Positions 1-64,000 of a DNA stretch of 64,000 nt are shown piece after piece. Every line of letters starts with the position of its first letter. Within the stretch, counting starts at the first letter, position 1. The translations under genes and the position numbers were made by a program. Where the stretch lies: positions 558,001 through 622,000 of the forward strand of contig NZ_QVNU01000003.1 in assembly GCF_003545715.1 (NCBI RefSeq), written 5' to 3'. The notes below the pieces were generated by a model, which was given only the letters and a program-made list of their open reading frames with translations, was not told where the DNA came from and ran no database searches. This DNA is from Taibaiella koreensis (GTDB lineage: Bacteria; Bacteroidota; Bacteroidia; Chitinophagales; Chitinophagaceae).

Positions 1-542
1 CCGGTCAGCATTGCCTGCAACGCGCTGCGTTCTTCTTCGCTGGCAGCTACGAGCAACAGCCGTTCCAGTATTTCCCCTGCATAATAGGATGGAAGATGTA
101 CCGATGCTTTCGTCGCCTCTTCGATGAGCCCGGAACGGGTTGCTTCCGCCGCTTTCAACTGTATGATCCCGATCTTATCATCTGAAAACAAAAAAAGCAG
201 GTACTGATGCAGCAATTGCTTGTTCATCCGGTGAATGTCTACCTGGGCGATATGCGCGTTGAGCTTTTGGAGCTCAAGGTAAAGATAGTCTGGTGTAATG
301 ACCGCAGCCTGCTTCGAAAACCGGCCCGAAAGCCACCGTTCGTAGTCGTACAGAGCCTTTTTCCCTTCGTTGGACAGTATGGTGTACGCTTCGTGTATCT
401 CGCGGAAACGAGCTTCGGCAAAAACATTGGAAGGGTTCTTGTCGGGGTGAAATTCATGCGCCAGCTTCCGGAAAGCCTTTTTGATCTCTTCCGTTCCGGC
501 CTCCGGACCTATTTCTAAGGTTTGATAATGATCTTTTATGAT
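1..542 (-). CDS. J-domain (DnaJ-like) protein, 3' end cut by window edge
   Basis: The protein runs off the left edge, leaving about 180 residues. Its N-terminus is a J domain, the module that recruits and stimulates Hsp70 (DnaK): IKDHYQTLEIGPEA, then KKAFRKLAHEFHPDKNP with the diagnostic HPD tripeptide, then EAYTILSNEGKKALYDYE. The rest is helical, with no zinc-finger or DnaJ C-terminal substrate domain visible, so it looks like a specialised co-chaperone and not DnaJ itself. The start is odd: the frame is closed by TAA at 549-551, and no ATG, GTG or TTG lies between that stop and the J domain. The only codons are TTA, TCA, ATC (540-542) and ATA (537-539). ATC at 542 would give M-I-K-D, matching usual J-protein starts. 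The J-domain call is firm; the start is uncertain. Confidence 0.8.
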   Translation of the reverse strand, partial: MIKDHYQTLEIGPEAGTEEIKKAFRKLAHEFHPDKNPSNVFAEARFREIHEAYTILSNEGKKALYDYERWLSGRFSKQAAVITPDYLYLELQKLNAHIAQVDIHRMNKQLLHQYLLFLFSDDKIGIIQLKAAEATRSGLIEEATKASVHLPSYYAGEILERLLLVAASEEERSALQAMLT

Positions 543-671
543 TGATAATTAATGAATTGTTGTGGAATTTATTGTGGAATTCACCGGGAATATGGGTAAT
601 ATATTGCCCAAAGCTAAAGAATAGTTTAAAAATGTGTTTATGAAGGCACAAATATCAGATAATGAGGCTTT

Positions 672-700
672 TTTGTGGCAAAGCACAGTAATTTTACATC
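672..700 (+). promoter_or_regulatory. Candidate Bacteroidota-type promoter for the ECF sigma gene
   Basis: TTTG at 672-675 is followed after exactly 19 bases by TACATC at 695-700, a partial match to the Bacteroidota -33/-7 pattern (TTTG, about 19 bases, TAnnTTTG). It lies 22 bases before the sigma factor ATG. The -7 half is weak. Confidence 0.35.
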
Positions 701-721
701 AGCAATCAAAACCGATATATC

Positions 722-1219
722 ATGACAGAAAAAGCTTTTAACGACATGCTCATCAGCAACAGCGATTTCCTTCAGCCGGTAGCTGTTTCGCTTACCCATG
801 ATACCGAAGAGGCAAAGGACCTCATCCAGGAAACTTTGTATCGGGCCATGGCCAACCGGGAAAAGTACCAGACCGGGACCAATATCAAAGCATGGTTGTA
901 TACCATCATGCGCAATATCTTTATCAATAACTATCGTCGCAAGAAGAAGTTCACTAAGGTGACCTCAGATGTGCCCCAGGATTACTTCCTGTACCAAACC
1001 GATAAAGTAGCGCACAACGATGGTATTATTAATGCCGGTATCCGCGAGATCAAAGCGGCGATCAACCGCCTGCCCGATATATTCAGGCTTTCTTTTGAGT
1101 TGCATTATCTTGGCTACAAATACCAGGAAATTGCCGATACGCTCCAGGAGCCGCTGGGTACCATCAAGAGCCGTATCCACTTCGCCAGGAAGATGCTGGC
1201 CAGCAAATTGACAAGATAA
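722..1219 (+). CDS. RNA polymerase sigma factor, ECF (sigma-70) family
   Basis: This 165-residue protein has the two-domain ECF layout. Region 2, about residues 10-75, carries AKDLIQETLYRAM and AWLYTIMRNIFINNYRR, the core-binding and -10 recognition helices. Region 4, about residues 108-163, carries LPDIFRLSFELHYLGYKYQEIA, then GTIKSRIHFARKML, the helix-turn-helix that reads the -35/-33 element. Length is typical. No anti-sigma factor lies beside it, and the next gene on this strand (pdxJ) follows a strong terminator, so it is a single-gene unit. Its target regulon cannot be told from the sequence. Stand-alone ECF factors of this type are numerous in Bacteroidota. Confidence 0.93.
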   Translation: MTEKAFNDMLISNSDFLQPVAVSLTHDTEEAKDLIQETLYRAMANREKYQTGTNIKAWLYTIMRNIFINNYRRKKKFTKVTSDVPQDYFLYQTDKVAHNDGIINAGIREIKAAINRLPDIFRLSFELHYLGYKYQEIADTLQEPLGTIKSRIHFARKMLASKLTR

Positions 1220-1246
1220 GTGATAAGTGAATACCTGTATCCGATG

Positions 1247-1277
1247 CTGCCAGCCCCGTAAGGCTGGCAGTTTTTTT
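1247..1277 (+). terminator. Rho-independent terminator after the ECF sigma gene
   Basis: A perfect 9-bp stem (CTGCCAGCC at 1247-1255 with GGCTGGCAG at 1262-1270, 6-base loop) is followed by seven T (1271-1277), 28 bases after the sigma gene stop. Confidence 0.9.
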
Positions 1278-1342
1278 ATCTATGTGCCCAATAGGAAATG
1301 CAGTCCTCCGCTTTACTTAATTTTGTTCCAAATAGGAATGCT

Positions 1343-2062
1343 ATGCCTGCAAAACTTTCAGTCAATATAAACAAGATAGCCACGCTGCGCAACAGCCGCG
1401 GTGGCAATAATCCCGATGTGATCAAAGCCGCGCTGGATATCGAACGTTTCGGCGCCGACGGGATCACGGTGCACCCCCGTCCCGACGAACGCCATATACG
1501 CTATGCCGATGTACGGGAACTGAAAAAGGTGATCGCTACAGAGCTTAATATCGAAGGCAATCCCGTAGAAGAGAGTTTTGTGCAGCTGGTATTGGAAACG
1601 TTGCCGGCGCAGGTAACCCTGGTGCCCGATAGCCGCGACCAGCTTACATCCAATCATGGATGGGATACCATAAAGGAAGCCGGCTACCTGAAGAAGACCA
1701 TAGCCCTGTTTAAAGAAAAAGGGATAAGGGTATCCATTTTCGTTGACCCCGTGGCCGCCATGGTCGCCGGTGCAAAAGATTGCGGCACCGACCGCGTGGA
1801 GCTGTACACCGAAGCTTATGCCCGCGATTACCACAAGGACAGGGATGCCGCGGCAAAGGATTATGTAGCTGCGGCGCAGGAGGCAGCCAGGGTAGGGCTG
1901 GGGCTTAATGCCGGACACGACCTTGACCTGGACAACCTGCAATTTCTGGCGCAGCAATTGCCCAATCTCGACGAGGTATCCATAGGTCACGCCCTCATCA
2001 GCGATGCGCTGTATTATGGTCTACAGAATACGGTACAATTGTATAAACGGCTGTTGCAATAA
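1343..2062 (+). CDS. pdxJ: Pyridoxine 5'-phosphate synthase PdxJ
   Basis: PdxJ condenses 1-deoxyxylulose 5-phosphate with 3-amino-2-oxopropyl phosphate to give pyridoxine 5'-phosphate, the ring-closing step of the DXP-dependent vitamin B6 pathway in the cytoplasm. The 239-residue length is typical. Recognisable stretches are [17 protein letters not shown] near the start, [29 protein letters not shown], and [15 protein letters not shown] near the end, including the conserved His and Glu residues of this TIM barrel. The ATG at 1343 is preferred over an upstream in-frame ATG at 1298 because [10 protein letters not shown] matches the family start; a TAnnTTTG-like element (1318-1325) sits just before it. 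It is a single-gene unit between a terminator and a palindromic repeat. Confidence 0.95.
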
Positions 2063-2064
2063 CA

Positions 2065-2171
2065 TTTGCCCCTGTAGAGACGTTGCATGCAACGTCTCTA
2101 CAGGGGCAAAACATAATACGCGCAACGTCTCTACAGATGCAACATAAATGCATGCAACCTCTCTACAGGAC
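2065..2171. repeat. GTAGAGACG palindrome cluster
   Basis: Positions 2065-2110 form a perfect 46-base palindrome, two 23-base arms meeting at TTGCA/TGCAA and built around GTAGAGACGTTGCA. Two degraded half copies follow, both containing the CTCTACAG end (about 2121-2136 and 2151-2171). The cluster fills the gap between convergent pdxJ and ahpD, and a related copy occurs at 36866-36895 inside the ribosomal cluster. It looks like a small dispersed palindromic (REP/MITE-like) element. It could also stop transcription, although there is no long T run. Confidence 0.8.
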
Positions 2172-2203
2172 CAATAAATCTGTTAGCCCCTCAACGATCG
2201 TAG

Positions 2204-2779
2204 TTACAGCAATACCACAAGACTTTTGAATACAGAACCCAGCCGTATCGCATCGTAGATGCGGGCTTCGCTGGCGCCATGCTGTTTTACAGACGCCTCG
2301 TGCGAGGTAACGCATAGCTCACATCCGTTCAATGCAGAAACCACGAGGCTCACTAGCTCAAAAAGACCCTTGCCCAGCACGGGATTCATCATGATGCTCA
2401 TACGCAGGCCTGCCGGCGTATTGTTATAGTACTGGTTTTGCGGGAGGTAGTGGCGGAAACGGTAGAAGACATTGTTGGTATTCATCAAGGCGGTACAGGC
2501 ATGTATTTCTGCAATGGCGGCATCGTCAGCGCCTTCCTGGCGGGCCAGGCTTTCCAATGCGGCGATCAGCACCTCCGATCTTTCATTTACGGCTACAGAC
2601 AAAGCCAGCAGTACGGCTTCTTTCTTGTCCATATTGGGGCTTTTCAGCACGGCGCCAATATTGAGCTTCAGGTCCTTTAAGAAGCGGTTATCGGCAGCGG
2701 CCAGCTTTTCCAGCCCTGCGCTTTGATGACCGGCAGGGATATGCAGATCAGTATAGAGATTCTGGATGGTCTCATTCAT
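2204..2779 (-). CDS. ahpD: AhpD-like alkylhydroperoxidase (carboxymuconolactone decarboxylase family)
   Basis: This 191-residue protein has the AhpD/CMD fold. The catalytic set is visible near the C-terminus: Glu141, Cys153, Cys156 and His160 (CELCVTSH). Their spacing (12, 3 and 4) equals that of the Mycobacterium tuberculosis AhpD site Glu118-Cys130-Cys133-His137. AhpD is a thiol-disulfide enzyme that reduces AhpC and has weak peroxidase activity of its own. It lies 128 bases downstream of ahpC on the same strand, so the two probably form one unit. The ATG at 2779 is chosen because the frame upstream of it has no family-like residues. It may pass electrons to AhpC from a lipoyl or other dithiol donor, by analogy with mycobacteria. 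Confidence 0.88.
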   Translation of the reverse strand: MNETIQNLYTDLHIPAGHQSAGLEKLAAADNRFLKDLKLNIGAVLKSPNMDKKEAVLLALSVAVNERSEVLIAALESLARQEGADDAAIAEIHACTALMNTNNVFYRFRHYLPQNQYYNNTPAGLRMSIMMNPVLGKGLFELVSLVVSALNGCELCVTSHEASVKQHGASEARIYDAIRLGSVFKSLVVLL

Positions 2780-2907
2780 ATAATGGTCAGTATTAAATGG
2801 GTAAACAATACAAGCAAAAGAAATGCCGGGCGGCGGCTTGTATCCGGGTGAAGGAAGAGATGTGAATCCCGCACAGGGTACGGTATTCACATCCCGGAAA
2901 AAATAAA

Positions 2908-3492
2908 TTAAGCTTCCTGCAGCTGGGCAGTCAGGGTTTCTTCACCTTTTTTCCAGTTGCAAGGGCACAGCTCATCGGTTTGGAGGGCATCCAGCACACG
3001 CAGCACTTCTTCTACATTGCGGCCTACGCTCAGGTCGTTTACGTTTACCCAACGGATAATGCCTTGGGGATCTACGATAAAAGTAGCGCGGTAAGCGATC
3101 TTTTCATTGGCTTCAAGGATGCCCAGCTCCTCGGCCAGTGACTTGGAAGTATCGGCCAGCATGGGGAATTTCAGGTCGCGCAGGTCGTTGTTCTCTCTTC
3201 TCCAGGCCAGGTGTACAAATTCTGAATCGGTAGAAGCGCCGATCAATACAGTATCCCTGTCTGCAAATTCACCATATGCGTTGTTGAAAGCGGCGATTTC
3301 GGTTGGGCATACGAAGGTGAAATCCTTCGGCCACCAGAACATTACCATCCAATTACCGCCTTCGGTATGGATCGCGTTGGTAAGCTCTGTGAATTCTTTG
3401 CCTGGTGCATCGGCATTCAATGCAGATGCTACTACTGCCTTTTTCTTAAACTCAGGGAATTGGCTGCCTACAGAAACTGTTTTGTTGCTCAT
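2908..3492 (-). CDS. ahpC: Peroxiredoxin AhpC (AhpD-linked type)
   Basis: A 194-residue thiol peroxidase that reduces H2O2, organic hydroperoxides and peroxynitrite in the cytoplasm. The peroxidatic cysteine is Cys62 in FTFVCPTE. The C-terminal part carries two cysteines, Cys176 and Cys178, in ELCPCNW, the layout of the mycobacterial AhpC that is recycled by AhpD and not by AhpF. The gene downstream on the same strand is an AhpD homologue, so genes and residues agree. A possible promoter (CAAAGGTC, read as GACCTTTG on the minus strand, 3546-3553) lies about 55 bases upstream. There is no OxyR gene nearby. Confidence 0.95.
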   Translation of the reverse strand: MSNKTVSVGSQFPEFKKKAVVASALNADAPGKEFTELTNAIHTEGGNWMVMFWWPKDFTFVCPTEIAAFNNAYGEFADRDTVLIGASTDSEFVHLAWRRENNDLRDLKFPMLADTSKSLAEELGILEANEKIAYRATFIVDPQGIIRWVNVNDLSVGRNVEEVLRVLDALQTDELCPCNWKKGEETLTAQLQEA

Positions 3493-3701
3493 CGCTTTTT
3501 TTTAATTTTTGATTTTGAATAAATGATCTTTTGTTTTTTGCGGAGCAAAGGTCGCCATCCTTTTTGTTATACCCTCACAATTTTGACTATTAAAAAATAG
3601 GGATTTTCAATGCTCTTTTTGACTTTACCATGATATTTTCTTAATTGGAAACTCCTAGAGATGCCGCTCCGTTCCTCGCGGCGAATTCCTACATTTGCGG
3701 C

Positions 3702-4463
3702 ATGTCAATCCGTATGGTGTTCCTGGGCTCCAAACCCATAGGCTATCAATGCCTGCAGTATCTGCTGGAAAAGAAAGATGCGCTTGGCCTGGAGATCGTG
3801 GCAGTGCGTACCCGCATGCGTAAAGAATTTGGCGCCGTTGGCAACGACCTGGCCGGCCTGGCGGCACAGTATGATATACCACTATTATCTTCGCTGGATG
3901 AGCTGCCGGAATGCGATATTATTTATTCTGTACAGCATCATGAGCTACTTAAGGCTGCTCATATTCAAAAAGCGAAAAGGATTGCTGTAAACCTGCACCT
4001 GGCGCCGCTTCCGGAGTACAGGGGCTGCAACCAGTTTTCCTTTGCCATCATGGACGAAGCCACCGAGTTTGGCGCAACCCTCCATGCCATCGATACCCGC
4101 ATCGATCACGGTGATGTGCTGTTTGAGCAACGGTTTTCTGTTCCTGAAAATTGTTGGGTAAACGACCTGTATGAGCTTACGTTCAGTGCCGCCCTTTCTT
4201 TATTTCGCGAATCGCTAAAACCTTTGCTTGACGGCGATTACAAGCGTACGCCGCAATCGGAACTGGCCAGGTTCCGGTCTACCAGCCTGCATTTCAGAGA
4301 GGAGATCGGTGCGCTGAAGCAAATTGACCTTGGGAAAGGGGCGGCATTGGTCCAAAAGACCATCCGGGCTACTTATATGCCGGGATTTGAGCCGCCGTAC
4401 CTACTCATTGACGGTAAAAAGGTGCACTTTTCGCTGGAAAATGAAGCGCATGGTGGCAATTAA
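3702..4463 (+). CDS. Formyltransferase-family protein (methionyl-tRNA formyltransferase-like)
   Basis: A 253-residue protein with the formyltransferase fold that uses 10-formyl-tetrahydrofolate. The catalytic triad motif is present: Asn and His in NLHLAPLPEYRG, and the Asp in IDTRIDHGDVLFEQ. It lacks the C-terminal OB domain that full methionyl-tRNA formyltransferase (about 310 residues) uses to bind tRNA, so a small molecule or sugar nucleotide is the likelier substrate. The N-terminal MVFLGSKPIGYQCLQYL is the Rossmann start. The ATG at 3702 is chosen because the upstream TTG extension (from 3645) is not family-like. A TACATTTG element at 3690-3697 ends only four bases before this ATG, hinting at a leaderless mRNA or a start at the ATG at 3714. 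No partner gene indicates the pathway. Confidence 0.8.
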   Translation: MSIRMVFLGSKPIGYQCLQYLLEKKDALGLEIVAVRTRMRKEFGAVGNDLAGLAAQYDIPLLSSLDELPECDIIYSVQHHELLKAAHIQKAKRIAVNLHLAPLPEYRGCNQFSFAIMDEATEFGATLHAIDTRIDHGDVLFEQRFSVPENCWVNDLYELTFSAALSLFRESLKPLLDGDYKRTPQSELARFRSTSLHFREEIGALKQIDLGKGAALVQKTIRATYMPGFEPPYLLIDGKKVHFSLENEAHGGN

Positions 4464-4570
4464 ACTTCATTTGCTTTGTCTATGCGCTTATTAACCCCCT
4501 TGCCGGCGAATATGCTTAATTTTGCTTTATGGATTGCCGGTAAGCTATTTGCCGCTACAACCGATATTTT

Positions 4571-5974
4571 ATGATCGTAGAACAACTATATACTAATTGT
4601 CTCAGCGAGGCCGCCTATTTCATCGCCGATGATGGCGAAGCGGCAGTGGTAGACCCTTTACGTGATATCGAGGCCTATGTCGACCTCGCAGCAAAGCACA
4701 ACGCGAAGATCAAATATATTTTCGAGACCCATTTTCATGCCGATTTTGTGAGCGGCCACCTGGATCTGGCCAGGGCCACCGGGGCAACGATCGTGTATGG
4801 TCCGCAAACCAATGCTGCTTTCAAATTTCACTTGGCTACAGATGGTGAAATATTCAGCGTGGGCAACCTCAGGCTGAAAGCACTGCATACACCGGGACAT
4901 ACCCTCGAAAGTACCTGCTACCTGCTGTTTGATGAGGAAGGCCGCGAGCACTGTGTGTTTACAGGCGATACCTTATTTGTGGGGGACGTAGGCCGCCCCG
5001 ACCTGTTCAGCGGCAACCTGAGCAAGGAGCAGCTGGCTTCAATGCTGTACGATTCGCTGAACAACAAGATCAGGACCTTACCCGACCATGTGATCGTATA
5101 CCCGGCGCACGGTCCCGGTTCGGCCTGTGGCAAAAACCTGGGTAAGGAGACCTTCAGCACAATAGCTACGCAAAAAGCAACGAACTATGCCCTGAAAGAG
5201 CAGAGCCGCGAAGACTTTGTTACTGAAGTAACCTCGGGGCTCAATACACCACCGGCCTATTTCCCCATCAATGCGCAGCTCAATGCGCAGGGCTACGAAA
5301 GCCTGGATAAAGTGAGGGCGGGGGCGCTGCAGGCGCTGAGCGTGGAAGCGTTTGAAGAGAAAGCAAAAGCCGGCGCCTGGATACTGGACAGTCGCCCTTC
5401 TTCCCTGTTTACAGAAGGCTTTGTGCCCGAATCCATCAGTATCGGTCTCGACGGACGCTTTGCCGAATGGGCAGGAAGCCTGCTGCCATTCGATAAGGAA
5501 CTGGTGCTGGTAACCGAAGCGGGCAAAGAAGAGGAAACCGTGATCCGGCTGGCCCGGGTTGGTCTCGATAAGATAGCCGGATACCTCGACGGCGGCTTTG
5601 ATGCCTGGCAGCAAGCCGGTAAAACAATCGACCTTATTATAGACGTAGAGCCCGAAGAACTGGCGATGGATATCCCTTTCGACAACAAGCTTCAGGTGAT
5701 AGATGTACGTAAGCCTTCTGAATTTGAAAGCGGGCATGTAAAAGGCGCCGAAAATATTCCGCTCAGCGAGCTGGGCAATCCCCTGCATATGGCGCAGATC
5801 GATGATGATGCCAATCTCTACGTACACTGCGCGGGTGGCTACCGTAGCGTGATCGCCTGTTCGCTCATGAAACGCGAAGGCTTTCACAATCTGCGTAATG
5901 TGCTGGGCGGCTTTGGCAAGATGAAAGAAGTGAAAGGAATGCCCGTGGTGAAGCCCTCGGCCGCGGGAGCCTGA
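4571..5974 (+). CDS. Metallo-beta-lactamase fold hydrolase with two rhodanese domains (persulfide dioxygenase-like)
   Basis: This 467-residue fusion has three parts. Residues 1-250 form an ETHE1-type metallo-beta-lactamase domain with the metal motif THFHADFVSGH, then HTPGHTLEST, FTGDTLFVGDVGRPDL and YPAHGPGSACG. Such enzymes oxidise glutathione or other low-molecular-weight persulfides to sulfite. Residues about 265-355 are a rhodanese domain without the active cysteine (VTEAGKEE where the loop should be), so it is probably structural. Residues about 370-455 are a second rhodanese with an intact catalytic Cys in YVHCAGGYRSV. It probably couples persulfide transfer and oxidation in sulfide detoxification. 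In this organism the thiol might be bacillithiol, given the bshB1-like gene at 54641-55372 (inference). It is a single-gene unit ended by a strong terminator. Confidence 0.92.
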   Translation: MIVEQLYTNCLSEAAYFIADDGEAAVVDPLRDIEAYVDLAAKHNAKIKYIFETHFHADFVSGHLDLARATGATIVYGPQTNAAFKFHLATDGEIFSVGNLRLKALHTPGHTLESTCYLLFDEEGREHCVFTGDTLFVGDVGRPDLFSGNLSKEQLASMLYDSLNNKIRTLPDHVIVYPAHGPGSACGKNLGKETFSTIATQKATNYALKEQSREDFVTEVTSGLNTPPAYFPINAQLNAQGYESLDKVRAGALQALSVEAFEEKAKAGAWILDSRPSSLFTEGFVPESISIGLDGRFAEWAGSLLPFDKELVLVTEAGKEEETVIRLARVGLDKIAGYLDGGFDAWQQAGKTIDLIIDVEPEELAMDIPFDNKLQVIDVRKPSEFESGHVKGAENIPLSELGNPLHMAQIDDDANLYVHCAGGYRSVIACSLMKREGFHNLRNVLGGFGKMKEVKGMPVVKPSAAGA

Positions 5975-5997
5975 TCCCTGCTCAATCAAATGAATTT

Positions 5998-6026
5998 GCC
6001 GCTCTCTGCAGGAGCGGCTTTTTTTT
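5998..6026 (+). terminator. Rho-independent terminator after the MBL-rhodanese gene
   Basis: A perfect 7-bp stem (GCCGCTC at 5998-6004 with GAGCGGC at 6012-6018) is followed by eight T. It lies 23 bases past the stop. Confidence 0.9.
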
Positions 6027-6068
6027 GCCCTGGCAGCCATCATAGTTGCCCACCCGGATTAACAGCAG

Positions 6069-6118
6069 GCTAACTGCAAGAAGCCCGGAGCACGCAGCGA
6101 CGGGCTTTTGCAGTTAGC
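6069..6118. repeat. Long inverted repeat between convergent genes
   Basis: GCTAACTGC (6069-6077) pairs with GCAGTTAGC (6110-6118), and the inner AGCCCG/CGGGCT extends the stem with one bulge. It sits ten bases past the stop of the minus-strand hydrolase gene and after the plus-strand terminator. It may stop transcription on the minus strand, but no T run follows. Confidence 0.55.
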
Positions 6119-6127
6119 ATACCAGCA

Positions 6128-7378
6128 TTACAAATGATCGTCCAGCCAGTTGAAGATACGGGTATAGGATATAGATAAAGCACCCGGCTGACAATGAAGA
6201 AAGCCGGTATCCTCCTCGGTGAACAGGATAAAATCCTTGGGACAACGAAGCGCATCATAAAGCTTCCTGGCCTGGCCTGCCGAGTATTCCTCGCCCATGC
6301 CATCAATCACCAGCATACGGCATTTAATCTGTCTTACCTTATCCTCTATCGTATACTCCTGGAGCATTTGCATCATCTCCGAGGGTGTGCGGGCGCCGTG
6401 CTTCCACATAGTATCGGCGATACCCCAGCGGAAGAAAGCATTCGTCTCCATGTAGGCGGCCATTTCCTTGTCGAATCGCTCATATGCACCATCGTGAAAG
6501 AGCTGCATCAGCTCTGGGTTCAACTGGTTGAGGAAGGTATACACACCATCTACCCAGCTGAGCACACCGGGATTAGCGATGCATAGTTTAATGCGTTTCT
6601 CGGCCGTCGCGGCCCGCGGCGCCAGGAAGCCGCCCATGCTGAAGCCGGTAAGGGCGATCCGTTCTTTGTCCACGCTCCTGTCTTTGATCACAAAGTCCAC
6701 CACAGGGCCTACTACCTTTTCCCAATCATAGCGGAAGGGGAGGTTTTGTAATCGTAGCAGCTTGCCCTGTCCCGGGCCGTCGAACAGCAGGCAATGGTAT
6801 CCCCGGAGGGTGGCCTGCTGCGCGATCCATAAATAATCCTCGGCCCAGGAATCCCTTCCCGAATGGAAAATCAGCACCGGGTTCTTTTTACGACCCTTCA
6901 CCTGCGATTTGAACCAGTATCCCGGAATGTGGGTACGCTCATAAGGGATCTCGACCGCCTCCACCGGGATATCCAGGTATTGCATGGCATCTTTGAAGTT
7001 TTTGATCTCTTTAAGTGTCAGTTGCTTTACTTCTGGGGCAGTGGGGTCGGGGTGGTGGTGAAGCGCTGCCCGGTAATAGGTAGCCGCCCTCAGGTACGAC
7101 TCACCGGCGGTAAGCCGATGATGCTTTTGAAGGCAGGAATGGCCCAGGGCATTCAGCCGGTCGCCGGTTTTGACCCATTCTTCGGCCCAGCTGCCCTCCC
7201 TGCTTTCATCGATACGGCTGGCAGTATCGAAGCATTCTCCAATGTCGGACAGGCGTTGCCAGGCACTGCCCAGGTAGAAAAGAAAAACACTTTCCAGCAC
7301 CGGGTTCTCAAAAATGCCAAGGGGATACCAGGATTGCTGTTGTTCCCTGTTCCCGCTCTCTTTTTTTATCTTTCTCAT
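6128..7378 (-). CDS. Alpha/beta hydrolase (dihydroxypseudooxynicotine-hydrolase/DUF1100-like)
   Basis: A 416-residue cytoplasmic hydrolase. Residues 1-130 are a helical cap, followed by the hydrolase fold: oxyanion region PVLIFHSGRDSW, nucleophile elbow GFSMGG (Ser), acid residue in LVIDGMGEEY (Asp), and a candidate catalytic His in DTGFLHCQPG. The helical N-terminal domain ahead of the fold resembles the C-C bond hydrolases of the 2,6-dihydroxypseudooxynicotine hydrolase group and the FrsA/DUF1100 proteins. The substrate cannot be deduced. No signal peptide is visible. It is convergent with the MBL-rhodanese gene and stands alone on its strand. Confidence 0.8.
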   Translation of the reverse strand: MRKIKKESGNREQQQSWYPLGIFENPVLESVFLFYLGSAWQRLSDIGECFDTASRIDESREGSWAEEWVKTGDRLNALGHSCLQKHHRLTAGESYLRAATYYRAALHHHPDPTAPEVKQLTLKEIKNFKDAMQYLDIPVEAVEIPYERTHIPGYWFKSQVKGRKKNPVLIFHSGRDSWAEDYLWIAQQATLRGYHCLLFDGPGQGKLLRLQNLPFRYDWEKVVGPVVDFVIKDRSVDKERIALTGFSMGGFLAPRAATAEKRIKLCIANPGVLSWVDGVYTFLNQLNPELMQLFHDGAYERFDKEMAAYMETNAFFRWGIADTMWKHGARTPSEMMQMLQEYTIEDKVRQIKCRMLVIDGMGEEYSAGQARKLYDALRCPKDFILFTEEDTGFLHCQPGALSISYTRIFNWLDDHL

Positions 7379-7574
7379 CTTGTTCCTTTTTAGACGTTAT
7401 ATACCAAATGCTATGCTTTAAAATTCAGATCATGGGCATTGTTTAAGCAGAGATAAAAAGCAGATGTTTTGGCAAAACGCTAATGAGGGGAAGTGGCAGT
7501 TCCGTTATCTTATCAATACAAAGTAAACCCAGGCCGATGCAGCGAGCAATACTGAACTACCATTACAGTGCCTT

Positions 7575-8345
7575 ATGGAAAAAGAAGAAATGGATGCGTT
7601 GCATCTGCAATACCGGTTGATGCGACGACAACAGCAATGGACGGCAGGAAGCCGGGATAACAGCCGGCTGGATCATCACCTGGGCTACCTCGCTTACCTG
7701 TCGGAGGTTGGTAACTATTGCATTTTGATCTTTGATATTCAGCTGGGGGCTTATGTATATGCCTCTGCCAATTTTCGCGACATAACAGGCCTGGATCCCC
7801 ATAGCCGCACGACGGGCAGCGGGCAGCTGTACGGGCTGGTACATGCAGATGATTACCCCGCTTTGATGCGCCTTTGCGTCGATACGCTGAAATTCCTTAA
7901 TGGTATAAAAGAGCAATACCGGAAGGACTATAAGCTCCTTAGCGAATACCGGTTGGCGACCAGTACGGCCGGCTATGTACTGGTGACCGAACGTTGGCAG
8001 CTACTGGAGCTGGACAGTAGGGGTAATCCCTGGCTGGCATTGAGTATACTGGATCTTTTGCCCGGTAGGGCCGGCGCCTCAGGTGTGAAAGGCTGGGTAG
8101 TCAATTCGAGGAGCGGTGAGGTCGTCCCTCATCTGTCGGCAGCGCCGGAAGCCCAGCTCACGCGGCGGGAGCACGCCATCCTGAAGCTGATGCATAACGG
8201 CTGCCTGTGCAAGGAGATCGCCGCTCACCTGGGGATCAGCATTCATACCGTACATACACACCGGCAGCGCATACTGGCCAAGCTGGGCGCGGGTAATGCG
8301 ATAGAAGCTATCAATGCAGGCCGGGACAGGGGACTGCTCGGTTGA
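7575..8345 (+). CDS. PAS-like / LuxR-type HTH transcriptional regulator
   Basis: This 256-residue protein joins an N-terminal PAS-like sensor region (about residues 40-165; CILIFDIQLGAYVYAS and LVHADDYPALM resemble the PAS_3 core) to a C-terminal LuxR/GerE helix-turn-helix (about residues 193-250: LTRREHAILKLMHNG, CKEIAAHLGISIHTVHTHR, ILAKLGAGNAIEAI). It lacks a receiver domain, so the signal is probably a small molecule or redox state sensed by the PAS domain. It is convergent with the C25 protease gene, and no target is indicated. The same layout is common in Bacteroidota. Confidence 0.85.
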   Translation: MEKEEMDALHLQYRLMRRQQQWTAGSRDNSRLDHHLGYLAYLSEVGNYCILIFDIQLGAYVYASANFRDITGLDPHSRTTGSGQLYGLVHADDYPALMRLCVDTLKFLNGIKEQYRKDYKLLSEYRLATSTAGYVLVTERWQLLELDSRGNPWLALSILDLLPGRAGASGVKGWVVNSRSGEVVPHLSAAPEAQLTRREHAILKLMHNGCLCKEIAAHLGISIHTVHTHRQRILAKLGAGNAIEAINAGRDRGLLG

Positions 8346-8467
8346 GCTGGTGATTGTACGGATATGCCAACTGCCAGTACATGCAACTCATTTTTGTATA
8401 GCGCTTGTTGCTACGATAGTGTTGCCTTGCCGTCATTTTTTGCTGACATTCTTCCGATACGAGAAGC

Positions 8468-10738
8468 TTACCGCATCACCTGGAAAGGAAGACTGGCCGT
8501 TGTCTGCTTGCCAGCCAGCCGCAGGAAATAGGTGCCGTTAGCTAGTGCTGAAAGGCTTATGGCACTATGTCCCGGTTTTACGATGCCTTCCCGTATCAAG
8601 ACCCCGGTAGCGCTATAGCAGGAGTAATGGCAATCTTCTTTCAGCTGTGCAATATTCAGCATAGTGCTTGCCGGGTTTGGGTATAAGTAAACGGATTCCT
8701 GTTGCTGCTTTGTTTCGTCAACGCCTACGCCATCGATCACCCTGATAAAGCCGGTATAGGGTTTATAGTCATCGGCCGAAACGGTTACCCATATTGTATC
8801 CAGTACAGTAAGGGCCTGGAAAGCATGCGTGCTGCTGCCACCCGCAGCGGTTGCAACGGAAAGAATACTATCGGGATAGTAAAGCACTGCTTTGGCGCCG
8901 GCGACATTGATATTCAGGTCAAGCTGGGTCGCATTGCGGTTAATGGTTGCCGGGTGGGTAACGACAAGGGAAGCCGGGGCCTTGGTATGCAGCTTCACCG
9001 ATGGGTCGCCAAAAAGCACCCAGGTATCGGTCATATCTTCGCCACCGCTGGCATAGGCATCGTTCATGGCCATTACGCTGGTGGTAGTGAGCGATCCGAT
9101 GGGTTTTTGCCTGGTATCTGTTCCATCTGTAAGCAGGTCGACATAGGCGTCCTGGGCGAGCATGGGCGGATCCCAATACTGGTTGATGGTGCTGAAGAAA
9201 GCCGCGATAGCGCCGGTCGGCTTACCGGATGTGGCATGCGCCTGGCGCAGCAATTGTTCGCCGAGGCAGGTCTGGTTTTCAAACTCGCCGGAAACGCAGG
9301 CTACGCCCCATACCAGCGGCCAGGCGCCATTATCGTTGGTAAGTTGTGGTACATCACCGACGCTGAAGCCGGAGGTCACCAGGAAATCGTAGGAGCCATG
9401 ACCGCAATAATTGACGATCGTTGTGCCGGCATTCAGCTGATCTTTCAGGTTGCCGGCATTGGGGTCGCCGGCGGCATCGGCGCCACCATGGCTGCCATCA
9501 TACAGTTCGGCTACCTGCGTATAAGCGCCGGTTGCATTCATCAGCTTGCTGCGGATATTGCGCATGTGTTCCCAATCAAATTCATTATTGTCGCCCGGCC
9601 CTTCGTTGGAAGCTACACCGGCCGCATATTTGTACCAGGGCTGGTTCTGGACAGGTGTCTTTTCATAAGCCAGGATACGGTCCAGTTGTACTTTAAGCTC
9701 ATTATTGGTATTGGCAGAAAGGCGGCCGACCATAAGGTCGGGATAATGATCATTGCCCGATACATAGCCGAAAGCGGCGTCGGAAGGCCCTGCCAGGTTG
9801 GCCGCATGCATGGGAGCGATGTCGGTATTGTCGCCCACGAGCACCACATAGCTCAGGTTAAACGGAATGTACTGGCGCTTGATATACTGTTGTATGTTGG
9901 CGGCAGAAGGGCCGCCGGTTAAGGTATCTGTCTTTAATATGTGGGTACGGATGCCCAGCATGTTTTTCCAGCGGATAAAGGGCGCCAGGGTTTCGAGGTA
10001 CTTGTCCGGTGTAACAATCAGCATGCGGCCACTGGCCGGAATAGCGGCAAAGCGGGTCTCCTGTGTACTGGCCGGTTCCTGTCCGTAATTAAGAAAATGA
10101 TTCCTGAAGATGCTTTCCCATTCAGCGCTTGCGGCGCTTTTTTTTTGTCCCGGTTCGGCAAAGCGCACTTCAATGATCATGTGGGTATGTACCGTAAGTT
10201 TACGGGTTACCGGATTGTATTGCAGCGGGGCTATAGCCAGCGCCTGGCCATATTGCTCACGCACCTGGTAAACGGGGCCCAGCGCCATGGTCGAAGCAGG
10301 ATAGTTCTCATTATGGCTGTATTCGGCTCCCTGTACCCTTGGACCGGGCTTGCGGTCGCGGCTGATATTGCCGAGGGAAGGCGCCAGCAGATAGCCTTCG
10401 TATGTTTTGGTCTCGGACTGGAGCAGGTTCACCTCCGCTTGTTTGCCCGAAGGTATTTGTATCGCGTAGCTAAGCCGTTGGAGGTCGGGGGCGCCCTGCT
10501 TCAGCAACTTTACACCTTTATCAAGGCCGGCGAGATAAGCGCCGGATGCTTCGTCGTAGCGAAGCGTTACCTTACCGGTATACAGCTCTATTCTTAGCAG
10601 GCCAGGGCTTACCGTAGTGGCAGTAATCCTGGTGGCGCCTTCTCCCAGCACCACATCGCCGGCGGCTTGCTGCCCATGCATTGTGAAGGAAAATAAAGAC
10701 AGGAGCAGGCAAGACAGCAAATAAAGACGCATATGCAT
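8468..10738 (-). CDS. Gingipain-like cysteine peptidase (family C25) with type A T9SS sorting domain
   Basis: A 756-residue secreted protease. It has a signal peptide (residues 1-22, ending near MHGQQ), a propeptide-like N-terminal region (about 25-225) and a C25 catalytic domain (about 235-590). The catalytic dyad is visible: His447 in NYCGHGSYDF and Cys481 in WGVACVSGEF. The following GKPTGAIAAFFSTINQYW block matches the gingipain core closely. A beta-sandwich (about 590-680) and a type A T9SS C-terminal domain (about 683-756, VYLYPNPASTMLNIAQL) follow, so the protein should cross the outer membrane by T9SS and be anchored or released. In-frame starts at MHMRLY and MRLYLL are both possible. 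No adjacent regulator or inhibitor gene is seen. Cleavage specificity (Arg or Lys) cannot be predicted. Confidence 0.93.
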   Translation of the reverse strand: MHMRLYLLSCLLLSLFSFTMHGQQAAGDVVLGEGATRITATTVSPGLLRIELYTGKVTLRYDEASGAYLAGLDKGVKLLKQGAPDLQRLSYAIQIPSGKQAEVNLLQSETKTYEGYLLAPSLGNISRDRKPGPRVQGAEYSHNENYPASTMALGPVYQVREQYGQALAIAPLQYNPVTRKLTVHTHMIIEVRFAEPGQKKSAASAEWESIFRNHFLNYGQEPASTQETRFAAIPASGRMLIVTPDKYLETLAPFIRWKNMLGIRTHILKTDTLTGGPSAANIQQYIKRQYIPFNLSYVVLVGDNTDIAPMHAANLAGPSDAAFGYVSGNDHYPDLMVGRLSANTNNELKVQLDRILAYEKTPVQNQPWYKYAAGVASNEGPGDNNEFDWEHMRNIRSKLMNATGAYTQVAELYDGSHGGADAAGDPNAGNLKDQLNAGTTIVNYCGHGSYDFLVTSGFSVGDVPQLTNDNGAWPLVWGVACVSGEFENQTCLGEQLLRQAHATSGKPTGAIAAFFSTINQYWDPPMLAQDAYVDLLTDGTDTRQKPIGSLTTTSVMAMNDAYASGGEDMTDTWVLFGDPSVKLHTKAPASLVVTHPATINRNATQLDLNINVAGAKAVLYYPDSILSVATAAGGSSTHAFQALTVLDTIWVTVSADDYKPYTGFIRVIDGVGVDETKQQQESVYLYPNPASTMLNIAQLKEDCHYSCYSATGVLIREGIVKPGHSAISLSALANGTYFLRLAGKQTTASLPFQVMR

Positions 10739-10827
10739 AAGCTTTCAGGTTTGAAGTTTAAAAATATGCATTTTTGAAAGAAATATATGATTGGCGCCGC
10801 GAAAACGCATAAAATCACATGAAAGGG

Positions 10828-11790
10828 TTAGCGCGCGATGCGGATCGTGATCAGCAGCAGGCTACCGATAATGGCCGGTACTACCAGGTTGAGCAGCCAG
10901 ATCATATAGCTGCCGGCCAGCACGGCCATACTGTTGGCGGCAAGGCCGGTGTCGGTAAACAGTAAGCCTGCGATATAACCCCTCACACCCAGGTCGGCCA
11001 GGAAAAACGAGGGGATCACCGTAATGAGCCAGAACATAAGTCCCGACAACAGGAAGCCCGCGCCCCAGGGCAGACCGGCGCCCAGCACATTGGCCAGCAG
11101 CAGGAACTGGAGGTTGTATACGCAAAAGCGGATAAAGGAGATGGCCAGCAGCTGCAGCAGTTCTTTGCGGGAATACCTTTTCAGAATGCGCACCGACACG
11201 ATGACCTTGCGCAGCCAGGGGCGGTGCTCGGCCCAGCCCGCAACGCGGTCAATACGCAGGTACAGCAGCAGCAGCAAAGCAGCGGAAAGCAATGCAGCGC
11301 CCAGGGCTATCCGTGGCCAGCTGCCTGGATAGGTAAAGTTAAAATAAACAAGCCCTGCGATGCCGAAGCCGTAAGTAATGAGGGTTTGCGACAGGTTGCT
11401 GATAAGTGTGGCAATGGCGGCACGCAGCTTGTTCTTGTCGTCGAGATAAAGGATACGTCCGGCAAAGTCGCCGATCTTATTGGGCGTGACCAGCGAAAAG
11501 GCAATGCCGGTGAGTGTCGAAGCGAAGGCCTTGCGAAAGGGCACCGGCTCTATCTTCTGCAGCAGCATTTTCCACTTGGCAGCCTCAAGCATCCAATTGG
11601 CTGGCGCCAATAGCATCACAGCCAGCAGCAGGAACTTGCTACCCTCCTGCCAGTGCCGTTTAAAGTCGGCCCATTGCCCGGTGAAATCCCCTTTGGCCTG
11701 TATCTGCCGGTAGATGAGCCAGAGCAACAGGAGCATCAGGGCAGGGGCGAGCACGTAATTAAGCCACTTTTTTTTGGTAATTTTGTTCAC
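10828..11790 (-). CDS. YbhN/lysylphosphatidylglycerol synthase-type integral membrane protein (UPF0104)
   Basis: A 320-residue inner-membrane protein with about eight hydrophobic segments, starting at YVLAPALMLLLLWLIY (about residues 12-30) and ending in LLNLVVPAIIGSLLLITI. The pattern GIAFSLVTPNKIGDFAGRILYL (residues about 90-112) is a signature of the LPG synthase transmembrane/YbhN family, which includes the flippase part of MprF and uncharacterised transporters. The cytoplasmic aminoacyl-transferase domain of MprF is absent, so it cannot make lysyl-PG itself; lipid or polyprenyl substrate transport is a guess. The start is GTG at 11790. It is divergent from ruvC with only 35 bases between starts, so both promoters must overlap there. 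Confidence 0.85.
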   Translation of the reverse strand: MNKITKKKWLNYVLAPALMLLLLWLIYRQIQAKGDFTGQWADFKRHWQEGSKFLLLAVMLLAPANWMLEAAKWKMLLQKIEPVPFRKAFASTLTGIAFSLVTPNKIGDFAGRILYLDDKNKLRAAIATLISNLSQTLITYGFGIAGLVYFNFTYPGSWPRIALGAALLSAALLLLLYLRIDRVAGWAEHRPWLRKVIVSVRILKRYSRKELLQLLAISFIRFCVYNLQFLLLANVLGAGLPWGAGFLLSGLMFWLITVIPSFFLADLGVRGYIAGLLFTDTGLAANSMAVLAGSYMIWLLNLVVPAIIGSLLLITIRIAR

Positions 11791-11825
11791 GTAATTGTAT
11801 TGCTTTCTGGCCTAAACCATTTGTC

Positions 11826-12395
11826 TTGTCGATCATCCTTGGTATTGACCCGGGTACCCTCCTTATGGGATACGGTATCATTTCCGCCGACAAAAGTAAC
11901 CTTTCCCTTGTCGAAATGGGTGTGTTGCACTTGTCTAAGTACAAAGACCACTCCGAACGCCTGCATTTCATCTTCGAAAGGGTAAGCGCATTGGTGCAGA
12001 TCCACCGGCCGGAAGTGGTTGCGCTGGAAGCGCCTTTCTTTGGCAAGAATGTGCAAAGTATGCTCAAGCTGGGCCGGGCTCAGGGAGTAGCTATGGCAGC
12101 TGCCATGGCACACGGCAGCCCTACGGTCGAATATGCCCCGCGTAAGATCAAGCAGGTGATCACCGGCAATGGCAACGCTTCGAAAGAGCAGGTATGGAAA
12201 ATGTTGCAGCACCAACTGGTCTTTAAGGAAGATCCCGGTTTTCTCGATGCGACCGACGCCGTGGCCGCGGCGCTTTGTCATCATTTTGAATGCCGGTCCG
12301 GTTTGGATGCCGGCAGGCAGAAGCCTGCTTCATCCGGTAAACGTGCTAAGGGCTGGGCGGCCTTTTTGGAGGCTAATCCGGACAGGATTAAATAA
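11826..12395 (+). CDS. ruvC: Holliday junction resolvase RuvC
   Basis: A 189-residue endonuclease that cuts four-way junctions made by RuvAB. The RNase H-like active site is present: Asp8 (LGIDPGT), Glu68 (ALEAPFFGKN), and Asp141 and Asp144 (DATDAVAAAL). The start is TTG at 11826, giving MSIILGIDPG; no ATG fits. The C-terminal tail (about residues 158-189) is a basic extension beyond the usual end. The gene is divergent from the YbhN-type gene and followed by metG after about 125 bases. RuvA and RuvB are not in this window. Confidence 0.95.
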   Translation: MSIILGIDPGTLLMGYGIISADKSNLSLVEMGVLHLSKYKDHSERLHFIFERVSALVQIHRPEVVALEAPFFGKNVQSMLKLGRAQGVAMAAAMAHGSPTVEYAPRKIKQVITGNGNASKEQVWKMLQHQLVFKEDPGFLDATDAVAAALCHHFECRSGLDAGRQKPASSGKRAKGWAAFLEANPDRIK

Positions 12396-12521
12396 AACTA
12401 CCTGCCTGAATGCCCGTAGAGCAGCTGTCAGGCTTACCCTTTCTGGCAGAAAGATACATAATCCCCCTCTTGTTGCGGTTTTAATTAATTAATTCCGATT
12501 TTTGCTGACTGTAAAAATACT

Positions 12522-14609
12522 ATGGCTAAAGATTATAAAAGAATTCTGGTCACGGCGGCATTGCCTTATGCCAACGGGCCTGTTCATATAGGACACCTGG
12601 CGGGCTGTTACCTGCCGGCAGATATTTATGTGCGTTACCAGCGCGCGCAGCGTCGCGATGTGCAATTTATTTGCGGCAGCGACGAGCATGGCGTGCCCAT
12701 TACGATCCGCGCCATGAAAGAAGGTGTTACACCACAGGATGTGGTAGACAAATATCATGCGCTGATCTCCGAGAGCTTCGGCAAAATGGGCATATCCTTC
12801 GATATCTACTCCCGTACCTCTTCTAAAGTGCATGCCCAAACCTCGCAGGCTTTCTTTAAAAAGCTTTACGACGAGGGCTTGTTCGAGGAGCGGGAAACAC
12901 AGCAATACTACGACGAGGAAAAGAAGATGTTCCTGGCCGATCGTTATATTATTGGTACCTGTCCCGTGTGTGGTAATGAGAATGCCTACGGCGATCAGTG
13001 CGAACGGTGTGGCTCTTCGCTTTCACCCGAACAGCTAAAGAATCCAAGGAGCGCGCTGAGCAATGCCGTCCCGGTAAAAAGGGCTACCAAGCATTGGTAT
13101 TTTCCCCTCAATCATTATGAGGCCTTTCTTAAAGAATGGATCGTAGAGGGAAAAAAAGACGAGTGGAAACCTAATGTATACGGTCAATGTAAAAGCTGGC
13201 TCGATAGTGGCCTCCAGCCCCGTGCCATGACTCGCGACAGCAACTGGGGTGTACCCGTACCGCTGGAAGATGCCGAAGGCAAGGTGCTGTATGTATGGTT
13301 TGATGCACCCATCGGCTATATCAGCGCCACCAAGGAGCTGCTGCCGCAGGGATGGGATGACTACTGGAAGCAGGACGATACCAAGCTGGTCCACTTTATA
13401 GGAAAAGACAATATCGTATTCCATTGCATCATTTTCCCCGCTATGCTAAAGGCGCATGGCGGCTTTGTGCTGCCCGACAATGTGCCGGCCAATGAGTTCC
13501 TCAATATCGAGGGAGAGAAGGTATCCACATCACGCGATTGGGCGGTGTGGGTGCATGAGTATGTGGAAGATTTCCCGGGAATGGAGGATACGCTGCGCTA
13601 TGTGCTCTGCGCCAATGCTCCCGAGACCAAAGACAATGACTTTACCTGGAAGGACTTCCAGGATCGGCACAACAGCGAGTTGGTGGCCAAGTTCGGCAAT
13701 TTTGTGAACCGGGCCATGGTGCTGATGCATAAGCTGTGTGGCGGACGGGTGCCGGCATTCCATGATGAAGTAAAGGAGGAGCGCGATCTGGAGCTGATCC
13801 GGGAGATCATGGCCTCCAAAAAGAAAGTAGAAGAGCTGATCGAAGGATACAAATTCAGAGATGCTTTATTTGAAGTGATCGAGCTGGCTGGCAAAGGGAA
13901 CAAATACCTGCAGGAGGTAGCGCCCTGGAACCTCTCCAAAACACCGGAAATGCAGGCTGAGAACCAGCTGCTGATCGACAACTGCCTGCATATATGCCTG
14001 CAGCTGACCGCTAACCTGGCCATCCTGTCCCATCCTTTCCTGCCCTTTACCGCCCGGAAAATATGCCACCTGCTGAAAGTGGTGGATAAAATGCTGGACT
14101 GGGAGCATGCCGGTAAAATGGACCTGCTGCGTACAGGCTATCCCTTGCGCGCGCCGGAACTACTATTCCGTAAGGTCGAGAATGAAGAAGTAGAGCAGCA
14201 AAAGCAAAAGCTTGAAGCACGCAGCGCAGCGGTGAAAGCCGCCCAGCCTGCTCCGCCGCAGGCCGTGGCTGCCGAACCGAAACCATTGATCGCCTTCGAT
14301 GATTTTGCAAAGGTCGAGCTGCGTGCCGGAACAATACTGGCAGCCGAAAAGGTGCCGAAGGCCGACAAATTGCTCCGGCTGGAAGTAGATATGGGAACCG
14401 AAAAGAGAACGATCGTATCGGGCATCGCCCAGCATTATGCACCGGAGGCCATTGTCGGGAAGCAGGTGACCGTAGTGGTCAACCTGGCGCCACGTAAGAT
14501 GAAAGGCATCGAAAGCGCCGGTATGATCCTGATGGCGGAAGATGTTACCGGCAAGCTGGTATTTGTAGCGCCCGTTGAGGCTGTTGAGGCCGGCAGCGAG
14601 GTGCGGTAA
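12522..14609 (+). CDS. metG: Methionyl-tRNA synthetase
   Basis: A 695-residue class I aminoacyl-tRNA synthetase that charges tRNA-Met. It carries [14 protein letters not shown] with the HIGH signature (about residue 22), a zinc-binding knuckle ([18 protein letters not shown], about 147-164), and the second signature as KVSTS (about 333) in [11 protein letters not shown]. The anticodon-binding helices follow. A C-terminal EMAP/Trbp111-like tRNA-binding domain (about 590-695: [33 protein letters not shown]) completes the long E. coli-type form. An alanine- and proline-rich linker joins the last two parts. It is probably a single-gene unit. A perfect hairpin overlaps its stop codon. Confidence 0.98.
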
Positions 14610-14629
14610 CAGGCTGCTGCGTTACCGCA
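14602..14629 (+). terminator. Hairpin overlapping the metG stop codon
   Basis: A perfect 9-bp stem, TGCGGTAAC (14602-14610) with GTTACCGCA (14621-14629) and a 10-base loop, contains the TAA stop of metG in its left arm. There is no T tract, so termination is uncertain. It might instead protect the 3' end. Confidence 0.45.
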
Positions 14630-14699
14630 AAGCATACTATATTCATATTCAGAATCATATAAATCAGTACTTTTAACCCAATTCATCCTTCTTTTCTTT

Positions 14700-16061
14700 A
14701 TGAAAAAGAAAACCCTGTGGTGGCTTACCGGCATCCTGATCCTTATCGTTATTCTGTTGTTGGTGCTCAAAGGCACAGGGGCGCTTGGCGGCGGCGAAGG
14801 TACCCGCGTGGCCGTGGATACCGCCAATGACAGGACGATTATCGAAACGGTAAGCGCCAGCGGCAAAATATACCCGGAAACGGAAGTAAAGATAAAACCA
14901 GATGTCAGTGGCGAGATCGTTGAGCTGCCGGTATTGGAAGGCGACTCTGTAGTGAAGGGGCAGCTGCTGATCAAGATCAACCCGATCATCTACAATTCAG
15001 CAGTAACACAGGCTGAGGCCTCCATGTTCCAGAGCCGTGCCGGCGTGAACAACGCCAGGGAGCTGGTAGCCCAGGCCAAAGCACAGATGGAGCGGACCAA
15101 AGCCAACTTTGACCGCAACAAAGAGCTGTTTACCGGCAAGGTGATCAGCAGGATGGAATACGAGCAGGCGGAGGCCGACTACTTGTCGGCCAAAGCGAAC
15201 TACGAGGCGACGCAAGCCAATGTCGCCGGTGGTAACTATGGTGTGACGGGTGCCCAGGCCAATCTGACCCAGGCCCAGGAAAATCTTCGCCGTACCACCA
15301 TTACCGCACCGACCTCCGGCATCATTTCCCAACTGCTCGTCAAAAAAGGGGAGCGGGTGGTCGGTACCGCACAGATGGACGGTACGCAGATCCTTACCAT
15401 TGCCAACCTGGGCCGTATGGAGGTTCGCGTCGATGTGAGCGAAACGGATATTCCTAAGGTGAGCGTTGGCGACACCAGCTTAATCGAAGTGGATGCCTTC
15501 AGGGGACGTAAATTTAAAGGCATCGTATCCAAGATATCGGTGTCGAGCGTACAATTGAATTCTGCTACAACTACGGCCGCAACCAGCTCTTCTACCGACC
15601 AGGTAACCAATTATACCGTGCACATCTTTATATTGCCCGAATCTTACGCTGGCCTGCGTACAGAGTTGGGCAAGGGCCAATTCCCTTTCAAGCCAGGAAT
15701 GAGCGCCGGTGTGGAGATACAGACCCGCAAAGAGAACGGTATCCTTTCTGTGCCCATCAATGCGGTAACGACGCGCGACTTGCCCGATTCCCTGAAGAAA
15801 AAGAATGCCTCATCAATGACCGATGTGAGCAACGATATACGCCAGGTATTATTTGTCTATAATAAAGACAGTAAAACAGTGATCCTGCGTGATGTGAAGA
15901 CCGGTATACAGAACAACGAATTTATACAGGTCACTTCGGGCCTGAAGAAAGGGGATGTGGTTATTGTTGCTCCCTACGGCGTGGTGGCCCGTACCCTCCA
16001 GGACAAGTCGAAAGTAAAGGTGGTGCCGCGCAACCAGCTTTACGAAGTGAAAGAAGAATAA
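14700..16061 (+). CDS. Efflux RND/MacA-type periplasmic adaptor (HlyD family)
   Basis: A 453-residue membrane-fusion protein. It has an N-terminal transmembrane anchor (about residues 5-26), a biotinyl-lipoyl-like half motif (VKIKPDVSGEIVELPVLEGD), a long alpha-helical hairpin (about 100-200, Ala/Gln/Glu rich), the second lipoyl half (TITAPTSGIISQLLVKKGERV), then the beta-barrel and membrane-proximal domains. Such adaptors join an inner-membrane pump (MacB-like ABC or RND) to TolC. No pump or TolC gene is adjacent here, so the partner must be elsewhere or outside the window. A Ser/Thr/Ala-rich insert (around residues 285-302) is unusual and probably a surface loop. Confidence 0.88.
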   Translation: MKKKTLWWLTGILILIVILLLVLKGTGALGGGEGTRVAVDTANDRTIIETVSASGKIYPETEVKIKPDVSGEIVELPVLEGDSVVKGQLLIKINPIIYNSAVTQAEASMFQSRAGVNNARELVAQAKAQMERTKANFDRNKELFTGKVISRMEYEQAEADYLSAKANYEATQANVAGGNYGVTGAQANLTQAQENLRRTTITAPTSGIISQLLVKKGERVVGTAQMDGTQILTIANLGRMEVRVDVSETDIPKVSVGDTSLIEVDAFRGRKFKGIVSKISVSSVQLNSATTTAATSSSTDQVTNYTVHIFILPESYAGLRTELGKGQFPFKPGMSAGVEIQTRKENGILSVPINAVTTRDLPDSLKKKNASSMTDVSNDIRQVLFVYNKDSKTVILRDVKTGIQNNEFIQVTSGLKKGDVVIVAPYGVVARTLQDKSKVKVVPRNQLYEVKEE

Positions 16062-16082
16062 TTTACCGATGCTAACCAGATA

Positions 16083-16111
16083 GCAACCGCCGCCGGTACG
16101 GCGCCGGTTGC
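16083..16111. repeat. GC-rich hairpin before the SAM hydroxide adenosyltransferase gene
   Basis: GCAACCG (16083-16089) pairs with CGGTTGC (16105-16111), with a further GCCG/CGGC pairing inside. It lies 20 bases before the downstream ATG and 21 bases after the adaptor gene stop. It could be a terminator remnant or a translation-control hairpin; no T run is present. Confidence 0.45.
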
Positions 16112-16131
16112 CATCTCATTGCTATCTTCAG

Positions 16132-16914
16132 ATGATCATAACCCTTTTGTCAGATTTTGGATACCAGGATAATTTTGTAGGCGTAGCGAAAGGTGTTTTA
16201 CTACAACGTTTACCGGTGGCACGGCTGATCGATCTCAATCACGAAGTAGAGCCGTTTCACCTGCTGCAGTGCAGCTACCTGCTGAAGAGCGCCTACGCCA
16301 ATTTCCCGGCCCGCACCGTGCATTTATCCCTCTTCGATATTATGCACCGGAACCCGGCATCGCTCCTCGTGACGGAAATCGACAACCAGTATATCGTCAG
16401 CGCCGACAACGGGCTGCTGCCGCTTACCTTCAATGCCCGGCTGGGCAAGGTACATGTGCACGACCGTATCGTGGGCTCCTACCTGGAATGGCTGACCCTC
16501 GCCGCCGACTTTATTGCAGGGCTGGAACAAAATGATTTTAATATAGCCGGCCTCAGTACCGTGACGCCCAAAGTACATCCGGCACGGCTGCAGGCTGTGG
16601 TAAAAGATAATTCAATAGAGTGCCAGGTGATCCATATCGATCGCTACGAAAATGTGGTCATTAACCTTACCCGCGATGAGTTTGAGGCCCAGCGTCGCGG
16701 TCGAAAGTTCCGTATCCAGATCATAAGGGACATTCTTACCCATATCAGCAACGACTATTCCGATGTGCCGGTAAGTGAAAAGCTATGCCTTTTCAACAGC
16801 GCCGGGTATATGGAGATCGCGATCAACCAGGGTAAAGCCTCCTCGCTGCTGGGACTGCGCCTGCATAACGAACGCCAGCTGATTTACCAGAATATAAAGA
16901 TTGAGTTTCTATGA
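16132..16914 (+). CDS. S-adenosyl-L-methionine hydroxide adenosyltransferase (DUF62)
   Basis: A 260-residue protein of the fluorinase/chlorinase superfamily. Its usual members hydrolyse SAM to adenosine and methionine. The start MIITLLSDFGYQDNFVG and the segments IDLNHEVEPFHLLQCSYLLKS and YIVSADNGLLPL are family hallmarks (the conserved Asp of LLSDFG, the SADNG loop). The C-terminal domain holds ECQVIHIDRYENVVINL, typical of the hydroxide-adding branch and not the fluorinase. The ATG at 16132 fits the family; a TTG at 16108 would add eight unlikely residues. It overlaps the next gene by four bases (ATGA), so the two are translationally coupled. Its physiological role is unknown. Confidence 0.9.
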   Translation: MIITLLSDFGYQDNFVGVAKGVLLQRLPVARLIDLNHEVEPFHLLQCSYLLKSAYANFPARTVHLSLFDIMHRNPASLLVTEIDNQYIVSADNGLLPLTFNARLGKVHVHDRIVGSYLEWLTLAADFIAGLEQNDFNIAGLSTVTPKVHPARLQAVVKDNSIECQVIHIDRYENVVINLTRDEFEAQRRGRKFRIQIIRDILTHISNDYSDVPVSEKLCLFNSAGYMEIAINQGKASSLLGLRLHNERQLIYQNIKIEFL

Positions 16915-17207
16915 TCGTCCGTATTGTAAAAATGACCTTCCGGCCAGAGGCTGTTCCCGCCTTTCTGGCGCTTTTTGAGGAGCGAAAAGAGCAGATCCGG
17001 CATTTTGAAGGTTGCCGGCACCTGGAGCTATGGCAGGAGGCCGGTAGCGAGACCGTGTTTTTTACCTATAGTCACTGGACCAATGAAGCCGCGTTGGACC
17101 ACTACCGCTTTTCTGCCTTTTTTAAAGATACCTGGGGCCATACCCGTGCACTATTTGCAGACAAAGCGCAGGCCTGGAGCCTAACGCAACGCCATATTCT
17201 CCCCTGA
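16911..17207 (+). CDS. Antibiotic biosynthesis monooxygenase (ABM)-like small protein
   Basis: A 98-residue ferredoxin-like fold protein. It starts MIVRIVKMTFRPEAVPAFLALFEERKEQI and contains FEGCRHLELWQEAGS and YSHWTNEAALDHYRFSAFFKDTW, the pattern of the dimeric ABM/YgiN group. Members include cofactor-free quinol monooxygenases and haem-degrading enzymes; the reaction here is not known. The start overlaps the stop of the SAM hydroxide adenosyltransferase (ATGA at 16911-16914), so the pair is an operon and may work on the same product, although nothing in the residues proves it. Confidence 0.85.
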   Translation: MIVRIVKMTFRPEAVPAFLALFEERKEQIRHFEGCRHLELWQEAGSETVFFTYSHWTNEAALDHYRFSAFFKDTWGHTRALFADKAQAWSLTQRHILP

Positions 17208-17261
17208 ACGGCGCTATTACCAAAACGTTAAATACGCGTAGGGCTTTTAATCGAGATTGGT

Positions 17262-17269
17262 TATATTTG
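17262..17269 (+). promoter_or_regulatory. Candidate -7 element (TATATTTG) for the first secreted-protein module
   Basis: TATATTTG fits the Bacteroidota TAnnTTTG -7 box. No clear TTTG is found 19 bases upstream. It would give a leader of about 125 bases before the ATG at 17400; that leader contains a GC-rich hairpin (GCAGCC at 17349-17354 with GGCTGC at 17359-17364). Confidence 0.35.
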
Positions 17270-17399
17270 CGAATCAAAGGATTTTTTTAAACACTTACCC
17301 AGCCTTTTGGGTTGAGAAAGGGTCTATGAGAATGTCCTGTTACCAACCGCAGCCCTGCGGCTGCTATTGTTGTATTTACTATAGAATCAAGCTTTTAAT

Positions 17400-17798
17400 A
17401 TGAAAAAAGTGCTGTTTGTACTGCTATCTGCGCTCAGCTATGGCAGTTATGCCCAGACCACTGCTGCTCCGGATCTGGTTAAAGCAAAAGCTTACGCCGA
17501 CGAGGTTTTTGCCAATTGCACCATCTTCGCAGGACCTTCCTACATCCCTGACTATGCGGAGATTATCAGCCGGATATCGGTTATCACCGAGCCGCAGGCC
17601 GCTCAGGAGAGCTATTCCAGGCTTTCTACGGTAATGCTCAAGAATAAGTGCAACCCGCAAATGACCCGGGACGAAAGCAACTTTAGTCCTTCCCATTTCA
17701 ATCCACTGAAATATTTTCTCAATTATTATCCCAAAGTGGACACCAAATACAGGGTTGATAACAGCAATTATGTGATCCTGGTACATCCCAAACCATAA
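17400..17798 (+). CDS. Small exported protein of unknown function (module copy 1)
   Basis: A 132-residue protein with a clear signal peptide (MKKVLFVLLSALSYGSYAQ, cleavage near residue 19). I do not recognise a domain. Its C-terminal 32 residues (NPLKYFLNYYP, YRVDNSNYVILV) align with the end of the protein at 20346-20747, with about 16 identities: NPLKY, a later Tyr, Asp, YR, Asp, YV, Val, Lys and Pro. Both genes stand directly in front of a large T9SS type B protein, here after 54 bases, so the pair is probably co-transcribed. It has two cysteines (NCT, NKCN) that could form a disulfide. A role as partner, chaperone or surface companion of the large protein is inferred only from this repeated arrangement. 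Confidence 0.8.
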   Translation: MKKVLFVLLSALSYGSYAQTTAAPDLVKAKAYADEVFANCTIFAGPSYIPDYAEIISRISVITEPQAAQESYSRLSTVMLKNKCNPQMTRDESNFSPSHFNPLKYFLNYYPKVDTKYRVDNSNYVILVHPKP

Positions 17799-17852
17799 GG
17801 CGCCCTGATTTGTAGCATAAATCTTTTTTATTGTCGTTTTAATTTTCTTTAG

Positions 17853-20207
17853 ATGACTTCCAATAAATTACACAAGCTTACCGGCAAAATTTGCAGCAGC
17901 CTGCTCTTTATGTTGCTTTTTCTGTCGATAGGAACAAAAACCTGGGCGCAGCCTACCGTCCTTTCTCCCTGTGATGCTAACCCGTTTTGCAGCGACAGCA
18001 GCTATACCTTCCCCAATTCCAGCGGTAACGTTTTTGCCGCGCCTCCTGCTCCGCCGGTCAATTACGGTACGGTGCTGCTATCTCAGCCCAATCCGGTATG
18101 GTATTGGATGCAGATAGGCACTTCGGGCACGATACAGCTTACGATCAATCAGACTAATGGCGGTGGTGGCGGAATAGATGTGGACTTTGCCATGTGGGGA
18201 CCTTTTACCGACCTGGCCACAGGCTGTGCGGCGATTATGGCCGGAGCCGCCCCCATACAAGCCAGCTACGATGGTGGTGGCGTAACCGAGGTAGCCGGTT
18301 TGGGCCTTCCGGGCGGCAGCCAGGTAGGCCAGGGGCTTCCACCCTTTCCTCCGGGTGGTACCACACCGCCGGCTGCAGTAGCTGGCGAGGTGTATATCCT
18401 TATCCTGACCAACTATTCCAATCAGCCGGGCACCATCGCCTTCAGCCAGACCGCCGGCACCGGCTCGGCCGACTGCGGTATCGTGTGTGGCCTCAGCGCC
18501 AGCAATAACGGACCTAAATGTTTTGGCGACCCGATCCAGCTTACAGCTGCCAATAGCGATACGACTACCTCATTTACTTACTATTGGACGGGACCCAACG
18601 GCTTCGCTGCCAGCGGGCGGAATGTAACGTTCCATCCTACCACGCCAGGCAACTTCACCTTCAATGTAACTGCCGTATCAGACGAGGACGATACCTGTAA
18701 GGCCAGCACCGATGTGGTTGTTCATCCTTTACCCAATGTTACGCTAACCAATCCCAACGACAGGATACTCTGTAATATCGACAGCGCGACGCTGGCGCTC
18801 AACAGCCCTTCCAATACCGTCCATTATCAGTGGTTCAAAGACGGTGTGGCGCTACCCAACGATACCAATGCGGTGCTGGTGGTACGAACAAACGGCACTT
18901 ACCTGGTAACGGCAGTATCGGCCGAAGGTTGCAGGGATACTTCCGAAGATGTGTTCGTCAAGCTTAACTTTACCGACGTTAATTTCAACTTTACCATCAT
19001 GAAGGGCTGTACGGAAGACAGCGTTCAGTTCAACAATCTGAGCGAGCCCGGTAGCTATTGGTGGAGCTACGGCGACGGCACCATGCCTGAAGATACCCTG
19101 ACCAATCCGCTGCACATCTATCAGGACCAGGACAACTATCTTGTTCGCCTGAAAATAAAGGATCTGGACGGTTGTGTAGATTCGGCGCTTAAGTTTGTAG
19201 ATGTAAGACATCCGCTGATCGCCGCGTTTACGGCCAGCACCGATTCCGTATGCCAATCCAACGGTACGCCGGTGGCCTTTACCGACGGCTCTACAGGCGC
19301 AACTGGCTGGAGCTGGGATTTTGGCGATGGCGCTGCTGCAACACAGCAAAACCCCAGCCATACTTATACGCAAGCCGGGACCCATAGCATAAGGCTGATC
19401 ATAAACGATAACCTTCCCTGCTACGATACGGCCTATCACCAGGTCTATGTTGACTCTTTACCCTTCCTGGAATTTGTTACCGATAAGCATAGCATATGCG
19501 TGGGTGACCGCGTTACCTTCACGCCCTCCTTCCTGTACACGGCCAAACAGCTGAGCTGGGATTTCGGCGACGGTATGCATTGGACTGAGAACGGTGTTAC
19601 CAGCCATAGCTTCGATCAGCCTGGTACCTATTGGGTGAAGCTGCTGGCTACTTTCCCGGTATGTGCCGAGATTATGAAGACCGACTCCGTAGTGGTGCAC
19701 GCCCTGCCACTGGTCAATCTGGGCCCGGACAGCGTATTGTGCCTGGATGGCCCCGCGATAAGGGTAGGGGATAATACCAACGCCAGCGATCCTACCATTC
19801 ACTGGTTGTGGAGTACAGGCGACACTACTGCTTTTATCAATATCGTGCATCCCGGCGAGTATGCCGTAACGGCCAGCCGCGGCGATTGTGGCACTACCGA
19901 AAGGATCATGGTGAACAAAGATTGCTATACCGATATCCCCAATGCCTTCACCCCCAACGGCGATGGAAGCAACGACTATTTCTATCCGCGCCAGCTGCTG
20001 AGCAAAGGCGTCGTTTCCTTCTCCATGACCGTGCTGAATCGGTGGGGACAGAAAGTATTTGAAACCACCAATACCAACGGTAGAGGATGGGATGGTAAGT
20101 TCAATGAAAAGGATCAACCCATGGGCGTGTACATCTACCAGATTAGAGCAGTGCTGAAGAACGGCCGTGTGGAAGAATACAGCGGTAATATAACATTGGT
20201 AAGATAA
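17853..20207 (+). CDS. PKD-rich surface protein with gliding-motility type B T9SS domain (module copy 1)
   Basis: A 784-residue exported protein. A signal sequence ends near TKTWAQ (about residue 32). The head (about 33-210) is a Gly/Pro-rich beta domain with GGGGGIDVDFAMWGPF, of a kind often seen in front of PKD repeats. Then come Ig/PKD-like repeats (about 210-690) with WSYGDG, WSWDFGDG and LSWDFGDG motifs. The last about 90 residues are the type B sorting domain: DIPNAFTPNGDGSNDYF, FNRWGQKVFET-like (here LNRWGQKVFETT), GWDGKFNEK, GVYIYQIRA. Residues from about 377 to the end closely match residues about 501-910 of the protein at 20791-23523, while the heads are unrelated. A terminator follows the stop. 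It is probably an adhesin or part of a surface fibre. Confidence 0.92.
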   Translation: MTSNKLHKLTGKICSSLLFMLLFLSIGTKTWAQPTVLSPCDANPFCSDSSYTFPNSSGNVFAAPPAPPVNYGTVLLSQPNPVWYWMQIGTSGTIQLTINQTNGGGGGIDVDFAMWGPFTDLATGCAAIMAGAAPIQASYDGGGVTEVAGLGLPGGSQVGQGLPPFPPGGTTPPAAVAGEVYILILTNYSNQPGTIAFSQTAGTGSADCGIVCGLSASNNGPKCFGDPIQLTAANSDTTTSFTYYWTGPNGFAASGRNVTFHPTTPGNFTFNVTAVSDEDDTCKASTDVVVHPLPNVTLTNPNDRILCNIDSATLALNSPSNTVHYQWFKDGVALPNDTNAVLVVRTNGTYLVTAVSAEGCRDTSEDVFVKLNFTDVNFNFTIMKGCTEDSVQFNNLSEPGSYWWSYGDGTMPEDTLTNPLHIYQDQDNYLVRLKIKDLDGCVDSALKFVDVRHPLIAAFTASTDSVCQSNGTPVAFTDGSTGATGWSWDFGDGAAATQQNPSHTYTQAGTHSIRLIINDNLPCYDTAYHQVYVDSLPFLEFVTDKHSICVGDRVTFTPSFLYTAKQLSWDFGDGMHWTENGVTSHSFDQPGTYWVKLLATFPVCAEIMKTDSVVVHALPLVNLGPDSVLCLDGPAIRVGDNTNASDPTIHWLWSTGDTTAFINIVHPGEYAVTASRGDCGTTERIMVNKDCYTDIPNAFTPNGDGSNDYFYPRQLLSKGVVSFSMTVLNRWGQKVFETTNTNGRGWDGKFNEKDQPMGVYIYQIRAVLKNGRVEEYSGNITLVR

Positions 20208-20250
20208 TTTGTAGTATTACGGCTACATAGTGCAGCTGAAATAAGACCAA

Positions 20251-20288
20251 AGTCTCTCGGGTTCAATAGCCTGAGGGACTTTTTTTTG
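20251..20288 (+). terminator. Rho-independent terminator closing module copy 1
   Basis: An 11-bp stem with two G-T pairs (AGTCTCTCGGG at 20251-20261 with CCTGAGGGACT at 20270-20280) is followed by eight T. Confidence 0.85.
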
Positions 20289-20345
20289 CCCTTGACCCAA
20301 CTAAAGAAAAGTTAACAAAGGTCTTCCTTCATATATATAATTGTT

Positions 20346-20747
20346 ATGTCCAGATTGTCCCGAATTGTTGTACTGCTTGCAGCAGTATTACTGCTGTTCC
20401 CGACCCTGAAAGGTAATGCGCTGCCGGAAGGTACCGATCGCCGTATTACCGAAGTATATGGTAGCTATACGGCGCGGCTGAGTTCGGCACAGCTGGCCGA
20501 CCTGAATGGCCGCCTGCTTCGTTGCACCGTGAAGCAAATGCCGCTGCAGAAAGGAGAGTCGTTTCCTTTACTCTCCAAACAGCCCCTGGTGACCAAGTTT
20601 GTACCAGACCTCAGGGCCGATAGCTTCAGCGAGCCCACGAAGATCAATCCGCTTAAGTATGATCTGCCGTTTTATACCCGTAAAGACCTTATCTACCGGA
20701 TCGATGGGACAGATTATGTGCTTTTTGTCATTGCAAAGGCGCCCTGA
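20346..20747 (+). CDS. Small exported protein of unknown function (module copy 2)
   Basis: A 133-residue protein with an N-terminal hydrophobic export signal (about residues 5-24, IVVLLAAVLLLFPTLKGNA). No known domain. The final third (INPLKYDLPFYTR, YRIDGTDYVLFV) is related to the end of the protein at 17400-17798, while the N-terminal halves are hardly alignable. It has only one cysteine after the signal, so the two-cysteine pattern of copy 1 is not kept. The large type B T9SS protein begins 43 bases downstream. The same order, size and spacing as copy 1 mark a duplicated two-gene unit. Confidence 0.8.
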   Translation: MSRLSRIVVLLAAVLLLFPTLKGNALPEGTDRRITEVYGSYTARLSSAQLADLNGRLLRCTVKQMPLQKGESFPLLSKQPLVTKFVPDLRADSFSEPTKINPLKYDLPFYTRKDLIYRIDGTDYVLFVIAKAP

Positions 20748-20790
20748 TCCCTAGCTGATCCCTATTTGCCAATAACCAATATCACCGCTT

Positions 20791-23523
20791 ATGTTTCTTC
20801 GAATATTTACCCGCTATACCCTTTTCTGCCTGTTGTTCGTGCTGTTTTGCAGCGCCTGGAGTGTGAGCGAGGCGCAACCGCCCTGTCAAACGATCATAGC
20901 CCGGGTCAACAGCACATCGCCGCCGTCGGACCCTGCCGATTCCATTGTTAAGGTATGTAAGGGCACTACCGTTACGTTTACCGGTTCGGCCACTTTCAGC
21001 ACCTCTGCTACCGGCGCTACTTATGAGTGGCGCTTCAACGACGGCACCATTATGCCGGGTACTACGATAAGCCGCAATTTTCCCGACGAGGGTGTATACG
21101 TAGTTGATTTTGTAGCTACCGATGCCAGCGGCTGTGTCAATAAGAACTGCGACAGCCGTAAGATCATCCAGGTATCGACCACGCCTCATTTCAACCAGAT
21201 CCAGAAGCCGGATACTATGTGCCTTCACCATACGGCAACCATACTGGGTATTGTAACTCCGGTGGAAGGAAAATACGATTGCGCGCCGCCGGTATCCGGC
21301 ACCACTTTCCTGCCCGATGGACAGGGTACCCCCTACACAACCAGCATTAACGTAAGCTGCTTTACCCCCTGTGATACTGTGGCTGCTCCCGGCGACATCG
21401 AAAGTATTTGCCTCAATATGGAGCACTCTTATATGGGCGACCTGGATATCGATATCACCTGTCCCAACGGGCAAACCCTATCTCTGCTCAACTCTAACGG
21501 CGGCGGCATTATCCTGGGCCAGCCTGTGGCTACCGACCTGCCGGTGGACGCAAGCAATTTGCTGGATCCGGGTATCGGATTCAACTATTGCTTTTCCCCC
21601 ATGTCGACCAGCGGATTTATCCATGATATTGCCAACACTACCAATGTGTCGCCTTATACAGACCCTCTGGGCAATGTGAGCACAGATAATCCCATCAACC
21701 AGGCCAATCCCGGTACCTACCAGGCCGATGGCAACTGGAATAACCTTGTCGGCTGCCCGATGAATGGCAGCTGGACGATAACGGTAAATGACAACCTGCC
21801 TGCCGATAACGGCTATATCTTCAATTGGGGCATTACCTTCAGCAAGGGGATCGGCGCTTATAATTTTATTCCCGTTTACCCGCAGCAGCATTGGGATGCC
21901 AATGCCGATATCATTGGTACCAGCGCCGGCGGAAAAAACATTACCATCAAGCCGGAAACAGGAGAGGGGTTGCACTGCTACACCTTCAGGGTGGTCGACA
22001 GCTTCAATTGCCCTTACGATACTACGGTATGTGTATACGTGATCGATCCCGGCAATCCCGGCAGGGACACCACGCTAAAGATATGCCTGGGACAGGATCC
22101 GGTCAACGCATTCAGCTACCTGGGCAACAATGTAACACCCGGCGGCACCTGGTCGGGCCCGGGAGTAAGCCCTGCAGGTATGTTTGACCCGGCCGCCGCT
22201 GGTCTGGGACTGCGTCCCGTAGTGTATCGCCTGCATAAATGGAACTGCGACACGATCGCCACCATTACCTTCAATGTCATTAATGATGTCCAGATGGATT
22301 TCAACTTTCAGTTGCTTCCCGGCTGTACTGAGGATACGGTACGGTTTACCAACCTGAGCGAGCCCGGCAGGTACTGGTGGCGCTTTGGCGACGGCAGCCT
22401 ACCCGAAGACACGACCGTGCACCCGGTACATATTTACCAGGACCAGAGCAATTATCAGGTAAGGCTTACAGTAAAAGACCTCGATGGCTGCATCGACTCT
22501 GTGTTGAAGATCGTCGATATCAGGCATCCGCTGAAGGCTTCTTTCGACCTCAGTATCGATTCGGTATGCCAGGCCAACGGTACGCCTGTTGTCTTCAATG
22601 ATGGCTCTATAGGCGCGGCCAACTGGAGCTGGGACTTCAACGATGGCACTACTGCTACCGTGCAGAATCCGACCCATACTTTTAGCCTGGCGGGAACCCG
22701 CAGGGTACGCCTGATCATCAACGATAAGATACCTTGCTACGATACCCTTTACCGGAATGTCTATGTAGACTCCCTTCCTTTCCTGGACCTGGTAACGGAT
22801 AAGCACAGCATCTGTACCGGCGATCGCGTCAGCTTTACACCTGCCTTCCTGTACACCGTGAAGAGCCTCAGCTGGGACTTTGGCGACGGCACGCACTGGC
22901 AGGAGAATGGCGCGACCGGGCACAGCTTTGACCAGGCGGGGACTTACCACATTACGCTACGGGCAGACTACCCCGTTTGCGAAGACCTGATGAAGACCGA
23001 TTCCGTTGTGGTCAATGTGATGCCCCTGGTCTACCTTGGACCGGATAGCGTACTGTGCCTGGATGGCCCGGCCGTGAGGGTAGGCGATGCCAACAATGCC
23101 AATGACCCCACAGTGCGTTGGTTGTGGAGCACCGGCGCCAAAACGCCCTATATCGATATTGTGCATCCGGGTGAATATGCGGTCACCGCTACCCGCGGCG
23201 ATTGCGGAACAACAGAGAAGGTTGTGGTGAGCAAAGATTGCTACACCGATATTCCCAATGCCTTTACGCCTAACGGCGACGGCAGCAATGATTATTTCTA
23301 TCCCCGCCAGCTCATTAGTAAGGGTGTCGTATCCTTCTCCATGACCGTATTCAACCGTTGGGGACAAAAGGTCTTTGAGACGACCAATGTTAATGGCAGG
23401 GGCTGGGATGGCCGGTTTAACGACAAGGAGCAACCTATGGGTGTTTACATTTACCAGATCAGGGCGGTATTGAAAAATGGCCGCGCCGAAGATTATAGCG
23501 GTAATGTAACGCTGGTAAGATAA
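20791..23523 (+). CDS. PKD and P-domain surface protein with gliding-motility type B T9SS domain (module copy 2)
   Basis: A 910-residue exported protein with a signal peptide (about 1-29). Residues about 45-125 are a PKD domain (YEWRFNDG). Residues about 160-355 resemble a proprotein convertase P domain (HSYMGDLDIDITCPNGQ, then NGSWTITVNDNLPADNG, WGITF), a beta-sandwich often attached to secreted enzymes and adhesins. Residues about 365-500 are Ig-like. Residues about 501-910 are PKD repeats plus the type B T9SS sorting domain (DIPNAFTPNGDGSNDYF, FNRWGQKVFETT, GVYIYQIRAVLKNG) shared with the protein at 17853-20207. Synonymous positions differ widely although the protein is well conserved, so the duplication is not recent. 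A terminator follows. Function is probably adhesive; no catalytic domain was seen. Confidence 0.92.
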   Translation: MFLRIFTRYTLFCLLFVLFCSAWSVSEAQPPCQTIIARVNSTSPPSDPADSIVKVCKGTTVTFTGSATFSTSATGATYEWRFNDGTIMPGTTISRNFPDEGVYVVDFVATDASGCVNKNCDSRKIIQVSTTPHFNQIQKPDTMCLHHTATILGIVTPVEGKYDCAPPVSGTTFLPDGQGTPYTTSINVSCFTPCDTVAAPGDIESICLNMEHSYMGDLDIDITCPNGQTLSLLNSNGGGIILGQPVATDLPVDASNLLDPGIGFNYCFSPMSTSGFIHDIANTTNVSPYTDPLGNVSTDNPINQANPGTYQADGNWNNLVGCPMNGSWTITVNDNLPADNGYIFNWGITFSKGIGAYNFIPVYPQQHWDANADIIGTSAGGKNITIKPETGEGLHCYTFRVVDSFNCPYDTTVCVYVIDPGNPGRDTTLKICLGQDPVNAFSYLGNNVTPGGTWSGPGVSPAGMFDPAAAGLGLRPVVYRLHKWNCDTIATITFNVINDVQMDFNFQLLPGCTEDTVRFTNLSEPGRYWWRFGDGSLPEDTTVHPVHIYQDQSNYQVRLTVKDLDGCIDSVLKIVDIRHPLKASFDLSIDSVCQANGTPVVFNDGSIGAANWSWDFNDGTTATVQNPTHTFSLAGTRRVRLIINDKIPCYDTLYRNVYVDSLPFLDLVTDKHSICTGDRVSFTPAFLYTVKSLSWDFGDGTHWQENGATGHSFDQAGTYHITLRADYPVCEDLMKTDSVVVNVMPLVYLGPDSVLCLDGPAVRVGDANNANDPTVRWLWSTGAKTPYIDIVHPGEYAVTATRGDCGTTEKVVVSKDCYTDIPNAFTPNGDGSNDYFYPRQLISKGVVSFSMTVFNRWGQKVFETTNVNGRGWDGRFNDKEQPMGVYIYQIRAVLKNGRAEDYSGNVTLVR

Positions 23524-23549
23524 ACAATCAGCCAATAGAACATGAAGCG

Positions 23550-23579
23550 CCCGCCGGTTGTTCCGGCGGGTTTCTTTTT
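23550..23579 (+). terminator. Rho-independent terminator closing module copy 2
   Basis: A perfect 8-bp GC stem (CCCGCCGG at 23550-23557 with CCGGCGGG at 23563-23570) is followed by TTTCTTTTT. Confidence 0.9.
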
Positions 23580-23605
23580 GGCGCTGGGGTAGCAGCAGAA
23601 AAGAT

Positions 23606-24739
23606 TCAGGGAGAGAGGAGGGCCACACATTCCTTTGCGGCGGCAGCGCCCAATGCCACACCCATGCCACCCATGCGGAAAGCCCCATAGACATGGGGAC
23701 TAAACTGTTGAATAAGGGGGCGTTTGGCTGTGCCAAAAGCCATAATGCCCGCCCAGCGTTGTGCAATGGCAACTTTGCTGCCTGGCAGGATCAGCTCGCG
23801 CAACTTTGTCTCCAGGTCGGCCTGTATTGCGGGGTTCAGGGCAATCTCGGTAGTCGTTTCCCCTTCAAAATCAAGGTTACGGCCGCCACCGAACAGCACA
23901 CGGCCATCGATCTCGCGAAAATAATAGTAACCTTCGTCAAAGTGGAAAATGCCCTTGAACGGCAGACCCGGTATAGGGTCGGTGAGCAGCACCTGGCCCC
24001 TGCCGGGCTGGAGCGCTGCTTCGGGCAGAAGGGTTCGCGTAAACGCATTGGTACAAATAAAAAGGTGCCGGGCATGCAGCGCTATAGTTGCAGCCCGTGT
24101 GGTGTCGGCCACCAGTACTGATACGCCTTCGTCCTCTTCTTCAAACCGCTCCACCGGCGCGCCGGTCTTGATCTCTATCCCCATTTCAAGTGCGTAGTCG
24201 GTGAGCCGGCGCATCATTTTACCGGTATGCAGTTCGCCTTCACCTGTATTTTCAATAAGCGCCGCTACCGCTGACGCAGGAAAACCGAAGCCCACTATTT
24301 TTCCATCGGCACGGCGAAAGGGCTCAAAGCCGGCAGCGGCAGCAATAAGCGCATTGATATGGTCCAGTTGCGCCAGCAAGGGCAATTCCCCGGGACTGAT
24401 GAGCTCGTGGCTGCCGTTTTCACGATAGTCGATCGCATGATCGCCCAGCCGTTGCCGCAACAAGGCCAGGCCCTCTTTTCTACGACAAAAAAGAGCTGTC
24501 ATCTCGACCTCGCTATGGTGCTTCAGATCGTCGAGCAGCTCGGTAAAGCTGCCCATACAAGCAAAGCCGGCATTACGCGTGCTGGCGCCATAGGGGAAAA
24601 GGCTGCGCTCGAGCACGAGCACCCGCTTGGCCGGAAAGCGTTCCTTGTATTCGATCGCCGTATGCAGGCCGACAATGCCGGCGCCAATAACGATGGCATC
24701 ATAATGCAGGAACGACGCCTGCTCCCAGTAGCTAAACAT
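23606..24739 (-). CDS. FAD-dependent oxidoreductase (DAO family)
   Basis: A 377-residue flavoprotein. The dinucleotide-binding motif is GAGIVG in YDAIVIGAGIVGLHTAIEY (about residues 13-31). The N-terminal FAD region continues with VLVLERSLFPYGASTRNAGFA, typical of glycine/D-amino-acid oxidase relatives. QVLLTDPIPGLPFKGIFHFDEGYYYFREIDGRVLFGGGR and the C-terminal GAFRMGGMGVALGAAAA complete the family pattern. It probably oxidises an amine or D-amino acid. The MFS transporter gene lies 18 bases upstream on the same strand, so the pair may import and oxidise one compound. The substrate is unknown. Confidence 0.9.
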   Translation of the reverse strand: MFSYWEQASFLHYDAIVIGAGIVGLHTAIEYKERFPAKRVLVLERSLFPYGASTRNAGFACMGSFTELLDDLKHHSEVEMTALFCRRKEGLALLRQRLGDHAIDYRENGSHELISPGELPLLAQLDHINALIAAAAGFEPFRRADGKIVGFGFPASAVAALIENTGEGELHTGKMMRRLTDYALEMGIEIKTGAPVERFEEEDEGVSVLVADTTRAATIALHARHLFICTNAFTRTLLPEAALQPGRGQVLLTDPIPGLPFKGIFHFDEGYYYFREIDGRVLFGGGRNLDFEGETTTEIALNPAIQADLETKLRELILPGSKVAIAQRWAGIMAFGTAKRPLIQQFSPHVYGAFRMGGMGVALGAAAAKECVALLSP

Positions 24740-24757
24740 ATAAATGAAGTATTGGCG

Positions 24758-25984
24758 TTATTCTTCGAGGTAATCCAGGTCTTTGCCGAACGTTTCTTTC
24801 AAACGGCTGAGGGCAAACAAGGAGACGGCCGTAAGCCCAAACATCACAATATAGCCGGCAGTGATGATATTGCTGCGTTCCACAAAAAAGTCGAAGATAA
24901 AGGTGATTGGGATCAGTGAGCCCCTTACGAAATTGGGGACCGTAGTGGTAACTGTAGCCCTGAGATTGGTGCCGAATTGCTCTGAAGCGATGGTAACGAA
25001 GGTGGCCCAGTAACCTACCCCAAGTCCCATGATAAAAGCAAGGATGTGAAAGTTGCGCGCATCAATGCCTTTGCTGTTCAGGTACCAGATCACGGTACCC
25101 AGCGAGAGGACGAGGAAGATGAGGATCGCCAGCCTTCGTGAACGTGCCCACTGGGCCAGCAGTCCTGCAAAAATATCGCCGATCGAGATGCCGATATAGG
25201 AATACATAATGCCGCCGCCCGCAGTCAATGCTTCTTTGGCGCCCAGTGCTTTGCCGAATTCAGGCGACTGTGCGATAAGGATACCGACCACAAACCATAG
25301 TGGTATGCCGATGAGGATGCAGTAAAGATATTTAAGGGCCCGCTGCCGGTTGGAAAACAGCATACGGAAGCTGCCGCGGCGCACCGTGCTGCCCTCCACA
25401 TGCCGGTACATGCCCGACTCGAAGGTGCCTACCCGCAGCAGCAACAGCACGAAGCCGAGACCACCGCCGACAAAATAGGCGGTACGCCAGGAGAAGTTGT
25501 GGGCGACCAGGTTGGCTGCCACGGCGCCGAACAGGCCGATCACCGCAACGAGCATAGTACCATAGCCCCGCTTCTCCTTACTCATGGTTTCGCTTACCAG
25601 CGTAATGCCTGCGCCCAGCTCTCCGGCCAGACCTATGCCCGCTATAAAACGGATAAGCGCATAGGTATTGACATCCTGCACGAAGCCATTGATCACATTG
25701 GCGATGGAATAAACCAGGATAGAGCCGAAGAGCACCCGGATGCGGCCAAACTTATCGCCGACAATGCCCCACAGGATGCCACCCAGCAACAGACCTGCCA
25801 TCTGCACATTGATCACAAATTCGCCCAGGCGGCGGCTGTTCTCAGGCGCCACACCTATGTCGGAAAGGCTTTGTACCCGAACAATGCTGAAGATAAGCAG
25901 GTCGTATATATCTACAAAATAGCCGAGTGCGGCTACCAATACCAGCAAGACCACATTCCTGCTGCCGGAACGCTCACTTTGCAT
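24758..25984 (-). CDS. MFS transporter
   Basis: A 408-residue integral membrane protein with about 12 hydrophobic segments. It shows the MFS loop pattern GGILWGIVGDKFGRIRVLFGS between helices 2 and 3, the family signature. An in-frame ATG at 26014 would put the start inside the terminator of the upstream transketolase gene, so the ATG at 25984 (MQSERSGSRN) is preferred. The sequence looks like the metabolite:H+ symporter or sugar transporter branch, but the substrate cannot be told. It sits directly upstream of the DAO oxidoreductase. Confidence 0.88.
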   Translation of the reverse strand: MQSERSGSRNVVLLVLVAALGYFVDIYDLLIFSIVRVQSLSDIGVAPENSRRLGEFVINVQMAGLLLGGILWGIVGDKFGRIRVLFGSILVYSIANVINGFVQDVNTYALIRFIAGIGLAGELGAGITLVSETMSKEKRGYGTMLVAVIGLFGAVAANLVAHNFSWRTAYFVGGGLGFVLLLLRVGTFESGMYRHVEGSTVRRGSFRMLFSNRQRALKYLYCILIGIPLWFVVGILIAQSPEFGKALGAKEALTAGGGIMYSYIGISIGDIFAGLLAQWARSRRLAILIFLVLSLGTVIWYLNSKGIDARNFHILAFIMGLGVGYWATFVTIASEQFGTNLRATVTTTVPNFVRGSLIPITFIFDFFVERSNIITAGYIVMFGLTAVSLFALSRLKETFGKDLDYLEE

Positions 25985-26011
25985 AAGCTTGTTTTTTAAG
26001 GCTGCATGATA

Positions 26012-26042
26012 CAAAAAAAACCGTGTAGTTGCGCTACACGGT
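26012..26042 (-). terminator. Rho-independent terminator after the transketolase subunit gene
   Basis: A perfect 9-bp stem (ACCGTGTAG at 26020-26028 with CTACACGGT at 26034-26042) has eight A on its left, which read as U on the minus strand. It lies 20 bases past the transketolase stop. Confidence 0.9.
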
Positions 26043-26062
26043 TTTTATCATAAAATTTATCT

Positions 26063-26905
26063 TTAGTAATCAGTGGTGCTGCCGGTAAGCTCCAGCAGGG
26101 CTTGTTCCAGCTGCGCATCGTTGGGGGCGATACCGTGCCACTCGTGCGTACCCTCCATAAAGGAAACACCGCTACCCATAGCCGTATGCAGTAAGATGCA
26201 TACCGGCTTGCCCTTGCCCGAGTAGGCTTTGGCTTCTTCGAGTCCTTCCAGCACACGTTCCATATTATTGCCTTCGGCGATTTCCAGCACCGTCCAGCCG
26301 AAAGCCTCAAACTTGCCGCGCAGATCGCCCAGGCCCATGACCATCTCAGTGGGGCCGTCGATCTGCTGGCCATTATAGTCGATGGTTGCGATCAGGTTGT
26401 CCACTTTATGGTGTGCGGCAAACATAATGGCTTCCCAGTTCTGGCCTTCCTGCAGCTCGCCATCGCCGTGCAGGGAATAGACCATACGATCGTCCTTGTT
26501 CAGTTTTTTTGCCAGCGCAGCGCCGATAGCCACGCTCATGCCTTGCCCCAGTGAGCCGGACGCAATGCGTACACCAGGCAGGTGTTCGTGCGTGGCAGGA
26601 TGTCCCTGAAGCCTGGAATTCAGCTGCCGGAACGTAGCCAGCTCCTCGACGCGGAAATAGCCGCTACGGGCCAGCACACTGTACAGCAGGGGAGAGATAT
26701 GTCCGTTGGAAAGAAAGAAGAGGTCTTCGCCCACACCGTCCATATTGAAGGCCGGATCGTGCTTCATTACCTTGAAGTATAAAGCCGTAAGAAAGTCGCT
26801 GCAGCCCAAAGATCCGCCGGGGTGGCCACTTTGCGCGCCATGCACCATTCTTACGATATCACGGCGCACCTGCGTGGCCATCTCTTTCAATTGCTGAAGT
26901 TCCAT
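26063..26905 (-). CDS. Transketolase N-terminal (thiamine diphosphate-binding) subunit
   Basis: A 280-residue subunit of a split transketolase, an enzyme of the non-oxidative pentose phosphate pathway. It carries the N-terminal half only: GAQSGHPGGSLGCSDFL, HLPGVRIASGSLGQGMSVAIGAALA, and the thiamine diphosphate motif GDGELQEGQNWEA to IDYNGQQ. The other half (pyrimidine-binding plus C-terminal domain) is not adjacent; a terminator and an MFS gene follow. In many bacteria the two subunit genes are side by side. The ATG at 26905 is chosen because a TAnnTTTG element on the minus strand (26929-26936) lies inside the frame of the longer version starting at 26941. Confidence 0.93.
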   Translation of the reverse strand: MELQQLKEMATQVRRDIVRMVHGAQSGHPGGSLGCSDFLTALYFKVMKHDPAFNMDGVGEDLFFLSNGHISPLLYSVLARSGYFRVEELATFRQLNSRLQGHPATHEHLPGVRIASGSLGQGMSVAIGAALAKKLNKDDRMVYSLHGDGELQEGQNWEAIMFAAHHKVDNLIATIDYNGQQIDGPTEMVMGLGDLRGKFEAFGWTVLEIAEGNNMERVLEGLEEAKAYSGKGKPVCILLHTAMGSGVSFMEGTHEWHGIAPNDAQLEQALLELTGSTTDY

Positions 26906-26928
26906 TATAATACTTTGAAAATTTTGCG

Positions 26929-26936
26929 CAAAAGTA
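26929..26936 (-). promoter_or_regulatory. Candidate -7 element (TACTTTTG) for the transketolase subunit
   Basis: CAAAAGTA on the plus strand reads TACTTTTG on the minus strand, a TAnnTTTG match, 24 bases before the ATG at 26905. It supports that start. No perfect TTTG lies 19 bases upstream. Confidence 0.45.
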
Positions 26937-27030
26937 AGCATTCGGTTTCGAAAATTTTCCCGCAGGGCAAATTAAAAATCGCATTCCTTTAGCATCTTTA
27001 GTGGTTCACGGCAAGGAAAAATACAGGCCC

Positions 27031-27067
27031 AAAAACAAAGGTTACCTGGTAGCAACCGGGTAACCTT
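27031..27067 (-). terminator. Rho-independent terminator after the DUF5606 gene
   Basis: AAGGTTACC (27038-27046) pairs with GGTAACCTT (27059-27067). On the minus strand the stem is followed by TGTTTTT. It lies 24 bases past the stop of the DUF5606 gene. Confidence 0.8.
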
Positions 27068-27091
27068 GCAATATTATTCGGGGTGTAATAC

Positions 27092-27733
27092 TTATGCCTC
27101 TTCTTCTTTTTTCTTCTTGGGAGCGGCCTTTTTTGCCGGCTTTTCTTCTTCGCCCTCAGCAGTAGCGGCTTTTTTCTTGGCCGCGGCTTTCTTTACAGGC
27201 TTTTCTTCACCTTCTTCAGTAGTTGTTGCTTTTTTAGCAGCCGCTTTTTTCTTCGGCTTCGCCTCTTCTGTTGCAATCTCTTCCGGTGTGGCGTCAACAG
27301 CTTCACCGGCAGTCGCATCCTCTTCTTCAGGTTGCTCTTTCAGATAATCGAAATTCAGCAGGTCGTTTGCTTTCAGTATCTCGTACCATTTCAGCAGTTT
27401 CCTGATATCGCTGGTGTATACCCGGCTTTCATCAAAATCGGGTAGCACTGTCTTGAAATAAGCTTTGGTTGCCTTATCATCTTTCTTCTTGTTGAGCTCG
27501 GCTACTTCGCCATCCTGTTCCTTGATCTTTTCCAGCACTTCATGCAGGCGCACGTTGTCGCCGGTAGTATATATCTCAATGCTTTCCAGCGGCGTAATGT
27601 GGTGGATACGGGCCGATACGAATTTCACACTTTTGTCGGTGAGGCTGCGTACGATAGCGCCGTCGTTTTTGGTGCTCATCAGTTGGTAAAGACCGCTGAG
27701 GCCGGTTACCGCTACAATTTGTCTGTATTCCAT
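27092..27733 (-). CDS. DUF5606-family protein with lysine/alanine-rich tail
   Basis: A 213-residue cytoplasmic protein. Residues about 1-135 match the Bacteroidota DUF5606 family (YRQIVAVTGLSGLYQLMSTK, KFVSARIHHITPLESIEIYT, VPLKEVL-like LHEVLEKIKEQ), of unknown function. From about residue 140 an acidic Glu-rich linker (EQPEEEDATAGEA) leads to a tail made of KKAAAKK-type repeats broken by EEGEE blocks, similar in style to histone H1 and HU-type tails. The basic repeats suggest nucleic-acid binding, while the acid blocks could modulate it; both are inference. It has its own -7-like element and terminator, so it is a single-gene unit. Confidence 0.85.
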   Translation of the reverse strand: MEYRQIVAVTGLSGLYQLMSTKNDGAIVRSLTDKSVKFVSARIHHITPLESIEIYTTGDNVRLHEVLEKIKEQDGEVAELNKKKDDKATKAYFKTVLPDFDESRVYTSDIRKLLKWYEILKANDLLNFDYLKEQPEEEDATAGEAVDATPEEIATEEAKPKKKAAAKKATTTEEGEEKPVKKAAAKKKAATAEGEEEKPAKKAAPKKKKEEEA

Positions 27734-27773
27734 AGTTTATATAATACCCGGAGGTTCTCGACTTTTAGGGCGG

Positions 27774-27781
27774 CAAAAGTA
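27774..27781 (-). promoter_or_regulatory. Candidate -7 element (TACTTTTG) for the DUF5606 gene
   Basis: CAAAAGTA on the plus strand, read TACTTTTG on the minus strand, 41 bases before the DUF5606 ATG. The -33 half is not clear at the standard distance. Confidence 0.4.
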
Positions 27782-27947
27782 AGAAAAATTCTATACAAAG
27801 TTCCCGCCAAAATTTTCCTTTTGATTTCAGCATTAAAACGCAATTAATCTACAGAATTTGAGTGTAGGGCCACATGAAGTTTATATGATATGCGTGATGG
27901 TTCACTTGAATGTGTTATTTTTGTATTTTAACTTAAACTATTGCCGC

Positions 27948-30900
27948 ATGAAAACGAGTACAACCATTTTAATGTTCCTGCTGTTGCTCTTGCATTATGG
28001 CGCACAAGGTAAAGACGGCGAACAACCCAACAAGCTAACTTATTTCAAAGAAAATAAGGGGCAACTGATTGATCAGAACGGCGCTGCAAGGGGCGATATT
28101 TTTTACTATGGCGCCAGCGACGGGCTGCAATACTATTTTAAAAAATCGGGGATCAGCTACCAATTGTATCAGCGGGATGAGGAGAAGAATATCCATCTTT
28201 CCCGTGTTGATGTTTCCTGGCTCGGAGCCAATACACAGGCAGAACTCATCGGTCAGAATAAAGCAGGAGCTGTAGAAAATTTTATCCGTGACGGGCGTAG
28301 TATATTCGGTGCACGGCAGTATAATGATCTTTTGTATAGGAATCTTTATAAGGATATCGATCTGCACTACTATTATCAGGGCGCATCATTGAAATATGAT
28401 TTTATTGTCGCGCCGCATGCAGATTATAGACATATCAGGCTCGAAATGGAAGGCGCCAGTGCGCTCCGGCTCAATAAAGACGGCACGCTTACCATTGTTA
28501 CAGCAAATGGTTCCGTTACAGAGGGTGTACCTGTTGCTTACCAAAACAAGAAGCCCGTTCCTGTTTCCTGGATAATGAAAGACAATGTGTTGGGTTTTCA
28601 GGTAGGCAACTACGACCCATCACAGCCGTTGATCATTGATCCGTTGATCTACAGGTGGTATTCAAGTACCCTGACTTCCGGATCGAGCCTGACACAATCA
28701 GATGGTACAGCTTATGCCTCCGTGCACGATAATAACAACAACGTATACGTTATATCCAGTGCCGCGGACAAAAATGGCCCTATGTATGACTACTATGCAA
28801 GGATAACCAGCCGGAATAGCAGTACAGGAGCCGTTAATTGGACGCGCAATGTAGCTGATTTTTTTACTGGGAGCAACATTACCCCTTCTAATGCTTTCCC
28901 GGCTGAAGGCCTGGCACTAGGAATCAATTGCCTGTATCTATGTGGAAGTACCGGGTGTACTGCTGTAAACATCGCTACAAGTGGCGCTTACCAGACGACC
29001 ATTGTCGGGCAACAAGACTGCTTTCTGGCTAAATATGCGTTGAATGGAGACAGGATCTGGGTAACTTATTATGGAGGAGCGGGCGACGATTCGGCAAAAC
29101 GCTGTATTGCAGATGCTTACGGTAATATGTATATCTGTGGGACTACCTCCTCTACTGGTAGTATGGCCACGATCAACGCCTTCCAGCCGGCGCTGGCAGG
29201 TAGCAGTGACGCTTTTATAGCTAAATTCGACTCAGCAGGCAGGCGGGTGTGGAGTACCTATTATGGCGGCAGCGCCACGGATATGGCCCGAAGCATTGCT
29301 ATACAGGGCAGTCAGCTTTTTGTCGCCGGTACTACTACATCAGCAGGTATCGCAACAGTTGGATCACATCAGCAAGCGTTTGCAGGCAATCAGGACGGCT
29401 TCCTGCTTTGTCTTGACACTACAGGCAGCACGCGGCAATGGAGCACTTATTACGGTGCGGATTCTACCACGGCGGAAAATTGTGTCGTAGGTGGTAATGC
29501 CATTTATCTTTCAGGAACAACCAATAGCGCGAGTAGTATAGCTACGCCGGGGGTATACCAGGGAAACATAGCGGGAGGACGAGATGCCTATCTGGCAAAA
29601 TTTGATATGAGTGGTGTACGCCAATGGGGAACCTACCATGGCGGCACAGGAGATGAAACCGGCTCGGGTACTGTAATGGGCAGTAGCGGCAATCTTTATT
29701 TGTGTGGCACGACAACATCCGATACCGCTATAGCAACATTCATGAGCTATCAAACCAATTACAGTCCGATAGGCAGTGCTTCAACCTATCTTTCTGAATT
29801 CAATAGCAATGGTCAGAAATTGTCGGGAACCTATTTTAACGGAGCGGAAAGTGCAGTATACTGCTCTGCAAATAATAGTGGCGACGTCTTTATATCGGGT
29901 GGTTATTATATCGCATATCCTCTTCATCCCCCAGTGGTGCTGGGGTACCTGGCCAAGTTTTCTTACTGCAACGATACCACACCGGTGATCGACGCCCCCG
30001 AAACACATATCTGTTCCGGAACACCGGTTACCATTTCTGTGCCTGCTGTACCGAGTACTACCTATCAGTGGTATCGCAATGATACCCTGATTACCGGCGC
30101 TACCCAAAATATTTACACGGCTTCGCTTGCCGGCTTATACCGGATCTTAGTCAATGGTTGTCCTCCAAGCAGTATGGCTGCTGTATCCCTTACCCAATCG
30201 GTTACTCCCTTAGTTCAGGTCACCCATACTGATATTCCCTGCTATGCCAGCAATAGCGGTACCATTAATGTAGCAGCCACGAACGGCACACCGCCATATA
30301 CCTATCAATGGAATAATTTACCGGACACCACCGCTTTTGTTTCGGGTCTGGATACCGGTACCTATATTGTCCATACGCGTGATGTGTACAGTTGCGGGAA
30401 GATCGATACCGTGAAGATCACAAAACGTACGACTACTCCTCCTTCTAATCCGCTGGCCAGCCTCTGTGTCGTTACCACGGATTCCGCAACAGAAAAAAAT
30501 CTGGTAGTCTGGGAGAAGGTCGGCGATGTAAGGGCGGTCAGCTATAACGTTTATCGGGAAACAAGCGTTATGGCCCAGTATGAGCTCATAGGGACACGTA
30601 GTGTCGATAGCTTAAGCACTTTCCTTGATATTATCGCAAACCCCTTGCAGCAAAGCTATACCTATGCATTGGCCGAAGTCGATAGCTGTGGCAATGAATG
30701 GCCCTTGAGCGAACGTCATACCACCATACACCTGAGCGCCAATATGGGCGTCAATGGTGAAATCAACCTCAGCTGGAATACTTACGCCGGAAGAAGCTAT
30801 TCTACGCATTATATCGAAAGGAGTTTTAACGGCGGTCCATTTACTTTGCTGAACGAAGTTTCCAGCACGATGACGGCATACTCCGATCTGACGCCTCCCC

Positions 30901-31256
30901 TTGGCGACAAAGTATACCGGATCGCAATTGATGTGGCGCCGTCATGCGCTCCCTCAAAGCCTACAGATATTGCCCGGGTTACCTCCAATACGGTGTCGTT
31001 TATCACTTCGGGCATTGGTGAGCATGAGGTTGCGGGATTTGTTGAGCTCGGTCCCAATCCCACTACCGGGCTGTTGATGATACATAACTTCAAACCAGCG
31101 GTAATCAAAGTATACGACTTCGCAGGCCGGCAGGTGCTTTCCGAAAAGAATACCACCAGTATCAACCTGGGCGGTCTTTCTAAAGGGACCTACCTGGTAC
31201 GGCTGCTGGATAAAAACGCCAATGTGCAATACAGTAAAAAAGTGATCTTGAAATAA
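27948..31256 (+). CDS. Large secreted beta-propeller (SBBP-repeat) protein with type A T9SS sorting domain
   Basis: A 1102-residue exported protein when read from the ATG at 27948, which starts the signal peptide MKTSTTILMFLLLLLHYGAQG; a longer frame from 27858 has no export signal at its start. Residues about 30-240 match the N-terminal domain (DUF7948-like: FKENKGQLIDQNG, DIFYYGASDGLQYYF) often found before SBBP repeats. Residues about 260-690 hold repeats such as WVTYYGGAGDDSAKRC, WSTYYGGSATDMARS, WGTYHGGTGDETGSG and CGTTTS, forming a propeller. Ig-like and fibronectin-like regions follow, then a type A T9SS domain (LGPNPTTGLLMIHNF, GTYLVRLL). By eye its codons look more A+T rich than those of its neighbours. 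A possible -7 box (TATTTTTG) is at 27916-27923. Function is unknown, perhaps adhesion. Confidence 0.9.
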   Translation: MKTSTTILMFLLLLLHYGAQGKDGEQPNKLTYFKENKGQLIDQNGAARGDIFYYGASDGLQYYFKKSGISYQLYQRDEEKNIHLSRVDVSWLGANTQAELIGQNKAGAVENFIRDGRSIFGARQYNDLLYRNLYKDIDLHYYYQGASLKYDFIVAPHADYRHIRLEMEGASALRLNKDGTLTIVTANGSVTEGVPVAYQNKKPVPVSWIMKDNVLGFQVGNYDPSQPLIIDPLIYRWYSSTLTSGSSLTQSDGTAYASVHDNNNNVYVISSAADKNGPMYDYYARITSRNSSTGAVNWTRNVADFFTGSNITPSNAFPAEGLALGINCLYLCGSTGCTAVNIATSGAYQTTIVGQQDCFLAKYALNGDRIWVTYYGGAGDDSAKRCIADAYGNMYICGTTSSTGSMATINAFQPALAGSSDAFIAKFDSAGRRVWSTYYGGSATDMARSIAIQGSQLFVAGTTTSAGIATVGSHQQAFAGNQDGFLLCLDTTGSTRQWSTYYGADSTTAENCVVGGNAIYLSGTTNSASSIATPGVYQGNIAGGRDAYLAKFDMSGVRQWGTYHGGTGDETGSGTVMGSSGNLYLCGTTTSDTAIATFMSYQTNYSPIGSASTYLSEFNSNGQKLSGTYFNGAESAVYCSANNSGDVFISGGYYIAYPLHPPVVLGYLAKFSYCNDTTPVIDAPETHICSGTPVTISVPAVPSTTYQWYRNDTLITGATQNIYTASLAGLYRILVNGCPPSSMAAVSLTQSVTPLVQVTHTDIPCYASNSGTINVAATNGTPPYTYQWNNLPDTTAFVSGLDTGTYIVHTRDVYSCGKIDTVKITKRTTTPPSNPLASLCVVTTDSATEKNLVVWEKVGDVRAVSYNVYRETSVMAQYELIGTRSVDSLSTFLDIIANPLQQSYTYALAEVDSCGNEWPLSERHTTIHLSANMGVNGEINLSWNTYAGRSYSTHYIERSFNGGPFTLLNEVSSTMTAYSDLTPPLGDKVYRIAIDVAPSCAPSKPTDIARVTSNTVSFITSGIGEHEVAGFVELGPNPTTGLLMIHNFKPAVIKVYDFAGRQVLSEKNTTSINLGGLSKGTYLVRLLDKNANVQYSKKVILK

Positions 31257-31478
31257 GCATGTGAAAAGATGAAAATTGATAGCAGGCTGCTCTTTGGGGC
31301 GGCCTGTTGTTATTTCAGGCATGTTTGTCACTTATTGTCGCCCACAGGCACATCGTCCACGGCTTACCTGGGAGAAAATTTGCGGAAAAACGGGAAAATA
31401 TCACCAAAGCATAACCTCCGAACTTTTTAGAGGTCATATTGGTTTGTCAGCTTTGTAACAACCTAAAAACATAATAAG

Positions 31479-31736
31479 ATGCAAAAGGTAGTAGCAGTAT
31501 CCGTAAACATAAATGAGCTGGCCAGCCAACCCGATAAGGTAACTTCCCTGGTAGAGTTGGAAGGGCTTAATGAATTGCTGGCCGAAGGCTGGGAAATCGA
31601 AGACTGGTCGTTCCTTACCGACGAGCCTGTAAACGGCCGCATGCCTATGCTGGTGATCCTGAACGATCAGCTGCTGCCCGAAGGCGAAGGCTTTTATGAA
31701 GAATACGAAGAAGAGCTGCCCGAAGAAGAGGAATAA
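31479..31736 (+). CDS. Small acidic protein of unknown function
   Basis: An 85-residue cytoplasmic protein without signal peptide or recognised domain. It begins MQKVVAVSVNINELASQPD, contains GWEIEDWSFLTDEP, and ends in a run of Glu, Tyr and Pro (EEYEEELPEEEE). The charge pattern suggests a protein-binding or chaperone-like role, but nothing more can be said. It is a single-gene unit: a long non-coding stretch precedes it and a strong terminator follows 17 bases after the stop. Confidence 0.75.
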   Translation: MQKVVAVSVNINELASQPDKVTSLVELEGLNELLAEGWEIEDWSFLTDEPVNGRMPMLVILNDQLLPEGEGFYEEYEEELPEEEE

Positions 31737-31753
31737 CCAGGTTTTTTTACGGG

Positions 31754-31791
31754 AAAAGGGTGAGCGGTGGCAATCCGCTCACCCTTTTTTT
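31754..31791 (+). terminator. Rho-independent terminator after the small acidic protein gene
   Basis: A 14-bp stem (31754-31767 with 31775-31788; core GGGTGAGCGG/CCGCTCACCC) is followed by T to 31791. It could act on both strands. Confidence 0.9.
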
Positions 31792-31975
31792 ACGCTATAT
31801 CGGTATGCCGTGCCAACCTGCTGCAGCCCAAAGCTGTCTGGCTAAGGACAAGTGGTCCAGGCTACCGGGAAACCAGTAACTATTCTTAGTAGCTAAGAAA
31901 ATTTCTGTTCCGGCCGTCTGTTAAAGTAGCCCTCAGGCATACGATACTTAATAGAAACGAATAAACCTTAGCAAA

Positions 31976-33268
31976 ATGAATAAAGGAATTTTTCAAACTA
32001 CGAAGCTGAAGGCCCTATTGCTGTTGGCCGGCTCACTATTTGCGGTCTCGCAGGTCACGGCTGCCGATACCCTGCGGGTATTGTTTCTCGGCAATAGCTA
32101 CACTGAGGTCAATAACCTGCCGCAGGTGATCGCCAACCTCGCTGTGGCAAGTGGCGACCAGCTGATCTACCAGTCGAATACGCCCGGTGGACAGACCTTC
32201 CAGCAGCATTGCAGCAATAGTACCACCTTATCGCTCATCGCCCAGGGCGGATGGGACTATGTGGTGCTCCAGGAGCAAAGCCAGCGCCCCTCGTTTTCAG
32301 ATGGTCAGGTGGCTAATGAAGTATATCCCTATGCGAAAAAGCTGGACAGCCTGATCCATCGCGCCAGCCCTTGTGCGAAAACAGTTTTCTATATGACCTG
32401 GGGCTATAAGAACGGCGATGCAGGCAATTGCCCCGTATGGCCGCCCATATGCACCTACTCAGGAATGGACAGCATGTTGTATCTCCGGTATTCCATTATG
32501 GCCGAGGATAACGAAGCCTGGTTGAGCCCGGCGGGTAGGGTAAGGCGCAGGGTACGTGCGCTCAATCCTTCCATCGAGCTGTACGCTGCCGATGGCAGCC
32601 ACCCCACGGCTGCGGGTACCTTTGCGGCAGCACTGAGCTTCTATACACTTTTATACGGGAAAGATCCCGTGGCGAATACCTATAATTACAGCCTTAGCGC
32701 CGGAGATGCCGGGGCGATCAAAGCTGCAGCCAAAGCAGTGGCCTTCGATAGCCTGAGCTACTGGCGCCGGTTCGATCCCTTGCCCGCCGCTGGTTTTACA
32801 GCTACAACCGCCGGCAATACCGTGAACCTTGCCAATACCTCGATGGGGGCTACTGCCTACAGCTGGGACTTCGGCGATGGCAGCCCGGCTTCAGCCGTGG
32901 CCAGCCCCAGTCATACCTACGCAGCTTCGGGGATGTATGACGTATGCCTGAAAGCGATCGACGGCTGCGACACGGTAAAGCTGTGCCGTAAGGTGCAGAT
33001 CGGTACGGTAGGTATCGGCAACAGGGGCTCCCTGACCGAATTGCAGGTCTATCCCAATCCCGTTACACATACGCTTTATTTTAAAGGCCTTAAAGAAAAT
33101 TGTGACTATATCTTGTACAACAATATTGGTGTCCGGCTTCAGCAGGGTAAGCTGGAGATGGGACAGGCAGCGCTTTCCCTGCAGCGATTGCCGGCCGGGC
33201 TGTATTACCTGCAGCTGTTATCGGCAGAGGGGCAGGGTAGCACAGTACTGCCGGTGCAGAAGCAATAA
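31976..33268 (+). CDS. SGNH/GDSL-type (DUF4886-like) secreted hydrolase with PKD and type A T9SS sorting domains
   Basis: A 430-residue exported protein with a signal peptide (about 1-29, ending VTAAD). Residues about 33-250 look like an SGNH hydrolase: VLFLGNSYTEVNNLP carries the nucleophile Ser, GWDYVVLQEQSQRP the block II-III region, and DGSHPTAAGTFAAAL the catalytic Asp/His. Residues about 262-348 are a PKD domain (YSWDFGDGSPAS). Residues about 355-430 are the type A T9SS domain (LQVYPNPVTHTLYF, LPAGLYYLQLL). It probably removes acyl or sulfate groups from a polymer or glycan outside the cell; the substrate is unknown. There is no polysaccharide-utilisation locus around it. Confidence 0.88.
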   Translation: MNKGIFQTTKLKALLLLAGSLFAVSQVTAADTLRVLFLGNSYTEVNNLPQVIANLAVASGDQLIYQSNTPGGQTFQQHCSNSTTLSLIAQGGWDYVVLQEQSQRPSFSDGQVANEVYPYAKKLDSLIHRASPCAKTVFYMTWGYKNGDAGNCPVWPPICTYSGMDSMLYLRYSIMAEDNEAWLSPAGRVRRRVRALNPSIELYAADGSHPTAAGTFAAALSFYTLLYGKDPVANTYNYSLSAGDAGAIKAAAKAVAFDSLSYWRRFDPLPAAGFTATTAGNTVNLANTSMGATAYSWDFGDGSPASAVASPSHTYAASGMYDVCLKAIDGCDTVKLCRKVQIGTVGIGNRGSLTELQVYPNPVTHTLYFKGLKENCDYILYNNIGVRLQQGKLEMGQAALSLQRLPAGLYYLQLLSAEGQGSTVLPVQKQ

Positions 33269-33621
33269 GGCGCCTGCATGGTGGCGCGAAGAAAGCCTAT
33301 AGCTGGCCGATCGGAATTAAATGGACGCGTACTGTCTCTACCGGGGGCGGTACGCTTTTAATTTAATACCTGCCGGAGCAGTGCATAAGGACATGCGATC
33401 AAGCTGCCGGCCAGGACAGTACCTGCTGTACCGGCCTCCCTGGTCCTGGGTGAAAACCAATAGCAGGCCAGGCCACACATCAGCCAAAACTTCTTCAGAA
33501 ATGCCCCGGAGTTTCTAAAGGAAATTACAGGAAAAAAACATGGGAAAAGAAGTATTATATCTGCAATGTATGTATCTTTGCGGCCCGATTGTAAGGTTCC
33601 AGAAAGAAAATTCAAAATATT
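33269..33621. other. Gene-free stretch before the ribosomal cluster
   Basis: No convincing gene. Short frames on both strands lack family features. The only notable item is a second TAnnTTTG match (TATCTTTG, 33573-33580), 49 bases upstream of the clear rpsJ promoter, which could be an alternative start of transcription. Confidence 0.5.
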
Positions 33622-33652
33622 TTTGGTGTTTTGAAAAGATTTTCTACCTTTG
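33622..33652 (+). promoter_or_regulatory. Bacteroidota promoter of the S10 operon
   Basis: TTTG (33622-33625), exactly 19 bases, then TACCTTTG (33645-33652): a full match to the Bacteroidota sigma-ABfr pattern, 35 bases before the rpsJ ATG. It is the strongest promoter-like sequence in the window and fits a highly transcribed ribosomal operon. Confidence 0.85.
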
Positions 33653-33687
33653 CAGTCCCAAAAATTTTAACAAGGAAGTTTTTTGAT

Positions 33688-33993
33688 ATGTCACAGCGTA
33701 TTCGCATCAAGCTAAAGTCTTACGACCACAATCTCGTGGATAAGTCCGCAGAAAAGATCGTAAAGACCGTTCGTAATACAGGCGCCGTAGTTACCGGTCC
33801 TATTCCCTTACCTACGGATAAGAAAATTTTTACGGTTCTGCGTTCCCCGCACGTAAATAAGAAAGCCCGTGAGCAGTTCCAATTGTGTACACACAAGCGA
33901 TTACTGGACATTTATACTTCTTCCAGCCGTACCGTGGATGCCTTGTCTAAACTGGACCTTCCCAGCGGTGTAGAAGTAGAGATCAAAGCCTAA
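33688..33993 (+). CDS. rpsJ: 30S ribosomal protein S10
   Basis: 101 residues, standard length; [38 protein letters not shown] and [12 protein letters not shown] are family hallmarks. S10 binds the 30S head and, in many bacteria, also NusB in antitermination. The ATG at 33688 is taken over an upstream in-frame start (33631) that overlaps the promoter. It is the first gene of the S10 cluster; rpsL, rpsG and fusA do not precede it. The gap to rplC (232 bases) is unusually long. Confidence 0.97.
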
Positions 33994-34225
33994 CAGTCTT
34001 CTCCCTGTATAAACAGAGAAAAACAGCGAAAGCAAAGTTCTTTAAAGCAATAGGAATAACAGCTAATCCCGCGGATTCGTATCCGGGTCTTTGACCCTGA
34101 TACAATAGCAATCAACGGGCGCTTGGCTGGGAAGCAGGCACAGTTCTGGCTTTCCGTTAGCATTAAATAATAATAACACAGCTCCGTGTCAGATCCCTTA
34201 TGACCGGTGCTGAAAACAAAATATT

Positions 34226-34852
34226 ATGAAAGGTATTATTGGTAAAAAAATCGGCATGACCTCCGTGTTCGAATCTAATGGAAAGCAGGTGTCCTGCACC
34301 ATTATCGAGGCCGGACCTTGCGTAGTAACGCAAAAGAAAACAGTCGAAACCGACGGGTACGAAGCCTTGCAGATCGCCTTTGGCGAGCGTAAAGAAAAAA
34401 ACACGCCCAAAGCCCTGCTCAATCACTTCGCGAAAGCAGAAACAGCCCCCAAAGCTGTCGTAAAAGAAATCCGCAACAGTTCCATTAATAAACAAGTTGG
34501 TGAAAGTATTACCGTAGACATCTTCTCCGAAGGTGAAAAGGTAAACGTGATCGGTACCTCCAAAGGTAAAGGTTTCCAGGGCGTAGTAAAACGTCACGGA
34601 TTCGGCGGTGTGGGCGAAGCTTCCCACGGCCAGCACGACCGTCAGCGCGCTCCCGGTTCTATCGGTGGTTCTTCTTATCCCAGCCGTGTATTCAAAGGTA
34701 TGCGCATGGCCGGCCGCATGGGTGGCGATCGCGTAAAAGTGAAAGCGCTGAAAGTAGTAAAAGTTTATCCCGAGCAGAACTACATCCTGGTTACCGGCTC
34801 TGTTCCCGGTCATAACGGTTCTATCGTTCTGATCCAAAACAACGTAGGTTAA
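34226..34852 (+). CDS. rplC: 50S ribosomal protein L3
   Basis: 208 residues; [16 protein letters not shown] at the start and [15 protein letters not shown] with [15 protein letters not shown] in the long loop that reaches the peptidyl-transferase centre. L3 is an early assembly protein of the 50S subunit. It lies second in the S10 operon after a 232-base spacer in which no promoter or structured leader was identified with confidence. Confidence 0.97.
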
Positions 34853-34905
34853 TCCCGCGGATAGAAAACATTATTTCCATTAGCATCAGCTAAAAATTAT
34901 AAGAA

Positions 34906-35544
34906 ATGCAAATCGAAGTTTTAAATAGCAAAGGTGAAAATACCGGACGTAGCGTAGAATTACCGGAGGATATTTTCAATATCGAACCCAACGATCACGT
35001 CATCTACCTTGCTGTAAAGCAATATCTGGCGGCGCAACGTTTGGGTACCCACAAAACCAAAACCCGTGGTGAGGTTAAAGGTGCTTCCCGCAAGCTGCAT
35101 CGCCAAAAGGGTACCGGTGGCTCCCGTAAAGGTAATATCCGCAACCCGCTGTACAAAGGTGGTGGTACCATCAACGGTCCCATCCCGCACCGCTACGATT
35201 TCAAGCTGAACCGTAAAGTGAAAGACCTCGCTAAGATGTCGGCCCTCACTTACAAAGCCCGCGAAAAAAATATCGTGGTTGTAGAAGATATCAAGATCGA
35301 AAAGCCCAGCACCAAAGCATTCCTGCAGGTAGTGAATGGTCTTAAGATCGGCGGCAAAAAGCTGCTCCTGGTAAATGTAGACTACGATCAAAACCTCTAC
35401 CTGAGCAGCCGCAATGTACCCCGCGTAAAAAGCAGCGTACTGAGCGACATCAATACTTACGACATCGTACACGCCAACACCATCCTGTTGACCGAGAGCG
35501 CTGCCAAAGTATTTACAGAAGAAGTAGTGGAAGTAGCGGAATAA
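34906..35544 (+). CDS. rplD: 50S ribosomal protein L4
   Basis: 212 residues; RLGTHKTKTRGEVKGASRK and GTGGSRKGNIRNPLYKGGG mark the long loop lining the exit tunnel, and ALTYKAREKNIVVVED marks the globular part. In gamma-proteobacteria L4 represses its own operon through a leader; no equivalent leader was recognised here. 53 bases after rplC. Confidence 0.97.
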   Translation: MQIEVLNSKGENTGRSVELPEDIFNIEPNDHVIYLAVKQYLAAQRLGTHKTKTRGEVKGASRKLHRQKGTGGSRKGNIRNPLYKGGGTINGPIPHRYDFKLNRKVKDLAKMSALTYKAREKNIVVVEDIKIEKPSTKAFLQVVNGLKIGGKKLLLVNVDYDQNLYLSSRNVPRVKSSVLSDINTYDIVHANTILLTESAAKVFTEEVVEVAE

Positions 35545-35617
35545 GCAATCCGGTTCGGTACTCAACTCATAAAAACATGGATCCGGCGCAAGCCTGGGAC
35601 CAACAAATAAAATAACA

Positions 35618-35914
35618 ATGAAAATTTCAGAAGTATTGGTTCGCCCGAAAGTTACTGAAAAGGTAAACGGTCAGATGGAAAAGCAAAACCGTTACACTTT
35701 CGTAGTAGACAAGCGTTCTAACAAATTGGAAATTAAAGCTGCTGTAGAAGAGTTCTATAACGTAAAGGTTACTGATGTGAACACGATCGTTATGCCTGCA
35801 AAAAGCAAAAGCCGTTTTACCAAAGCTGGTTTCATCTCCGGCCGCAAAGCTTCCTTTAAGAAAGCGATCGTAACCCTGGCTGAAGGCGAAAACATCGACC
35901 TGTTTGCATTCTAA
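35618..35914 (+). CDS. rplW: 50S ribosomal protein L23
   Basis: 98 residues; VLVRPKVTEKVNGQMEKQNRYTF-like start and KLEIKAAVEEFYNVKVTDVNT match the family. L23 sits at the tunnel exit and is the docking site for trigger factor and SRP. Standard length and operon position. Confidence 0.97.
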   Translation: MKISEVLVRPKVTEKVNGQMEKQNRYTFVVDKRSNKLEIKAAVEEFYNVKVTDVNTIVMPAKSKSRFTKAGFISGRKASFKKAIVTLAEGENIDLFAF

Positions 35915-36012
35915 ACAGAACCCGCAGCTTAAGTATGGTGGCGGATAGTGCCACCGCTAACAACAAACTATAAAATACCGCCGGCTGAGACCGGTGACAA
36001 ATTAAACAAGAA

Positions 36013-36864
36013 ATGGCTTTACGTAAATACAAACCGACTACGGCCGGTACACGTTGGAGAGTAGGCAACGCCTTTGCAGAGATAACTACCGATACCCCCG
36101 AAAAAAGCCTGCTGGCGCCCAAAAAGAGCACAGCCGGACGTAACGTTCAGGGTCGTCGTGTAATGCGCTACATGGGTGGCGGTCATAAAAAACAATATCG
36201 TATCATCGATTTCAAGCGTGATAAGAAGGACATTCCTGCTACCGTTAAAACCATCGAATACGATCCCAACCGTACCGCTTTCATCGCTTTGCTGGCTTAT
36301 GCCGATGGCGAAAAGCGTTACATCATCGCTCCCCAGGGTCTCGAAGTAGGCGCTAAGGTGATCAGCGGTGATAATGCAGCTCCCGAAGTAGGTAATGCAC
36401 TGCTGTTGAAGAACATGCCCCTGGGTACTGTGATCCACAACATCGAGCTGCAGCCTGGTAAAGGTGGCGCTATGGCCCGTTCGGCAGGTACTTATGCCCA
36501 GCTGAACGCCAAAGAAGAGAAATACGCTGTATTGAAAATGCCCAGCGGTGAATTGCGTAAAGTATTAAGCACCTGTATCGCTACCGTAGGTATCGTATCC
36601 AACAGCGACCATGCCCTGGAATCTGCCGGTAAAGCAGGCCGCAACCGTTGGAAAGGTCAGCGTCCCCGCGTACGTGGTGTGGCTATGAACCCCGTAGATC
36701 ACCCGATGGGTGGTGGTGAAGGTAAATCTTCCGGTGGTCACCCCCGTAGCCGTACAGGTAAATACGCCAAGGGTGAAAAAACACGCAGCCTGACTAAAGG
36801 TTCCAACAAGCTGATCATTCAGCGCCGCGATGGTAAGAAGCTGTCAGGTAAAGCGAAGAAATAA
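36013..36864 (+). CDS. rplB: 50S ribosomal protein L2
   Basis: 283 residues; [16 protein letters not shown], the [17 protein letters not shown] block and [20 protein letters not shown] with the conserved His of the peptidyl-transferase region. L2 is needed for subunit joining and peptide-bond formation. It is directly followed by a GTAGAGACG-type palindrome at 36866-36895. Confidence 0.98.
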
Positions 36865-36865
36865 T

Positions 36866-36895
36866 GCGTAGAGACGCAGCACGCTGCGTCTCTAT
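36866..36895. repeat. GTAGAGACG-type palindrome inside the S10 operon
   Basis: TAGAGACGCAGC (36869-36880) pairs with GCTGCGTCTCTA (36883-36894), a perfect 12-bp stem with a 2-base centre. It starts right after the rplB stop. It is built on the same GTAGAGACG core as the cluster at 2065-2171, so this dispersed element has landed inside the ribosomal operon. Confidence 0.75.
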
Positions 36896-36959
36896 TATAA
36901 CAATAACAGATAAAATGGGTTCCGTGCCGGGATCAAATCATCAAAAACAACCAAATTAA

Positions 36960-37232
36960 ATGGGTCGTTCAATTAAAAAAGGTCCTTACGTAGACCACAA
37001 CCTGGAAGAGAAAATAACCAAGATGAACGCTGAAGGCGGTCGTAAAACGGTAGTGAAAACCTGGAGCCGTCGTTCCACTATCATTCCCGAATTCGTAGGA
37101 CACACTTTCGCTGTACACAATGGCAACAAGTTCATCCCCGTGTATGTAACGGAATACATGGTAGGCCACAAGCTGGGTGAATTTGCACCTACCCGTAACT
37201 TCAGAGGTCACGGCGGCGACAAGAAAAAATAA
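36960..37232 (+). CDS. rpsS: 30S ribosomal protein S19
   Basis: 90 residues; [19 protein letters not shown] and [20 protein letters not shown] are diagnostic. S19 binds with S13 near the head of the 30S subunit. Standard length and position. Confidence 0.97.
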
Positions 37233-37375
37233 GCTGATGTAAGATTAGCTAATGTGAGATTGGCTAGTAAGGAGATCAGTGCTCAAGTAAAGAAACATTT
37301 GATTCACCGGCAACAGCCGATATCATTCAAAAGTAATTATCCGATTAGCAATAGCTAATTTATCAAATTAATACA

Positions 37376-37723
37376 ATGGAAGCAACCGCTCGTTTACGCA
37401 ATTATCCTACTTCGCCGCGCAAAATGCGTCTTTTGGCAGACCTGGTCCGTGGCCTGGAAGTAGAGAAAGCTTTGAATATTCTGAAGTTCAATACCAAGCA
37501 TCCTTCGGTACCCCTGGAGAAACTGCTGCTGAGTGCTATCGACAACTGGAAACAGAAGAACGAAGGTGCAGACGTAGCTTCGGCTAACCTGATCGTAAAG
37601 ACCATCTTCGTAGATGGTGGCCGTATGCTGAAACGCATGCTGCCAGCTCCCCAGGGTCGTGCTTACCGCGTACGCAAGCGCAGCAATCACGTAACAATCG
37701 TCGTAGACAGCAAAGCGAACTAA
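37376..37723 (+). CDS. rplV: 50S ribosomal protein L22
   Basis: 115 residues; [21 protein letters not shown] and the loop with [21 protein letters not shown], the macrolide-sensitive tunnel constriction. Preceded by a 143-base AT-rich spacer and followed by a 141-base spacer holding an inverted repeat (37729-37850). Confidence 0.97.
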
Positions 37724-37728
37724 TTTTA

Positions 37729-37850
37729 AATTTTGGATTTTGAATGTTGAATTGATTTAGTTCCATTACTTTTTCCAGATCAAATAATTCACAATATTAA
37801 TTAAGGGTTGGATTTTGTTGAAAGACATTCAAAATCTGAAATCCAAAATT
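37729..37850. repeat. AT-rich inverted repeat between rplV and rpsC
   Basis: The arm at 37729-37747 (AATTTTGGATTT, TGAATGT) pairs with the arm at 37825-37850, which has a 7-base insert between the two blocks. The 77-base intervening stretch has no gene. It may fold in the mRNA or be a remnant of a small element. Confidence 0.6.
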
Positions 37851-37864
37851 CATAATCAAAGAAC

Positions 37865-38692
37865 ATGGGTCAAAAAGCAAATCCGATAGGTAACCGTTTG
37901 GGAATTATCCGTGGTTGGGATTCTATGTGGTTCAGCAATCCGAAAGATTTCGGCGGTAAAGTGGTTGAAGATCACAAGATCCGTACGTATCTGAACGCAC
38001 GTATCAACAAAGGCGGCGTAGCCCGCATCGTTATCGAGCGTACTCTGGGTAAACTGATCATCACCATCCACACCTCCAAGCCCGGTATCATTATCGGTAA
38101 AGGCGGTCAGGAAGTAGACAGGATTAAAGAAGAGCTGAAGAAGCTGACCGGCAATAACGACGTTCAGATCAATATCATGGAGATCCGCCGTCCCGAGCTG
38201 GACGCCCAGATCGTTGGCGAGTCTATCTGCCGCCAGATCGAAGGTCGTGTAAGCTACAAGCGTGCGATTAAAATGGCTATCTCTACTGCAATGCGTATGG
38301 GTGCCGAAGGTATCAAGATCAAGGCCGGTGGCCGTCTTGGTGGCGCCGAGATCGCCCGTAGCGAAGAGATCAAGCAGGGCCGCACCCCGCTGCATACCTT
38401 CCGCATGGACATCGACTATGCTTCTGTATACGCAATGACCGTATATGGTAAGATCGGTCTGAAAGTATGGATATGTAAAGGTGAAGTGCTGGGTAAGCGT
38501 GATCTGAATCCTAACCTGACCAGCGGTGCTACCGATCGTCGTGGCAACCAGGGCGGCGAAGAGCGTCGTGACAGAGGTGGTGATCGTGACCGTCGTGGCG
38601 GTGGCGACCGTGATCGTCGTGGTGGCGGCGGCGGTGACCGTCGTGGTGGCGGTGGTGGAGACCGTCGCAACAGCGGTCCCAGGAAAGACTAA
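37865..38692 (+). CDS. rpsC: 30S ribosomal protein S3 with long Arg/Gly/Asp-rich tail
   Basis: 275 residues. The core is normal: [20 protein letters not shown], the KH domain with [17 protein letters not shown], and [24 protein letters not shown]. From about residue 222 the protein continues in a low-complexity tail of repeated Arg-Asp-Gly units ([36 protein letters not shown]), about 50 residues longer than the usual end of S3. Such tails resemble RGG boxes that bind RNA. S3 forms the mRNA entry site with S4 and S5, so the tail may touch mRNA outside the ribosome. Confidence 0.97.
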
Positions 38693-38809
38693 TAATCGCT
38701 GTATCCCCCTGGCTCCCGTAGCAGCCGCCTGGTCCTTGACCGCCGGCAGGGTCGACAACGCTTAACATACATCATACAACAAAGTACTTGATACTTAAAA
38801 ATATCAGCA

Positions 38810-39229
38810 ATGTTACAACCAAAAAGAGTAAAGCATCGTAAGCAGCATAAAGGACGTATCAGAGGTAATGCAGAGCGTGGTGCAACCATCGCATTCGGTT
38901 CCTTCGGTCTGAAAGCCCTGGAGCCGGTGTGGATCACCAACCGCCAGATCGAAGCTGCCCGTCAGGCTATGACCCGTCACATGAAGCGTGAAGGTAATGT
39001 CTGGATCCGCATTTTCCCTGATAAGCCTATTACTGCAAAGCCTGCAGAGGTGCGTATGGGTAAAGGTAAAGGTAGCCTGGAATACTGGGCAGCTGTAGTA
39101 AAGCCCGGTCGCATCATGTTCGAAGCAGACGGTGTTCCCGAGCAGGTAGCCCGCGAAGCTTTTGAGCTGGCAGCACAAAAACTGCCGATCAAGACTAAGT
39201 TCGTGGTACGCCCCGACTACGCAGGCTAA
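38810..39229 (+). CDS. rplP: 50S ribosomal protein L16
   Basis: 139 residues; [43 protein letters not shown] and [22 protein letters not shown] are characteristic. It sits near the A-site tRNA elbow. 117 bases after rpsC, in a spacer with no clear feature. Confidence 0.97.
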
Positions 39230-39316
39230 TTCCTGTAGGAAAATTAAATAAAGAATTAGAGTAGCGAGTAATTAAGCTCAATACTCGATACTCAAATCTC
39301 AATACAATATTTAACA

Positions 39317-39529
39317 ATGGCAAAGTCAAAAGCAGCGAAAGTTGAAGATTATCGCTCTATGAGCGATGAAGCGCTTAACGACAAAATTGGCGAGGAGAGC
39401 CTGCGTCTGAAGAAAACAAAATTCAGCCATGCAGTGAACCCCATCGAGAACCCGATGGTGATCCGCAGCATTCGCCGTACGATTGCAACGTTGAAAACCG
39501 AGCAGCGTAAAAGACAATTAGCATCTTAA
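39317..39529 (+). CDS. rpmC: 50S ribosomal protein L29
   Basis: 70 residues; two-helix protein with [49 protein letters not shown]29 lies beside L23 at the tunnel exit. Standard length and position. Confidence 0.95.
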
Positions 39530-39551
39530 TTCATATTCAACCTCTTTCATA

Positions 39552-39815
39552 ATGTCAGCAGTAGAAAGGAAAACCAGGAAGAGCCGTATTGGGCTTGTTA
39601 CCAGCGACAAAATGGATAAAACCATTACCGTTGCGGTAGAACGTAAAGTAAAGCATCCCTTTTACGGTAAGTTCCTTAAGAAAACCACCAAGTTCCATGC
39701 GCACGACGAGACCAACCAGTGTGGTATCGGCGATACCGTAAGGATCATGGAAACCCGCCCCCTGAGCCGCACAAAGCGCTGGAGGCTGGTAGAAATCATC
39801 GAGAAAGCTAAATAA
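39552..39815 (+). CDS. rpsQ: 30S ribosomal protein S17
   Basis: 87 residues; [32 protein letters not shown] and [22 protein letters not shown] are typical. Early-binding 30S protein. It follows rpmC after 22 bases. Confidence 0.97.
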
Positions 39816-39954
39816 GCGATACGATCTTTTTCCCCTGCCGGGAGTCAGATTGGCAAAGCATAGCCTCTTTTCGTCTTCATAATGCCCGGATGAAAGATCG
39901 GTGCATTGTAAAAACTTAAAAATTGACATTAGCTAACAGCTAAACAAAATAACA

Positions 39955-40323
39955 ATGATACAGCAGGAATCAAGGCTCAATGTAGCTGATAACAGCGGCG
40001 CTAAAGAAGTACTCTGCATTCGTGTGCTGGGCAATAGCGGCCAGGTATACGCGGGTATTGGCGATAAGATCGTGGTTACAGTAAAAGATTCTATCCCCGC
40101 CGGTGGTGTGAAGAAAGGAACTGTAAGCAAAGCCGTTATTGTTCGTACCAAAAATAAATTACGTCGTAAGGACGGTTCTTATATCAGCTTTGATGATAAC
40201 GCTGTGGTGTTGTTGAACAACTCTGATGATCCCCGTGGTACCCGTATTTTTGGGCCAGTAGCCCGCGAACTGCGTGATAAAGGATACATGAAAATTGTTT
40301 CTCTGGCGCCAGAAGTATTATAA
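39955..40323 (+). CDS. rplN: 50S ribosomal protein L14
   Basis: 122 residues; [44 protein letters not shown] and DDNAVVLLN, with the closing [19 protein letters not shown]. It forms inter-subunit bridge contacts. Preceded by a 139-base spacer. Confidence 0.98.
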
Positions 40324-40337
40324 TTAAAATATTTTCG

Positions 40338-40345
40338 TACCTTTG
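40338..40345 (+). promoter_or_regulatory. Candidate internal -7 element (TACCTTTG) before rplX
   Basis: TACCTTTG matches TAnnTTTG exactly and lies 38 bases before the rplX ATG, in the rplN-rplX gap. No TTTG is found about 19 bases upstream (that region is the rplN 3' end). It may be a weak internal promoter or coincidence. Confidence 0.4.
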
Positions 40346-40383
40346 CCGCCCGTTCATAAAATAGCGGCTCAAGATCTATAGAA

Positions 40384-40722
40384 ATGAGTACTAGATTCAA
40401 ACCTAAGTTCAGCATCAAAAAAGGCGACCAGGTAGTGGTCATTGCCGGTAACGACAAAAATCGTACTACTCCCCGCCAGGTGTTGGCTGTATATCCGCAG
40501 GATGCACGCATTCTGGTGGAAGGTGTTAATATCGTAACCAAGCACCTGAAACCTAATGCTAAGAATCCTCAGGGCGGCATCGTAAAAGAAGAAGCCACAA
40601 TTCACATCTCCAACGTTCAGCTTTGGGATGCAAAAGCGAAAGCTCCCGTACGTGTTCGTCGCGAACGCAAAGACGGTAAGGCGATTCGTATATCTAAAAA
40701 AACCGGTCAAGAAATTAAATAA
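40384..40722 (+). CDS. rplX: 50S ribosomal protein L24
   Basis: 112 residues; [65 protein letters not shown]. Assembly initiator of the 50S subunit. Its TAA overlaps the rplE ATG by one base (TAATG), so the two are translationally coupled. Confidence 0.96.
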
Positions 40723-41297
40723 TGAGCACTGTAAATTACCAACCGCGTCTTCAAGCGAAATACAAAGACGAAGTAGTGGCTGCCCTGATGAAGAAGTTCG
40801 GCTACTCTACTGTGATGCAGGTTCCCCGCCTGGTAAAGATCTGTCTGAACCAGGGCGTTAAAGGCTCTGTATCCGACAAGAAACTGGTGGATGATGCTGT
40901 GAAGGAAATGACCATGATCGCCGGTCAGAAGGCAGTACCCACAATGTCTAAGAAAGATATCTCCAACTTCAAGTTGCGTAAGAACATGCCTATTGGTGCG
41001 CGCGTAACCCTGCGCGGTGCTAATATGTTTGAGTTCATGGACCGTTTGGTATCAGTGTCTCTGCCCCGTGTTCGCGACTTTAAAGGTATCAACGAGAAGG
41101 CTTTTGACGGCTACGGCAACTATACCTTCGGCGTTACCGAGCAGATCATCTATCCCGAGATCGACATCGACAAGGTGAATCGTATCAGCGGTATGGATAT
41201 CACTTTCGTAACCACTGCCCGTACCAACGAAGAGGCTTATGAGCTGCTGAAAGAGCTGGGTATGCCCTTTAAAAATATCAAAAAAGACAACAACTAA
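40722..41297 (+). CDS. rplE: 50S ribosomal protein L5
   Basis: 191 residues; [54 protein letters not shown] and [25 protein letters not shown] are hallmarks. L5 carries 5S rRNA into the ribosome. Coupled to rplX by a one-base overlap. Confidence 0.98.
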
Positions 41298-41302
41298 TCG
41301 AT

Positions 41303-41572
41303 ATGTCAAGAACCTCAATTATAGCCCGCCAGCGTAAGCGTGAGAAAATGGTTGCCAAGTTTGCTGAGAAGCGTGCCGCTTTGAAAGCAGCAGGAGATTA
41401 CGAAGCCCTGGACAAACTGCCCAAGAATGCTTCTCCTGTACGCCTGAAAAACCGTTGCCAGCTTACCGGCCGTCCTAAAGGTTATATGCGTCAGTTTGCC
41501 CTGGGTCGCGTTATTTTCCGCGATATGGCCCTTGAAGGTAAGTTGCCGGGTGTAAAGAAAGCTTCCTGGTAA
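41303..41572 (+). CDS. rpsN: 30S ribosomal protein S14 (zinc-free long form)
   Basis: 89 residues; long form with [29 protein letters not shown]. The CxxC pairs of the short zinc form are absent, so it does not bind zinc. It begins five bases after rplE. Confidence 0.97.
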
Positions 41573-41665
41573 GCCTCCGATCCTAAAGGACTTGAAACAT
41601 TAGATGAAAAGACCTTCGGGTAACTATCATCAATTTATCAAACAAATAAAAACACAGCGTAAAAA

Positions 41666-42064
41666 ATGGTAACTGATCCTATTGCAGATTTTCTTACCCG
41701 CGTTCGTAATGCTCAGATGGCGCGCCACCGTATCGTTGAGATCCCCGCTTCCAATCTGAAAAAGCGCATTACTGAAATCCTGTACGACAAAGGCTATATC
41801 CTGAAGTACAAATTTGAAGACGACAATAAGCAAGGTCTGATCAAGATTGCTTTGAAGTACAATGCCGAGACCAAGGAGCCTGCGATCCGTTCCCTGGAGC
41901 GCGTAAGCCGTCCCGGTCTGCGTCAGTATGCCAAACCTTCTGATATTCGTAGAGTGAAAAGTGGCCTGGGTGTCGCTATCGTTTCTACTTCTAAAGGTGT
42001 AATGACTGATAAAGAAGCCCGTGCTCAGAATGTAGGCGGAGAAGTGCTTTGCCAGATCTGGTAA
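41666..42064 (+). CDS. rpsH: 30S ribosomal protein S8
   Basis: 132 residues; MVTDPIADFLTRVRNAQMARH, then RVSRPGLRQYAKPSDIRRVKSGLGVAIVSTSKGVMT and the closing GGEVLCQIW. S8 is a primary 16S rRNA binder and, in E. coli, the repressor of its own operon. Here it is the last gene before a strong terminator, so the cluster is cut after it. Confidence 0.97.
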   Translation: MVTDPIADFLTRVRNAQMARHRIVEIPASNLKKRITEILYDKGYILKYKFEDDNKQGLIKIALKYNAETKEPAIRSLERVSRPGLRQYAKPSDIRRVKSGLGVAIVSTSKGVMTDKEARAQNVGGEVLCQIW

Positions 42065-42086
42065 GACAACAGATATATAAGATAAT

Positions 42087-42126
42087 AAAAAGAGCAAATG
42101 CGCTGTAAAGCACATTTGCTCTTTTT
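42087..42126. terminator. Strong terminator after rpsH, cutting the spc operon
   Basis: A perfect 14-bp stem (AAAAAGAGCAAATG at 42087-42100 with CATTTGCTCTTTTT at 42113-42126, 12-base loop) lies 22 bases past the rpsH stop and 39 bases past the stop of the convergent lipoprotein gene, so it can serve both strands. Confidence 0.9.
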
Positions 42127-42165
42127 ATTATCCGGCCAGCGACGGCAACCATCTGTGAACACCTG

Positions 42166-42975
42166 TTACTCGACATAGGTACTGCAGCAGGGGGCGCTGT
42201 TATAGAGCGCGCTTACTTCCTGTTGCGTGAGGGCTTTGTCGAATAGCGCCACATCGTCGAGCTTGCCGGTAAAACGATATCCCAGCATAAGATCGCCGAT
42301 ATCCCGTACAAGAGGGGCACCCGAACCACAATCGGCGACGCCGGTCCTGGTCTCCTGCAGCACGCCATCGCGATAGATGGCTATGGACATCGTCGCCTTA
42401 TCGTAAGTAGCGACAGCGTGGTGCCAGGAATGATAGCGCAAGCGCATCTCTTTTTCGCAGCTGACCGGGGAAGTGATCATTTGGTCCCAGACAGAATGGT
42501 ACATACCAAACACGGCCCTGGAGCAATCGTACAGCCCCAAGGACCATTGGCCGCCCCGGTCGGGGCAAGCCTTGGCAGTATCACGGCTTACCAGGGTCGT
42601 GTAGCTGCCTCCATATCGCAGGGAGTCTGTAATCGTATACCATGCCGATACAGATAGGCCGCTGAGGTTGTTGAGAAAAGTGGGATCGGGGCAAGTGAGA
42701 TAGGCCGTATTGCCGCCGGTGTTATTGAGAACATAGGCACATTGCGGATTATTGTCCCTGTCGGCGTCGGGGCCAACGGCACCCACACCTACCAGGTGCC
42801 TGTTGTTGCCGGATCGATCCAGCAGCGATCCGCTTGAAAAAGGATAAAAGGCGATCACGTTCGTCGAAAGGCTGGAAGGAAGGCAGGCGATATCCCTCGT
42901 TTTTCCGTCTTGTTTGCCACAGGAGGCAAGGCAGGCGAGTACAGCGATGGCTGTGCGTTTTGATAATTGATTCAT
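42166..42975 (-). CDS. LamG/concanavalin A-like lectin-fold lipoprotein
   Basis: A 269-residue exported lipoprotein: hydrophobic N-terminus followed by the lipobox LASC with Cys19. Residues about 38-265 have the LamG-like jelly-roll pattern (IAFYPFSSGSLLDRSGNNRHL, LSGLSVSAWYTI, WHHAVATYDKATMSIAIYRDGVL, FTGKLDDVALFDKALTQQEVSALYN), a domain often used for glycan binding. Nothing catalytic is visible. It is inserted antisense between rpsH and rplF, where no gene is normally found, and converges with the rpsH terminator. It has no functional link to translation and is probably an insertion by an old rearrangement. Confidence 0.87.
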   Translation of the reverse strand: MNQLSKRTAIAVLACLASCGKQDGKTRDIACLPSSLSTNVIAFYPFSSGSLLDRSGNNRHLVGVGAVGPDADRDNNPQCAYVLNNTGGNTAYLTCPDPTFLNNLSGLSVSAWYTITDSLRYGGSYTTLVSRDTAKACPDRGGQWSLGLYDCSRAVFGMYHSVWDQMITSPVSCEKEMRLRYHSWHHAVATYDKATMSIAIYRDGVLQETRTGVADCGSGAPLVRDIGDLMLGYRFTGKLDDVALFDKALTQQEVSALYNSAPCCSTYVE

Positions 42976-43146
42976 GGAAGACAGGTATTATTGTAAGATA
43001 AACGAATGGTTCTCCCGTTGTGGTACAACGGCAATAAAAAATGTCGTTTTCGCTATAGGGGAGCATGTTGCGTAATATGGCGCCACGGGCAATTTCGCAC
43101 CGCTCGAGGAGCTCAGATTAAACTTTTTTAAGAAGGCTGGCAAAAC

Positions 43147-43179
43147 TTGCATTTTTAAAAGAAAAATACTATACCTTTG
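43147..43179 (+). promoter_or_regulatory. Promoter restarting transcription of the spc operon before rplF
   Basis: TACCTTTG (43172-43179) fits the -7 box; TTG (43147-43149) lies 22 bases before it. The distance to the rplF ATG is about 140 bases. It stands after the antisense lipoprotein gene, where the rest of the operon would otherwise have no promoter. Confidence 0.65.
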
Positions 43180-43319
43180 CACTCCCAATTTTACCGGGCC
43201 TTACTTTGCGCCATCTAAGCGTCCCTATACAACGCTGAAAACGCAGGGTAACGGAGCATTCAAGGGAAGAAGCGTATAACTTGCTCCCGTTTTTTACATT
43301 TTTTAAATACACAAAAGAA

Positions 43320-43874
43320 ATGTCACGTGTAGGAAAAGCGCCAATCGCATTGGCCGACAAAGTAACCGTTACCGTTAGCGCCGCTAATGAAGTAACTGTA
43401 AAAGGCCCTAAGGGCGAACTGAAACAAGCGGTAGACCGCGACCTGAAAGTAGAAGTGGCTGATGGTAAAGTGACCATCACCCGTCCTACCGACCAGATTC
43501 GTCACCGAGCCCTGCATGGTCTCACCCGTGCCCTGCTGGCCAATATGGTTGAAGGTGTAACCAATGGCTATACCAAGACCCTGGAGCTGGTAGGTGTGGG
43601 TTATCGTGCCGCCGTTACCGGACAGCAATTGGATATGTCCCTCGGCTACTCTCACAACATTATCCTGAATCTTCCCGTTGAAGTAAAAGCAACCGCTACT
43701 ATGGAAAAAGGTCAGCCTCCCCGCGTCGTGCTCGAGTCTATCGACAAACAGCTGGTAGGCCAGGTAGCCGCTAAGATCCGCAGCCTGCGTAAACCCGAAC
43801 CGTACAAAGGAAAAGGTGTCCGTTTTGCTGGTGAGATCGTACGCCGTAAAGCAGGTAAGACCGCTGGTAAATAA
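43320..43874 (+). CDS. rplF: 50S ribosomal protein L6
   Basis: 184 residues; MSRVGKAPIAL, KGELKQAVDRDLKVE, GYTKTLELVGVGYRAAVTG, EPYKGKGVRFAGEIVRRKAGK. Two homologous domains near the GTPase centre. The ATG at 43320 is taken over an in-frame ATG at 43281 that adds unlikely residues. It is the first gene of the separated second part of the spc cluster. Confidence 0.97.
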   Translation: MSRVGKAPIALADKVTVTVSAANEVTVKGPKGELKQAVDRDLKVEVADGKVTITRPTDQIRHRALHGLTRALLANMVEGVTNGYTKTLELVGVGYRAAVTGQQLDMSLGYSHNIILNLPVEVKATATMEKGQPPRVVLESIDKQLVGQVAAKIRSLRKPEPYKGKGVRFAGEIVRRKAGKTAGK

Positions 43875-43885
43875 TCTTGAAAGTA

Positions 43886-43921
43886 AAAAGTCAAAATTCA
43901 AAAATTGGAATTTTGACTTTT
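43886..43921. repeat. Perfect AT-rich hairpin between rplF and rplR
   Basis: A perfect 14-bp stem (AAAAGTCAAAATTC at 43886-43899 with GAATTTTGACTTTT at 43908-43921, 8-base loop), 12 bases past the rplF stop. The right arm ends in T, then GGCTTTTGATTTTTG, so it could act as a weak attenuator or set relative gene expression. Confidence 0.7.
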
Positions 43922-44058
43922 GGCTTTTGATTTTTGAATTAATATGTAACCTTCGGAAGCCGTCTGTGACCGTTGCCGGGTGACAGGACCCAGGATCAAA
44001 AGGGATCGGTCCATTGCCCAATACAACACAAAGGCGAGCCCGTACAAATAGAGACACA

Positions 44059-44421
44059 ATGTCAAAAACAGCAAAAACAGTAATACGCCGCCAGAAACTG
44101 CGTTGGCGTATCCGGAAGAACGTTAAAGGCACGGCACAAAGCCCCCGCCTGTCCGTTTTCCGCAGCAACAAAGATATTTATGCTCAGCTGATCGATGATG
44201 CTACCGGCCTTACCCTGGCCTCAGCCAATTCCCGTCAGAAAGACATCGCTGCCCAGTCCGGCACCAAGTCAGAAAAAGCAGCATTCGTAGGTAAGGTGAT
44301 CGCCCAGAAAGCGAAAGACCTGGGTATCGAAGTATGCATATTTGATCGTGGTGGTTACCTGTACCATGGCCGCGTGAAATCCCTGGCTGATGGTGCTCGT
44401 GAAGGTGGATTGAAATTCTAA
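44059..44421 (+). CDS. rplR: 50S ribosomal protein L18
   Basis: 120 residues; [65 protein letters not shown]. Binds 5S rRNA with L5. The ATG at 44059 is chosen over an upstream in-frame ATG at 44014. Confidence 0.97.
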
Positions 44422-44498
44422 TCTGCGCAGGCAAAAAATATTTTTTAAAAATTTTACGGGCAAGGGAAGCCAAAACCCGTAGAGCATATCTGATAAAA

Positions 44499-45014
44499 AT
44501 GACTCAATCCAATAACCGGATCAAATCCGGAGAATTAGAATTAACAGACAAGGTGGTTGCCATCAACCGCGTGGTGAAAACCACCAAAGGCGGCCGTGCG
44601 TTCAGCTTTTCTGCCCTGGTGGTAGTAGGCAATGGTAACGGTGTGGTAGGTCAGGGTCTGGGTAAGGCCAAGGAAGTAAAAGAAGCGATTGCCAAAGGTA
44701 TTGACGACGCTAAGAAAAACCTGATCAAGGTGCCCGTAATGAACGGTACCGTTCCCCACGATCAGTTTACCAAAGCCGGCGCTGCTAAAGTATTGATCAA
44801 GCCTGCAGCCCACGGTACCGGTGTACTGGCCGGAGGTAGCATGCGTGCTGTACTGGAAGCTGCCGGTTATACCGACGTTCTGGCCAAATCACTGGGTTCT
44901 GCTAACCCGCACAACGTGGTAAAAGCCACAGTTAAAGCGTTGGGCGAAATGCGCGAGCCGATCGAAGTAGCGAAAAAGCGCAACGTAGGCCTGAAAAAAG
45001 TATTCAACGGCTAA
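44499..45014 (+). CDS. rpsE: 30S ribosomal protein S5
   Basis: 171 residues; [48 protein letters not shown] and [29 protein letters not shown]. Part of the mRNA entry and decoding fidelity region. Normal length. Confidence 0.97.
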
Positions 45015-45068
45015 TCCCGCTGATGCTTTAGTAATTTCCCATTTCTCATTTTTCAAAATTTTAGTACA

Positions 45069-45251
45069 ATGGCTAAGATCAAAATAACTCAGGTGAAAAG
45101 CGGCATCGACCGTCCGGAGCGCCAGAAACGCACCCTGCAGGCGCTGGGTCTGCGCAAAATGCACGCTACCGTAGAAGTGGAGGCCACCGCCCAGATCAAA
45201 GGTATGGTAACCAAAGTGCTCCACCTGGTAACCGTAGAAGAGGTAAAATAA
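45069..45251 (+). CDS. rpmD: 50S ribosomal protein L30
   Basis: 60 residues; MAKIKITQVKSGIDRPERQKRTLQALGLRKMHATV is the classic start. Standard length, following rpsE after 54 AT-rich bases. Confidence 0.95.
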   Translation: MAKIKITQVKSGIDRPERQKRTLQALGLRKMHATVEVEATAQIKGMVTKVLHLVTVEEVK

Positions 45252-45392
45252 GCCTTAAACAGTAAGTCAGAAGTAGAACGGTAGCAATCACAAAGCCTTC
45301 GAGCCGATGCTGATTTTTAATGCTGACTTTTTCATTTTTCATTTTTAATGCGAGCGGGAGCGATACCCGCGTAAGTTCAAAAACTAGATACA

Positions 45393-45839
45393 ATGCAATT
45401 ACACAATTTAAAGCCCGCCGAAGGATCTACCCACCACCAGAAACGCGTAGGTCGCGGTGAAGGTAGCGGTCATGGTGTTACTGCCGGTAAAGGTAACAAG
45501 GGTCAGCAAGCCCGTACCGGCTATCAATCCAAGAAAGGTCACGAAGGTGGTCAGATGCCTATCCAGCGCCGTATGCCCAAGCGTGGTTTCAAAAATAGGA
45601 ACCGTGTTGAGTACAAGGCTTTCAACCTGGGTCAGATCGACTACCTGATGGAAAGATACAGCCTGCAGGAGTTCTCCCTGGATGCGCTGTACATCAATGG
45701 TCTGATCAATCGTACCGACCTGGTGAAAGTGCTGGGTACCGGTGAGCTCAAATCCAAAGTAACCGTCAAAGTGAACGCGATCAGCGAAAAAGCGAAAAGT
45801 GCTGTAGAAACTGCCGGTGGTACTGTTGAGCTGATCTAG
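45393..45839 (+). CDS. rplO: 50S ribosomal protein L15
   Basis: 148 residues; MQLHNLKPAEGSTHHQKRVGRGEGSGHG, GNKGQQARTGYQSKKGHEGGQMPIQRRMPKRGFKNRNR. Late assembly protein of the 50S subunit. A 141-base spacer with no gene precedes it. Confidence 0.97.
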   Translation: MQLHNLKPAEGSTHHQKRVGRGEGSGHGVTAGKGNKGQQARTGYQSKKGHEGGQMPIQRRMPKRGFKNRNRVEYKAFNLGQIDYLMERYSLQEFSLDALYINGLINRTDLVKVLGTGELKSKVTVKVNAISEKAKSAVETAGGTVELI

Positions 45840-45983
45840 GTCATTAACAAGTACTTACGTTATTACAAAAGACGCTTTTTAACCAAGTGGTGCTTTAATA
45901 AATGATTATCTTTATTAAAGATTTGGTAAAATGCGTCTTTTGTCGTTTATTCGCAACCTATTTAAAAAAATATTACCGTTTTT

Positions 45984-47315
45984 GTGAAGAAACTTATTGA
46001 AACCCTCAAGAACATCTGGAGCATCGAAGAGCTTCGTAAGCGTATCCTGTTTACGCTGGGCCTGATCCTCGTTTACCGTGTCGGTAGCTATATCGTGCTT
46101 CCCGGAATTAACCCGCTTGTCTTGGGGCAAAGCCAAAGCCAGGAGGGCCTGCTGGGCCTGATCAATATGTTCGCAGGCGGTGCGTTCGGTAATGCTTCGA
46201 TCTTTGCCCTGGGTGTAATGCCTTACATCTCTGCCTCTATCTTTATGCAGTTGGCAGGTATTGTGATCCCACAGTTTGCCAAGATGCAGAAGGAAGAAAG
46301 CGGCCGGAACAAGATGAACCAGTATACGCGTTTCCTCACGGTGCTGGTAACGGTCTTCCAGGCTTCTGCCTACATCGCTTACCTCCGTACGCAAACCAAC
46401 GGTGCTATTGTAACCGATGGCCTTTTATTCTACGTCTCTACCATCGTTGTGCTCACAGCCGGTACCCTGTTTGTTATGTACCTGGGTGAAAAAATCACGG
46501 ATAAAGGTATCGGCAACGGAACTTCCATGATCATCATGGTCGGCATCCTGGCCCGTCTGCCACACTCCCTTGTAGAGGAATTCACCTCTAAGCAGCAAAC
46601 AGACAAGCTTCTGTTTTTCCTGGTAGAGCTTGCTGTATTCGTAGCCGTGATCATCGGCCTCGTACTCCTGACACAAGGTGTGCGCCGCATCCCCCTCAAC
46701 TATGCGCGCCGTATCGTTGGCACCAATGCCGCTAAAGAGATCGGTGGTTCCCGCAACTTTATCCCCCTCAAGGTAAACTCTGCCGGCGTAATGCCTATCA
46801 TCTTCGCTCAGGCGCTGATGTTTATTCCTGCTATGGTCGCCGGCTTTGCTACAGGCGAAGACAGTGGCGGCAACAACTTCATGCGTTCGCTCTCCGATCA
46901 TACCTCCCTGTGGTATAACGTGATCTACGCTGTGCTGGTGATTGCCTTCACCTATTTCTACACCGCGCTCATCTTTAATCCCACCGAGATGGCCGAGAAC
47001 CTGAAGCGTAACAACAGCTTTATCCCCGGTATCAAGCCTGGTCAGCCTACTGCCGATTATATCGGCGCTATTATGGACCGTATTACCTTACCCGGCGCCG
47101 TGTTCCTGGCTGCTGCGGGTATTCTGCCCGGCATCGCTGCCCTTTGCGGCGTTACCAGCGGTTTTGCCAGCTTCTTTGGCGGCACTTCCATGCTGATTGG
47201 TGTGGGCGTTGTGCTCGATACCCTGCAGCAAATTGAAAGCCATCTGTTGATGCGTCACTACGATGGTCTGATGAAGACCGGCCGTATTTCCGGACGCCAA
47301 CCTGTTGCGATCTAA
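45984..47315 (+). CDS. secY: Preprotein translocase subunit SecY
   Basis: 443 residues with ten hydrophobic segments forming the inner-membrane protein-conducting channel used by signal-peptide proteins, including the many T9SS cargoes here. MKKLIETLKNIWSIEELRKRILFTLGLILVYRVGS and the plug/TM2 region GLINMFAGGAFGNASIFALGVMPYISASIF are typical, as is KRNNSFIPGIKPGQPTADYI. The start is GTG at 45984. It ends the spc part of the cluster and is followed by a terminator; map, infA and the alpha operon are not next. Confidence 0.98.
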   Translation: MKKLIETLKNIWSIEELRKRILFTLGLILVYRVGSYIVLPGINPLVLGQSQSQEGLLGLINMFAGGAFGNASIFALGVMPYISASIFMQLAGIVIPQFAKMQKEESGRNKMNQYTRFLTVLVTVFQASAYIAYLRTQTNGAIVTDGLLFYVSTIVVLTAGTLFVMYLGEKITDKGIGNGTSMIIMVGILARLPHSLVEEFTSKQQTDKLLFFLVELAVFVAVIIGLVLLTQGVRRIPLNYARRIVGTNAAKEIGGSRNFIPLKVNSAGVMPIIFAQALMFIPAMVAGFATGEDSGGNNFMRSLSDHTSLWYNVIYAVLVIAFTYFYTALIFNPTEMAENLKRNNSFIPGIKPGQPTADYIGAIMDRITLPGAVFLAAAGILPGIAALCGVTSGFASFFGGTSMLIGVGVVLDTLQQIESHLLMRHYDGLMKTGRISGRQPVAI

Positions 47316-47335
47316 ATGATAGTTTAATATATGTG

Positions 47336-47366
47336 AAAAGCGCCTCAACACCGGGGCGCTTTTTTC
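47336..47366 (+). terminator. Rho-independent terminator after secY
   Basis: AAAAGCGCC (47336-47344) pairs with GGCGCTTTT (47355-47363), with six T in all. It lies 21 bases past the secY stop, and its presence explains why the next gene is a separate unit. Confidence 0.85.
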
Positions 47367-47382
47367 ATTTATATTTGTACCT

Positions 47383-48135
47383 ATGCTCAAGATGATAAGC
47401 TTATTTTTAGAACACCTGGGACGGTATACGCTCATGCTCAAAGGCATGTTCAGCCGGCCCGAGAATGGTAAGGTGTATTGGAAGGAGTTCATGCATCAAT
47501 GCATCGATATCGGTTTCCGGTCCCTGCCCATCGTTATTATCATTTCGGTATTCCTGGGTGCGGTAATGACCGTGCAGACGGCCTATCAGCTCATCAGTCC
47601 CATTATCCCCAAGTACGTTATGGCCCAGGTTGTAAGGGACTCTGTTATCCTCGAGCTTTCCCCCACCATCATCTGCATAGTGCTGGCAGGTGTGGTTGGA
47701 TCCAAGATCGCGTCCGAGCTGGGCAATATGCGGGTAAGCGAGCAGATCGATGCCCTGGAGATCATGGGGATCAATACCAAATCCTACCTGGTAATGCCCA
47801 AACTGATTTCTGCCCTCATCATGATCCCCTGCCTCATTGTGATCGCGATCACGCTCAGTCTGGCCGGTGGCTTTGTTACAGGACTGCTTACAGGTATCAT
47901 GTCCAGCGAGCAGTATACCTATGGCCTGGTCGAAGGGTTCAAATCATTTGGTATACTGGTGGCCATGGTCAAAGCCTTTACTTTTGCCTTCATCATTGCT
48001 TCCGTGCCTGCCTATTATGGCTATAATGTAGAGGGCGGCGCACTTGAGATCGGACGCTCATCTACCACTTCTGTGGTGGTCAGTTGTATCATGATCCTTT
48101 TTGCCGATTACGTGATCACTATGCTGATGCTATAA
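47383..48135 (+). CDS. MlaE-family ABC transporter permease
   Basis: A 250-residue inner-membrane protein with about six hydrophobic segments (PIVIIISVFLGAVMTVQTAYQL, LSPTIICIVLAGVVGSKIASELG, LIMIPCLIVIAITLSLAGGF, CIMILFADYVITMLML). The conserved SKIASELGNMRVSEQIDALEIMGIN loop is the MlaE/YrbE signature. Such permeases work with an ATPase (MlaF) and an MCE-domain protein (MlaD) in lipid transport between membranes. Neither partner is adjacent in this window, so their location is unknown. The next gene starts two bases after its stop. Confidence 0.92.
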   Translation: MLKMISLFLEHLGRYTLMLKGMFSRPENGKVYWKEFMHQCIDIGFRSLPIVIIISVFLGAVMTVQTAYQLISPIIPKYVMAQVVRDSVILELSPTIICIVLAGVVGSKIASELGNMRVSEQIDALEIMGINTKSYLVMPKLISALIMIPCLIVIAITLSLAGGFVTGLLTGIMSSEQYTYGLVEGFKSFGILVAMVKAFTFAFIIASVPAYYGYNVEGGALEIGRSSTTSVVVSCIMILFADYVITMLML

Positions 48136-48136
48136 C

Positions 48137-48681
48137 ATGCCGGTGTCTCCTTATCTTTTCACCACCGAGCGTCTTGGCTTCCGTACCTGGACCGACGAAG
48201 ATCTGCCGGCTATGGCCGCGATCAACGGCGACCCCGCTGTGATGCGGCATTTTCCTGCATTACAAACTATGGCCGAAACGGCTGCGGCGCTGCAGCGCTT
48301 CCGCAATATGTATGCCGAAAAGGGCTATTGCTTCTATGCTGTAGAGACCTTGAATGAGAAACAGTTCATTGGGTTTATCGGCCTGTCCTGGATCACTTAC
48401 GAGGCGCCGTTCACACCCTGTACCGAGATCGGCTGGCGGCTTTCTGCAGCATCATGGGGCAAAGGCTATGCCACTGAAGGTGCGAAGAGATGCCTGGAGC
48501 ATGCTTTTCATACACTAAAGCTGGATAACATCAAAGCGGTTGCCCCATTGGTCAATGAGCCTTCCATTAGGGTAATGCAGAAAAGTGGCATGAAACCGCT
48601 CTTGAATTTGAGCATCCTATGCTGGCCGGCAGTCCCCGGTTACAGCCTTGCGTTTGCTACGAGACAAACAGGTCCTGGTAG
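48137..48681 (+). pseudogene. GNAT (RimJ/RimL-type) acetyltransferase, frameshifted
   Basis: An acetyltransferase of about 180 codons. The N-terminal part is normal: LFTTERLGFRTWTDEDLPAM, FIGFIGLSWITYEAPF, and the acetyl-CoA loop region RLSAASWGKGYATEGAKRCLEHAF. The frame from 48137 loses family resemblance after KSGMKP. A one-base frame change around 48580-48604 restores the expected end (LEFEHPMLAGSPRLQPC, VCYETNRSW) and stops at TAG 48679-48681. The frame as written instead runs on to 48745 with an unrelated tail. It is either a real frameshift or a sequencing error. The gene lies two bases after the MlaE-like gene. Confidence 0.7.
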
Positions 48682-48871
48682 TGTAAAAGGTATGGTGTGC
48701 GCTATGGTTGGCTACAGGCCCTATATCGCGGCGTCCTGTGATTAGCTTCCAACTGCTCTAGCCACGCTCATCTTCCAAAAGTAGAAGCTCCGGACCGTAC
48801 TTCAAATAGCCTCCGTGCCAGCCCTGCCGCTTGCACCCGTTGTGCAGGATGAACCCATACAACCGCCGGCC

Positions 48872-50830
48872 TTATTTTGGGGTAGTGTCGGCCCGGTCCT
48901 TTACATAACGGTCATATGCCGACATGTCTTTGTTGGCTTCGTAGGGGATGCTGCCCGCAGGGTAGGCCGTTTGAATAGGATCCTGTAGCGGCGCAGGCAG
49001 GGAATGGTTGTCTTGCCGGCCCAGCTTGATCTTACAGGAAATTACTTTTGTGGTGCTGCGATCTGCGTAGCCCCCCAGGTTATCCTGGCGCAGATAGATC
49101 GTGTACGTACCGTCTGCTGTTGGTTCGAAGCTACGGGCCAGGCCATAAGCATGGGGCTGCCAGCTGCCATCGGGGTTCTGTATATGCCAGGTGTAGAGCG
49201 TCGTATGGTCTGCCCCCTGTACCCGGAATGTATAAGACTTCTTTTCAGGTATTTCATCCCCCACACGCTCAATAAAGATCATCGCCTCATTTGCCGGTGA
49301 CCATTGTGCCGCTACGGCCCGCATGACCGGGTCTTCATCTGCCAGCAGATAAGAAGCGCCGGCAGTAGGATTATGCCCGCTGAGATAACGGTCGCCGTTT
49401 TCAGGCATCGGGATGAGCAGCAGGCCGGGTGCCGTCATAAAGCCGAAGCCATTGTGATACTGCCTGAGCCGGCCTATCGCATCGCTGATCCAGAACGCTC
49501 TGCAGGGCGCTCCTATCTTTTGCGCAAACCATTTGGTGTCGTCCCAGCCCCAAGTACCCCATTGCGGATTCGGATCACAGCCCGATGAGGCCTTGCCCGT
49601 ATCGGGGTGGTTGCCGGGGCCGAAATCGAAATAAGTATTATAGGGCTGAAAGGGTGTATAGGTGCCATATACCGGCTGGTAACCGCCCGAATTGCCCTGC
49701 GCGCAAAGCACGCAGGAGTCGATCACAGCAGGAAAGCCTTCGCCGGCACAAGGTGTATGGCTGAGGTAATCGACTGGTACCGTATTACAGTTAAAATCGC
49801 CGCAAACCTCCGGCCCGGTAACTTCCCTGATACGCAGTGCCCGGCTATCGTAATCGAACATAAAGGTATCGGTACCCGGGTATTTCAGCGCTCTGAAGTT
49901 CTCTTGGGTCAACAGAACAAAGGTATGCCTGGAACGGGCATAAGCCCTGATCGCGGCCAGGACGGTAGCGGTATGCTTGTATCGGGGCTGGTCGAGGCGT
50001 CCCCATTCATTCAGCTGACCCATATGGATCGACTTATAGCCCATGTCGATATACATCCTGGCCAGATAGTAGAACCACATCCTGGCTTCTATCCGGGTAA
50101 TGTCGGGACAATCGGCGAGTGGCAGCTTTCGTTTCTTGTTCCTGATGCGGTCAAAATCGAAATGGAGATCTGTACGCGCATTGCCCCCGGCGTCGAGGTA
50201 ATATTTTTTTTCAAATCCTTTTTCATTCCTGCAGGCCATAATAATAGCAACGGGAATCGGAACCACATTCACCCCTTTTTCAATATGCTCCAGGATCGTT
50301 CCCTGGATTACCGGTCTTTGTAGCCCCTGACAATCGTAGGCGGCATTAATATCGATGACCAATTGCTGCATACCCCGGTAAAAGGCAGTGCCGGGTCTCA
50401 GTACATCGTCTCTGCCCCAGGTATTGACCGCCCTGAGGATGATCGAGGCTTTAAGACCGGTCATCGCTTTGATCACACTGCAATATTTTTCGGGGCAGTA
50501 ATTCCCATAGCACCTGTCGTAGGGTGGTGTGCAGTTGACCGGCGTTAAGTCGGGCGGGATTGCCTGCTCCTCGTAGCGGCCGCCTTCCGTGCCAATCCAG
50601 CCCCAGCACCGGCCAGGTGTGATCCAGGACGACAATCCCTCAGCATTAAAGCTACGGGCGATCTGCCGGGCAATGCCGGCGCACCAGGCGTCATCGACCG
50701 AAGCATCTACGCCTTTGGGGCAGCTGATACCTACGAGACCTGCAGCATGCAGACAAGGCGATACTTCCTGGCAGAAGAGCGGGCAGGTAATCAGGAAGCT
50801 TAAGCATGCGGTCAGGAAAATTCTGAACAT
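48872..50830 (-). CDS. Large secreted protein of unknown function
   Basis: A 652-residue protein from the ATG at 50830 (signal peptide MFRIFLTACLSFLITCPLFCQ, about 21 residues); an upstream in-frame ATG at 50893 adds 21 residues without an export signal. I recognise no family. Features: many cysteines in the first third (CWGWIG, CTPPYDRCYGNYCPEKYC), ARMWFYYLARMYIDMGYKSIHMGQLNEWG and FMFDYDSRALRI, which could belong to a TIM-barrel-like enzyme, and a C-terminal part that may be a beta-sandwich (KSYTFRVQGADHTTLYTWHIQN). No T9SS tail is visible. A glycosidase-like role is only a guess. It is located downstream of priA on the same strand, 63 bases after the priA stop. Confidence 0.75.
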   Translation of the reverse strand: MFRIFLTACLSFLITCPLFCQEVSPCLHAAGLVGISCPKGVDASVDDAWCAGIARQIARSFNAEGLSSWITPGRCWGWIGTEGGRYEEQAIPPDLTPVNCTPPYDRCYGNYCPEKYCSVIKAMTGLKASIILRAVNTWGRDDVLRPGTAFYRGMQQLVIDINAAYDCQGLQRPVIQGTILEHIEKGVNVVPIPVAIIMACRNEKGFEKKYYLDAGGNARTDLHFDFDRIRNKKRKLPLADCPDITRIEARMWFYYLARMYIDMGYKSIHMGQLNEWGRLDQPRYKHTATVLAAIRAYARSRHTFVLLTQENFRALKYPGTDTFMFDYDSRALRIREVTGPEVCGDFNCNTVPVDYLSHTPCAGEGFPAVIDSCVLCAQGNSGGYQPVYGTYTPFQPYNTYFDFGPGNHPDTGKASSGCDPNPQWGTWGWDDTKWFAQKIGAPCRAFWISDAIGRLRQYHNGFGFMTAPGLLLIPMPENGDRYLSGHNPTAGASYLLADEDPVMRAVAAQWSPANEAMIFIERVGDEIPEKKSYTFRVQGADHTTLYTWHIQNPDGSWQPHAYGLARSFEPTADGTYTIYLRQDNLGGYADRSTTKVISCKIKLGRQDNHSLPAPLQDPIQTAYPAGSIPYEANKDMSAYDRYVKDRADTTPK

Positions 50831-50893
50831 AGATAAGGATACCGGAGGACTTCGCTGAAAGGCGTGCCGGTTGGATAAAGATAAGGAACACAA

Positions 50894-53332
50894 CTATACA
50901 GGATCTACATCTGTAATGATCTGCAAAGCCGAATTACCTCGCTTTTGCAGCACGGAATTAATAGCCACAGCAATCTGCTCTTTGGCCTGGCGCAGGAATT
51001 GGTTGTCCCTGGGCAGCTTCAGCCATAGCTCCTGGAGGTAGTAGTTGCGCACGCGGGGTACCAGCGCAGGCGCTGGCCCCTGGATATCGATACCCTTTAT
51101 CAGCAGCAATGCTTCGGCCAGCGATACGGCAGCCGATGCCGTGCGCTCCTCATCGCGATGCCGGCAGGTGAGTTTGATCATACGGCTATATGGTGGATAG
51201 CCGAATTGTTGACGGGACGCCGATTCGGTTTGGTAGAAGGAGCGGAAATCGTGCTCTTTTACCCATTGCAGCACGGGATGCTTCAGGTCGTAGCTCTGGA
51301 TGATCACCTGACCTTTCCCGTCCAGCCGGCCGGCACGCCCGCTTACCTGCTCCATCAGCTGAAAAGCCCGCTCGTTGACCCTGAAGTCGGGATAGCTGAG
51401 TAGGCTATCGGCGCTTAGAATACCTACCAGGCCTACGTTTTCAAAGTCCAACCCTTTTACGATCATTTGTGTGCCCACCAGGATATCGATACGACCCTTT
51501 GTGAAATCTTCGATCAGCTGCGACATCTTGTTCTTTCCCTTTACACTGTCCCAATCCATCCGGGCCGTCTTTACTTTGGGAAAGATGCGCTGAAGCTCTT
51601 CTTCGATCTTTTCGGTTCCGAAGCTCCTGGCCACGATCTTCATGTGACCGCATTGCGGGCAATGCTTGAATGGCGCCGACCGGGTACCGCAATAATGGCA
51701 ATGCAACTTGTCGGTGGCCTTATGGTAAGTAAGCGATACGTCGCAGTTTTTGCAGTGCGCCACCCAGCCACAGGAGCCGCATATGAGAAAAGGCGCGTAG
51801 CCCCGTTTGTTCTGGAAAAGGATCACTTGTTTGCCGGCCGACAAGGTAGCCGTGATCCTGTCCAGCAGGTTGGTAGTCAATAATGGAGATAAGGCCGCTT
51901 GCACATTCTTAGCCGAGACGATCTCGATATCGGGTAGTGAAATGCCCCTGTAGCGTTGTTTTAGCTGTACATAAGCATACTTGCCCTGCTGGGCGTTAGC
52001 CGTACTTTCCAGCGATGGGGTGGCCGAGCCCAGCAGCACCTTTGCCTTGTGCAGACCGGCCAGGTATACCGCGGCATCGCGGGCATGGAAACGCGGCGCC
52101 GGATCGTATTGCTTATAGGAGGGATCATGCTCCTCGTCAACGATAATATAGCCCAGGTCTTTAAAGGGCAGCCACAGCGCCGAACGCGGACCAATGATCG
52201 CTTTAAATTTGCCTTCCTTTACCTTATTCCATATCTCTACCCGCTCGTTGTTGGTAAAGCGGGAATGGTATACGCCCAGCTCATCGCCGAAGTAGGCCCG
52301 CAGCCGGTTTACCACCTGCGTGGTGAGCGCGATCTCAGGCAGCAGGAACAATGCCTGCCTGCCCTGTTCCAGAGCCTCTTTGATGAGCCGCACATAGATA
52401 AGGGTCTTACCGCTACCGGTAACACCATGCAGCAAGGCAACATTATGCTTTTCCCAGCCCAGGCGTACCTGGTCCAACGCCGTCTGTTGCTCCGGGCTGA
52501 GGCTGAAAGCAGAGGGGCTTTTTTGTTCCAGAAGGCCCACGCGGTCCACGGGAATGTATTCCGAACGCAGCACGCCTTTATCGATAAGACTGTTCAGCTG
52601 GGAGGCTGTAGCGTTAGCTTTTTTGAGGAGCGCAGGTACGGCAACAGCAGTTTCCTGTTGTCGTAATTGGAAAAAAGTCATGAGTAATACCAGCTGTTTG
52701 GGCGCTTTCTCCAGGTCGCGGAAGAGCAGGTTGAGCAGCTCCTCTTTTTCATACAGGCTTTCCAGGAATACGTAGCGCTCCACCTTGGCTTTATAGCGCT
52801 CTTCCAGTATTTCGGCTACAGTGGCTACTTCCCGCTCCAGCAGTTCGTTGATGGCTTTCGCCGTATTCTTTCCTTCCAGCAGCTGGCGTACTTCGCCAAT
52901 GGTAAGCTGTTTGCGGATATGCAGCGCTTCTGCAAGAATGAAGGCGGCATCGCTTAGATTGAGCGGCGGCTCGCTAAAAGCCTCGTTCCAGATAAGCAGC
53001 GACTCGCTCATGAGCTTAAGATGGGCCGGCAGTGCGGCATTCATCACCTCGCCTATACCACAGAGATAATACTGCGCTACCCATTGCCAAAATTGCAGCT
53101 GCAGCGGATAGACTACCGGGTCTTCGTCGATCACATTGCGTATAGGCTTTACGGCGTAGCTTTCGGGCCGGAAATCGTGTGTTTGCAGCACAATGCCGGA
53201 ATAGATCTTATTGCGCCCCAGGCTTACCTCTACGCGCATGCCGGGCAAGAGCTTATTCTGCCATTGCAGGGGAATGCCATAAGTAAGCGTGCGGGGAAGA
53301 TTAAGCGGTAATATTACGTCGGCGAACTGCAA
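50894..53332 (-). CDS. priA: Primosomal replication restart helicase PriA
   Basis: An 812-residue DNA helicase that reloads the replisome at stalled forks. The N-terminal DNA-binding domain starts MQFADVILPLNLPRTLTY. The helicase core has HGVTGSGKTL (Walker A, near residue 300), then VDEEHDPSYKQYDP (DEEH box, near residue 397). The zinc-binding Cys set is CGSCGWVAHCKNCDVSL and CHYCGTRSAPFKHCPQCG (about 510-560). Helicase motifs IV-VI follow (MDWDSVKGKNKM, VGTQMIVKGLDFENV, QVSGRAGR). The start is TTG at 53332; no ATG fits. The secreted protein gene follows on the same strand. Confidence 0.96.
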   Translation of the reverse strand: MQFADVILPLNLPRTLTYGIPLQWQNKLLPGMRVEVSLGRNKIYSGIVLQTHDFRPESYAVKPIRNVIDEDPVVYPLQLQFWQWVAQYYLCGIGEVMNAALPAHLKLMSESLLIWNEAFSEPPLNLSDAAFILAEALHIRKQLTIGEVRQLLEGKNTAKAINELLEREVATVAEILEERYKAKVERYVFLESLYEKEELLNLLFRDLEKAPKQLVLLMTFFQLRQQETAVAVPALLKKANATASQLNSLIDKGVLRSEYIPVDRVGLLEQKSPSAFSLSPEQQTALDQVRLGWEKHNVALLHGVTGSGKTLIYVRLIKEALEQGRQALFLLPEIALTTQVVNRLRAYFGDELGVYHSRFTNNERVEIWNKVKEGKFKAIIGPRSALWLPFKDLGYIIVDEEHDPSYKQYDPAPRFHARDAAVYLAGLHKAKVLLGSATPSLESTANAQQGKYAYVQLKQRYRGISLPDIEIVSAKNVQAALSPLLTTNLLDRITATLSAGKQVILFQNKRGYAPFLICGSCGWVAHCKNCDVSLTYHKATDKLHCHYCGTRSAPFKHCPQCGHMKIVARSFGTEKIEEELQRIFPKVKTARMDWDSVKGKNKMSQLIEDFTKGRIDILVGTQMIVKGLDFENVGLVGILSADSLLSYPDFRVNERAFQLMEQVSGRAGRLDGKGQVIIQSYDLKHPVLQWVKEHDFRSFYQTESASRQQFGYPPYSRMIKLTCRHRDEERTASAAVSLAEALLLIKGIDIQGPAPALVPRVRNYYLQELWLKLPRDNQFLRQAKEQIAVAINSVLQKRGNSALQIITDVDPV

Positions 53333-53491
53333 GACGGGTATGAATTTAGCCTTGCAAGTTACGGATAAAACCAGGACCGGTCAAGTAACGGGCAATAGGC
53401 AAGTCCTATAAGGTTTTCAAAGCGTTGCGGCTTAGGTTCGATCCGGGAAAAGCAAAGCCAGGTAAAGGCGGCAGCTTAATCCTTCACAAAA

Positions 53492-53620
53492 TTGCTCCGT
53501 AGGAGCAAAATGCCTGTCGGATAAATAAACCAGCTATGGTCTTGCTCCATAGGAGCAAAATGTCTGTAGGATAAATAAACCAGCTATGGTCTTGCTCCAT
53601 AGGAGCAAAATGTCTGTAGG
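53492..53620. repeat. 50-bp tandem repeat with palindromic core
   Basis: Two identical 50-base units (53521-53570 and 53571-53620) follow a partial copy (53492-53520 with three mismatches). Each contains TTGCTCC, one base, TAGGAGCAA, a short inverted repeat, then AATGTCTGTAGG. A fragment, GTAGGAGCAAAATG, continues at 53617. The repeats are contiguous without spacers, so this is not a CRISPR array. It sits in the 369-base gap upstream of priA, ahead of the DUF4295 terminator. Confidence 0.85.
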
Positions 53621-53636
53621 AGCAAAATGGTTGTAA

Positions 53637-53670
53637 CAAAAAAAAGCAAACCCCTTGAGGCTTGCTTTTT
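53637..53670 (-). terminator. Terminator of the rpmB-rpmG-DUF4295 operon
   Basis: AAAAAGCAA (53641-53649) pairs with TTGCTTTTT (53662-53670), with two further C-G pairs inside. On the minus strand the stem ends in eight T. It lies 32 bases past the DUF4295 stop. Confidence 0.8.
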
Positions 53671-53701
53671 CGATTACCCAAAAATCGATGTGGGGAAAAA
53701 A

Positions 53702-53872
53702 TTACTTCGCTTCGAAGAAATCCTTCACTTTGTCTTTATGAATGATCGCTTCCTTGAAAGAATAAGCGCCTGTTTTGGGGCTACGAACGGTTTTGATCAC
53801 CTTCGTATAGTTCTTTGCCTCCAGGTTAGCTTTCGGGTCTTTCTTGATCGCGGTTTTTGCTGCTTTAGCCAT
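53702..53872 (-). CDS. DUF4295-family small basic protein
   Basis: A 56-residue protein read from the ATG at 53872: MAKAAKTAIKKDPKANLEAK, then NYTKVIKTVRSPKTGAYSFK, ending HKDKVKDFFEAK. It matches the Bacteroidota DUF4295 family, which is found next to rpmB and rpmG and is believed to be a ribosome-associated protein; the precise role is unknown. It follows rpmG after 93 bases on the same strand and ends at the operon terminator. It is easy to miss because of its size; a longer reading frame on the opposite strand is a shadow. Confidence 0.9.
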   Translation of the reverse strand: MAKAAKTAIKKDPKANLEAKNYTKVIKTVRSPKTGAYSFKEAIIHKDKVKDFFEAK

Positions 53873-53965
53873 GATATTTTGTTTGAAAAATTAGCAAATG
53901 TGCAAATCAGCAAATCATACAAATCACTCCGAATTTGCACATCTGCCTATCTGCCTATTGTTCAA

Positions 53966-54148
53966 TTACTTGATTTCTTTGTGAACGGTTACTTTCTTCA
54001 GAATAGGATTGTATTTCTTCAGCTCAATACGCTCAGGAGTATTCTTCTTATTCTTTTGTGAGACGTAACGGCTCGTGCCGGGCATGCCGCTGGTCTTATG
54101 CTCGGTACATTCCAAAATCACCTGAACGCGGTTTCCTTTTTTAGCCAT
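53966..54148 (-). CDS. rpmG: 50S ribosomal protein L33
   Basis: 60 residues; [28 protein letters not shown] and [24 protein letters not shown]. It has a single cysteine and no CxxC pairs, so it is the zinc-free form. Between rpmB and the DUF4295 gene, the standard Bacteroidota order. Confidence 0.96.
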
Positions 54149-54181
54149 CTTGGGTAATTATTGATAATAATATAAAATAAA

Positions 54182-54418
54182 TTAGATTGCAACGCCTTGC
54201 TCACGCAGTTCTGATACTACGGTGAACAGACCTCTTTTATTAATGGTACGAATAGCATCAGAAGACACTTTCATTGTGATCCAGCGGTCTTCTTCAACCA
54301 GGAAGAAACGTTTGGTCTGTAAATTGGGTAAAAAACGGCGTTTTGCTTTCTTATTAGAGAAACAAACCTTGTGACCTGTAATTGGTTTCTTGCCGGTTAC
54401 CTGACAAACACGAGCCAT
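54182..54418 (-). CDS. rpmB: 50S ribosomal protein L28
   Basis: 78 residues; MARVCQVTGKKPITGHKVCFS, KKAKRRFLPNLQTKRFFLVEEDRWITMKVS, with the C-terminal TINKRGLFTVV. Two isolated cysteines but no zinc-ribbon pairs. First gene of a three-gene operon with a good promoter upstream. Confidence 0.96.
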   Translation of the reverse strand: MARVCQVTGKKPITGHKVCFSNKKAKRRFLPNLQTKRFFLVEEDRWITMKVSSDAIRTINKRGLFTVVSELREQGVAI

Positions 54419-54439
54419 GACTTAATTTTTTTTGGACTG

Positions 54440-54470
54440 CAAAGGTGCGAATTATTTTGGAAACGGCAAA
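54440..54470 (-). promoter_or_regulatory. Bacteroidota promoter of the rpmB operon
   Basis: On the minus strand TTTG (54470-54467), exactly 19 bases, then CACCTTTG (54447-54440), differing from TAnnTTTG by one base. It lies 21 bases before the rpmB ATG. Confidence 0.75.
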
Positions 54471-54640
54471 AAATATTTCCAGAATATTTTTTTCGTTTTC
54501 TTCCTGGCTCGCGATTTACCGGAAGGCGGCAAAGATACGCTTCTTTGTGCGAAACATTGAAAAAAAAGCTATTAATATTCCGGAAATGCCGGATGGACCT
54601 TAATAGGCCCGGAAGCAGACACCCAAGGCAATGCCGGGGA

Positions 54641-55372
54641 TCATACCAGGTCGGGGTAGATGAGCTGGTCGAGATCGCTTACGCCCAGGCGCGATTCGAC
54701 CGTAAAACCTTCTCCATAAGCCACACCGATGCGATGCCCGAGTTGGCTGGCCCGGTTGCGGATCTTATCGAGAAAGCCGGGATTGGAAATATAGGTTTCG
54801 GGCTGGCCCGAATCGTCGTTGAAGAATTGGGTTTTAAAGCAGCTTATGGCTTTCATCTTCTGCTCGAAGCTGCCGGAGATATCGACAATAAGATCCGGCT
54901 CAGTAAACCGGTCCTGGATATAGTGAAACACCTTTTTGGGACGCCATGGCAGCTGTGCCTCACCTTCCCAATCGGTTTCGATCTTGCGTAGTCCGCTAAA
55001 GAAGCAGGCATCTGCGATCAGGCGGCCGGCACGCCCGTGGTCCGGGTGTCGGTCGGCCAGCGCGTTAGCCAGCACGATATCGGGCTGGAAGCGGCGGAGC
55101 ATACGGATGATCTTAAGCTGGTGCTCCTTATTGTTCTGGAAAAAACCATCGGCCATCTGCAGATTGGTCCTCATCGAGAGCCCCAGCACCCCGGCCGATG
55201 CGGCTGCTTCTTCGTACCGGCTCTCAACGGAGCCCCTGGAACCAAGCTCTCCCTCGGTAAGGTCCAGTATCCCGGCCTTTTGTCCTTTTTGTATATGGTT
55301 GATCAGGGTGCCGGTACAGCCCAGTTCTACGTCGTCGGGGTGGGCACCTATAGCGAGTATATGCAGTTTCAT
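54641..55372 (-). CDS. bshB1: Bacillithiol biosynthesis deacetylase BshB1 (PIG-L family)
   Basis: A 243-residue PIG-L-type zinc hydrolase that removes acetyl from N-acetylglucosaminyl-malate, the second step of bacillithiol synthesis. The signatures AIGAHPDDVELGC (metal ligands HPDD), LDLTEGELGSRG, and ADRHPDHGRAGRLIADACFFSG (HPDHG) are those of the BshB1 subgroup, and the QDRFTEPDLIVDIS region is also typical. The ATG at 55372 gives MKLHILAIGAHPDD. DUF4294 lies 84 bases upstream on the same strand and may be co-transcribed. bshA and bshC are not in the window. Confidence 0.9.
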   Translation of the reverse strand: MKLHILAIGAHPDDVELGCTGTLINHIQKGQKAGILDLTEGELGSRGSVESRYEEAAASAGVLGLSMRTNLQMADGFFQNNKEHQLKIIRMLRRFQPDIVLANALADRHPDHGRAGRLIADACFFSGLRKIETDWEGEAQLPWRPKKVFHYIQDRFTEPDLIVDISGSFEQKMKAISCFKTQFFNDDSGQPETYISNPGFLDKIRNRASQLGHRIGVAYGEGFTVESRLGVSDLDQLIYPDLV

Positions 55373-55456
55373 GCGCGTTGAAGATGCTCCCGCTTTAACA
55401 GCGCGGAAGACGGGCGCAAAATTAAGGGCTTAAATGGATATAAACAGACTAGATGG

Positions 55457-56098
55457 CTATGGCGCATTGGCCAGCCGCTTCTGCTGCAGCAGGTATTGGT
55501 ACTGGTAATAGTTTTTGGATTCTATTTCCTGTACGATCATCTCGATGTCTTTGTCCTTACCATAGGGATCGTACTGGGCTTTGAGATCATTGTCGAAGAA
55601 GAATGCCGCGGTCTGGTAAATACGGGCATTCAGCCCTCCTTTAATTTCTTTGATCACGCTATAGCAATCCCGTCCCGTCTGCCGGTTGATCAGCTTAACC
55701 AGGATCTGGCCCTGGGTCATTGAAAGATTTTTCAGCTCATCCTTAAAGCGGCTGCTCATCTCCTTCTCAACGGTCTTGAGGTATTGCTTGCGGTCTTTCC
55801 GCTTGGTCCTTACAGCTACTTCCTTATCCACTTTATTGAGCACAAACGCAGCGGTTACCGCATAGGGATATACTTTATACACATTGTAGCGGAGCCGGCG
55901 TATCTCCTCGCGTCGTTTAGGGTCGGTAAACGTACTGGTGATCTCTACTTCATCAATAAAAAGCATGGGGTAGACCTGGTTGTCCACCTGTATCCCGCCG
56001 AGCAGAATGGTGTCATTGACGCCCTTTTGGGCGCCTGACCTGAATACGGGCACCAGGATCGCGATCAGGAAAAAACAGGCTTTCAACAATCGGTTCAT
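55457..56098 (-). CDS. DUF4294-family exported protein
   Basis: A 213-residue exported protein from the ATG at 56098 (MNRLLKACFFLIAILVPVFRSGAQ is the signal peptide); an in-frame ATG at 56116 would add six residues. The mature part (VYPMLFIDEVEITSTF, RRLRYNVYKVYPYAVTAAFVLNKVDK, GQILVKLINRQTGRDCYSVIKEIKGG, AQYDPYGKDKDIEMIVQEIE) matches DUF4294, a Bacteroidota family of unknown role. It lies upstream of bshB1 on the same strand. Confidence 0.87.
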   Translation of the reverse strand: MNRLLKACFFLIAILVPVFRSGAQKGVNDTILLGGIQVDNQVYPMLFIDEVEITSTFTDPKRREEIRRLRYNVYKVYPYAVTAAFVLNKVDKEVAVRTKRKDRKQYLKTVEKEMSSRFKDELKNLSMTQGQILVKLINRQTGRDCYSVIKEIKGGLNARIYQTAAFFFDNDLKAQYDPYGKDKDIEMIVQEIESKNYYQYQYLLQQKRLANAP

Positions 56099-56259
56099 GT
56101 CGTTGGGGACATTCAAAATATAAAGTTCTGACTAATTTATGAGAATGCGAAATTTTGGACCAGGAGCATGCCAGCGGGTTTAACCAGTAAAGATTAGCGG
56201 TAAATTATTTCCGGTTCTGCTGAAAAAATAGTTCTTTAGCAGTCAAATTTCACAGCATA

Positions 56260-56910
56260 ATGGTTTATAATTTAAGCGTGCGGCACTCGCTTCTGTCACA
56301 ATGGATGAGCGAGATAAGGGATATGGAGATACAGAAGGACCGGATGCGGTTCCGCCGTAATATGGAACGCATCGGCGAAGTGGCTGCATATGAATTGAGC
56401 CGGCACCTTCCTTTCACCGAAAGGCTGGTGCAAACACCCATGGGCGAGTCGATGGTGAATGTCATGAATGGTCAACCCGTACTCACCACTATTTTAAGGG
56501 CAGGTGTGCCCTTGTACCAGGGTCTGCAGAATTATTTTGACCAGGCCGACTCTGCTTTTATCGCCGCTTATCGCAAGCACCATCGCGATGGCAGCTTTGA
56601 GATCGAACAGCATTATATTACCTGCCCTGCGCTGGAAGGTCGCGTGCTCATCATTGCCGACCCTATGCTGGCTACCGGCGCTTCGCTTATACTCGCCCTG
56701 GAGACGCTGATGGGCTATGGCAAACCAGCTCACATTCATATTGTTACGGCAATTGCCTGTAGCGAAGGCATCGAAAATGTGCTGCGCCGCTTCCCCGACT
56801 GCGATATTTGGGCCGGTGATATTGACGATGAGCTGACCGCTAAGGGCTATATTGTGCCTGGTTTGGGCGATGCCGGCGACCTGGCTTTCGGAAGCAAGCA
56901 GCAAGGGTGA
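56260..56910 (+). CDS. upp: Uracil phosphoribosyltransferase
   Basis: A 216-residue enzyme that makes UMP from uracil and PRPP in pyrimidine salvage. The PRPP loop is IIADPMLATGASL (about residues 130-142). TTILRAGVPLYQGLQNYF is the family's active-site segment, and the C-terminal IVPGLGDAGDLAFG is the uracil-binding end. The length is standard. It stands alone, divergent from the DUF4294 gene; a possible second start at MSEIRDMEIQK exists but is too short. Confidence 0.95.
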   Translation: MVYNLSVRHSLLSQWMSEIRDMEIQKDRMRFRRNMERIGEVAAYELSRHLPFTERLVQTPMGESMVNVMNGQPVLTTILRAGVPLYQGLQNYFDQADSAFIAAYRKHHRDGSFEIEQHYITCPALEGRVLIIADPMLATGASLILALETLMGYGKPAHIHIVTAIACSEGIENVLRRFPDCDIWAGDIDDELTAKGYIVPGLGDAGDLAFGSKQQG

Positions 56911-57106
56911 CTTTCTGCGGAACATAAGCATGTAGGCTTTAAGCTCCGGTTGCAAATGCCTGAATTTCCGGGTGTTTTCGTACTAATAAAAAGCGAAAAT
57001 GCCCAACACAAAATTTTTTTTCGCTGTCTATTGTATAATATCTTCCTTTGTGCTATTTTGTGCACAATTGACAAGAAAAATTGGTCATCCCCGATAAATA
57101 AAAATC

Positions 57107-58150
57107 ATGAAGAAAGTATTACTAAGCGCGTTGGCTCTGGCAGGTATTTCTTTGGGTGTGGAGGCGCAGGATGTGCATTTCACCCAATACTTCACGTCAC
57201 CGCTGACATTGAATCCTGCGCAGACGGGACTTACTCAAAATGACTGGCGCGCATCGGCAAACTTTCGGACCCAGTGGTACACGGTATCTGATAATCCTTA
57301 CATGAGCGGAACGGTGGCTTTCGATATTCCCACGCTGCGCGGTAAGCTTCCCGAAGGCGACGCCCTCGGTATCGGTGTGCTGGGCTTATACGACCGGTCG
57401 GGTACCGGTGGCCTTCAGAATACGACCGTCGGACTGTCGGTTGCTTACCACAAAGCATTTGGTATGGACAAGCAACATACCTTATCATTGGGCGTACAGG
57501 GATACCTGGTGCAAAAAAGTATCCAGTTTGATAAGCTTATTTTCGGCGATCAGTTCGATCCCAATATGCCCGAAGGCTACCTGAAGGGAACATCTGCCGA
57601 AAGCTTCGGTAATGCCGACCTCACTTATCCCGATTTTAACGCCGGTATCATGTACTCGGGCCGCGTAGCAGAGAAAGCAACACTGTACGGTGGCTTTGCT
57701 TACTACCATTTTACCCGTCCCGAAGAGAAATTCCTGCAAAGCGGTAGCGCCGTGAAGATCAACTCACGCTATTCTGCCCACCTTGGCGGTTCTTTCGAGA
57801 TGAACGAGAATACGGTGATGTACCTGAGCGCGATGTACCAGAAACAGGGACCTGCTTCTGAATTCCTGCTGGGTGGTGCGGTTGGCTTTGTAATGAATCC
57901 CGGCCATGACGAGTTTACCCGCAATACGGTCTTCTATCTGGGCGCCTGGTACCGCTATGGCGATGCTATCGCTCCTTATGTGGGCTTTGAGTGGTCCCGC
58001 ATGAAGATCGGCTTCAGCTACGATGTGACCTTGTCCAGTGCGCAGAACATGACCAGCGGCCAGGGCGCTTATGAAGTGTCTGTAATCTACAATGGTATCA
58101 TCAACAAGATCACCCGTAAAAAATACAACTTCGCTTGTCCTAAATTCTAA
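57107..58150 (+). CDS. PorP/SprF-family type IX secretion outer-membrane protein
   Basis: A 347-residue protein with signal peptide (about 1-21, MKKVLLSALALAGISLGVEAQ) followed by QDVHFTQYFTSPLTLNPAQTGL, the classic PorP/SprF opening, and about a dozen amphipathic beta strands. Such proteins sit in the outer membrane, and many help secrete or attach a partner T9SS type B protein, often encoded beside them. Here no type B cargo is adjacent. The two in this window lie 34-37 kb away (17853-20207 and 20791-23523), so the real partner is open. It has its own terminator 24 bases after the stop. Confidence 0.92.
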   Translation: MKKVLLSALALAGISLGVEAQDVHFTQYFTSPLTLNPAQTGLTQNDWRASANFRTQWYTVSDNPYMSGTVAFDIPTLRGKLPEGDALGIGVLGLYDRSGTGGLQNTTVGLSVAYHKAFGMDKQHTLSLGVQGYLVQKSIQFDKLIFGDQFDPNMPEGYLKGTSAESFGNADLTYPDFNAGIMYSGRVAEKATLYGGFAYYHFTRPEEKFLQSGSAVKINSRYSAHLGGSFEMNENTVMYLSAMYQKQGPASEFLLGGAVGFVMNPGHDEFTRNTVFYLGAWYRYGDAIAPYVGFEWSRMKIGFSYDVTLSSAQNMTSGQGAYEVSVIYNGIINKITRKKYNFACPKF

Positions 58151-58174
58151 AAAAGAGATTTACATATACAAAGA

Positions 58175-58202
58175 AAAGGTTGCTTCCGGGCAGCCTTTTT
58201 TT
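58175..58202 (+). terminator. Rho-independent terminator after the PorP/SprF gene
   Basis: AAAGGTTGC (58175-58183) pairs with GCAGCCTTT (58190-58198, one G-T pair), then T to 58202. Confidence 0.85.
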
Positions 58203-58837
58203 ATGCGTAAACGTAAGGATGTTGCCATTTATCGCTTAAACCTGCTTGCCGTAGCCGCAATAGGTGCAAATGATTGGATCCGTCGTTAGCTACCAGTAAT
58301 ATCCATTTAGCAGGAATAATGTCCTTAATGAAGTATTTCACGCCAATTGTTTGCGTCCTCGGCGGTTAGCGTTACATGGCTTTTGCCTTTGAGCCAATGC
58401 TTGCATACACGACATCGGATTTTTGTATTGTGGCTTCTAACTGGCGAAATTAGCTCAATCACCGTTACCGGGCCTGTTGAAGGGCCATCTTTATAGCCCT
58501 CCTTTCGATATGCCCAAGAACCCGGGTGTATTATGTTTCAGGTACCACTATCTGTCGGGAAGGTTACGGGCCGCTTTGTACGGCTGCCGGTCGGAATGCG
58601 GTAGAGGTCTGAACGACGGCTGAGATATATGATGTTTATAACCTTGCCCCATTTTGCTTCTACAGAGGAAGTGTGGATTTATCCCGTTTCAACTACAAGC
58701 TTTTTGTCCCCTACGGGCGGCATGCACACCTAGGTCTTAATATAGGCAAACTCCAATTCACATAAATTAGCTCTTCCCTTTTCCCCAGCTTTTCCGATTG
58801 ATTCGATATGTTCACCAAGAGAAGCCTACCATATAAC
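58203..58837. other. 635-base stretch without an intact gene
   Basis: No intact gene on either strand. The base composition is mixed and no tandem repeats were seen. The minus strand carries a possible decayed gene (58325-58652, listed separately). Nothing like an insertion-sequence end or tRNA was found. Confidence 0.6.
58325..58652 (-). pseudogene. Possible decayed gene with internal stop and frameshift
   Basis: From ATG at 58652 the frame reads MGQGYKHHISQPSFRPLPHS, meets TAG after 34 codons, continues WYLKHNTPGFLGISKGGL and stops. A neighbouring frame is open for 70 codons (58537-58325) and holds SWAYRKEGYKDGPSTG, VTVIELISPVRSHN, IRCRVCKHWLKGKS, VTLTAEDANNWREILH, with a CxxC pair as in small zinc proteins. 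Removing one G of the GGG near 58528 would join the two. I recognise no family, and a chance origin cannot be excluded. Confidence 0.25.
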
Positions 58838-58867
58838 AAAAGCGCCCCGCATTGCGAGGCGCTTTTT
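58838..58867 (-). terminator. Terminator of the small T9SS protein gene
   Basis: AAAAGCGCC (58838-58846) pairs with GGCGCTTTT (58858-58866). It lies 20 bases past the minus-strand stop at 58887 and could act in both directions. Confidence 0.75.
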
Positions 58868-58886
58868 ATACTTTAATCAGCGGGAA

Positions 58887-59765
58887 TTACTTCCTGTTGA
58901 ATTTGCTTACGAAGCGTTTGCCATCAGCAGAAACTTCAACCATGTACATACCAGTGTTCAGGTTAGATACATTGATAGAGAATTTGTGCTCACCGGCCCT
59001 AACTTTACCCAGATCCTGAGTTTTAACAGTGCGACCAGCGATGTCAGTGATCCGTACAACGGCGTTAGCAGCGTTGTCCAGGTTGAAATCGAAGTTCAGG
59101 TTGTCCATTACAGGGTTGGGGTATACTTTCAGGGCTTCTTTAGCACCACCGCCGAATTCGATGATACCTACGCCACCGCAAAGGTCATTAGCGCCAGAGC
59201 CGAATTTAATATTGTCAACATTGTCAAGGTTATTGCCAGAGAAAGCAGCATACAGTTGATCTGCGGTAGTAGCAGCATTATATGCAGCGCCATCAAAACC
59301 AGGATCGTTAAAGAATCCGAGATCCTGATCATATCCAAAAATAGTAGCATAAGTACATACTTTGGAATCGGAAGGATACTTCACAGTCTTGTTTCCTGAA
59401 GTGAACTGGAACACGCGACCTTGGCCAACGTTGAAGTACAAAGTATCTTTCCCTCCTGCAGCGATGGTGAGGGGGGGAGTTCCGATAGACAAGAGACTCT
59501 TTGTATTAGAACCCGTAGGAGCAATACCCATGGCAGCTAAGTCCAGAATTACTGTCAATGTATCTGTCGGAGCTACAGCGTCAGTGCCATTGTTTGAAAT
59601 TTCCAATTGATATTTCATGGTGTCAGTACCAACAACGAAATTGTTAAAGGTCTGGTTGTCAACGGGGTTGAGGAGCCTTATACCCAAATCGATAGCTTTG
59701 TTTTGTGCCATTGCACCTGTAGCAGCTGCTGCGATCAATCCCAGCGTCATGTAAATACGTTTCAT
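58887..59765 (-). CDS. Secreted protein with type A T9SS sorting domain, passenger unknown
   Basis: A 292-residue exported protein. The signal peptide is MKRIYMTLGLIAAAATGAMAQ (about 21 residues). The passenger (about 22-205) contains LGIRLLNPVDNQTFNNFVVG, TLTVILDLAAMG and TIAAGGKDTLYFNVGQ, a beta-rich pattern with no recognised family. The last about 80 residues are the type A sorting domain (LKVYPNPVMDNLNFDF, TDIAGRTVKTQDLG, LNTGMYMVEVSADGKRFVSKF). Protected by its own promoter and terminator, it is a single-gene unit. It probably ends up on the cell surface or is released. Confidence 0.88.
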   Translation of the reverse strand: MKRIYMTLGLIAAAATGAMAQNKAIDLGIRLLNPVDNQTFNNFVVGTDTMKYQLEISNNGTDAVAPTDTLTVILDLAAMGIAPTGSNTKSLLSIGTPPLTIAAGGKDTLYFNVGQGRVFQFTSGNKTVKYPSDSKVCTYATIFGYDQDLGFFNDPGFDGAAYNAATTADQLYAAFSGNNLDNVDNIKFGSGANDLCGGVGIIEFGGGAKEALKVYPNPVMDNLNFDFNLDNAANAVVRITDIAGRTVKTQDLGKVRAGEHKFSINVSNLNTGMYMVEVSADGKRFVSKFNRK

Positions 59766-59803
59766 AGTCTTCTTTTTTGTTTATAAAAATTTAATTTAGG
59801 CTT

Positions 59804-59836
59804 CAAATGTAGGAAAGATTTCGGATAATTTCCAAC
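59804..59836 (-). promoter_or_regulatory. Bacteroidota promoter of the small T9SS protein
   Basis: On the minus strand TTG (59835-59833), 21 bases, then TACATTTG (59811-59804), an exact TAnnTTTG match. It lies 38 bases before the ATG. Confidence 0.65.
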
Positions 59837-59842
59837 ACCATT

Positions 59843-60472
59843 CTAATTTTTGTTTTCAGTATTAACATATGTTTCAACAGGTAATCTTTTCGCTATAGAC
59901 CGGGCCAAAGTCAACTCATCAGTGTATTCCAGCTCGCCGCCAAAGGATACACCCCGGGCAATACCGGTAATCCGGACCGGGTAGGCCTGCAGTTGCCTGC
60001 TAATGTAATAGACGGTAGTATCCCCCTCTATTGTTGGGTTTAGCGCCATAATGATCTCCTCGATCCTGCCTTCATCAAGCCGTCCGATCAGGTTGGATAG
60101 TTGCAACTGGTCGGGCCCTATGCCATCCAGTGGCGATAGCAGCCCCCCCAGTACGTGGTACAAGCCGTTGAACTGTCTTGTACTTTCAATCGAGATCACA
60201 TCCCTGATGTTCTCCACCACGCATATAATAGTGTGGTCACGCATAGGATTGCTGCAGATGCTGCAAAGACCGCTGTCCGATATATTATTGCATTGCGGGC
60301 AAAAGCAGATATCCGATCGCATCCGGCTTATGGTATCGCTGAAGTGGTTTACACTTTCCTTGTCTGCCTTAAGCAGGTGGAGCACCATTCTTAAAGCCGT
60401 TTTCCGGCCGATGCCCGGCAGTCGGGAAAACGCGTCAACAGCATCTTCTATCAGTCTGGAGGAAAATATCAT
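59843..60472 (-). CDS. recR: Recombination protein RecR
   Basis: A 209-residue protein of the RecFOR pathway that helps load RecA onto gaps. It has the helix-hairpin-helix AFSRLPGIGRKTALRM, a zinc finger CFCPQCNNISDSGLCSIC (four cysteines), and the Toprim region ICVVENIRDVISIE, ending with GVSFGGELEYTDELTLARSI. The ATG at 60472 is standard. A TATCTTTG element lies upstream at 60505-60512. Confidence 0.96.
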   Translation of the reverse strand: MIFSSRLIEDAVDAFSRLPGIGRKTALRMVLHLLKADKESVNHFSDTISRMRSDICFCPQCNNISDSGLCSICSNPMRDHTIICVVENIRDVISIESTRQFNGLYHVLGGLLSPLDGIGPDQLQLSNLIGRLDEGRIEEIIMALNPTIEGDTTVYYISRQLQAYPVRITGIARGVSFGGELEYTDELTLARSIAKRLPVETYVNTENKN

Positions 60473-60504
60473 ATGGTAATTCCGAGGCGCTCGGGCCGTC
60501 CTGG

Positions 60505-60512
60505 CAAAGATA
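60505..60512 (-). promoter_or_regulatory. Candidate -7 element (TATCTTTG) of recR
   Basis: CAAAGATA on the plus strand reads TATCTTTG on the minus strand, an exact TAnnTTTG, 33 bases before the recR ATG. The -33 half is not clear. Confidence 0.4.
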
Positions 60513-60595
60513 ACGAAACCTGCCGCAAAAGCGGCGGCGGAGCCTGCTATGATCTATCTTTAAACTAATCCTCGTAATTTGGCAGCCGGATAGTA

Positions 60596-62581
60596 ATGAA
60601 ACAAAACGATATTTTGAAAAAGCCCGGCCGGAAGGTTGTATGGCGTCGCCTGCATTGCAGCACAGGAGCTTTGGTCCTATGGTTATTGATCACTTGCGCC
60701 GGCAAATTATACGCCCAGCCCGAGGTACAAAAGCCTGCCCGTATTTTATTTCTCCTGGATGCTTCGAGCAGTATGCTGAGCGACTGGAACACCACCGAGA
60801 ACCGGTTTCATGCCGCATCCCGGCTGATTACCGCCATCGTGGACAGCATCCATAAGGTTAATCCCGATGTCGCTTTCGCGGTAAGGGCGTTTGGTAACCA
60901 GTACCCGGCGCAGGACAAGAACTGCTACGATACCCGTCTTGAAGTGCCGTTTGGTCTGAGCAACGAGGTTCAGATAAGGGCCCGGCTCAAATACCTGGTC
61001 CCCCGAGGCTATTCGCCCATCGCCTGGTCGCTGAAGGAGACAGCAGAAAACGACTTTACAGAGAGCAACGCTTATTCCTACAGCATCATCCTGATTACAG
61101 ATGGTGGCGAAAGCTGCGGCGGCGACATCTGCGCCACGGTGACCACGTTGCTGGCCAAAAAGATCAGCTTTAAACCTTATATTCTTAGCCTGGTCGATTA
61201 CGAACCGTTGCGCGAGCAATATGCTTGCCTGGGCAAGTATCTTATCGTTGCCAGGGAAAAGGATATAGTACCGGCGATTAATACCATCATCAACGATAAC
61301 CGGAAAATACTCACGATCAAGACCGGCGGCCTGAAGCGGACCGTTACTGCTGCCGAGGCGCCCAAAGGAGAGCCCATTACCCGCCGGTCGCTGCCACCTG
61401 TATCGGCCAGCCCTGTCGTACCCGTACAGCCGGCTCCTGTAGCTCCGGCTAAAAAAGAAGAGCCTGTCGTAATTGTTAAAAAAGAAGAGCCGGTGAAAAC
61501 ACCGGAACCCATAGTCGCCCGCCCCGCCCCGGTAACGATCGACCGTATTCCCCAGATCACCCGGCCTGGTCGCCTGGGCTTGCTGTTTACCTTACCGGGA
61601 GAAGAGCGTATGGTGAAAGTGCCGCCGCTGAAGCTGACAATACGTATTGAAGAAGAAACACCCGCACCCGTGCCGGTCCGTTCTACTCCTACTCCCAGGA
61701 CCAGTGCCACTGCACCGCCACGGACCACAGCTGTGCGCCCCCCGGCTGCGACCAGGAAACCGGCTCCCCCTGTGGGCGATGCCATTGAGTCCACGCCCAG
61801 GAAGGAGGAGACATTGACTTATGTGGTCAAGACGGAAGAAGCTAAAGAAAGCACTTTGCAGATCTATTTTACCAACGGACAGGGGAAAGCCTATCGTACC
61901 GAGCCCCGCATGGTGATCAGGGATAGCAAAACCGGCAGGGAGGTCAAAAATATATACCGTAATGTGACCAACGGAGAGCCGGACCCCATCAAGCTGGACC
62001 CGGGTACATATGATGTTGAGATGCCCGGCTCCCGGAGCAAGGCGAGCGGTATTGTGATCGAAGCCGGTAAGAACAAAAAGTACTATATGAGAGTAGGCGC
62101 CGGGTCGCTTTCGTTCTTTTATCCCACAGCACCTAATCGTCCGGTAAAAGAGTTCCAGGCGCGTGTGAGTAAACGGTTTGAGAATGGTCCCGTGGTCAAC
62201 CAGGGTTGCGATGACGAGCTACCCTACGATCCGGATAACTACCATGTAGAGATCACGACAATGCCGCCCACCTTGTTGAATATGGACCTGGAATTCAATG
62301 TCAACAAGCGTATTCCCATTAAAGAGGAAGGTACCATGCAGATCACCAACAAGACCAATGTGGGTAAGATCCAGCTTTGGTACCAGATGGGCGACCGGAC
62401 CTTTGTTCCCTTTTATGAAATGATGATTGCCGGCAGGGTCGATCTGCAAAAGCTCAACCTGCAGCCGGGCAACTATCAGGTGCGTTATTACAAAGGCGGG
62501 GGGGGGCCTATGGCCAAAGCGGAAGTAAAGCTGTTCAGCATCAAAAGCAACACCACCACGAAACTTGAACTGGAATTATAG
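60596..62581 (+). CDS. von Willebrand factor A (vWA) domain protein with proline-rich linker
   Basis: A 661-residue protein with an N-terminal signal/anchor (about residues 22-40). Residues about 48-245 are a vWA domain with the MIDAS start DASSSM (Asp55) and a later FAVRAFGN and ILITDGGESCGG, suited to metal-dependent protein binding. Residues about 270-420 are Pro/Thr/Lys-rich (EEPVKTPEPIVARPAP), a disordered linker crossing the periplasm or surface. The C-terminal about 240 residues are beta-rich with no known family. The sensor kinase gene starts six bases later, so the two are co-transcribed; a role as its sensor or ligand protein is possible but unproven. Confidence 0.85.
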   Translation: MKQNDILKKPGRKVVWRRLHCSTGALVLWLLITCAGKLYAQPEVQKPARILFLLDASSSMLSDWNTTENRFHAASRLITAIVDSIHKVNPDVAFAVRAFGNQYPAQDKNCYDTRLEVPFGLSNEVQIRARLKYLVPRGYSPIAWSLKETAENDFTESNAYSYSIILITDGGESCGGDICATVTTLLAKKISFKPYILSLVDYEPLREQYACLGKYLIVAREKDIVPAINTIINDNRKILTIKTGGLKRTVTAAEAPKGEPITRRSLPPVSASPVVPVQPAPVAPAKKEEPVVIVKKEEPVKTPEPIVARPAPVTIDRIPQITRPGRLGLLFTLPGEERMVKVPPLKLTIRIEEETPAPVPVRSTPTPRTSATAPPRTTAVRPPAATRKPAPPVGDAIESTPRKEETLTYVVKTEEAKESTLQIYFTNGQGKAYRTEPRMVIRDSKTGREVKNIYRNVTNGEPDPIKLDPGTYDVEMPGSRSKASGIVIEAGKNKKYYMRVGAGSLSFFYPTAPNRPVKEFQARVSKRFENGPVVNQGCDDELPYDPDNYHVEITTMPPTLLNMDLEFNVNKRIPIKEEGTMQITNKTNVGKIQLWYQMGDRTFVPFYEMMIAGRVDLQKLNLQPGNYQVRYYKGGGGPMAKAEVKLFSIKSNTTTKLELEL

Positions 62582-62587
62582 AAACCT

Positions 62588-63556
62588 ATGCGACTGATCT
62601 CCTTTCTTTACTTTCTGCTGCTGGTCTATATTATAGCTGCTATTGTTTTCTGGGGGCTCAGTCTCAACAGGCAAAGCGCTTTGATCGTCAGCAACGAGGT
62701 TGATGTGTTGCATACACATATCGACAGTGTGGCGCGGCCACAGGAATACCAGAAGGCATTAAAGGGCATCAGGGAAAGGGAAAATACGCGTAAGCGGCAA
62801 TACCTGGGCGAAGGTGCTACCTTTCTGGCTATTATCCTCATCGGCGCCGGCGTTGTCTATTCCTCGATCCGCAGCAATCACTTATTGTCCCGGCAGCAAT
62901 CCAATTTTATTCTTTCTGTTACCCATGAGCTCAAATCGCCCATCGCGGCGGTAAAACTGAATCTGCAGACCATGGCACGCAGAAAGCTGGATGAGGACAC
63001 CCAGCAACAACTCATTGGCAGAAGTATACAGGAGGCGAACCGTCTGGACGATCTGTGCAATAATCTTTTGCTGGCCTCACAGATCGAAAGCCGTCATTTC
63101 ACACCTGCGGAGGAGCGTATCAATCTTTCCGGTATCGCTGCCGAATGTATCCAGGCCTACGAACATCGCGGACGCAATAGCTACAAGATCAAGCTGGAAG
63201 AAGATTGTTTTATACAGGGCGACCGCCTGCTGTGGAAGCTTGCCATCAACAACCTGCTGGAGAATGCCGTCAAATATTCGCCCGCAGGCAGCACCGTCAC
63301 ATTGGAGCTGGCACGACAGGACGATGATCTTATCCTGAGCGTCGCCGATGAAGGTTGCGGCATCAGCGATGAAGAAAAGCGGAAGATCTTCCGTAAATTT
63401 TACCGTGTGGGCAATGAGAACTCCCGCAAAACGAAAGGTACAGGCCTGGGCCTGTACCTCACTTCCAAGATCATTCAGCAGGATAAGGGCGCTATCCTGG
63501 TAAGGGACAATCATCCTGCCGGCTCGGTGTTTGAGATCACCGTGCCCAGGGCTTAA
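62588..63556 (+). CDS. Sensor histidine kinase
   Basis: A 322-residue inner-membrane kinase. Two transmembrane segments (about 4-24 and 77-93) flank a short periplasmic loop. The H-box is SVTHELKSPIAAVKLNL (His113), then the ATP-binding N box (LLENAVKYS), G1 (VADEGCGIS), F (FRKFYRVGN) and G2 (GTGLGLYLT). The periplasmic part is only about 50 residues, so it may sense through another protein, possibly the vWA protein encoded six bases upstream. No response regulator is in the window: the next gene is convergent and overlaps by four bases (63553-63556). Confidence 0.93.
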   Translation: MRLISFLYFLLLVYIIAAIVFWGLSLNRQSALIVSNEVDVLHTHIDSVARPQEYQKALKGIRERENTRKRQYLGEGATFLAIILIGAGVVYSSIRSNHLLSRQQSNFILSVTHELKSPIAAVKLNLQTMARRKLDEDTQQQLIGRSIQEANRLDDLCNNLLLASQIESRHFTPAEERINLSGIAAECIQAYEHRGRNSYKIKLEEDCFIQGDRLLWKLAINNLLENAVKYSPAGSTVTLELARQDDDLILSVADEGCGISDEEKRKIFRKFYRVGNENSRKTKGTGLGLYLTSKIIQQDKGAILVRDNHPAGSVFEITVPRA

Positions 63557-64000
63557 AGTACCGTTTGCTTCACCTGCTCGAGTATATCCAGCGCTTCTTC
63601 CCTGCTGTTGCCTTCGGCGTAGATGCGCAGCACGGGCTCCGTTCCCGAGGCCCTCAGCATGATCCAGCCGCCGTTGTCGAGATGATATTTGATGCCGTCG
63701 ATGGTTTCGATGCGATCCACTTTATAGCTGCCGAAGGCTTTGTATACACCCTCGCCGGCTTCTTTCATAATGCGTAGCTTCTGCTCTTCCGTCAGATGCA
63801 GGTCATTTCTTTCGTAAGCAAAACGGCCGGTTACCGCATATACTTCTTCGCACAGCTGTTTCAGCGTTTTCCCGGTCTCCATCATATACTCATAGATGAT
63901 AAGCCCATCAAAGATACCATCGCGTTCGGGTATATGTCCCTTAATCGCGATACCGCCACTCTCTTCGCCACCCAGCAGCACATCGCTTTCGATCATCTTC
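63553..64000 (-). CDS. Phosphoglucomutase/phosphomannomutase, C-terminal part (N-terminus beyond window edge)
   Basis: About 149 residues visible, reading into the right edge. Domain III carries LGGEESGGIAIKGHIPERDGI (sugar-binding GEESGG loop) and domain IV carries ILMR-like MLRASGTEPVLRIYAEG (phosphate-binding RASGTEP). These belong to the alpha-D-phosphohexomutase superfamily, which interconverts hexose 1- and 6-phosphates. The active-site Ser and metal site lie outside the window, so glucose or mannose specificity cannot be judged. It converges on the kinase gene with a four-base overlap. Confidence 0.92.
   Translation of the reverse strand, partial: KMIESDVLLGGEESGGIAIKGHIPERDGIFDGLIIYEYMMETGKTLKQLCEEVYAVTGRFAYERNDLHLTEEQKLRIMKEAGEGVYKAFGSYKVDRIETIDGIKYHLDNGGWIMLRASGTEPVLRIYAEGNSREEALDILEQVKQTVL

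Follow-up and report, generated by a model that had tools for sequence, protein, structure and literature searches.

Organization of the two modules

Within the window, that is, the whole 64,000-nucleotide stretch of Taibaiella koreensis DNA analysed, two gene pairs lie one behind the other at positions 17400-20207 and 20346-23523. Each consists of a gene for a small, putatively exported protein, a short spacer and a gene for a large protein with PKD domains and a type B T9SS tail, and both pairs are real, as the original prediction had it. The features assigned to them are as follows.

17262..17269, + strand: TATATTTG, a match to TAnnTTTG 5′ of module 1 (pattern scan)
17400..17798, + strand: small, putatively exported protein, A type (P0001), 132 aa, with the motif FNPLKY...YRVDNSNYVILV (ORF and homologues)
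17853..20207, + strand: large type B T9SS protein (P0003), 784 aa (ORF and Pfam/NCBIfam profiles)
20249..20282, + strand: terminator-like stem of 15 pairs followed by a T run, end of module 1 (stem scan)
20312..20341, + strand: sigma-70-like promoter match, TTAACA-18-TATAAT, 11/12, before module 2 (consensus match only)
20346..20747, + strand: small, putatively exported protein, B type (P0002), 133 aa, with the motif INPLKY...YRIDGTDYVLFV (ORF and homology)
20791..23523, + strand: large type B T9SS protein (P0004), 910 aa (ORF and Pfam/NCBIfam profiles)
23549..23571, + strand: terminator-like stem of 9 pairs (8 G-C) followed by a T run, end of module 2 (stem scan)

The spacers between the small and large genes measure 54 nt in module 1 and 43 nt in module 2. 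P0003 is composed, in order, of an N-terminal module (N-module) of the type "PFC...DVDFAMWGPF", PKD and Ig-like domains and a CHU_C tail, and P0004 of an N-module with PKD and proprotein-convertase P domains, more PKD domains and a CHU_C tail. Both contain four PKD stretches, match CHU_C (PF13585) and TIGR04131 ("T9SS type B sorting domain") above the curated cut-offs, and start with a hydrophobic stretch that looks like a signal peptide by eye. TATATTTG fits TAnnTTTG, the Bacteroidetes -7 box; a pattern scan found this box in neither of the small-large spacers nor in the 138 nt ahead of module 2. Sigma-70-like matches are as frequent as by chance (7 sites vs 7.4 expected by shuffling). Each module had also been said to be closed by a terminator: the two stems with T runs do lie at the expected positions and are long or G-C-rich, but the 8 terminator-like sites in 17000-24000 are not above chance (6.8 in shuffles, sd 2.6).

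A plain tandem duplication, as previously assumed, does not describe the two modules. The last 230 residues of P0003 and P0004 are 80% identical, whereas residues 26-230 are unrelated (24% identity, z 0.6 vs shuffles) and identity between the small proteins is 31%; the modules are therefore mosaics of conserved tails, unrelated N-modules and divergent small proteins. Against a contig of Taibaiella helva, the small genes have dN/dS values of 0.058 and 0.214 and the large genes values of 0.064 and 0.066, all of them rough because dS (1.2-1.5) is near saturation. The genes are thus under purifying selection and are not chance ORFs.

The small-protein family and its gene neighbourhood

BLASTP aligned P0001 and P0002 over 97 residues (33% identity, E 7e-13), well beyond the C-terminal motif to which their likeness had been thought to be confined; judged by this alignment, the two are true homologues. 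The family could not be named from the letters alone, and Pfam, NCBIfam and PDB still offer no credible relative: Pfam and NCBIfam gave matches to single members only among 40 searched (E 0.0026-0.0089, none credible), and the best hit of a PDB profile search (E 0.014) covers the signal-peptide part. No match was found by PADLOC for the three proteins scanned, by tblastn with P0001 in a phage collection, by tblastn with one family member (L104) in a plasmid collection, or in viral contigs searched with the f5 sub-alignment, and titles and abstract openings of the open-licence PMC literature yielded no description of the family. Hits in f17 and f24 were rejected as chance, as they lie in long frames and extend over no more than the first 63-86 of the 140 profile positions.

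The homologues show amino-acid conservation, starts that resemble signal peptides by eye, and about 110-140 residues thereafter. Neither P0001 nor P0002 matches Por_Secre_tail, CHU_C or TIGR04131 at E up to 1, and no T9SS sorting domain was found among the 40 members at E 0.01; PF11751 and TIGR03519 match neither the two window proteins nor the 40 members. By eye, P0001 and P0002 lack a lipobox, and the one lipobox-like match among 83 small proteins falls inside the hydrophobic stretch. The structure prediction that had been proposed for the small and large proteins was run with AlphaFold2, and the models were too poor to use (mean pLDDT 45.9 for the small protein from a 4-row alignment, and 36.8 from 5 rows for a read-through fusion of the small gene and N-module of module 1 with two stops bridged).

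A survey of gene neighbourhoods outside the window placed a large gene next downstream, on the same strand, at 85 of 86 family loci in three family-level groups of Bacteroidota, and the homologues are thus not mostly found away from type B genes. This tally is made up of 83 of 84 tabulated loci, a locus in G192 (L054) that was omitted from the table and has the same small protein as G031, and copy 2 of G435; the only member without a large neighbour is L169. It would become 85/88 if L171 (E 2e-4) and L172 (E 6.5e-5), excluded as false for want of the motif, were counted. Five f7 rows (L166-L170) fall short of E 1e-6, and the 79 rows stronger than this, together with G192, are all paired. Weak matches (E 0.002-0.01) occur in other genomes, of which G435 (real), L060, L061, L171 and L172 were followed; a limited number of first-look candidates was scored per genome (10 or 11 in the small-protein searches, 4 in the CUB-PKD-P search and 30 in the f17/f24 search), so that extra copies may be missed. 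The spacers have a median of 10 nt; 73 of 83 do not exceed 30 nt, and 7 are 4-nt overlaps. Downstream ORFs end at a contig or locus edge in 48 of 84 cases, four of them being shorter than 360 aa, and a type B tail is present in all 35 complete large proteins, according to a profile made here that has 10 of the 35 among its seeds. The majority of the 63 f5 loci appear to represent a single orthologous locus on the folE side and are therefore not independent trials; the pairing also holds at f1 and f7 loci, in tandem copies and in a proS-side copy in G101.

The small protein had been proposed as a dedicated partner of this kind of adhesin. The survey supports an association with one class of type B proteins, but not with type B proteins in general: the home genome, with its 64 CHU_C matches, contains just two of the small genes, the pair in the window, and a same-strand ORF of 90-210 aa within 150 nt upstream was found for 1 of the 22 other home-genome type B genes inspected. 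PorP/SprF, assumed to be the usual partner, does not have that place in the home genome either, where four PF11751 genes (open frames of 349-367 aa), all away from the small genes, stand against the 64 CHU_C matches.

The link is asymmetric, and the small gene is dispensable. At least 67 full-length CUB-PKD-P N-modules were found in 349 sampled genomes, in one family-level group, and among the matches listed the small gene is missing at 12 of the 67; two of the 12 have a different small exported protein, and six occupy the folE-side locus itself. Elsewhere in the home family, genomes of other genera contain four weaker PFC-type modules and no match to the small protein. The proposition that the small protein accompanies every CUB protein was rejected: none of 40 loci picked among the matches listed (12 full-length, 5 other partial and 23 with the CUB-PKD part only) gave a small-profile hit at E up to 1, with short upstream sequence in L183, L191 and L206 and a masked run in L185. 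The large ORF was wrongly picked in L179, L182, L203, L207, L208 and L212, and only the missing profile hit counts there.

Association with the N-module

Several comparisons suggest that the small gene goes with the N-module of the large protein rather than with its secretion tail, although the mirror-tree test is mixed. In two locus comparisons the tail is conserved while the small gene and N-module are replaced together. In G239 and G279, which represent the same genus and locus, the last 230 aa of the large proteins are 77% identical, whereas the N-modules show no relationship (24%, z 0.5) and the small proteins share 29%; G279 instead resembles the A pair of the window (small protein 47%, N-module 54%). 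At the proS-side locus of G101, the large protein carries the local tail (61% identity to the home-genome protein at this position, which lacks a small gene). Its N-module (53%) and the accompanying small gene (41%) are of the A type.

The clades of the small protein largely match the N-module type. On a tree of 85 small proteins, four N-classes require 4 changes (shuffled mean 12.8), and six A-type rows form one clade (support 100/99); the alignment has few columns, the bootstrap is unsettled, and the A-type row of G749 is a long branch outside that clade. In mirror-tree comparisons, the small protein correlates with CUB after controlling FolE (r 0.50, n=52), and as strongly with FolE as with CUB (0.60 vs 0.50). 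At 15 loci, r is 0.40 with CUB (p 0.016, controlling FolE and CTD) and -0.18 with the CTD (controlling FolE and CUB), whereas at 27 loci, with FolE not controlled, it is 0.47 with CUB (after CTD) and 0.46 with the CTD (after CUB). The CUB label is motif-based at most loci, Pfam detecting CUB in two and the P domain in six of the nine large proteins scanned.

A candidate partner of the N-module and its alternatives

The adjacency at 85 of 86 loci and the tendency to change with the N-module make it probable that the small protein acts as a dedicated partner for the large protein's front end. The N-modules served would be those of PFC, CUB-PKD-P or PKD-P type in one class of large type B T9SS proteins. 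The reading we lean towards, by a narrow balance of belief, is that a soluble, Sec-exported small protein without CTD or lipobox acts in the periplasm as a dedicated binder of the N-module, either as a chaperone or as a tip subunit. The small protein would be made just before the large one from a common message, and would meet and bind its N-module in the periplasm, most likely stabilizing this module or maintaining its competence until the T9SS translocon takes the CTD. Afterwards, it may stay behind, as a chaperone, or leave on the folded substrate, as a tip subunit. That it is carried through the T9SS without a CTD of its own, bound to the N-module, and becomes the distal tip subunit, with exchangeable pairs of N-module and tip protein, is a specific form of this idea that we consider unlikely.

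Among the alternatives, the one with most to commend it, still clearly a minority view, is that both proteins act in the same process, such as matrix building or cell contact, without binding each other, their genes forming a co-regulated operon that is inherited and exchanged as a block. Short spacers and common orientation account for joint transfer without binding, the small gene can be lost, and the AlphaFold2 models are too poor to give a contact; the match between small-protein clades and N-module types tells against it, as does the joint change of small gene and N-module with the tail kept in two locus comparisons, although one crossover within the large gene would suffice for this by linkage. 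A role as secretion adaptor of the type B tail, in place of an absent neighbouring PorP/SprF shuttle, is improbable for the small protein. The scarcity of PorP/SprF genes in the home genome and the equal correlation with CTD and CUB at 27 loci would fit such a role, as would the orphan type B substrates of F. johnsoniae described in the accessible text of PMC12618676, but according to the same text those orphans use a distant SprF-like shuttle, Fjoh_1677. Moreover, the small proteins lack PF11751 and TIGR03519 matches, are too small for a PorP/SprF barrel at their 110-140 residues past the signal peptide, are encoded upstream rather than downstream, and did not track the CTD in the locus comparisons.

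Two further explanations can be given very little credence. The position of the small ORF and the short or overlapping spacers would suit a leader that controls large-gene translation by coupling and whose product is unimportant, but the amino-acid conservation, the signal-peptide-like starts and the dN/dS values (0.058 and 0.214) speak against this, and a leader would have no need of N-module-specific protein types. Equally, the adjacency could lack any functional basis and go back to a single ancestral arrangement that chance, or essential genes nearby, have preserved; many f5 loci are indeed the same folE-side locus, yet pairs occur at other f1 and f7 loci, in tandem and on the proS side in G101, and a spacing of tens of nucleotides has been maintained over three family-level groups.

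In the accessible texts (PMC12618676, PMC12635249, PMC10994853, PMC9143113, PMC10202324), such partners of type B T9SS proteins as are described act on the C-terminal signal. With a partner family for the opposite end, substrate-specific handling would gain a second layer, and the question arises whether the T9SS needs, or exports, partners that lack a CTD. The small family also provides a way into the study of giant CUB-PKD-P surface proteins.

In chaperone-usher type fibres, a small exported partner is encoded beside the surface subunit, which offers an analogy of working only; profile searches matched the small proteins to no family of this kind. The sprC and sprD genes lie ahead of sprB and encode products larger than the small protein. 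As proposed for the small protein, SprC and SprD are operon partners of a giant adhesin, in this case in gliding, and are set beside the family by description only; sprC, sprD, sprB and sprF form one operon in Flavobacterium johnsoniae according to the title of a cited reference, and SprC is described as moving along the gliding track. PorP/SprF (PF11751, TIGR03519), like the small gene as read here, is encoded next to a type B substrate as its dedicated partner, but it works with the CTD, whereas the small protein appears to go with the N-module. SprF/PorP is described as a PorV-like outer-membrane barrel whose gene commonly lies directly downstream of the substrate gene; the small gene lies upstream, and its product is less than half the size and unrelated by profile. 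The accessible text of PMC10994853 presents SkpA/SprE and others as periplasmic T9SS factors; SkpA/SprE are general parts of the extended translocon that are not encoded with one substrate, and nothing in Pfam or NCBIfam matches the small family credibly. The pep25/lbp26 genes (PMC9950754) are, judging by the accessible description, another gene pair.

Two gene pairs and the small-protein family

On the reading proposed here, the small exported protein encoded ahead of each of two large PKD proteins with a type B T9SS tail is probably a substrate-specific accessory partner of that surface protein, with the unusual feature that it appears to follow the end opposite the secretion signal. The home assembly of Taibaiella koreensis (24 contigs, 5.94 Mb) carries two such pairs in the window:

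17400–17798, + strand, small gene of pair 1 (A type)
17853–20207, + strand, large gene of pair 1, after a 54-nt spacer; its N-terminal module (N-module) is of the A type (PFC...DVDFxMWGPF)
20346–20747, + strand, small gene of pair 2 (B type)
20791–23523, + strand, large gene of pair 2, after a 43-nt spacer; its N-module is PKD-P without CUB

Each pair is closed by a terminator-like stem, and a pattern scan for TAnnTTTG, the consensus of the Bacteroidetes -7 box, found a match at 17262, ahead of the first pair, and none inside either small–large spacer. Both large proteins contain PKD domains and exceed the curated cut-offs for CHU_C and TIGR04131. Elsewhere in the window, the gene at 16108–16914, two genes upstream of the first pair, may encode an (R)-S-adenosyl-L-methionine hydrolase, although its match falls below the cut-off. 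The large protein encoded at 27858–31256 has a type A T9SS tail that passes the cut-off and an SBBP-like beta-propeller match that does not.

The two small proteins are homologous: their alignment spans 97 residues, most of the mature protein, at 33% identity (E 7e-13). A Taibaiella helva contig encodes a small protein with 87% identity. Conservation in the family is strongest at F-N-P-x-x-Y (N-P-L-K-Y in most members), followed by Y-R-x-D-N/G-T-x-Y and a final hydrophobic strand-like stretch; the members from f7, another family-level group of Bacteroidota, depart from this motif. Cysteine is absent beyond residue 30 in 55 of 83 small proteins, and a lipobox-like string occurs in one of the 83. 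The small genes are under purifying selection, with dN/dS of 0.058 for the A type and 0.214 for the B type, although dS is close to saturation. Searches of Pfam and NCBIfam with 40 members gave no credible match (only single-member matches, E 0.0026 or weaker), as did a family profile search of the PDB, and no description of the family stood in the titles or abstract starts that searches of an open-licence library brought up.

Gene neighbourhood and distribution

At 83 of 84 loci outside the window, the next gene is a same-strand large ORF of the expected kind; with G192 and a second copy in G435 added, 85 of 86 small genes are paired, the exception being a divergent member of the family that has no large gene beside it (L169, 16429–16887, − strand; genome G1120). 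The spacer has a median of 10 nt, is at most 30 nt in 73 of 83 cases and is replaced by a 4-nt overlap in seven. The downstream ORF is incomplete at a contig or locus end for 48 loci; the 35 complete large proteins all have a type B tail according to a profile made for this analysis, 10 of whose seeds are among the 35, and Pfam CHU_C is present in all four relatives scanned to their end (L107, L016, L015 and L163). Of the nine relatives whose large proteins were scanned with Pfam, most have PKD, six have the proprotein-convertase P domain and two have CUB. As a control, 22 other type B genes of the home genome were inspected, and one is preceded within 150 nt by an ORF of 90–210 aa on the same strand. 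Several type B tandem pairs without small genes also occur there (e.g., G000:C10:936000-950000, C10:1036000-1050000 and C10:1494000-1508000).

In the home family, the Chitinophagaceae, 394 genomes were searched with a nine-row profile; 9 of them, all from two genera, hold the 14 strong loci, and five more genomes gave weak matches. The same profile gave strong matches in G000 (the home genome), G031, G612 and G749 among 395 genomes sampled across the phylum, together with four weak matches, of which that in G435 proved real. With a 16-row profile, 59 of the 349 genomes sampled from f5, the family of G612, yielded 63 strong loci, while 8 of the 114 from f7, the family of G435, yielded 10 loci. 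A 40-row profile matched 7 of 133 phylum genomes, three of which truly hold the family (G000, G031 and G435), and added one new locus, the second copy in G435. Judged by gene content, f5 is probably the Flavobacteriaceae. In f5, a conserved order (L104, L107, L128 and L156) places cysS-folE divergent from the small and giant genes, followed by OMPP1/FadL-type, lipoprotein-like and proS genes; type B genes adjoin proS in the home genus as well. Many contigs at L101–L161 stop inside the giant gene, a few kb past the small gene, probably at assembly breaks in repetitive adhesins.

The converse search covered the 349 f5 genomes with a 476-position CUB-PKD-P profile, at most four candidates being scored per genome. 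It found at least 67 full-length matches, with the small gene just upstream in 55 and absent in 12. The upstream gene was made out for 10 of these 12: six modules adjoin folE, the usual site of the pair, with 178–301 nt free upstream; two adjoin another conserved gene; and two, both in G1038, lie 2–3 nt downstream of a different small exported protein (FNLPP...DYSYKLN):

L183, 1492–1902, − strand, other small exported protein
L184, 2097–2483, + strand, other small exported protein

The L183 protein has no Pfam match, and its signal peptide is common to L131, a true family member of the same genome. Of 40 loci retrieved to examine this point, 23 matched the CUB-PKD part alone, and the small profile matched in none. 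The PFC module, searched in 107 home-family genomes, gave four strong matches, all with the small gene, and four weak matches, all in genomes without a small match. The small gene is thus nearly always found with the large gene, whereas the large gene can go without it, a pattern that marks an accessory partner and not a core component.

Correspondence with the N-module

Most relatives carry an N-module assigned by motif as CUB-PKD-P. Two start otherwise: at L122 the small gene is paired with a giant protein (2956–6255) in which Pfam places an M43 metallopeptidase domain before the PKD-P module, and L129 is likened to it from its start only. In a tree of 85 small proteins, built from few columns and with bootstrap still unsettled, the N-module labels need four changes, against a minimum of three and 12.8 when shuffled. 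One clade (100/99) holds six A-type rows from two genera, four PKD-P rows form a separate clade (100/96) and the CUB rows are scattered through the remainder; the seventh A-type row, from G749, is a long branch without a settled place.

Natural exchanges point the same way. Between G239 and G279 (one genus, one locus), the tails are 77% identical, the N-modules unrelated and the small proteins 29% identical, while G279 and the window A pair share 47% in the small protein, 54% in the N-module and 35% in the tail. At the proS-side locus, the home genome encodes a protein whose N-module is of another kind and which no small gene precedes; the G101 protein at this locus has a tail 61% identical to it, but its N-module is of the A type and an A-type small gene precedes it. 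The N-module displaced in this way, at 59% identity to the home-genome protein, recurs in G101, again without a small gene, on a protein with a different tail, 75% identical to that of G101's A-type protein. A single crossover within the large gene, taking the linked upstream gene along, can also produce such co-exchange, but linkage alone leaves unexplained that N-module type and small type are matched across two genera. Mirror-tree correlations agree in part with the small protein following the N-module: across 15 loci, with FolE and the other part controlled, r was 0.40 (p 0.016) for small versus CUB and −0.18 for small versus the C-terminal secretion signal region (CTD); across 27 loci, with the other part as sole control, 0.47 and 0.46; and 0.50 (n=52) for small versus CUB with FolE controlled, against 0.60 for small versus FolE with CUB controlled.

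Proposed role in secretion

According to PMC12618676, Sec brings T9SS substrates into the periplasm, where the CTD is recognised next, and SprF/PorP-type shuttles collect type B CTDs; in F. johnsoniae, 9 of 12 type B substrates have an adjacent sprF-like gene and three orphan substrates have one distant shuttle in common (PMC12618676). Whereas these shuttles act on the type B CTD, the small family appears to follow the N-module end. Lacking both a CTD and a lipobox, the small protein should remain in the periplasm unless its partner carries it out. Structure prediction with AlphaFold2, as proposed beforehand, gave no usable model in two runs (small protein alone, 4 rows, mean pLDDT 46; fusion with the N-module, 5 rows, 37). 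The best-supported proposal is that the small protein would bind the N-module of the large protein, acting either as its chaperone or as a tip subunit exported along with it. The home genome contains four PorP/SprF genes against 64 CHU_C matches, so its type B proteins are mostly orphan; one PorP/SprF gene lies within the window at 57107–58150.
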